IMG/VR virus record: IMGVR_UViG_3300025127_000336
Span: 1-21,592 of that record
DNA length: 21,592 bases
Direction: 5' to 3' (one strand)
Source of the DNA: a virus
Shown here piece by piece: positions 1 through 21,592 of this stretch; position 1 is the stretch's first letter, and every line of letters starts with the position of its first letter. Both the position numbers and the translations under genes were made by a program. The notes under the pieces were generated by a model. The model worked only from the letters and a program-made list of their open reading frames with translations, had not been told where the DNA came from and made no database searches.

Positions 1-105
1 CATCTTGTTTTATATGAAGAAGTAGAACAACCTAAACCAACACATTGTCAAGGACATTTAAGATTTAGAAAATCTTGTCCTCGTTGTCAGGAGCTAGTAG
101 CATAA
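1..105 (+). CDS. 3' end of an upstream gene with C-terminal Cys/His residues (partial)
   Basis: An open frame enters at base 1 and stops with TAA at 103-105, leaving 34 C-terminal residues. They include C16, H19 and a C26-P-R-C29 knuckle followed by QELVA. One C..H plus one CxxC pair looks like a small treble-clef or zinc-ribbon end, but the first half of the site may lie outside the window. The stop overlaps the ATG of the next gene (TAATG), and an AGGAG at 89-93 inside this gene serves that start. Being joined to a head-tail adaptor suggests a late virion-region gene. The function is not recognised. Confidence 0.6.
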   Translation, partial: HLVLYEEVEQPKPTHCQGHLRFRKSCPRCQELVA

Positions 106-815
106 TGGCTGGATTAAGTGCATCAGGGTTAAAGACACAAATAAGAAGTTATACTGAAACAGACTCTAATGTTTTATCTGACTCTGTTTTAGAAAATATT
201 ATTTTAAATGCACAATATAGAATTTTTAGAGATGTGCCTATTGATGCAGATAGAAAACAACAACTGGGTAATTTTGTTGCTGGACAAGAATCTATCAACG
301 CACCAGCAGGATGTGTATTTGTTAGAGGTATACAAGTATATGATACAAATGGATCAGCGATTACAGGAGCTAATAGATGGCTAGAGAAAAAAGATATGAC
401 TTATCTTCAAGAATATCAGGATGTGACAGGAACCTCCGCAGCTCAAGGTCAACCTAAATACTATGCTATGTTTGGTGGTGCTACTGGAGAATCTGATACT
501 ACATCTGGTAGAATATTTTTAGCTCCTACACCAAATACTACATATAGATTTAGAATCCATTTTAACAAAGCACCAGCGTTATTAGAAAATGATGATACTA
601 ATTATATTAGTATGAATTTTCCAAATGGGCTATTATATTGTTGTTTATCAGAGGCATATGGATTTTTAAAAGGTCCAATAGATATGTTGACACTTTACGA
701 AAATAAATATAAACAAGAAGTACAGAAGTTTGCTAATGAGCAAGTTGGTAGAAGACGAAGAGATGACTACACAGATGGCGCTGTTCGTATTCCGGTAACT
801 TCAGCAAACCCGTAG
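105..815 (+). CDS. Probable head-tail adaptor (connector) protein
   Basis: This protein has 236 aa. A longer frame with a TTG start at 75 exists, but I choose the ATG at 105: it overlaps the upstream TAA (TAATG), has AGGAG at 89-93 and gives a normal N-terminus (MAGLSASGLKTQI). The first 40 residues contain a helix with DSVLENIILNAQYRIFRDVPID, like the N-terminal helical bundle of adaptors that dock under the portal. A beta-rich middle follows (roughly residues 50-150), then a helix (LTLYENKYKQEVQKFANE) and a basic RRRRDD stretch near the C-terminus. Phage adaptors of the gp6/tubular-A type have this size and helix-beta-helix plan. The position just before the fibre genes also fits. The family assignment is from pattern recognition; another neck protein is possible. 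Confidence 0.55.
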   Translation: MAGLSASGLKTQIRSYTETDSNVLSDSVLENIILNAQYRIFRDVPIDADRKQQLGNFVAGQESINAPAGCVFVRGIQVYDTNGSAITGANRWLEKKDMTYLQEYQDVTGTSAAQGQPKYYAMFGGATGESDTTSGRIFLAPTPNTTYRFRIHFNKAPALLENDDTNYISMNFPNGLLYCCLSEAYGFLKGPIDMLTLYENKYKQEVQKFANEQVGRRRRDDYTDGAVRIPVTSANP

Positions 816-824
816 GAGAAAATT

Positions 825-1277
825 ATGGCAATATCATCAGCAATATGTTCAAGTTTTAAACAAGAACTTTTACAAGGTAAACACAGTTTTGAATCTTCAG
901 GTGGACACACTTTTAAGATTGCTCTTTTTACAAGTTCAGCTTCTTTGGGTGCAGCAACTACTGATTATTCAACATCAAATGAAATAACAAACACATCTGG
1001 ATCTGCATATAGTGCAGGTGGTGCAACTTTAACAAACTCTGGTGTATCACTATCTTCAACAACTGCATTTACAGATTTTTCTGATGTAACTTACACATCA
1101 GCTTCTTTTACTGCAAATGGAGCTTTAATTTATAACACAACAACAGATGGTGGTTCAGGAACAACTGACGCTGTTTGTGTTATTGCATTTGGTGGTGACA
1201 AGACAGCAAGTAATGGAACTTTTAAAATTGAATTTCCAACAGCAGATTCTTCTTCAGCAATAATTAGATTAGCGTAG
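825..1277 (+). CDS. Putative virion structural protein, Ser/Thr-rich beta protein
   Basis: This protein has 150 aa and starts MAISSAICSSFKQELLQGKHSF. It is rich in Ser, Thr, Ala and Gly, with alternating hydrophobic positions typical of beta-sandwich phage proteins (FKIALFT, ALIYNTTTDG, FKIEFPTAD). I see no signal peptide, membrane helix or catalytic motif. I recognise the type as frequent in marine phage tail modules, but it has no agreed function. The ATG has AGGAG at 814-818, which shares bases with the TAG stop of the adaptor gene (TAGGAG), so the two are probably translationally coupled. It lies between an adaptor and fibre genes, so a tail or fibre-base component is the likeliest role. 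A decoration protein is an alternative. Confidence 0.55.
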   Translation: MAISSAICSSFKQELLQGKHSFESSGGHTFKIALFTSSASLGAATTDYSTSNEITNTSGSAYSAGGATLTNSGVSLSSTTAFTDFSDVTYTSASFTANGALIYNTTTDGGSGTTDAVCVIAFGGDKTASNGTFKIEFPTADSSSAIIRLA

Positions 1278-1287
1278 GAGGCCGACC

Positions 1288-2217
1288 ATGTCGGTATCTT
1301 CAGGATGGGGCCGATTAACCTGGGATCAGGCTAATTGGAACGAAGCCGTAACTTTAAAAACAGGTTGGGGTGCACAAGCTTGGAACGATGGTGAATGGGG
1401 AGAACTTAAAGATGCTATCGCATTTCCAACAGGTTTATCTATTACATCTAATGTTGGTTCAGTAGATGTACCTGATCAAATAATTACACCTACAAGTTTT
1501 GAAATAACATCATCACAAGGTGAAGCTTTCACTCCTGTTATGGTGGAAGGAATATCAGCAACGTTTTCGATTGGTTCAGTATCTGTGGTGGATATGCAAG
1601 TTGGACTAACAGGTCAACAAGCAACTTTTGCTACTTCTAATGTAGAAGTTAATGACATGACTATTGGTCTAACAGGTCAGTCATTTACTGCAAGTCAAGG
1701 AACAGCAAAAGCGCCAAACGAAACAGCAATTCTTTCTGGTGTGGCAATCACATCAGCACAAGGAACAGCACAAGGTATTTCTTCACAAGAGGCACAATTA
1801 ACAGGTGTTCAATTTTCAGCTAGTCTGGGAACTGTAACGATACCAAATGATGTGGTTCAACCATCAGGATTAGAAGCCACTTTTGCTCAAGGGACTATTG
1901 TAGGATTAGGTAGTGCTATTGCTCAACCAACAGGTCAGTCTGCTACTGCTTCTGTTGGCTCTTTAACAATAGAAGAAGGTCTAGGATTAACTGGTCAATC
2001 TTTCAGTGCTAGTGTTGGATCTATTTCAATAACAGATATTACAGTAGGATTGACAGGACAGTCTGCATCGTTTAGTATTGGGGCTGTAGATATATTTGCT
2101 TACGGTGATGTTGACACTGGTTCAAATACATCATATAGTAATGTTTCAACGGGTTCGAATGACTCTTATTCGGATGTTGCAACTGGATCAAATACAAGTT
2201 ATAGTGACGCTGCATAG
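1288..2217 (+). CDS. Repeat-built tail fibre / adhesin-like protein
   Basis: This 309-aa protein has three kinds of repeat. Residues 6-39 hold two copies of GWGxxxWxxxxW(N/G)E, a Trp-rich N-terminal piece that may anchor to the tail. Residues 47-269 hold about eleven copies of a ~21-residue unit near LTGQSFSASVGSISITDITVG, sometimes degraded (PTGLSITSNVGSVDV, LSGVAITSAQGTAQ). Residues 276-309 hold three 11-residue units TGSN(T/D)SYS(D/N)V. Short beta repeats of this kind usually form an elongated trimeric fibre or a beta-solenoid. No enzyme motif is visible. The LTGQS/ASxG repeat type is familiar to me from marine phages. The start has TAGGAG at 1275-1280 and follows the previous gene by 10 bases. 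Receptor binding or a structural shaft is inferred. Confidence 0.6.
   Translation: MSVSSGWGRLTWDQANWNEAVTLKTGWGAQAWNDGEWGELKDAIAFPTGLSITSNVGSVDVPDQIITPTSFEITSSQGEAFTPVMVEGISATFSIGSVSVVDMQVGLTGQQATFATSNVEVNDMTIGLTGQSFTASQGTAKAPNETAILSGVAITSAQGTAQGISSQEAQLTGVQFSASLGTVTIPNDVVQPSGLEATFAQGTIVGLGSAIAQPTGQSATASVGSLTIEEGLGLTGQSFSASVGSISITDITVGLTGQSASFSIGAVDIFAYGDVDTGSNTSYSNVSTGSNDSYSDVATGSNTSYSDAA
1426..2094 (+). repeat. About eleven tandem ~63-bp coding repeats (LTGQSxxASxGxxxI)
   Basis: The units begin near residues 47, 68, 87, 107, 128, 149, 171, 191, 213, 234 and 255 of the 309-aa protein. The most similar are 107, 128, 234 and 255 (LTGQ(S/Q)). DNA identity is low enough that old duplication with drift is likelier than recent slippage. 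Confidence 0.7.
2111..2139 (+). promoter_or_regulatory. Candidate sigma70-type promoter inside the end of the repeat gene
   Basis: TTGACA at 2111-2116 and TATAGT at 2134-2139 are separated by 17 bases. The predicted start would be near 2146, giving an ~80-base leader to the 2228 gene. It overlaps repeat codons, so the match may be a coincidence of the coding sequence. Confidence 0.3.
2113..2214 (+). repeat. Three 33-bp coding repeats (TGSNxSYSDV)
   Basis: The C-terminal 34 residues of the 309-aa protein are three units of 11 residues: DTGSNTSYSNV, STGSNDSYSDV and ATGSNTSYSDA. Each is rich in Ser, Thr, Asn and Tyr, as expected of a surface-exposed fibre tip. Confidence 0.75.
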
Positions 2218-2227
2218 GAGATAAAAT

Positions 2228-3187
2228 ATGGCATCAACATACACACCACTAGGTGTAGAACTTCAAGCAACTGGTGAAAACGCAGGAACTTGGGGTACAA
2301 AAACAAATACAAATTTACAGCTTATAGAACAAATAGTTGGTGGTTTTACGCAACAGTCAATAGCTGGAGGCGCACAAACAACTGCATTGTCTGTTTCTGA
2401 TGGATCAACTGGTGCTACTCTTGCACATAGAATGATAGAATTTACTGGTACAATTACAGGAAATCAAATTGTAACTATACCTTTGGATGTTCAAACTTTT
2501 TATATTTTAAGAAACTCAACTTCTGGTGCTTACACAGTTCAATTTAAATATACCTCTGGTTCAGGAGGCACGGTCACTTTTTCAACAACAGATAAAGGCG
2601 ATAAAATAGTAGTCGCTATGGCTGATGATGGGACTAACCCTAACATAAAAGAAATAGCTTTAGGACTTACAGAAATTTCTGAAGACACATCTCCACAATT
2701 AGGTGGTAATCTAGACACTAATTCTCACAATATTTTAATTGATGATGCACATTTTATTGCTGATGAAAACAGTAATGAACAAATTATTTTTCAAACCACA
2801 TCATCTGCAGTAAATCAAATAGATGTAACTAACGCTGCAACAGGTAATAGTCCATCTATTGAAGCAACAGGTGATGATTCTAATATAGATTTAACGGTTG
2901 GTCCAAAAGGCACTGGTAAAATTATAGCTAAATCTGGAGGCACAAATCCAGGTTCAATTCAGCTTAATTGTGAAAATAACAGCCACGGGATTCAGCTTAT
3001 GTCACCTGCACACAGCGCAGGTCAAAGTTATGTTGTAAAATTTCCAACAGGAAATATAACAGCAGGGACATTTTTAAAGGTAGATAGTATATCAGGATCA
3101 GGGACCACAGCTACAGGTCAATTATCCTTTGATTCTTCACCAGCAACAACAGGAAAAGCTATTGCAATGGCAATCGTTTTCGGTTAA
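2228..3187 (+). CDS. Tail fibre protein
   Basis: This protein has 319 aa. The N-terminal head (residues 1-40, with ATGENAGTWGTKTNTNL and QLIEQIVGG) is a signature I know from many marine phage fibre proteins, where it probably sits at the tail end. Residues 45-145 are a beta domain (TLAHRMIEFTGTIT, YTVQFKYTSGSGG). A linker ISEDTSPQLGGNLDTNSH at about 150-167 is another recurrent fibre motif. Residues 180-319 are a second beta region with a SHGIQLMSPAHSAGQ element and a hydrophobic end (KAIAMAIVFG) that could seal the trimer tip. No enzymatic residues are apparent. TAGGAG at 2215-2220 provides the ribosome site. Host recognition is inferred from the architecture. Confidence 0.7.
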   Translation: MASTYTPLGVELQATGENAGTWGTKTNTNLQLIEQIVGGFTQQSIAGGAQTTALSVSDGSTGATLAHRMIEFTGTITGNQIVTIPLDVQTFYILRNSTSGAYTVQFKYTSGSGGTVTFSTTDKGDKIVVAMADDGTNPNIKEIALGLTEISEDTSPQLGGNLDTNSHNILIDDAHFIADENSNEQIIFQTTSSAVNQIDVTNAATGNSPSIEATGDDSNIDLTVGPKGTGKIIAKSGGTNPGSIQLNCENNSHGIQLMSPAHSAGQSYVVKFPTGNITAGTFLKVDSISGSGTTATGQLSFDSSPATTGKAIAMAIVFG

Positions 3188-3199
3188 AAGGAGTAAATT

Positions 3200-3592
3200 A
3201 TGGCTAACCCAAATATAGTATCAGTAACAGGCATTAAAGGTGAATCGGTAGGATACAACCTAACAGCAACTACAACCACAACTTTATTAACAGTAGCTTC
3301 GGATAAAATTGTAAAAGTAAATAGAATTACAGTTGCAAACGTCGATGGAACTAATGCAGCTGATGTTACAATTTCAGTCACAAAAGCAAATTTCACTCCA
3401 GATGGTATTTCTAATTTTGATACTTCTGGAACTTTTCACTTAGCAAAAACGGTATCGGTTCCAGCTGACGCAACGTTAGTTTTACTTGATACTCCAATTT
3501 ATTTAATGGAAGGTGATGTACTTAAAGGTGGAGCAGGTGCAGCATCTGATCTAGATTTATTCGTATCATATGAATCGATAGACGACGCGTAG
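3200..3592 (+). CDS. Small beta-rich virion protein (paralogue of the 113-aa protein at 13167)
   Basis: This 130-aa protein has all-beta character: a Thr-rich strand pair (NLTATTTTTLLTVAS), then IVKVNRITVANVD, DVTISVTKANF, LVLLDTPIYLMEGDVL and DLDLFVSYESI. The order and spacing match the 113-aa protein at 13167 (LTTTDLTTLYTV, VVKSLLVSEDAG, TITITLVNSS, TELLTQPLVMEESEVL, ELHVIASILEI). The two are therefore probably distant paralogues with one fold. AAGGAG lies 7 bases before the ATG. Small beta proteins of this size in this position can be fibre caps, trimerisation aids or decoration proteins, and I cannot choose between these. Location between a fibre and a glycine-rich fibre favours a fibre-related role. 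Confidence 0.55.
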   Translation: MANPNIVSVTGIKGESVGYNLTATTTTTLLTVASDKIVKVNRITVANVDGTNAADVTISVTKANFTPDGISNFDTSGTFHLAKTVSVPADATLVLLDTPIYLMEGDVLKGGAGAASDLDLFVSYESIDDA

Positions 3593-3607
3593 GAGGTACT
3601 ATAGGCT

Positions 3608-6238
3608 ATGGCAAATGGCGGAATAATAGGACCAACAAACGTAACGTCTCGTGGTAAGAATACAGTTACATCTAAAACATCTACAGGAACTATCACAACA
3701 CAACCAGGGACTAGATTTATTAACACATTAGTAGTTGCTGGTGGAGGCGGCGGTGGATCTACTAGAGCTGGTGGTGGCGGTGGAGGTGGTTTTAGATCTT
3801 TTTCAAACATAAGTGTTTGTGGAAACTCACCTTATCCTAGCACTGTAGGTGCAGGAGGTGCAGCAGGTACGGCCCCTTGTAGAACTGGATCAGCTGGCGG
3901 TTTATCAAAAATAATAATAAATTGCACAACATATCAATCTGATGGTGGTGGCGGTGGTGGTAACGAAGGTGGTTCAGGAACTAATGGTGGTTCTGGTGGT
4001 GGAGCAACTAGTGGTGGAAGTGCTGGATCAGGTAACACACCTCCTACAAATCCTCCTCAAGGAAATAATGGTGGTGGTGCTGAAGGTCCTTCAGCAGCAA
4101 ATGTTTATGGAGCTGGTGGTGGCGGTGGAGCTGGTGCTGTAGGTGGATGTGGTAATCAACCTTCTAATGCTGGTGCTGGTGGTGCTGGTTCGACAAGTAA
4201 TATTACAGGTTCTTGTGTAACTTACGCTGGAGGTGGTGGAGGTGGAACATATTTAGGAAGAGGAAGTGCTGGAGCTGGAGGATCAGGTGGCGGTGGAGCT
4301 GGTTCTACAGGAGCTTGTGCAACCGATGGAACTGCAAACACTGGTGGTGGAGGTGGAGGAGCAGGTAATCCTGGAAGTAATAATGGTGGTGGAGCAGGTG
4401 GTTCAGGAATAGTAGTAGTAAAAGAATTAGATAAAGCATCAGGAGTTTTCTCATTAGCAGATCAATTTGATGCAACAGAAGATGGTACATGGCCTAAAAG
4501 AGAAGTATCAATAGATTACTTGGTCGTTGCTGGTGGTGGTGGAGGAAATCCTTATGGTGGTGGAGGTGGTGCAGGAGGTTATCGTGCATCAGGATATGGC
4601 CCAAGTCCATTGCAAGGATCAGCACAAGAATTAAGTTTAGGAAGTTATACAGTTACAGTTGGAAGTGGTGGAAGTGCTGGTGGAGCAGGAAACACTTCAG
4701 TGTTAGGTTGTATAACTTCAGCAGGTGGTGGTGGAGGTGGTTTTGCTTGTAGTTCAGGGACAGGAGGTTCTGGTGGAGGAGAAGGTATGGCAAGTTCTCC
4801 TACTAATTCAGGATCAGCAGGAAATACCCCACCAGTAGATCCTCCTCAAGGAAATGCTGGAGGTTCTGCTAACATAGGTCCAAGTCTCGCTAGTAGAGGT
4901 GGTGGAGGTGGTGGAGGAGCTACTGCAGTAGGAGCAAATGGTAGTTCAGGCACAGGTGGAAATGGTGGTGCAGGAGCACCAAACGATATTTTAGGTTCAG
5001 CTACTACATACGCAGGTGGTGGAGGTGGAGCTACAGATAGTAGAGCCCCTTCAGCTGGAACAGCTGGAACTGGTGGAGCTGGAGGTGGCGGTGACGGAGT
5101 AAATGGAATTAGTCCTAGTAGTAAAGTTGGTGGAGCTGGAACAGCTAATACTGGTGGAGGTGGTGGAGCTGGAACTATTGCATCACCAGATGGATCATCA
5201 TATGGACCTGGTGGAGCAGGTGGTTCAGGTATCGTAGTTGCGAGAACGCCAGGAACTTCAGGAGCTGTTTTTTCAGCTAGTCCAGGATGTGTAAGTTTAG
5301 TAACAGGGGGAACTGATGGTTCACAAATTGCAAAATTTACAGGTTCAGGAACTTTAACTATACAAGATTCAAGTGCTGCTACTAGTGTAGAATATTTAAT
5401 TGTAGCTGGTGGTGGAGGTGGTGGCTTTCAAAGAGGTGGTGGAGGTGGAGCAGGAGGATTGCTTACATCTTATTGCACACCATCTGTATGTTCTGTAAGT
5501 TTATTACCAGGAACTCATCCAGTAACTGTTGGAGCAGGTGGAACAGGTGGTTCTCATCCTTCAACAGCACCTACAAATGGTAGTGATAGTGTATTTTTTG
5601 GATTAACAGCAGTTGGAGGTGGAGCTTCTGCCAACTCTGCTTTTTCTCCTGTATTTAACGCTCAACCAGGAGGTTCTGGAGGTGGTGGTAAAGGAGCCAG
5701 TGGTAGTCCTTCAGATGCTGGAGGAAGTGGTACATCTGGTCAAGGTAATGATGGTGGAGATGGTTCACCTGGAGCACCTTACGGAGCTGGTGGTGGAGGT
5801 GGAGCAGGAGCTGTTGGAGGAGATGGTTCTAGCGGTGTTGCAGGAAATGGTGGAGCAGGTTTAGCAAATTCTATTACAGGATCACCTGTTGTAAGAGCTG
5901 GTGGTGGTGGAGGTGGAACTTTTGAACATTCAACTCACTCTGCTGGATCTGGTGGTACAGGTGGTGGTGGAGACGCTGGAGATTCTTCATGTGCTGCATC
6001 TGCTGGAACTGCAAACACTGGAGGAGGCGGTGGTGGAGGCGCATTTACTAATACTACTTGCGGTGCTGCTACAGATCAAGGAGCAGCGGGAGGATCTGGA
6101 GTTGTTATAGTTCGTGTACCGGGATGTACAAGTATATCAGTAGCACCAGGAACTAATAGTATTGCAACATTACCAGCCCCAGCTGGAGGATGTAAAGTAG
6201 CCTCATTTACAGTAACTGGAACGTTGACAATTAGTTAA
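3608..6238 (+). CDS. Glycine-rich tail fibre / adhesin with three Gly-rich domains
   Basis: This protein has 876 aa. Residues 1-38 are an N-terminal segment (NGGIIGPTNVTSRGK, TVTSKTSTGTITTQPGTR) shared with the 604-aa fibre downstream. Three glycine-rich domains follow, each opening with a strand (L/I)VVAGGGGGG and closing with GGSGI/VVV: about 39-272, 303-545 and 594-836. Runs of 5-7 Gly alternate with short loops, the pattern of polyglycine-II helix bundles known from phage adhesins such as the gp38 type. Domains 1 and 2 contain NTPPTNPPQGN (143-153) and NTPPVDPPQGN (406-416). Cysteines occur in all three domains and are commonest in 1 and 3. FTGSGTLTIQ (577-586) and the C-terminal FTVTGTLTIS repeat one element. 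TAGGAG at 3590-3595 precedes the ATG. Host-receptor binding is inferred, not shown. Confidence 0.75.
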   Translation: MANGGIIGPTNVTSRGKNTVTSKTSTGTITTQPGTRFINTLVVAGGGGGGSTRAGGGGGGGFRSFSNISVCGNSPYPSTVGAGGAAGTAPCRTGSAGGLSKIIINCTTYQSDGGGGGGNEGGSGTNGGSGGGATSGGSAGSGNTPPTNPPQGNNGGGAEGPSAANVYGAGGGGGAGAVGGCGNQPSNAGAGGAGSTSNITGSCVTYAGGGGGGTYLGRGSAGAGGSGGGGAGSTGACATDGTANTGGGGGGAGNPGSNNGGGAGGSGIVVVKELDKASGVFSLADQFDATEDGTWPKREVSIDYLVVAGGGGGNPYGGGGGAGGYRASGYGPSPLQGSAQELSLGSYTVTVGSGGSAGGAGNTSVLGCITSAGGGGGGFACSSGTGGSGGGEGMASSPTNSGSAGNTPPVDPPQGNAGGSANIGPSLASRGGGGGGGATAVGANGSSGTGGNGGAGAPNDILGSATTYAGGGGGATDSRAPSAGTAGTGGAGGGGDGVNGISPSSKVGGAGTANTGGGGGAGTIASPDGSSYGPGGAGGSGIVVARTPGTSGAVFSASPGCVSLVTGGTDGSQIAKFTGSGTLTIQDSSAATSVEYLIVAGGGGGGFQRGGGGGAGGLLTSYCTPSVCSVSLLPGTHPVTVGAGGTGGSHPSTAPTNGSDSVFFGLTAVGGGASANSAFSPVFNAQPGGSGGGGKGASGSPSDAGGSGTSGQGNDGGDGSPGAPYGAGGGGGAGAVGGDGSSGVAGNGGAGLANSITGSPVVRAGGGGGGTFEHSTHSAGSGGTGGGGDAGDSSCAASAGTANTGGGGGGGAFTNTTCGAATDQGAAGGSGVVIVRVPGCTSISVAPGTNSIATLPAPAGGCKVASFTVTGTLTIS
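3722..6115 (+). repeat. Three long Gly-rich domain repeats within the 876-aa fibre
   Basis: The domains lie at about 3722-4423, 4514-5242 and 5387-6115. Each runs from a VVAGGGGG strand to a GSG(I/V)VV strand. Domain 2 matches the second domain of the 604-aa fibre most closely, including an identical AGGYRASGYGPSPLQG. Confidence 0.75.
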
Positions 6239-6252
6239 GATTAAAATATAAA
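6224..6252 (+). promoter_or_regulatory. Candidate sigma70-type promoter overlapping the fibre 3' end
   Basis: TTGACA at 6224-6229 encodes part of the terminal TLTIS of the fibre. A 17-base spacer leads to TATAAA at 6247-6252, in the non-coding gap. The predicted start near 6259 is just ahead of AAGGAG (6263-6268) and the ATG at 6276. It matches the consensus at all -35 and five of six -10 positions. Confidence 0.5.
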
Positions 6253-6275
6253 ATATAAATTTAAGGAGTAATAAT

Positions 6276-6767
6276 ATGGCACATTTTGCAGAATTAAAAG
6301 CAATGAAAGATCCAACAGGATTTACAGAAGATTCACATCAAATAGTACAAAGAGTTGTAGTTGTAGGAAATGATGTAGTCCCTTCAGATATGCATGTTGA
6401 TGGAGAAACATGGTGTATTAATTTTTTCAAAGGTGGTATTTGGAAACAAACTTCTTACAATCATAATTTTAGAAAACAATATGCAGGTATCGGAATGGTA
6501 TATGATCCTGTAAAAGATAAATTTTTAAATGAACAACCTTTTGCTTCATGGTCATTAGATGATAATGATGATTGGCAAGCACCAATAACTTATCCATCGA
6601 TTATAGATGATGGTCAAGCAACACCAGAATGGTTTTATCTAATTAAATGGGATGAGGATAAATATAACTCTGACAACACTAAAGGTTGGGAAGCAACTAA
6701 ATCAAACGACGAATCGGAAACACCTACCAAATACAATTGGAATGGCACAGCTTGGGTGTCCGAATAG
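6276..6767 (+). CDS. Conserved marine-phage protein of unknown function between two fibres
   Basis: This 163-aa protein starts MAHFAELKAMKD after AAGGAG at 6263-6268. It contains a run of hydrophobic/acidic strands (IVQRVVVVGND), then a Trp/aromatic-rich core with KQTSYNHNFRKQYAGIGM and YDPVKDKFLNEQPFASW, and it ends in KYNWNGTAWVSE. I recognise the TSYNxNFRKxYAGIGxxYD block from proteins in the structural regions of marine cyanophages and related phages, where no function is established. There is no signal peptide, membrane helix or catalytic motif. It sits exactly between the two glycine-rich fibre genes and probably has its own promoter. A fibre-assembly helper, or a small virion protein attached to the fibre, is a reasonable guess and no more. 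Confidence 0.6.
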   Translation: MAHFAELKAMKDPTGFTEDSHQIVQRVVVVGNDVVPSDMHVDGETWCINFFKGGIWKQTSYNHNFRKQYAGIGMVYDPVKDKFLNEQPFASWSLDDNDDWQAPITYPSIIDDGQATPEWFYLIKWDEDKYNSDNTKGWEATKSNDESETPTKYNWNGTAWVSE

Positions 6768-6776
6768 GAGACTCAA

Positions 6777-8591
6777 ATGCCAAGAAATAAATCTGGCTCA
6801 GCAAACGGTGGAGTAATTGGAAAAACGAATAAAACTTCGTTTGGAAAAGGCACTGTTACATCTAAAACATCCACAGGAGCAATAACAACACAACCAGGAA
6901 CAAGAGTTGTTCAAGCCTCTATAGTTGCAGGTGGTGGAGGTGGCGCAGCTGGATGTGGTGGTGGCGGTGGCGGCGGTGCCGGTGGTTTTATTTGTAAAGA
7001 AATTAATGTTTCTGGAAATACATCCTATACAGCAACAATTGGTGCTGGTGGGGCTTCAGGAACAGGACCCGAAGGATCAGCACCAGGTTGTGCTGAAGGA
7101 ACTACAGGATCTAATTCTGTATTTGCATGCAATACATCATCTGGTGGTGGAGGTGGTGGATCAGGTGAAGACAACTCTACTAACGTAGGACAAGCAGGTG
7201 GTTCTGGTGGTGGAGGTGGTGGTAATAGTTGTGCAGGTGCGGGAGGATCTGGAACTGCGTGTCAAGGAAATGATGGCGGTGCTGGTAACTTTGTGTCAGC
7301 TGGTGGTGGAGGTGGTAAAAATGCTGCTGGATCTGCGTCTACAAGAACTCCTGGCAGTCCTTCAGGAAACTCAGGAGCAGGTGGAGCAGGACTTTCGTCT
7401 CCAATAAATTGTACAACTTATGCAGGTGGTGGAGGTGGTGGAATAAAAGGTGATCAATCAGGATCAGCAGGTGCAGCTGGATCTGGTGGTGGAGGAGCAG
7501 GTGGTAAAGGAGCTGCAGGATCAGCAGCATGTGCTAACACTGGTGGAGGTGGTGGAGGTTCAGGAAGAAGAACTTCTCCCGCATCAAATTTTCCAGGTGG
7601 AGCAGGTGGTTCAGGAATAGTCATCGTAAAAGAATTAGATAAAGCAAGTGGTGTGTGGTCAATGCAAAGTCAATTTCAAGCCAAGCAACAAGGAACATGG
7701 CCACAGTTTTTACTTAGTATAGATTATTTAGTAGTCGCTGGTGGAGGTTCTGGTGGTTCTCAATCTTCTGGAGGTGGCGGAGCAGGAGGGTATAGAGCCT
7801 CTGGTTATGGGCCCTCTCCTTTACAAGGAGCTGCAGCAAAATTAACACCAGGAGCTTATACAATCACAGTAGGAGCAGGTGGAGCAGGTACAGGTGGACC
7901 AGCACATCCAGTTTCTCCAGCTGAACAACCAGGTAGACAAGGAACAGATTCTATATTTGATACAATTACTTCTACAGGAGGTGGAGCAGGAGTACACCAA
8001 TTAACTGATATGCCTAACGGTCGAGGAGGTTCTGGTGGTGGAGGATCTTGTAATGCTGGATCTTTTCCTGAAGTTGATTCAAATGGAAATACACCTCCTA
8101 CAACTCCTCCTCAAGGTAATCCTGGAGGAAGAGGAACTACATTATCACCAGGAGGTGTAGGTGGTGGTGGAGGTGGTGGTGCCACTGCAAAAGGAGCAAA
8201 TGCAAGTGGTAGTAGTGGTGGAAATGGAGGAGCAGGAGCACCAAATACAATTTTAGGACCTGACACAACATACGCCGGTGGTGGAGGTGGTGCCTTTGAT
8301 TCTAGAAACCCTGGAACAAGTGCAGGTGCAGGAGGAGCTGGTGGAGGTACTGCTGGAGTTGGTCCAGGAAATTCTGATGACGCTGCTGCTAATACAGGTG
8401 GAGGTAGTGGTGGTGGAAATTATGGAAGTAGCACAGGTGGATCAGGAAATGGTGGATCAGGAATTGTAGTAGTTAGAGGTCCAAGTGCTGTTACATTTGC
8501 AGTAGCCCCTGGAACAAATTCAACAGCAACACACCCTGGTGGAGACAAGTTAGCTACTTTTACAGTTTCTGGGACATTGACAATTTCTTAA
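6777..8591 (+). CDS. Second glycine-rich tail fibre / adhesin with two Gly-rich domains
   Basis: This 604-aa protein is a paralogue of the 876-aa fibre. Residues 11-45 repeat its N-terminal anchor (GVIGKTNKTSFGKG, TVTSKTSTGAITTQPGTR). The glycine-rich domains are at about 46-285 and 315-567. The linker VKELDKASGVWSMQSQFQ matches VKELDKASGVFSLADQFD of the first fibre. Domain 2 carries the identical AGGYRASGYGPSPLQG (336-351) and a NTPPTTPPQGN loop (438-448). The C-terminus FTVSGTLTIS mirrors FTVTGTLTIS. In effect it equals the first fibre without its third domain. Cysteines again cluster in domain 1. TAGGAG at 6765-6770 precedes the ATG. It may be an alternative adhesin or a partner in a mixed fibre. 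Confidence 0.75.
   Translation: MPRNKSGSANGGVIGKTNKTSFGKGTVTSKTSTGAITTQPGTRVVQASIVAGGGGGAAGCGGGGGGGAGGFICKEINVSGNTSYTATIGAGGASGTGPEGSAPGCAEGTTGSNSVFACNTSSGGGGGGSGEDNSTNVGQAGGSGGGGGGNSCAGAGGSGTACQGNDGGAGNFVSAGGGGGKNAAGSASTRTPGSPSGNSGAGGAGLSSPINCTTYAGGGGGGIKGDQSGSAGAAGSGGGGAGGKGAAGSAACANTGGGGGGSGRRTSPASNFPGGAGGSGIVIVKELDKASGVWSMQSQFQAKQQGTWPQFLLSIDYLVVAGGGSGGSQSSGGGGAGGYRASGYGPSPLQGAAAKLTPGAYTITVGAGGAGTGGPAHPVSPAEQPGRQGTDSIFDTITSTGGGAGVHQLTDMPNGRGGSGGGGSCNAGSFPEVDSNGNTPPTTPPQGNPGGRGTTLSPGGVGGGGGGGATAKGANASGSSGGNGGAGAPNTILGPDTTYAGGGGGAFDSRNPGTSAGAGGAGGGTAGVGPGNSDDAAANTGGGSGGGNYGSSTGGSGNGGSGIVVVRGPSAVTFAVAPGTNSTATHPGGDKLATFTVSGTLTIS
6912..8477 (+). repeat. Two long Gly-rich domain repeats within the 604-aa fibre
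   Basis: The domains lie at about 6912-7631 and 7719-8477 and are homologous to domains 1 and 2 of the upstream fibre. The flanks share near-identical DNA, for example around 3669-3708 versus 6859-6898 and 4420-4440 versus 7628-7648. They are possible substrates for homologous recombination. Confidence 0.7.
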
Positions 8592-8604
8592 TAATCAATA
8601 TAAG
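8577..8604 (+). promoter_or_regulatory. Candidate promoter overlapping the second fibre's 3' end
   Basis: TTGACA at 8577-8582 again encodes the terminal LTI. TATAAG at 8599-8604 follows after 16 bases. The predicted start near 8611 would give a very short leader to the oxygenase ATG at 8619, where only a weak purine-rich ribosome site (AGAAAG) is seen. Confidence 0.4.
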
Positions 8605-8618
8605 AAAGACATAGAAAG

Positions 8619-9248
8619 ATGAACCTTACAAATTATTATTGGTATTTTCAATCAGCTATACCTTCTCGTATATGTGATGACATTGTAAAATATGGTCAAC
8701 AACTTCAAGATCAAATGGCAGTGACTGGTGGTTATGGTAATAAAAAATTAAATCAAAAAGAAATTAAAGATTTAAAAACAAAAAGAGATTCTAATATTGT
8801 TTGGATGAGCGATAGATGGGTGTATAAAGAAATACAACCTTATGTGCATCAAGCAAATGCAAATGCAGGTTGGAATTTTGAATGGGATTTTTCTGAGTCT
8901 TGTCAGTTTACAAAATATAAAAAAGGTCAATACTATGATTGGCATTGTGATAGTTGGGATAAACCATACATAAGACAACAACCTAACGATCCATCACATG
9001 GTAAGATTAGAAAACTATCTGTTACTGTAACTTTATCAGATCCAAAAGATTATAAAGGGGGTGAACTAGAATTTGATTTTAGAAATTTAGATCCGGATAA
9101 AAAACCTAATATACATAAATGTAAAGAGATATTGCCTAAAGGATCTTTAGTTGTATTTCCTTCATTTGTATGGCATAGAGTATGTCCAGTTAAAAGTGGA
9201 GAACGTAACAGTTTGGTGATTTGGAATTTAGGGTGGCCATTTAAATAA
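8619..9248 (+). CDS. 2-oxoglutarate/Fe(II)-dependent oxygenase (PKHD / prolyl-hydroxylase-like)
   Basis: This 209-aa protein is a complete double-stranded beta-helix enzyme of the usual small size. The iron site is H109-x-D111 (in YYDWHCDSW) with distal H186 (FPSFVWHRVCPV). R196, ten residues later (GERNSLVIW), is placed to bind the 2-oxoglutarate C5 carboxylate. Between them lies the typical LSVTVTLSDPKDYKGGELEF strand pair and a PKGSLVVFPS turn. Members hydroxylate side chains, often proline, using O2 and 2-oxoglutarate, and release succinate and CO2. The substrate cannot be read from sequence. It is the first of three such genes right after two Gly-rich fibres and ahead of a terminator-like hairpin, so late expression with the fibres is likely. 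DNA or host-protein substrates are alternatives. Confidence 0.85.
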   Translation: MNLTNYYWYFQSAIPSRICDDIVKYGQQLQDQMAVTGGYGNKKLNQKEIKDLKTKRDSNIVWMSDRWVYKEIQPYVHQANANAGWNFEWDFSESCQFTKYKKGQYYDWHCDSWDKPYIRQQPNDPSHGKIRKLSVTVTLSDPKDYKGGELEFDFRNLDPDKKPNIHKCKEILPKGSLVVFPSFVWHRVCPVKSGERNSLVIWNLGWPFK

Positions 9249-9256
9249 AGGAGAAT

Positions 9257-9973
9257 ATGAAAAAGAAAAAAACAAAAGTTAAAAAACAAAAAATACTATC
9301 TTTTCCAAAAAAATTAAATTTAGAACAATATTTTGCATCACCTATATGGTGGGCTGATGAACCTAGTTTTGTTGATAAATTAAACAAAGCATCAGATCCA
9401 TACATTGAAGATTCAAAGAAAAGATTAAAACCAGCTATTAATGAACGTAATAAAAAATTTGGTGATAAAGGAGATATGGGTCATGTATTTCATTCTACAT
9501 CATTAATAGGAGATCCTAATTTTTTAGAATTACAAAATTATATAGGTGCAACTGCACATAATTTATTAGGTGAAATGGGTTTTGATTTAACAAACTATCA
9601 ATTATTTACTACAGAATTATGGGTACAAGAGTTTGCTAAAAAAGGTGGTGGACATCATACTTTACACACTCATTGGAATGGTCACATATCTGGTTTTTAT
9701 TTTTTAAAAGCAGATGAGTCTACATCATTGCCAATGTTTGAAGATCCAAGACCAGGTAATGTTATGAATCTTTTACCGGAAAAAGATAAAACAAAAGTAA
9801 CTTATGCATCCTCACAAATTAATTATCAAGCAAAACCAGGCAGAATGATATTCTTTCCATCATACTTACCTCATCAATACATCGTAGATATGGGTTATGA
9901 ACCATTTAGATTTATACATTGGAATTGTCAGGCTATACCAAAAGGAGTGTTAAATGTCGTTCAAAAAAAATAA
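9257..9973 (+). CDS. Putative 2-oxoglutarate/Fe(II) oxygenase, TIGR02466-like
   Basis: This 238-aa protein has a lysine-rich start (MKKKKTKVKKQK) and then EQYFASPIWW, a typical opening of this group. The candidate metal site lies in GGHHTLHTHWNGHISGFYFL (H133, H134, H137, H139), where HxH followed by SGFYFL resembles the H-x-H...SGVYYL motif of the TIGR02466/PF13759 oxygenase family. The distal histidine would be H206 (FPSYLPHQYIV). R218 (PFRFIHWN) is in position to bind 2-oxoglutarate. Which of the clustered histidines bind iron is not certain. AAGGAG at 9248-9253 overlaps the preceding stop, and the 3' end overlaps the next gene by 20 bases, so the three oxygenases form one translational unit. 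The substrate is unknown. Confidence 0.7.
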   Translation: MKKKKTKVKKQKILSFPKKLNLEQYFASPIWWADEPSFVDKLNKASDPYIEDSKKRLKPAINERNKKFGDKGDMGHVFHSTSLIGDPNFLELQNYIGATAHNLLGEMGFDLTNYQLFTTELWVQEFAKKGGGHHTLHTHWNGHISGFYFLKADESTSLPMFEDPRPGNVMNLLPEKDKTKVTYASSQINYQAKPGRMIFFPSYLPHQYIVDMGYEPFRFIHWNCQAIPKGVLNVVQKK

Positions 9974-10595
9974 ATACAGTGTTTTAAAAGGAGCTATTTC
10001 AAAAGAGTTAGCAGATTTTGTTTACAAATACTTTAAAAATAAAAGAAACGTTGCAAGAGTATTATTTGATCAAAGATATATATCACCATTTACAGAATAT
10101 TGGGGTGTGTGGAATGATAGTCAAGTTCCAAATACTTATTCACATTATAGTGATATGGCTATGGAGACTTTATTACAAGAGGTAAAACCTGTTATGGAAA
10201 AACATACAGGACTAAAATTATCAGAGACATATTCCTACGCAAGAATATATAAAAACGGAGATGTTTTAGCTAGACACAAAGATAGATACTCATGTGAGAT
10301 ATCTACCACATTAAATTTAGGTGGTGACTCATGGCCTATATATCTTGATCCGACAGGTAAACAAGGTCAAGCTGGTATTAAAGTAGATCTTAAACCAGGA
10401 GATATGTTAATATATTCTGGTTGTGATTTAGAACATTGGCGAGATGAATTTAAAGGTAAAGATTGTGGGCAAGTATTTTTACATTATAACAGAGCTAATT
10501 CAAAAGCTGCTAAAGAAAACGCATTAGATAAAAGACCTTTATTAGGTTTACCTGCTTGGTTTAAAGGTACTAAGTTGACTAATTCTAAAAAATAG
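9954..10595 (+). CDS. Third 2-oxoglutarate/Fe(II) oxygenase-like protein
   Basis: This 213-aa protein begins inside the previous gene, served by AAGGAG at 9942-9947. The iron site is H108-x-D110 in DVLARHKDRYSCEISTTLNLG, with distal H161 in PGDMLIYSGCDLEHWRDEF. The middle (SWPIYLDPTGKQGQAG, KVDLKPGD) is characteristic of a phage/bacterial oxygenase group I recognise. No Arg or Lys is found 10-12 residues after H161: the position reads C-G-Q173-VFLHY. The 2-oxoglutarate anchor is therefore unusual, or is provided by R163 or K169. After residue 180 there is a C-terminal tail ending in KLTNSKK. The stop TAG at 10593-10595 lies inside a possible promoter for the next unit. The substrate is unknown. 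Confidence 0.75.
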   Translation: MSFKKNKYSVLKGAISKELADFVYKYFKNKRNVARVLFDQRYISPFTEYWGVWNDSQVPNTYSHYSDMAMETLLQEVKPVMEKHTGLKLSETYSYARIYKNGDVLARHKDRYSCEISTTLNLGGDSWPIYLDPTGKQGQAGIKVDLKPGDMLIYSGCDLEHWRDEFKGKDCGQVFLHYNRANSKAAKENALDKRPLLGLPAWFKGTKLTNSKK

Positions 10596-10603
10596 TCTAT
10601 AAA
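10575..10603 (+). promoter_or_regulatory. Candidate promoter at the end of the third oxygenase gene
   Basis: TTGACT at 10575-10580, 17 bases, then TATAAA at 10598-10603. Transcription would start near 10610, immediately before the GC-rich hairpin at 10612-10644. That hairpin would be the first element of the RNA. The match is good, but the placement is odd if the hairpin is an efficient terminator. Confidence 0.35.
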
Positions 10604-10611
10604 AAAGACTG

Positions 10612-10648
10612 GTACGGGGGCACCACCACACCACACCCCCGTGCTTTT
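10612..10648 (+). terminator. Rho-independent terminator-like hairpin
   Basis: A 9-bp stem (GTACGGGGG at 10612-10620 with CCCCCGTGC at 10636-10644, one G-T pair) encloses a 15-base loop of only C and A, and is followed by TTTTATT. It lies 16 bases after the last oxygenase stop, in the only real intergenic gap of the window (10596-10691). It should end the fibre-oxygenase unit. A small AGTCT/AGACT stem sits just upstream at 10594-10610. Confidence 0.75.
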
Positions 10649-10673
10649 ATTCTGTTAAATAAGTAATAAATTT

Positions 10674-10681
10674 GCTATAAA
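10674..10681 (+). promoter_or_regulatory. Candidate TATAAA -10 box for the nozzle gene
   Basis: TATAAA at 10676-10681 has a T-G-C context starting at 10673. Only a poor -35 (CTGTTA, 10652-10657, 18-base spacer) is present. A start near 10688-10690 would leave two to four bases before the ATG at 10692, which has no Shine-Dalgarno sequence. Confidence 0.35.
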
Positions 10682-10691
10682 TGGATTTATT

Positions 10692-12875
10692 ATGCTACAA
10701 AAGATAGGTTTTCAGCCAGGTATAAATAAACAAATTACTGACACAGGAGCAGAGGGTCAATGGACAGACTGCGATAATGTTAGGTTTCGTTATGGTATTC
10801 CAGAAAAAATAGGTGGTTGGAAACAATTAGGTGACGATGCTTTAACTGGTGCTGGTAGAGGGTTACATCATTTTGTAAATAGTAAAGCTAGAAAGTATGC
10901 AATTATTGGCACAAACAGAATTTTATATGCATTTTCTGGTGGTGTATACTATGACATACATCCTATCAAATCTACAACAACGCTTACAAGTGCATTCACC
11001 ACGACCAACGGATCACAAACTGTTACAATAACTTTTAGTGGAGATCATGGCATAGGTGCACAAGATATAGTTTTATTAGATAATTTTTCTGCAATAACAA
11101 ATTCTGATTTTGCAGCTGCAGATTTTAACGACAAAAAATTTATGGTTACAAGTGTGCCATCAGCAACCACCATTACAATTACAATGCCATCAAATGAAAC
11201 AGGTAGTGGTGCAACTACATCAGGAGGGATTAGAGTACAACATTATTACCCTGTAGGACCAGCGGTGCAAGCAAAAGGTTTTGGTTGGTCTTTAGGATCT
11301 TGGGGTGGTGAAGTAGCAGGTGAACCAACAACAACTTTATCTGGTGCTATTAACTCTTCAACTACAACCGGTATTATATTAGCAGACGTATCACAATTTC
11401 CAGACACAGGTACAAACTTTATAAAAATAGGTACAGAAGAAATATCTTACACAGGTATAAGCACATCTAATGAATTAACAGGTGTTACAAGAGATGTGAG
11501 AGGAACTTCACCTGATTCACATGGTGCTGGAGATACTGTTACTAGCACAACAAATTTTGTGGCATGGGGTGAAGCAGCATCAGGAGACTTAGTATTAGAA
11601 CCTGGTATGTGGTCATTAGATAATTTTGGTGATAAAGCTATTTGTCTTATTCATGACAGTGCGGTGTTTGAATGGAACTCTGCAGCAGCAGGAGCAGAAA
11701 ACATTAGAGCCAGCATTATATCTGGTGCGCCAACAGCATCAAGACATATGTTAGTATCAACACCTGATAGACACTTAGTATTCTTTGGAACAGAAACAAC
11801 TATTGGAGATACATCAACACAAGATGACATGTTTATTAGATTCTCTGACCAGGAAGATATTAATACATACACACCATCGGCAACCAATACGGCTGGTACA
11901 CAAAGATTGGCTGACGGATCACAGATCAGAGGAGCAATTCGTGGTAGAGATTCAATTCTTGTTTGGACTGATACAGCTCTATTCACTATGCGTTTTGTTG
12001 GTCAACCTTTTACCTTTGCCTTTTCACAGGTAGGTACAAACTGTGGACTCGCAGGACAGAATGCTTGCGTTGAGGTCGACGGTTCAGCATACTGGTTGTC
12101 TGAAAATGGTTTTTTTAGATATGCTGGTAAATTAGAATCACTACCTTGTTTGGTAGAAGACTTTGTATATAATGATATAAATTTAGAATCCGGTAATCAA
12201 ATGATATCTGCTGGATTAAATAATCTCTTTGGTGAAGTTATGTGGTTTTATCCAACCTCCTCATCCTCTGTTGTAAATAGAATGGTTGCGTATAACTATT
12301 TTGATTCTTCACCACAAAGACCAGTATGGACTGTGGGCACACTTGCTAGAACAATGTGGCAAGACTCTGCTGTATTTGGTAGCCCACATGCAACAGAATA
12401 TACCGCAGGTAATGATTCATCTTTTGATGTCGTGGGCAACACAGAGGGTAGAACAATTTATTATCAACATGAAACAGGGACAGATCAAGTTCAAGGTGGA
12501 ACTACAACTGCAATACTTGCAAACATATCTTCTGGAGATTTTGACATAAGTCAAAGAAGAGGTATTACAGGTCAATCAACAGGTATAGCAGATCTTAGAG
12601 GAGATGGTGAGTTTTTAATGAAAGTTAGAAGATTCATACCAGACTTTATATCACAAACAGGAGCAACAAGAGTCACAATAAATTTAAGAGATTTTCCAAA
12701 CGATGCAAGAGCAAGTTCTTCTCTTGGACCTTTTGATATAACATCTAGTACAAAGAAAGTTGATACAAGAGCAAGAGGTAGAGCGGTGTCTTTAAAAATA
12801 GAAAATACATCATCTAATCAGAGTTGGAGACTTGGAACTTTTAGATTAGACATACAACCAGATGGACGTAGATAA
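10692..12875 (+). CDS. Probable tail nozzle / tail tube protein (gp10/gp12-like)
   Basis: This protein has 727 aa. The start LQKIGFQPGINKQ and WTDCDNVRFRYGIPEKIGGW is a signature I know from podovirus-type marine phage structural proteins. The core has repeated short beta blades suggesting a propeller (ARKYAIIGTNRILYAF, KAICLIHDSAVFEWN, RHLVFFGTETTIG, DSILVWTDTALFTMRF, GSAYWLSENGFFRYAG). Two apparent insertions interrupt it: a beta domain at about 94-190, and about 211-284 with FIKIGTEEISYTGI and ELTGVTRDVRGT. The C-terminal part (from about residue 600) is another beta domain. P22 gp10 and T7 gp12 nozzles share the propeller-with-insertions plan and this size, hence the call. It follows the hairpin and opens the second transcription unit. 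Its stop overlaps the next ATG (TAATG). Confidence 0.6.
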   Translation: MLQKIGFQPGINKQITDTGAEGQWTDCDNVRFRYGIPEKIGGWKQLGDDALTGAGRGLHHFVNSKARKYAIIGTNRILYAFSGGVYYDIHPIKSTTTLTSAFTTTNGSQTVTITFSGDHGIGAQDIVLLDNFSAITNSDFAAADFNDKKFMVTSVPSATTITITMPSNETGSGATTSGGIRVQHYYPVGPAVQAKGFGWSLGSWGGEVAGEPTTTLSGAINSSTTTGIILADVSQFPDTGTNFIKIGTEEISYTGISTSNELTGVTRDVRGTSPDSHGAGDTVTSTTNFVAWGEAASGDLVLEPGMWSLDNFGDKAICLIHDSAVFEWNSAAAGAENIRASIISGAPTASRHMLVSTPDRHLVFFGTETTIGDTSTQDDMFIRFSDQEDINTYTPSATNTAGTQRLADGSQIRGAIRGRDSILVWTDTALFTMRFVGQPFTFAFSQVGTNCGLAGQNACVEVDGSAYWLSENGFFRYAGKLESLPCLVEDFVYNDINLESGNQMISAGLNNLFGEVMWFYPTSSSSVVNRMVAYNYFDSSPQRPVWTVGTLARTMWQDSAVFGSPHATEYTAGNDSSFDVVGNTEGRTIYYQHETGTDQVQGGTTTAILANISSGDFDISQRRGITGQSTGIADLRGDGEFLMKVRRFIPDFISQTGATRVTINLRDFPNDARASSSLGPFDITSSTKKVDTRARGRAVSLKIENTSSNQSWRLGTFRLDIQPDGRR

Positions 12876-13003
12876 TGCCACTAAATAAAAAAGGTAAAAA
12901 GATAATGAAATCTATGAAAAAACAATATGGCAAAAAACGTGGTGAACAGGTTTTTTATGCATCACTAAACAAGAAAAAAATTAAAGGAGTTAAAAAAGGA
13001 TAA
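12875..13003 (+). CDS. 42-aa lysine-rich small protein
   Basis: This very small frame starts with the ATG inside the nozzle stop (TAATG) and ends at TAA 13001-13003, which again overlaps the next ATG. The product begins MPLNKKGKKIMKSMKKQYG and has a GEQVFYASLNKKKIKGV segment, with about 16 Lys/Arg in 42 residues. It probably binds nucleic acid or an acidic partner. The YGKKRGEQVFYASxNKxKI pattern resembles small basic proteins I have seen between tail genes of marine phages, with no known function. Conserved overlap on both sides and codon use like its neighbours support it as a real gene. Confidence 0.65.
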   Translation: MPLNKKGKKIMKSMKKQYGKKRGEQVFYASLNKKKIKGVKKG

Positions 13004-13167
13004 TGGCAAAGATAGTACAAGTATTAACAAGACCAAGTGAACAGTATGATCTGCCAACAGCAGAAGCACAGGTTAGGGATCTCGATGCGATTGTAGAAAA
13101 ATTAAATACTACGTTTCAAGAAGAATTAAAACAAGAGGTAGAAGCACAAAACTTCTTTTTAAATTAA
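13003..13167 (+). CDS. 54-aa small protein with C-terminal helix
   Basis: It starts in the TAATG at 13001-13005, with AAGGAG (12984-12989) and AAAGGA (12996-13000) upstream, and ends at TAA 13165-13167, overlapping the next ATG. The sequence begins MAKIVQVLTRPSEQYDLPTA. From residue 20 on it is a single predicted amphipathic helix (VRDLDAIVEKLNTTFQEEL) with heptad-like hydrophobic spacing, ending in FFLN. It could oligomerise as a coiled coil or cap a tail component. The function is not recognised. Three consecutive overlapping starts make it a confident gene call despite its size. Confidence 0.65.
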   Translation: MAKIVQVLTRPSEQYDLPTAEAQVRDLDAIVEKLNTTFQEELKQEVEAQNFFLN

Positions 13168-13508
13168 TGGCTAATAGTTTTAAAAATAAAAAAGTAGATT
13201 TAACTACAACAGATTTAACAACTTTGTATACAGTGCCAACTGCAACTACGACTGTTGTAAAATCATTGTTGGTATCTGAGGATGCTGGATCAGGAAGTAC
13301 AATAACAATAACTTTAGTAAATTCTAGTGGCACTATATTTAATTTATTTAAAGATAAAGCTATAGGGTCCAAAGCAACAACAGAACTTTTAACTCAACCT
13401 CTTGTTATGGAGGAGAGTGAGGTGCTTAAAGTACAAGCTGCTGACGCGAACGAGCTGCACGTCATAGCTTCTATATTAGAAATACAGCCAAGAGAGGTAA
13501 CAACATAG
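13167..13508 (+). CDS. 113-aa small beta-rich virion protein (paralogue of the 130-aa protein at 3200)
   Basis: The order of strands LTTTDLTTLYTV, VVKSLLVSEDAG, TITITLVNSSG, TELLTQPLVMEESEVL and ELHVIASILEI parallels the 130-aa protein at 3200-3592, with a shorter middle loop. Its start overlaps the preceding TAA and lacks its own ribosome site within 25 bases, so it probably depends on coupled re-initiation. Its TAG overlaps the GTG of the next gene. The C-terminus adds QPREVTT. It is likely a small virion protein with a fold shared by tail or decoration proteins. Which structure it decorates is unknown. Confidence 0.6.
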   Translation: MANSFKNKKVDLTTTDLTTLYTVPTATTTVVKSLLVSEDAGSGSTITITLVNSSGTIFNLFKDKAIGSKATTELLTQPLVMEESEVLKVQAADANELHVIASILEIQPREVTT

Positions 13509-13687
13509 TGAAAGACATACCAATAATAGAACCAAAAGAGATTATAACAACGATAACAAATATGAAAACAGGCGAAAAATATAAAGATGATAATGAATGG
13601 AAATCAAAGGGAATACCAGAATCTGACATAAGAAAAGACGTTAGGGTTATCATGCCTAGCCTTGATTTATTTGGAGAAACAAAATAG
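13508..13687 (+). CDS. 59-aa small conserved protein, GTG start
   Basis: I chose the GTG at 13508 because it overlaps the previous stop (TAGTG), has GAGAGG 11 bases upstream, and no ATG gives a longer product. The protein reads MKDIPIIEPKEIITTITNMK, then TGEKYKDDNEWKSKGIPESD, then a strand-like RKDVRVIMPSLDLFGETK. A phage-type small protein with a beta-hairpin and TGExYxxxxEW motif is all that can be said. The frame is kept open by typical codons and is flanked by tightly spaced genes. The function is unknown. Confidence 0.6.
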   Translation: MKDIPIIEPKEIITTITNMKTGEKYKDDNEWKSKGIPESDIRKDVRVIMPSLDLFGETK

Positions 13688-13696
13688 AATAGTACA

Positions 13697-15196
13697 ATGG
13701 CCATTACAAACGCACAGCAATACAAACAACTCGTAAACCCACCGATGAAAGGTAATAAAAGACCTGGGTATCGTGGTGATGATGCAGCTTATTCAACGGG
13801 AGCTGCACAAATGGGTAGAGCAGATCCAGGGACTCGTTCTGGAGGACCTTCAGGGGGACCTGATAGAGGAGGAAGAGATGATGTAGTTACAGCAGGTGCT
13901 TTAAGAAGAAATCAATTAGCTTTAGAAAATATGGCGTATAAAAGAGGTCAAGCAGAATTAGATAATCTTAAAATAGCAGATACAAGATTTCCTGCATTTT
14001 TTCCAGGTAGTACACTTTTAAATATAGGTTTAGGAGCTACAACAAAACGTAGACAAAAAATGTTGGATAGAAATGTAGATTATTTTAAAAATTTATCAGG
14101 AATAGAAAATAAAGGTTATCCTAAAACAGCGGAGGGATATAGACAATACATGAAAGACAGATTAGCGGGTAAAATAGATGCTGCTGGTAATACTATAATG
14201 ACAGACGGTGATGACCCTCAACAACCTATTATACCTGTAGATACAATATTTAACACGGACCAAGAAACAGAAACAGAAGAAGAAGCTGAAGGTTTAAGAT
14301 TAGCATTTAGAGCTAATGGTGGTATCATAGGTGGTTTATCTGACGGTCAAATAGACGAGATGGGTAGACAGATGTACGGTCTAGGTAAACTTGTTAAGAA
14401 AGCAACAAGAGCAGTTAAAAAAATTGTAAAGTCACCGATAGGTAAAGCTGCATTAATAGCTGGTGGAGGTTATTTATTAGGAGGTGGCACTGTGTTTAAT
14501 AAAGCATTACCTGGTATAGGAACTGGTGGAGGTTTTTCTTTTAGAAATATATTACCAAATTTAATAGGAGTTAAAGAATCAGGTGGAGTAGGAGTAGGTT
14601 TTGAAGGCATACTAGGTAAACTTGGATTAACAAAAGGTTTTGGTTCAGCAATGCCAACAGCTTTAAGTGGTATATTAGGAGCATCAGTAGCAGCAGGATT
14701 ACTAACACCTGAACAAGAAGAGCAAGCACAACAATTAGCAGACGAAACTGGATTTAGTATAGAAGAAGCTAGAAACTCCATTTTACAAGCTGCAAAAGAA
14801 AATTATGCTATGGACTTTAGAGCAAGAGGTTTTAAAGCAGATGGTGGTAGAATAGAATATCAAGAAGGTTCAAAAGAACCAGTAGCTAAGAAGACTATGC
14901 CATTATTAGATATGGGTGGTATGGAAAAAGATTATAGAGAAGATGGTGGATTTGTACCGATAGGTAGAATGGAAAAAGCGGATGATGTACCTGCAAGATT
15001 GTCTAAGAATGAATTTGTATTTACGGCTGATGCCGTTAGAAATGCAGGTGACGGAGATGTGGACAAAGGCGCAGAAGTTATGTATAACATGATGAAGAAC
15101 CTCGAATCCGGAGGTGACGTATCTGAAGAATCGCAAGGATTAGAAGGCGCAAGAAGAATGTTTCAAACATCACAAAGATTAGAGGAAGTATTATAA
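13697..15196 (+). CDS. Putative internal virion protein, 499 aa
   Basis: The N-terminal 60 residues are polar and Gly/Arg-rich (GNKRPGYRGDD, SGGPSGGPDRGGRDD). A helical part follows (65-160), then an acidic stretch (DQETETEEEAE, 188-198). Next is ANGGIIGGLSDG and a hydrophobic, glycine-rich region (247-338) with KAALIAGGGYLLGGG and ALSGILGASVAAGLL that could insert in or cross a membrane. The end carries ADGGRIEYQEG (381-391), EDGGFVPIG and a conserved block VPARLSKNEFVFTADAVRNA (431-450), whose relatives I know from phage virion proteins. It heads a run of four genes that end in a giant protein, a layout typical of DNA-ejection proteins. The exact role is unproven. It ends in TAATG. Confidence 0.5.
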   Translation: MAITNAQQYKQLVNPPMKGNKRPGYRGDDAAYSTGAAQMGRADPGTRSGGPSGGPDRGGRDDVVTAGALRRNQLALENMAYKRGQAELDNLKIADTRFPAFFPGSTLLNIGLGATTKRRQKMLDRNVDYFKNLSGIENKGYPKTAEGYRQYMKDRLAGKIDAAGNTIMTDGDDPQQPIIPVDTIFNTDQETETEEEAEGLRLAFRANGGIIGGLSDGQIDEMGRQMYGLGKLVKKATRAVKKIVKSPIGKAALIAGGGYLLGGGTVFNKALPGIGTGGGFSFRNILPNLIGVKESGGVGVGFEGILGKLGLTKGFGSAMPTALSGILGASVAAGLLTPEQEEQAQQLADETGFSIEEARNSILQAAKENYAMDFRARGFKADGGRIEYQEGSKEPVAKKTMPLLDMGGMEKDYREDGGFVPIGRMEKADDVPARLSKNEFVFTADAVRNAGDGDVDKGAEVMYNMMKNLESGGDVSEESQGLEGARRMFQTSQRLEEVL

Positions 15197-16341
15197 TGGC
15201 TGTTCAAACTGTACAAAATATACCTGCAGATTTTATTAAAAATTTAGGAGTAGATTTAGGAAAACAAATTACGGCACAGTCAGGTGTGCCTACAGTATCG
15301 GTTGGATTAGCAGGCATATCACAACAACCTGGTGAATCACCTGAAGATTTTGCAGCTAGACAACAAGCGGCAAGAGAATTTACAACAAGACAAGAAAGTT
15401 TAGCAGGCCTTGCACCAACAGTTGCAGGTCAAGACGTACTACAACAAACAGCAACTAGATTAGGAGCAGAGGCTGCAGGAATAGATCCAACCACTGGACA
15501 AAAAACTGGGTTAGCTTCTTTTGAACCATTTTTAAATCAAGCACAAACACAAGCACAAGTTGCTGCTGGATTAGGAACACAGGCTCTTGGACAATTAGGA
15601 ACAGCAGGAGCAACACTAGGTGGTGTGCCACTAGGAGCACAAGCTTTTCAACAAGACGTATCTCAATTTATGTCCCCATATCAATCACAAGTGATTGATG
15701 CAACACTACAAGAATTTGATCGTAACAAAGCTATACAAGAACAGCAGATACGAGATCAACAAGCAGCTTTGGGTGCGCTCGGCAGTGGTCGAGCGGGAGT
15801 GCAACTCGCAGAGTTTGGCACAGGGGCTGCGAGAGAACGTGCATTATTACAAGCCGGTCTCTTGCAACAAGGATTTAATCAAGCTTCAGCACAAAGACAA
15901 CAGGACATACAAAATAGATTTGGTTTAGGTCAGGCGCAAGCTGGGATTGCAAGTCAAACACAAGGTTTAGGTGCTTTTCAATCTGGATTAGCTGGTCAAC
16001 AAGCACAACTTGGTGGAATTTTACAAGGATTACAAGGAACAGATATTTCACGTTTAGGTCAGTTGGGCGCACTGAACCAAGCGCAAGAACAAGCAAGAAG
16101 AGATGCAGAAAGAGAAGCAGCAAGACAAGCTACATTCTTACCACAAGAAAGGTTAGATAGATTTGCTGGTCAAGTAACAGGATTGATGGGTGGTTATCCT
16201 GGTCAAACACAAACAACAAACATACCTAACCCTACACCATTACAAACTGCATTAGGAGTTGGTACTACACTTGCTGGTATTTATAGTGGATTAAAAACAG
16301 GAGACCCAGGTTTCTTTAAAAACCTTACAAAGGGAATCTAA
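15196..16341 (+). CDS. Putative DNA-ejection / internal virion protein, Gln/Ala-rich
   Basis: This 381-aa protein is very rich in Gln and Ala, with long helical stretches. Residues 158-176 read FMSPYQSQVIDATLQEFDR. Together with IQEQQIRDQQAALGALGSGR and VQLAEFGTGAARERALLQ (to about 219) they form a block I recognise as strongly conserved in marine phage ejection-type proteins. The C-terminal 349-366 (LQTALGVGTTLAGIYSGL) is a moderately hydrophobic helix. Gln/Ala-rich, helix-forming, membrane-active proteins of this size are typical of podovirus proteins injected with the genome (P22 gp7/gp16/gp20 type). AGAGGA at 15181-15186 and a TAATG overlap drive translation. The codons in 15770-15850 are unusually GC-rich for this window. 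Confidence 0.55.
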   Translation: MAVQTVQNIPADFIKNLGVDLGKQITAQSGVPTVSVGLAGISQQPGESPEDFAARQQAAREFTTRQESLAGLAPTVAGQDVLQQTATRLGAEAAGIDPTTGQKTGLASFEPFLNQAQTQAQVAAGLGTQALGQLGTAGATLGGVPLGAQAFQQDVSQFMSPYQSQVIDATLQEFDRNKAIQEQQIRDQQAALGALGSGRAGVQLAEFGTGAARERALLQAGLLQQGFNQASAQRQQDIQNRFGLGQAQAGIASQTQGLGAFQSGLAGQQAQLGGILQGLQGTDISRLGQLGALNQAQEQARRDAEREAARQATFLPQERLDRFAGQVTGLMGGYPGQTQTTNIPNPTPLQTALGVGTTLAGIYSGLKTGDPGFFKNLTKGI

Positions 16342-16342
16342 T

Positions 16343-17431
16343 ATGAGCAGAACACTTAAAAGACCAATGTTTAGAATGGGTGGTGCAACAGGAACTGGCA
16401 TTACATCTGGTTTAGATAGAAAACCTTTTCAACAAGGAACTGATCCATATGACAGAGCTATGAAAACCACAGAAAGATTTATGACAGACATGGATAGATT
16501 TAGAGGTGAAACGCCAGCGTTTGCACCAAGTGCGTTACCAGGTTTCTTAACACAGTTTGGTTTAAATTTATTATCACAATCACCACAAGGTAACATATTT
16601 CAAACAGCTGCGACAGCCGCTAAAGAACCTTTTCAAACATTTCAAGCATCAACTTTAAGAAGACAAGAAGATATAGCTGACAGAAGAGATGATATATTTG
16701 GCACGGCTCTTGCATCAGAGTATGATTTAGAAGCACAAAGAATTAAAAGTCAAGGTCAGTCTGATGATGATAGAAAAACACCAGAAGTAGAACGTGGTAT
16801 TATTGAAGATGCACAAAATAATATATTTGCAGCAAGAGATATATTAAAAAATAAAAACTCTACAAAAGAACAAATACAAAATGCAGAAAGAACTATTAAA
16901 GTAAATCAAAATGTTCTTGTAAAAGAATTAGGGGTGCCAGCAGAGTACGCTGCAATCATATCTTCTGCAGAGTTATTTGATGCTGAAATGGACGCTGTTG
17001 TTGCAACATTTAATGACAAAAATCAAAAATTAGCAGAAGAATATATGAAAGATAATCCAGACGTTCCAGTAACAGAAGTTTTAAAAATTTATCCACAAAT
17101 AGAAGTTGGTTCTGCAAAAGCAAGAGCCCTTACAATAGAAGATTTAAAAAATAGATTCTTTTATGCAGAAGGTGGTAGAGCAGGGTTCAAACTGGGAACA
17201 CCTGACCCAATGATGGAATCTGTTGCAAAGCAACCAAAAGGTGAGGTACAAGAATTATCCTACACAGAACTTAGATCAAGACTACCACAAGAAATTTCAA
17301 ATGATATTGTTATGCTTTTAGCCAACAGCAAACAAGCATTAATAGATTTTGCTAACATTCAAACAACAGAGGATATCGCTAGTTTCAATCAACAATATGA
17401 CGTGAACTTGTCAATGCCATCGGGAGCGTAG
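16343..17431 (+). CDS. Putative virion protein, 362 aa, with AEGGRAGF motif
   Basis: It opens with MSRTLKRPMFRMGGATGTGI, a start I have seen in many marine phage proteins. Residues 35-135 are helical and hydrophilic (LPGFLTQFGLNLLSQSPQG, then a run ending in FQTFQASTLRRQEDIADRRD). Residues 150-260 are a long charged helical region. At 273-286 there is FYAEGGRAGFKLG, similar to FKADGGRIEYQEG in the 499-aa protein. The remainder is a compact C-terminal domain (about 300-362). There is no enzyme or membrane motif. It sits between the Gln-rich protein and the giant gene, with one base before its start and TAGATG at its end, so a joint assembly role with these ejection-type proteins is likely. The function is otherwise unknown. 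Confidence 0.5.
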   Translation: MSRTLKRPMFRMGGATGTGITSGLDRKPFQQGTDPYDRAMKTTERFMTDMDRFRGETPAFAPSALPGFLTQFGLNLLSQSPQGNIFQTAATAAKEPFQTFQASTLRRQEDIADRRDDIFGTALASEYDLEAQRIKSQGQSDDDRKTPEVERGIIEDAQNNIFAARDILKNKNSTKEQIQNAERTIKVNQNVLVKELGVPAEYAAIISSAELFDAEMDAVVATFNDKNQKLAEEYMKDNPDVPVTEVLKIYPQIEVGSAKARALTIEDLKNRFFYAEGGRAGFKLGTPDPMMESVAKQPKGEVQELSYTELRSRLPQEISNDIVMLLANSKQALIDFANIQTTEDIASFNQQYDVNLSMPSGA

Positions 17432-20400
17432 ATGGAACCTTTTAATAAAAGAAAAATTATCTTAGATCAAGATCAAGTCAAAGAGACACTTACATCCTCT
17501 TTACAAAAAACACTTACCAAACAAAAGAAACCTGTAAAATTTACATGGGAAGGTCTTAAAAATTTTAGCAAAGTATTTACCACAAATCCTTTCGACAAGA
17601 TGAGAAATGAAAGACTCATGGAGTTGATGGACAACAAAGATAAACCAAAAGAAAAAGACTATATAGATTTTTTTGAGGACATGGAAAAATCTATATATGG
17701 TGCTGTACAAAATATAGGTTACTCATTTGGTGATCTTATTACTACTGGTATTGATGCAGCAGCTGATACTAACCTTACAGAAAGATTAGATAAGATTTAT
17801 GATGAAAGTAAAATAGATGACCCTGAAACATTATTAGGGACAGTAAATAAAGTTCTGATTGAATATGGTCTACCAGGTGGTGCCGTATTTAAAGTAATGA
17901 ATAGAGCTAAAAAATTACTCAAGGCTAAAAAGGTAAAAGATACATCAATAGCTGCAGGCACTGCAGGAACTAAGATAGCTAATATTGCAAAACGATCTGG
18001 TTATATGGCAGCTGCTTTTGGTGCAACAGATTTTATCACGTCAGGTGCAAGACAAAGAAAGGGTGATGAACCACTGATTATGGACCTTGAAAGTGAGGAG
18101 GGTTTAGATGGTCAAGATTTGGCACTTACTAGATTTAGAAATAAAATTAGATTTGGTGCCGAAGGAACTTTAATAGGTGCATTGTTTCCCTTAATGGGTA
18201 AACCACTTGCTAAAGTTGCAACGTTTGGTGCAAAGTATGGATTGATGAAACCAGCAGGCTACGCACTACGAGGTGTTGATACATTAGCTGTTAGACCTGC
18301 AACATATCTTTTATCAAGAATACCAGGGTCCACAGCTGCTGGTAAAGGTATAAGAAATGCAAGTAGCTATGTCGTAGATAAAACATTATCTACAGTATTA
18401 ACTGGTAGTCCTAAAAAACAATTACCAGCGTTTGAAAAATGGAGAATGTTTTCAACAACAAGTGATGATCCATTACAAGCTAAATTAAAAAAAGTAGACA
18501 ACTTTTTATCTGCGTTTAGATCACTTGGTAAGTATACGGGTCTTGGTTATCAACTTACGTCAGAAGCACGAAGAGAAATAAAAGCAAGGGCGAGAACAAT
18601 AGAAAAATATTTAGAATCAATAGAAAAAAAGTCATATGATTTAGCCAAAGGTTTTGAAGGTATGTATAACACAGCCACTACATCACCTGCAAGTAAAGAC
18701 TATTATCTTGATCAAGTGCTCGCATATTTAAAAGGACAAATAAAAAAATCAGATTTACCAAAAACTCTTCAACAAACTGCTGAAGATTTAAATAAAGAGA
18801 TGATGAATACAAAACAAATCTTTGGTGAGTTATTACCAAAAGGTGATCTTAAAAATTTTATTTTAAATAATATTAAAACATACATGAGAAAGTCTTTCTC
18901 TATATTTACAAATCCAGAATACATGCCAGACCAGAAATTAAAAGATGGTGCAAAAGCATATATATTAAACAACGTTGTAAAAAGAAACAAAGACATAAGA
19001 GAAAGTGCAATCAATACTTTAAAAACATCTAAGATGACAGATGCACAAGCATTAGATGCCATGGCAGATTCTATGGTTCACAAAATTTTAATTAACACAA
19101 AAACAGATGGAGTTGATCCGTTAAAATTATTACAGAATGTAGCTAAAAATCAATTAAGATCTGATAAACTAATTAAGACTGGAGAAGAATTACCAGATGC
19201 AATTAAAAAATTATTGGGTGAAGAAAATAATTTAAAATCATCTGTGCTACAAACAACATCACATGCAATAACTCAAGCAGTTAACAAACAGACTTTAGAT
19301 AAATTAGCAAGAATAGGTTTAGATGAAGGATGGTTGTACAAATCAGAATCAGATGCAATTGCTAAAAAAGCTTTTGATGCATCAAAGATAGGTGATTTAC
19401 AAAGTTTAGGTATATTAAAAAGTAGTATATCTAAATTATATGCCTCTGCAGATATGGCAAAGGCTATAAAAGGTGCACCAGGTAAATTAGATGGTTTATT
19501 ACAAAGTTCTGCATACAGAAATATGCTACAATTTAAAGTAGCAACACAGTTTGGTAAAACAGTTCTTTCACCTGCAACACAAGTTAGAAACGTAACTTCT
19601 GCTAGTATGTTTCCGTTAGCTAATGGCCATATTGGTGGTAGATCCTCTGTAACAGAATCTATTAGAATGGTTATAGATGATATATTTGGTGCAGGTCAAT
19701 TAATTGATGAGACTAAATTTATAAAAAATTTAGAAAATAAGATACGTCTTGGTGTTATTGATGAAAACATTGTAGCGTCAGAATTAAAAGCCGTACTAAA
19801 AGATATTAAAGCTGGTGCAAAAGTTAAGAACATGGACAGTTTACTTGCAAGACTAGCAGAGTCGAGAATGTTAAAAACAGCCACAAGGATATACGCTGGA
19901 GGTGATAACTTGTGGAAGTGGTATGGCCACGAATATGTAAAATCACAAATGAAATCTATCTACAAAAACGTAGATGATATTGCACGATGGACCAAAGAGA
20001 TTGTTGGTAGAGATTTTGACAGAGTCAATACGTTTACAGGTAAACTAAAAACATTTGATGAAGCTTTAGATGAAGCAGCTGCATGGCAGATAAGAAACAC
20101 ATATCCAACATACAGTAAAGTACCTGAAGTTATACAAAATTTAAGAAAGCTACCATTTGGTAACTTCGTATCGTTTCCTGCAGAGATGATTAGAACAACA
20201 TACAACATATTAAGTTTAGGATTAAAAGAAGCTACATCATCAAATGCAAATCTAAGACAGATGGGTTACAGGAGATTAATAGGTTCACTAGTTACTTTAG
20301 GTGGTGCAGAAAAAGCCGTATCTACGATAGGTCAAAACTTAACAGGTGTAACTATGGAACAGATAGATGCATACAAAAGAAGTTTATCAGCACCGTGGGA

Positions 20401-21592
20401 TTCAAGAGCTGCAATTATACCAATTAACAAATGGAAAGATGGTGTTGGTAAAGCGATTAACTTTTCATACTTTAGTCCGTACGATGTTGTAAAACAACCT
20501 TTTGGTGCTGCATTAAAAACATTAGAAGAAGGTAAAGTAAGACAAGAAGATGCTGGTAATGTAGCATGGAATTTAATGTTAGGAGAAGATGGACCTGTAA
20601 GAAAACTTTTAGATCCATTTATATCAGAGGCAATCTTCTTTGAAAAAGTATTAGACACATTACCATCAGGAGTTGGATTCGGTGGTAGAGGTGGTGTAAC
20701 TAAAACAGGGTCAAGAGTATACTCAATCACGGACGACGGACCAGACGCTTTTATGAAAAGTTTGGTGCACATCATAGAAGGTGTTCAACCAACTGCAATC
20801 ACAACTGCAGGTAAACTTGTACAAGGTCTAGAGAAAGATCTTAAACGAGGTGGACAACCGGTAACATTACAAGATGAATTGCTTGCATTATTTTCAGGCA
20901 TAAGAATTATAAACGTAGACGTACCAAAAGCGATGCAGTTTAAAGTGACAGATTATCAAAAGAAATTTAGATCTGTTACACAAACAGAAAAATTATTTAG
21001 TTTAGAAAACTATCAGAACAGAGGACCACTTGTATTAGCTGATGAGTTTAGACAGATTCAAGACGAAACATTAAAAGTAAACAGAGAGTTTCATTTAATA
21101 TTAGAGGATGCATTAAAAACTGGTGTACCAAAAAGACAATTGTTAAAAATTTTAAGAGACAGAAGAATATCTTATGCAAAAGCAAAAAAATTATTAGATG
21201 GTAAGAACATACCATACACAGGATTTGAAGAACGTATGAAGAAAAGAGTAAAAGAAGCACAGATAGAAGCAAAAAGAAGAGGTGAAAATGAAACTGTTAA
21301 CAAAGAATATTTTTACCCTAAAAAATTATTTAGAGACATATTAAGAGAATACAAAAACAAAACTTTAAAAATAGAAGAACCAAATACAAGATTATTAGAA
21401 TTAGAAAAATTTAAAGAAAGCATATCAGGTGATCAAAGTGCCCTACCTGGTCAAGAAGAAACAAGACAATTAGCTGATATACAGACACCACCATTACCAA
21501 ATACACCAATGCCTATGGTACAAACAGCTAGAGCTAATGTGAATCCAAATACTAACTTGACACCAACACAAGAAGCTTTACTATCACCTGAA
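17432..21592 (+). CDS. Giant internal virion / ejection-type protein (partial, 3' end outside window)
   Basis: An uninterrupted frame from the ATG at 17432 (GGGAG five bases upstream, right after TAG 17429-17431) runs off the window after 1387 codons. The first 100 residues are charged. Segments at about 137-165 (VLIEYGLPGGAVFKVM), 171-204 (GYMAAAFGATDFITSG) and 240-267 (GTLIGALFPLMGKPLAKV) are amphipathic or hydrophobic. Residues 270-700 are long helical coils. A block near 704-735 (FGKTVLSPATQVRNVTSASM) and one near 819-836 (RIYAGGDNLWKWYGHEYV) resemble motifs in very large marine phage proteins. The end (from about 1210) is basic coiled helix and then Pro/Asn-rich. Size, helicity and position match the largest ejected protein of short-tailed phages. 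No lytic or polymerase motif is seen. A tape-measure protein is the main alternative. Confidence 0.55.
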   Translation, partial: MEPFNKRKIILDQDQVKETLTSSLQKTLTKQKKPVKFTWEGLKNFSKVFTTNPFDKMRNERLMELMDNKDKPKEKDYIDFFEDMEKSIYGAVQNIGYSFGDLITTGIDAAADTNLTERLDKIYDESKIDDPETLLGTVNKVLIEYGLPGGAVFKVMNRAKKLLKAKKVKDTSIAAGTAGTKIANIAKRSGYMAAAFGATDFITSGARQRKGDEPLIMDLESEEGLDGQDLALTRFRNKIRFGAEGTLIGALFPLMGKPLAKVATFGAKYGLMKPAGYALRGVDTLAVRPATYLLSRIPGSTAAGKGIRNASSYVVDKTLSTVLTGSPKKQLPAFEKWRMFSTTSDDPLQAKLKKVDNFLSAFRSLGKYTGLGYQLTSEARREIKARARTIEKYLESIEKKSYDLAKGFEGMYNTATTSPASKDYYLDQVLAYLKGQIKKSDLPKTLQQTAEDLNKEMMNTKQIFGELLPKGDLKNFILNNIKTYMRKSFSIFTNPEYMPDQKLKDGAKAYILNNVVKRNKDIRESAINTLKTSKMTDAQALDAMADSMVHKILINTKTDGVDPLKLLQNVAKNQLRSDKLIKTGEELPDAIKKLLGEENNLKSSVLQTTSHAITQAVNKQTLDKLARIGLDEGWLYKSESDAIAKKAFDASKIGDLQSLGILKSSISKLYASADMAKAIKGAPGKLDGLLQSSAYRNMLQFKVATQFGKTVLSPATQVRNVTSASMFPLANGHIGGRSSVTESIRMVIDDIFGAGQLIDETKFIKNLENKIRLGVIDENIVASELKAVLKDIKAGAKVKNMDSLLARLAESRMLKTATRIYAGGDNLWKWYGHEYVKSQMKSIYKNVDDIARWTKEIVGRDFDRVNTFTGKLKTFDEALDEAAAWQIRNTYPTYSKVPEVIQNLRKLPFGNFVSFPAEMIRTTYNILSLGLKEATSSNANLRQMGYRRLIGSLVTLGGAEKAVSTIGQNLTGVTMEQIDAYKRSLSAPWDSRAAIIPINKWKDGVGKAINFSYFSPYDVVKQPFGAALKTLEEGKVRQEDAGNVAWNLMLGEDGPVRKLLDPFISEAIFFEKVLDTLPSGVGFGGRGGVTKTGSRVYSITDDGPDAFMKSLVHIIEGVQPTAITTAGKLVQGLEKDLKRGGQPVTLQDELLALFSGIRIINVDVPKAMQFKVTDYQKKFRSVTQTEKLFSLENYQNRGPLVLADEFRQIQDETLKVNREFHLILEDALKTGVPKRQLLKILRDRRISYAKAKKLLDGKNIPYTGFEERMKKRVKEAQIEAKRRGENETVNKEYFYPKKLFRDILREYKNKTLKIEEPNTRLLELEKFKESISGDQSALPGQEETRQLADIQTPPLPNTPMPMVQTARANVNPNTNLTPTQEALLSPE

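Follow-up and report, generated by a model that had tools for sequence, protein, structure and literature searches.

The viral sequence studied here, IMG/VR record IMGVR_UViG_3300025127_000336, raises the question of why two seemingly unrelated proteins share a short peptide with a Gly-Gly-Arg (GGR) core, and what this peptide may do. The window, by which we mean the whole stretch of 21,592 nucleotides that was analyzed, contains the following features.

10692..12875, plus strand: 727-aa virion structural (stabilisation-like) protein, phrog_3287
13697..15196, plus strand: 499-aa ORF, carrying the first motif copy, in a gene module with the ejection protein
14309..14335, plus strand: RANGGIIGG, apparently a degenerate copy at a second motif site of the 499-aa ORF (alignment column)
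14831..14872, plus strand: motif copy 1, FKADGGRIEYQEGS, residues 379-392 of the 499-aa ORF (exact translation)
14924..15106, plus strand: separate conserved domain EKDYREDGGFVPIG...PARLSKNEFVFTADAVR... in the 499-aa ORF (homologue alignment)
14936..14965, plus strand: REDGGFVPIG, inside the latter domain and not a motif copy (homologue alignment)
15196..16341, plus strand: 381-aa DNA ejection protein (phrog_4287 profile match, E 4.7e-13)
16343..17431, plus strand: 362-aa ORF, carrying the second motif copy
17159..17197, plus strand: motif copy 2, FYAEGGRAGFKLG, residues 273-285 of the 362-aa ORF (exact translation)
17432..21592, plus strand: 1387-aa ORF, open where the window ends; final, large gene of this module

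Both motif copies translated exactly at the positions given in a preliminary description of this DNA, which had also taken the two bearers to be otherwise unrelated. The comparison bore this out: the best BLASTP alignment between them was the motif region itself (E 0.15). Homology of the two proteins was thus left unsupported, with no significant overall BLASTP similarity. The window ORFs contain two instances of the layout aromatic-x-A-acid-G-G-R-x-x-aromatic-x-x-G, and 2000 residue shuffles of them gave none; this layout was derived from those same two peptides, and the independent test is provided by the relatives and the collection scans. The window shows no enrichment of GGR by itself (6 observed vs 4.66 expected). 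GGR was absent from the translation of the window's own 381-aa ejection protein, and the motif core from the 1387-aa ORF as far as the window end.

Judging by gene neighbourhood and homology, the 499-aa and 362-aa products are putative virion proteins. The C-terminal part of the former matched gp82 of HTVC027P, with a weak match of residues 416-475 to the tape-measure family phrog_5448 (E 0.0017); the GGR motif falls outside this PARLSKNEFV-type tape-measure C-terminal region. The N-terminal third of the 362-aa ORF, which has an N-terminal RPMFRxGG tag and a helical predicted model, matched HTVC027P gp84. Neither ORF had a Pfam domain or, in the profile search, a phrog_4287 match at E 0.01, and neither protein had the minimum of two recognised domains with disparate activities in one chain that characterises polyvalent proteins.

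In alignments of homologues, window included, the column group of copy 1 held 42 motif copies among 73 aligned sequences, and the column of copy 2 held the motif in 17 of 36 occupied rows. The same alignments separated two peptides that had been proposed as weaker versions of the motif. Both are present, at positions 2-3 bases away from those first reported (now 14309-14335 and 14936-14965). RANGGIIGG is best read as a degraded motif copy, as its alignment column holds the full motif in five homologues. REDGGFVPIG was rejected as a copy; it falls outside the motif columns and inside the separate conserved domain.

The recurrent motif, roughly ten residues long, can be written approximately as A-x-G-G-R-[I/V]-G-[Y/F]-x-x-G-G. 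Its DNA pattern was found in at least 120 IMG/VR stretches, compared to 4 and 23 for two re-ordered controls. The sets analyzed were 120 listed AGR-form loci, 113 newly fetched of the 120 listed CGN-form loci, and 116 matches from a further 120 listed stretches. Among the matches listed, 131 of 133 AGR-form matches in IMG/VR and 115 of 124 CGN-form matches in the newly fetched loci were in the longest of the six frames, while 48 and 32, respectively, fell in an ORF with at least two cores. In cellular genomes, 22 of the 118 matches listed were in the longest frame and none was in an ORF with at least two cores. Searches by tblastn with a 29-aa motif peptide and with L109 gave no matches.

In motif-picked loci the positions included in the scan pattern look conserved by construction; therefore, we quote conservation from loci collected independently of the motif, with the 727-aa stabilisation-like protein as bait. 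This set comprised 80 loci, three of which (L006, L024 and L031) also appeared in the motif scan and were left out of the 89-site profile. In the motif-independent loci enrichment began with A in position -2 (0.47) and extended to G in positions +8 (0.54) and +9 (0.30), and the [I/V], G and aromatic residue following GGR were enriched as well. The motif is read as protein, is enriched over re-ordered versions and is spread over dissimilar proteins.

The degree of this dissimilarity was judged by BLAST, so a distant relationship could remain: the 132 motif ORFs among the matches listed formed 20 single-linkage clusters (13 of them singletons) and, with the motif masked, 40 coverage clusters. 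The motif would therefore qualify, by its sequence, as a short linear motif, defined by 3-12 conserved residues in dissimilar proteins. We observed bearers among ejection-module proteins and among large proteins encoded between terminase and portal. In other phages they included DNA-ejection family proteins with or without a cell-wall hydrolase, an SLT transglycosylase and a pesticin-type lysozyme; two large bearers had polyvalent-type domains, ART-PolyVal (L345) and InPase (L557), the gene of the latter sharing one stretch with a portal gene. Some bearers (L058, L372, L391 and L398) are possibly fibre- or tape-measure-like, and 14 of the 29 bearers scanned outside the window had no placeable domain. 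Of the motif ORFs, 50 of 149 from motif-picked loci and 7 of 28 from motif-independent loci matched no gene of the two reference genomes. A C-terminal tag, GG[LIV]AxMLGE, and an RRxFxK module often accompanied the motif.

In the motif-independent set the motif was present in 16 of 33 homologues of the 499-aa ORF and in 4 of 13 of the 362-aa ORF, compared to 1 of 24 ejection proteins and none of 80 stabilisation proteins; these families were assigned by the best BLAST match to either of two genomes, and such a match may be due to a single shared domain. Among full-length members of the 362-aa family, 18 of 37 had the motif, and in motif-picked loci none of 34 portals or 18 terminases did. With about half of the homologues lacking it, the motif appears not to be essential in each bearer. 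The possibility that it occurs equally in non-virion genes found no support: in each of two complete genomes the core was located in three genes, none of them a replication gene. That the motif is linked with ejection-type proteins has fairly good support.

The preliminary description placed the tag in many marine phage proteins, which was borne out in part. It is shared by dissimilar phage proteins; on the other hand, "marine" is perhaps too narrow, and many marine phages lack the motif. It was also found in contigs of 50-68% GC and in a record from Manatee Spring (USA), motif-bearing contigs as a whole spanning 33-68% GC, and it was absent from 12 of the 17 named phages examined. HTVC027P and 023Pt both have a phrog_1216 portal. 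Yet six of the nine records examined (out of 18 tblastn records) with an HTVC027P-like portal had no motif, namely HTVC023P, DSL-LC04, CRP-901, Pag-Yong1, Caulobacter RW and QDWS535. A phrog_1216-type portal is therefore not sufficient, and docking on it was rejected as a common rule.

In AlphaFold models both window copies were located in low-confidence stretches and not in a loop of a common fold, so the possibility that the motif is just a loop in homologous folds found no support here. Copy 1 lies within residues 372-405 and the RANGGIIGG site within residues 203-227 of the 499-aa model, both with pLDDT below 50, which is a proxy for disorder in a model that is poor overall (mean pLDDT 56). 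In copy 2, GGR opens a linker (residues 276-301, pLDDT below 50) that joins two helical parts modelled with confidence. The fold search with the 362-aa model gave no BFVD match reaching E 0.001, and its best PDB Z score, 7.4, is within the noise range of the search tool. In 13 of 15 domain-bearing proteins the motif did not overlap the annotated domain, and it probably resides in regions predicted to be disordered or to serve as linkers.

The preliminary description had offered docking, packaging or proteolysis as possible roles. We consider docking or packaging the best, still unproven, mechanism, with proteolysis possible but less likely. Tentatively, and with less than even confidence, we propose that this is a short linear docking motif by which internal, ejected proteins are collected as the head assembles. 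Its place would be in the flexible linkers of proteins that enter the head and leave it together with the DNA; the tagged cargo would comprise ejection proteins, cell-wall enzymes and host-acting proteins. The Gly-Gly pairs may set apart a short strand, exposed and of the form Arg-[Ile/Val]-Gly-[Tyr/Phe], and a common procapsid partner (another ejection protein, scaffold, portal or coat) would grip this strand, perhaps adding it to a beta-sheet. A single partner could thus collect dissimilar proteins of different size, with several copies per protein raising avidity. The presence of the bearers in the virion, binding by the motif and the nature of the partner are all inferred; many bearers would be internal judging by gene neighbourhood.

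The broader proposal, a general head-loading tag by which one virion receptor recognises the motif and packages many dissimilar cargo and ejection proteins, is rather doubtful. If true, the motif together with the GG[LIV]AxMLGE tag and the RRxFxK module would form a small cargo-sorting code in environmental phages, and injected hypothetical proteins could be predicted from sequence alone. For most genes of abundant ocean phages no function has been assigned; should the motif mark head-carried, injected proteins, many "hypothetical" proteins would fall into one class. It would then also indicate effectors that reach SAR11 and other bacteria within the first minutes of infection, and could be used as a tag to load foreign proteins into the heads of phages.

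The location of the motif, mostly clear of annotated domains and repeated in long proteins, would also suit a processing site. A phage or host protease would cut at GGR or next to it, either while the head matures or once the protein is ejected, and so free domains of long multidomain proteins. For polyvalent proteins, processing has already been proposed (PMC5512222, available text). We regard this as unlikely, since the enrichment from -2 to +9 is wide for cleavage (though a hairpin-reading protease could account for it), homologues often lack the motif, and the HTVC027P products listed include a named peptidase M15 but no named head protease, most of them being hypothetical.

Ejection through the portal and tail requires proteins to unfold. 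Glycine-rich hinges for such unfolding, similar through composition and common descent, would be in line with the low pLDDT and the glycine content at the motif. That the motif is such a plain flexible linker is nevertheless improbable: order matters, with reversed or permuted versions of the same codons being rare; 78 motifs were found in 72 homologues compared to a shuffle mean of 0.36 (in a set that includes motif-picked loci); and a hinge needs no [I/V], G and aromatic residue after GGR, yet these are enriched in motif-independent loci.

Still less probable is a role after ejection, with the motif binding a host factor (membrane, chaperone or nucleoid) and marking ejected proteins for function in the cell. 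Probable host-acting proteins (ART-PolyVal, InPase) are indeed among the bearers, but so are ejection-module proteins and cell-wall enzymes working outside the cytoplasm, and the GC range of the contigs suggests several host groups.

A signal at the DNA or RNA level (for packaging, recombination or regulation) incidentally read as protein is hardly credible: the first motif Gly uses GGA less than other Gly-Gly pairs (0.04 vs 0.19, p 1e-9) and codon use at Gly +4 also differs (p 0.0017), both p values being inflated by related sequences, but the listed matches follow the coding frame, the second Gly and Arg codons are as elsewhere (p 0.16 and 0.21), synonymous versions are many (GGRIGY had 33 DNA versions in 58 instances) with synonymous sites varying across independent copies, and the avoidance of GGA-GG would fit avoidance of a Shine-Dalgarno-like word.

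Several known systems resemble the proposed docking motif in part. RGG/GAR boxes also have Gly, Arg and aromatic residues close together. The GGR motif differs in its fixed layout and has no RGG runs, and in motif-independent loci basic residues around it were not enriched apart from GGR itself. The capsid-targeting signal of T4 is N-terminal and is cut off by the head protease. The GGR motif, in contrast, is mostly internal, often repeated and found at varied positions: 155 copies were spread across all tenths of ORF length, with 13 in the first tenth (some ORFs being cut by contig ends), which does not fit a T4-type N-terminal signal. As with T4-type signals and the loading of P1 Dar proteins, a single small feature or partner would bring several internal proteins into the head; according to the available text of PMC12810830, Dar proteins are loaded in order with DarA and Hdf.

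Domains of the class described for polyvalent phage proteins (PMC5512222, available text) are carried by the large proteins L345 and L557, whereas most of the motif bearers that were scanned lack them. The main text of that paper (Iyer et al. 2017), as far as available, contains none of the terms GGR, glycine, linker and "short motif". The available text of a pelagiphage paper (PMC9599517) has no "internal", "ejection" or "glycine", and has "motif" once, on CsgG. Our literature search returned no phage paper on the GGR motif, six literal motif strings were unmatched, and nothing relevant on short linear motifs in phage internal virion proteins was among the matches listed.

There is a likeness in gene context to the DNA ejection proteins of short-tailed phages (phrog_4287; PMC8954989, available text), which share the gene module of the window. 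While seldom present in the window's own group of these proteins (1/24), the motif was carried by the ejection-family proteins L554, L555 and L559.

Translation confirmed the two main peptides of the preliminary description at 14831-14872 and 17159-17197; the weaker peptides RANGGIIGG and REDGGFVPIG are also present, at coordinates shifted by two to three bases from those first reported. The two proteins had been described as otherwise unrelated, and indeed we found no significant similarity between them, the best local alignment being the motif region itself (E 0.15). The window is a virus record of 21,592 bases. Both peptides lie within two ORFs of one gene module:

10692-12875, virion structural protein, 727 aa (phrog_3287, E 1.5e-100)
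between the structural protein and the 499-aa ORF, small ORFs
13697-15196, 499-aa ORF with motif copy 1
15196-16341, DNA ejection protein (phrog_4287, E 4.7e-13)
16343-17431, 362-aa ORF with motif copy 2
after the 362-aa ORF, a 1387-aa ORF continuing past the window end

The same gene order was observed in the named relatives, Pelagibacter phage HTVC027P and phage 023Pt_psg01 (023Pt), with partial similarity, over the final fifth of the 499-aa ORF and the N-terminal third of the 362-aa ORF. Beside the structural genes, at 8619-10595, there are three successive ORFs (the third at 9954-10595), of which the two that were scanned match 2OG-Fe(II) oxygenase families. Two very glycine-rich proteins at 3608-6238 and 6777-8591 both match Pfam Gly_rich_2.

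The motif is close to A-x-G-G-R-[I/V]-G-[Y/F]-x-x-G-G, with the core GGR[IVMLA][GNE][FYL] and positions counted from GGR. The window copies are imperfect members: positions +3 to +5 read IEY in one and AGF in the other, and the G at +8 stands alone. The peptide layout occurred twice in the window and never in 2000 shuffles; since this layout was drawn from the window peptides themselves, the relatives are the real test of the motif beyond chance. Among full-length homologues, in sets that contain some loci picked by the motif, the core was present in 50 of 72 for the 499-aa ORF (78 copies vs an average of 0.36, at most 2, in 200 shuffles) and in 18 of 37 for the 362-aa ORF (20 copies vs an average of 0.035, at most 1). 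In motif-independent loci, fetched with the 727-aa structural protein as bait, the core was found in 18/38 and 4/13 hits, respectively (full-length, 11/28 and 4/11).

As a DNA pattern, GGR[IVM]G[FY]xxGG with AGR arginine matched at least 120 stretches of IMG/VR, compared to 4 for the reversed codon order and 23 for another order over the whole collection; the version with CGN arginine again matched at least 120. Among the matches listed, 131/133 (AGR) and 115/124 (CGN, from 113 newly fetched loci) lay in the frame with the longest ORF of all six, and 48 of 133 and 32 of 124 shared their ORF with one or more further cores. For the order controls, the match was in the longest frame in 1/4 and 4/23 cases. 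The AGR pattern also matched at least 117 stretches of cellular genomes; among the matches listed, 22/118 were in the longest frame and 0/118 in an ORF with two or more cores. Inspected by eye, the cellular matches had a phage-like context only at L218, a contig from a metagenome-assembled genome of marine origin. A scan of 14 IMG/VR records, mostly chosen for the motif, gave 20 matches to the core pattern and none to its backwards control.

The motif profile was built from 89 GGR sites of motif-independent loci, GGR of other origin included. The conspicuous positions had frequencies of 0.47 for A at -2, 0.42 for [I/V] at +3, 0.53 for G at +4, 0.30 for [Y/F] at +5 (L 0.13), 0.54 for G at +8 and 0.30 for G at +9, with the residue preceding GG free. 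In motif-picked loci, where +3 to +5, +8 and +9 were set by the scan pattern itself, A at -2, a position absent from that pattern, again reached 0.50. The motif is read as protein: GGRIGY occurred 58 times in 33 DNA versions, and codon usage for the second Gly (p 0.16) and Arg (p 0.21) was like that in the remainder of these ORFs. Codon bias at two other positions counts against a pure protein signal. At the first Gly, GGA was rarer than in other Gly-Gly pairs (0.043 vs 0.193, p 1e-9), and usage also differed for Gly at +4 (p 0.0017), with related sequences inflating both differences. The low GGA at the first Gly would fit avoidance of GGAGG, a Shine-Dalgarno-like word.

The stricter form of the motif, which includes the second GG, was present in 155 copies in 132 ORFs. 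With the motif masked, these ORFs fell into 20 clusters by single linkage (E 1e-4), one of them with 85 members chained via shared modules; 13 of the 20 were singletons, some few perhaps chance matches. Clustering by coverage produced 40. Gene families were assigned by comparison with HTVC027P and 023Pt genes. In motif-independent loci, 28 of 751 ORFs were bearers: 16/33 homologues of the 499-aa ORF, 4/13 of the 362-aa ORF, 1/24 of the ejection protein and 7/270 unmatched ORFs, with 0/80 for the structural protein and none in any other matched family. Among the 120 motif-picked loci listed, bearers made up 149 of 928 ORFs: 4/6 + 2/3 and 16/19 + 2/6 homologues of two large genes between terminase and portal, 18/20 + 37/41 of the 499-aa ORF, 6/18 + 8/17 of the 362-aa ORF, 2/49 of the ejection protein, 1/26 of the large last gene, 3/4 of a small protein and 50/334 unmatched ORFs; portal (0/34), terminase matched to HTVC027P (0/18) and structural protein (0/56) had none. 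The whole genomes of HTVC027P (87 annotated features) and 023Pt (86) each carried the core in three genes, gp41, gp42 and gp82 in the former and counterparts of gp41, gp82 and gp84 in the latter, and in no replication gene of either.

Besides HTVC027P and 023Pt, MW202675 was the only clear carrier among 17 named phage records. One isolated match each was found in HTVC103P and, doubtfully, in a tail-fibre gene of HTVC026P. The other 12 (HTVC010P, HTVC019P, HTVC111P, P-SSP7, HTVC008M, HMO-2011, HTVC023P, DSL-LC04, CRP-901, Pag-Yong1, RW and QDWS535) had no motif in tests that differed between records, i.e., ORFs of at least 80 aa or a DNA pattern blind to forms such as GGRVGL. HTVC023P, with a portal 54% identical to that of HTVC027P, is a clear negative.

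The 362-aa protein was modelled from 30 sequences (mean pLDDT 76). Its motif copy, residues 273-285, begins at a helix end, and GGR opens a stretch with pLDDT <50 (276-301) that separates two helical regions, residues 211-270 with block means of 91-98 and residues 311-350 with 93-95. For the 499-aa protein, modelled from 35 sequences (mean pLDDT 56), motif copy 1 (379-392) and RANGGIIGG are also in stretches with pLDDT <50 (372-405 and 203-227); such values span 229 of its 499 residues, so this position is weaker evidence than in the 362-aa protein. The family alignments, window included, are gap-rich and could pull motifs together: in the 362-aa family, 17 of the 36 occupied rows shared the motif at one column, with four copies at two N-terminal sites; in the 499-aa family one column group held 42 copies and 13 others 1-8 each. 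An N-terminal tag of the 362-aa family, M..L.RPMF[RK].GG....GI (16343-16402), ranks with its best-conserved positions. The domain EGGFVPIG..EKADDVPARLSKNEFVFTADAVR.AG of the 499-aa protein (14924-15106) is nearly invariant in 35 sequences and resembles parts of tape-measure proteins.

For 29 hand-chosen, non-random bearers outside the window, scanned against PHROGs, Pfam or both, a domain was placed in 15, the last three lines being less expected:

DNA-ejection family, L554, L555 (also GH108/endolysin) and L559
SLT transglycosylase, L349 and L431, with L372 just under the Pfam cut-off
pesticin-type lysozyme, L116
ART-PolyVal, L345 (E 1.1e-34)
InPase, L557 (E 2e-49), listed among phage polyvalent protein domains in PMC5512222
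tape-measure protein, L058
Peptidase_S74, L372, L391 and L398
DUF4214, L401 and L410; DUF7178, L368

The motif was outside the placed domain in 13 of 15, the exceptions being L116 and L058, in both of which the motif is within a long tape-measure profile match. In L345, L368 and L410 more than one stretch matched and the best alone was placed; the 140-151 residues around their motifs, searched separately, had no Pfam match at E 0.01. The L345 copy, by eye, directly follows the apparent end of an ART domain.

Of the explanations considered, a linear docking motif fits best: the order of its residues is conserved, it sits in linkers at varying places in the chain, it is repeated, and its dissimilar carriers include many internal or ejected kinds. 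We hold this reading tentatively, at somewhat below even odds; it would entail binding and presence in the particle. With Gly pairs on either side, the RIGY core would be suited to joining a receptor as an added strand, and any receptor model must accommodate motif-less phages such as HTVC023P. The main rival is processing, with the motif as a candidate cleavage site: the motif does separate domains of long proteins, but its conservation is broad and it is lost in many homologues. A mere hinge would have no need for an enriched aliphatic residue, Gly and aromatic residue in fixed order.

Short targeting signals are a known kind for internal head proteins. The GGR motif is mostly internal and often repeated; a motif of this sort, if common to many dissimilar cargo families, would be a new form of such a signal. 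Neither the literal motif strings nor 'GGR motif' with phage appeared in the mostly open-access journal literature searched, and the main text of the polyvalent-protein paper (PMC5512222) contains none of GGR, 'short motif', glycine or linker.

Several companion features were observed. A C-terminal tag, GG[LIVMF]AxMLGE followed by a stop codon, matched at least 120 IMG/VR stretches (L445-L552 and eight others); 85 of 116 examined matches, among those listed, were in ORFs also having the GGR motif. The GGR motif is often followed immediately by a module [RK]RxFxK...GK, in its typical form RRxFLKLMxGLASxPxxGK (L011:2-682, L036:6642-8264, L104:3656-5998 and others). This module resembles a twin-arginine signal, yet is mostly internal to the chain; L036 has it at the N-terminus, together with a sub-threshold Pfam TAT_signal match (E 0.0085). 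In three large proteins (L345, L425, L440) a similar [VI]...RKY stretch, by eye, directly precedes the motif, as if one shared domain ended there and the motif were appended to it. Peptidase_S74, a domain that normally serves as an intramolecular chaperone of fibres, lies well within the 1500-1600-aa bearers L372, L391 and L398, the first of which also has the borderline SLT match. At L554:2-5785 a DarB-like antirestriction protein (phrog_10089) lies near a motif-bearing member of the ejection family, separated from it by one head-protein gene. Finally, around residue 112 of HTVC027P gp42 (L206:23405-26083) there are weak matches to helix-turn-helix domains, and an HNH-like stretch, EVDHxxxxxxNPFxNLRV, was noted in gp42 by eye; gp42 is perhaps an injected DNA-acting protein.
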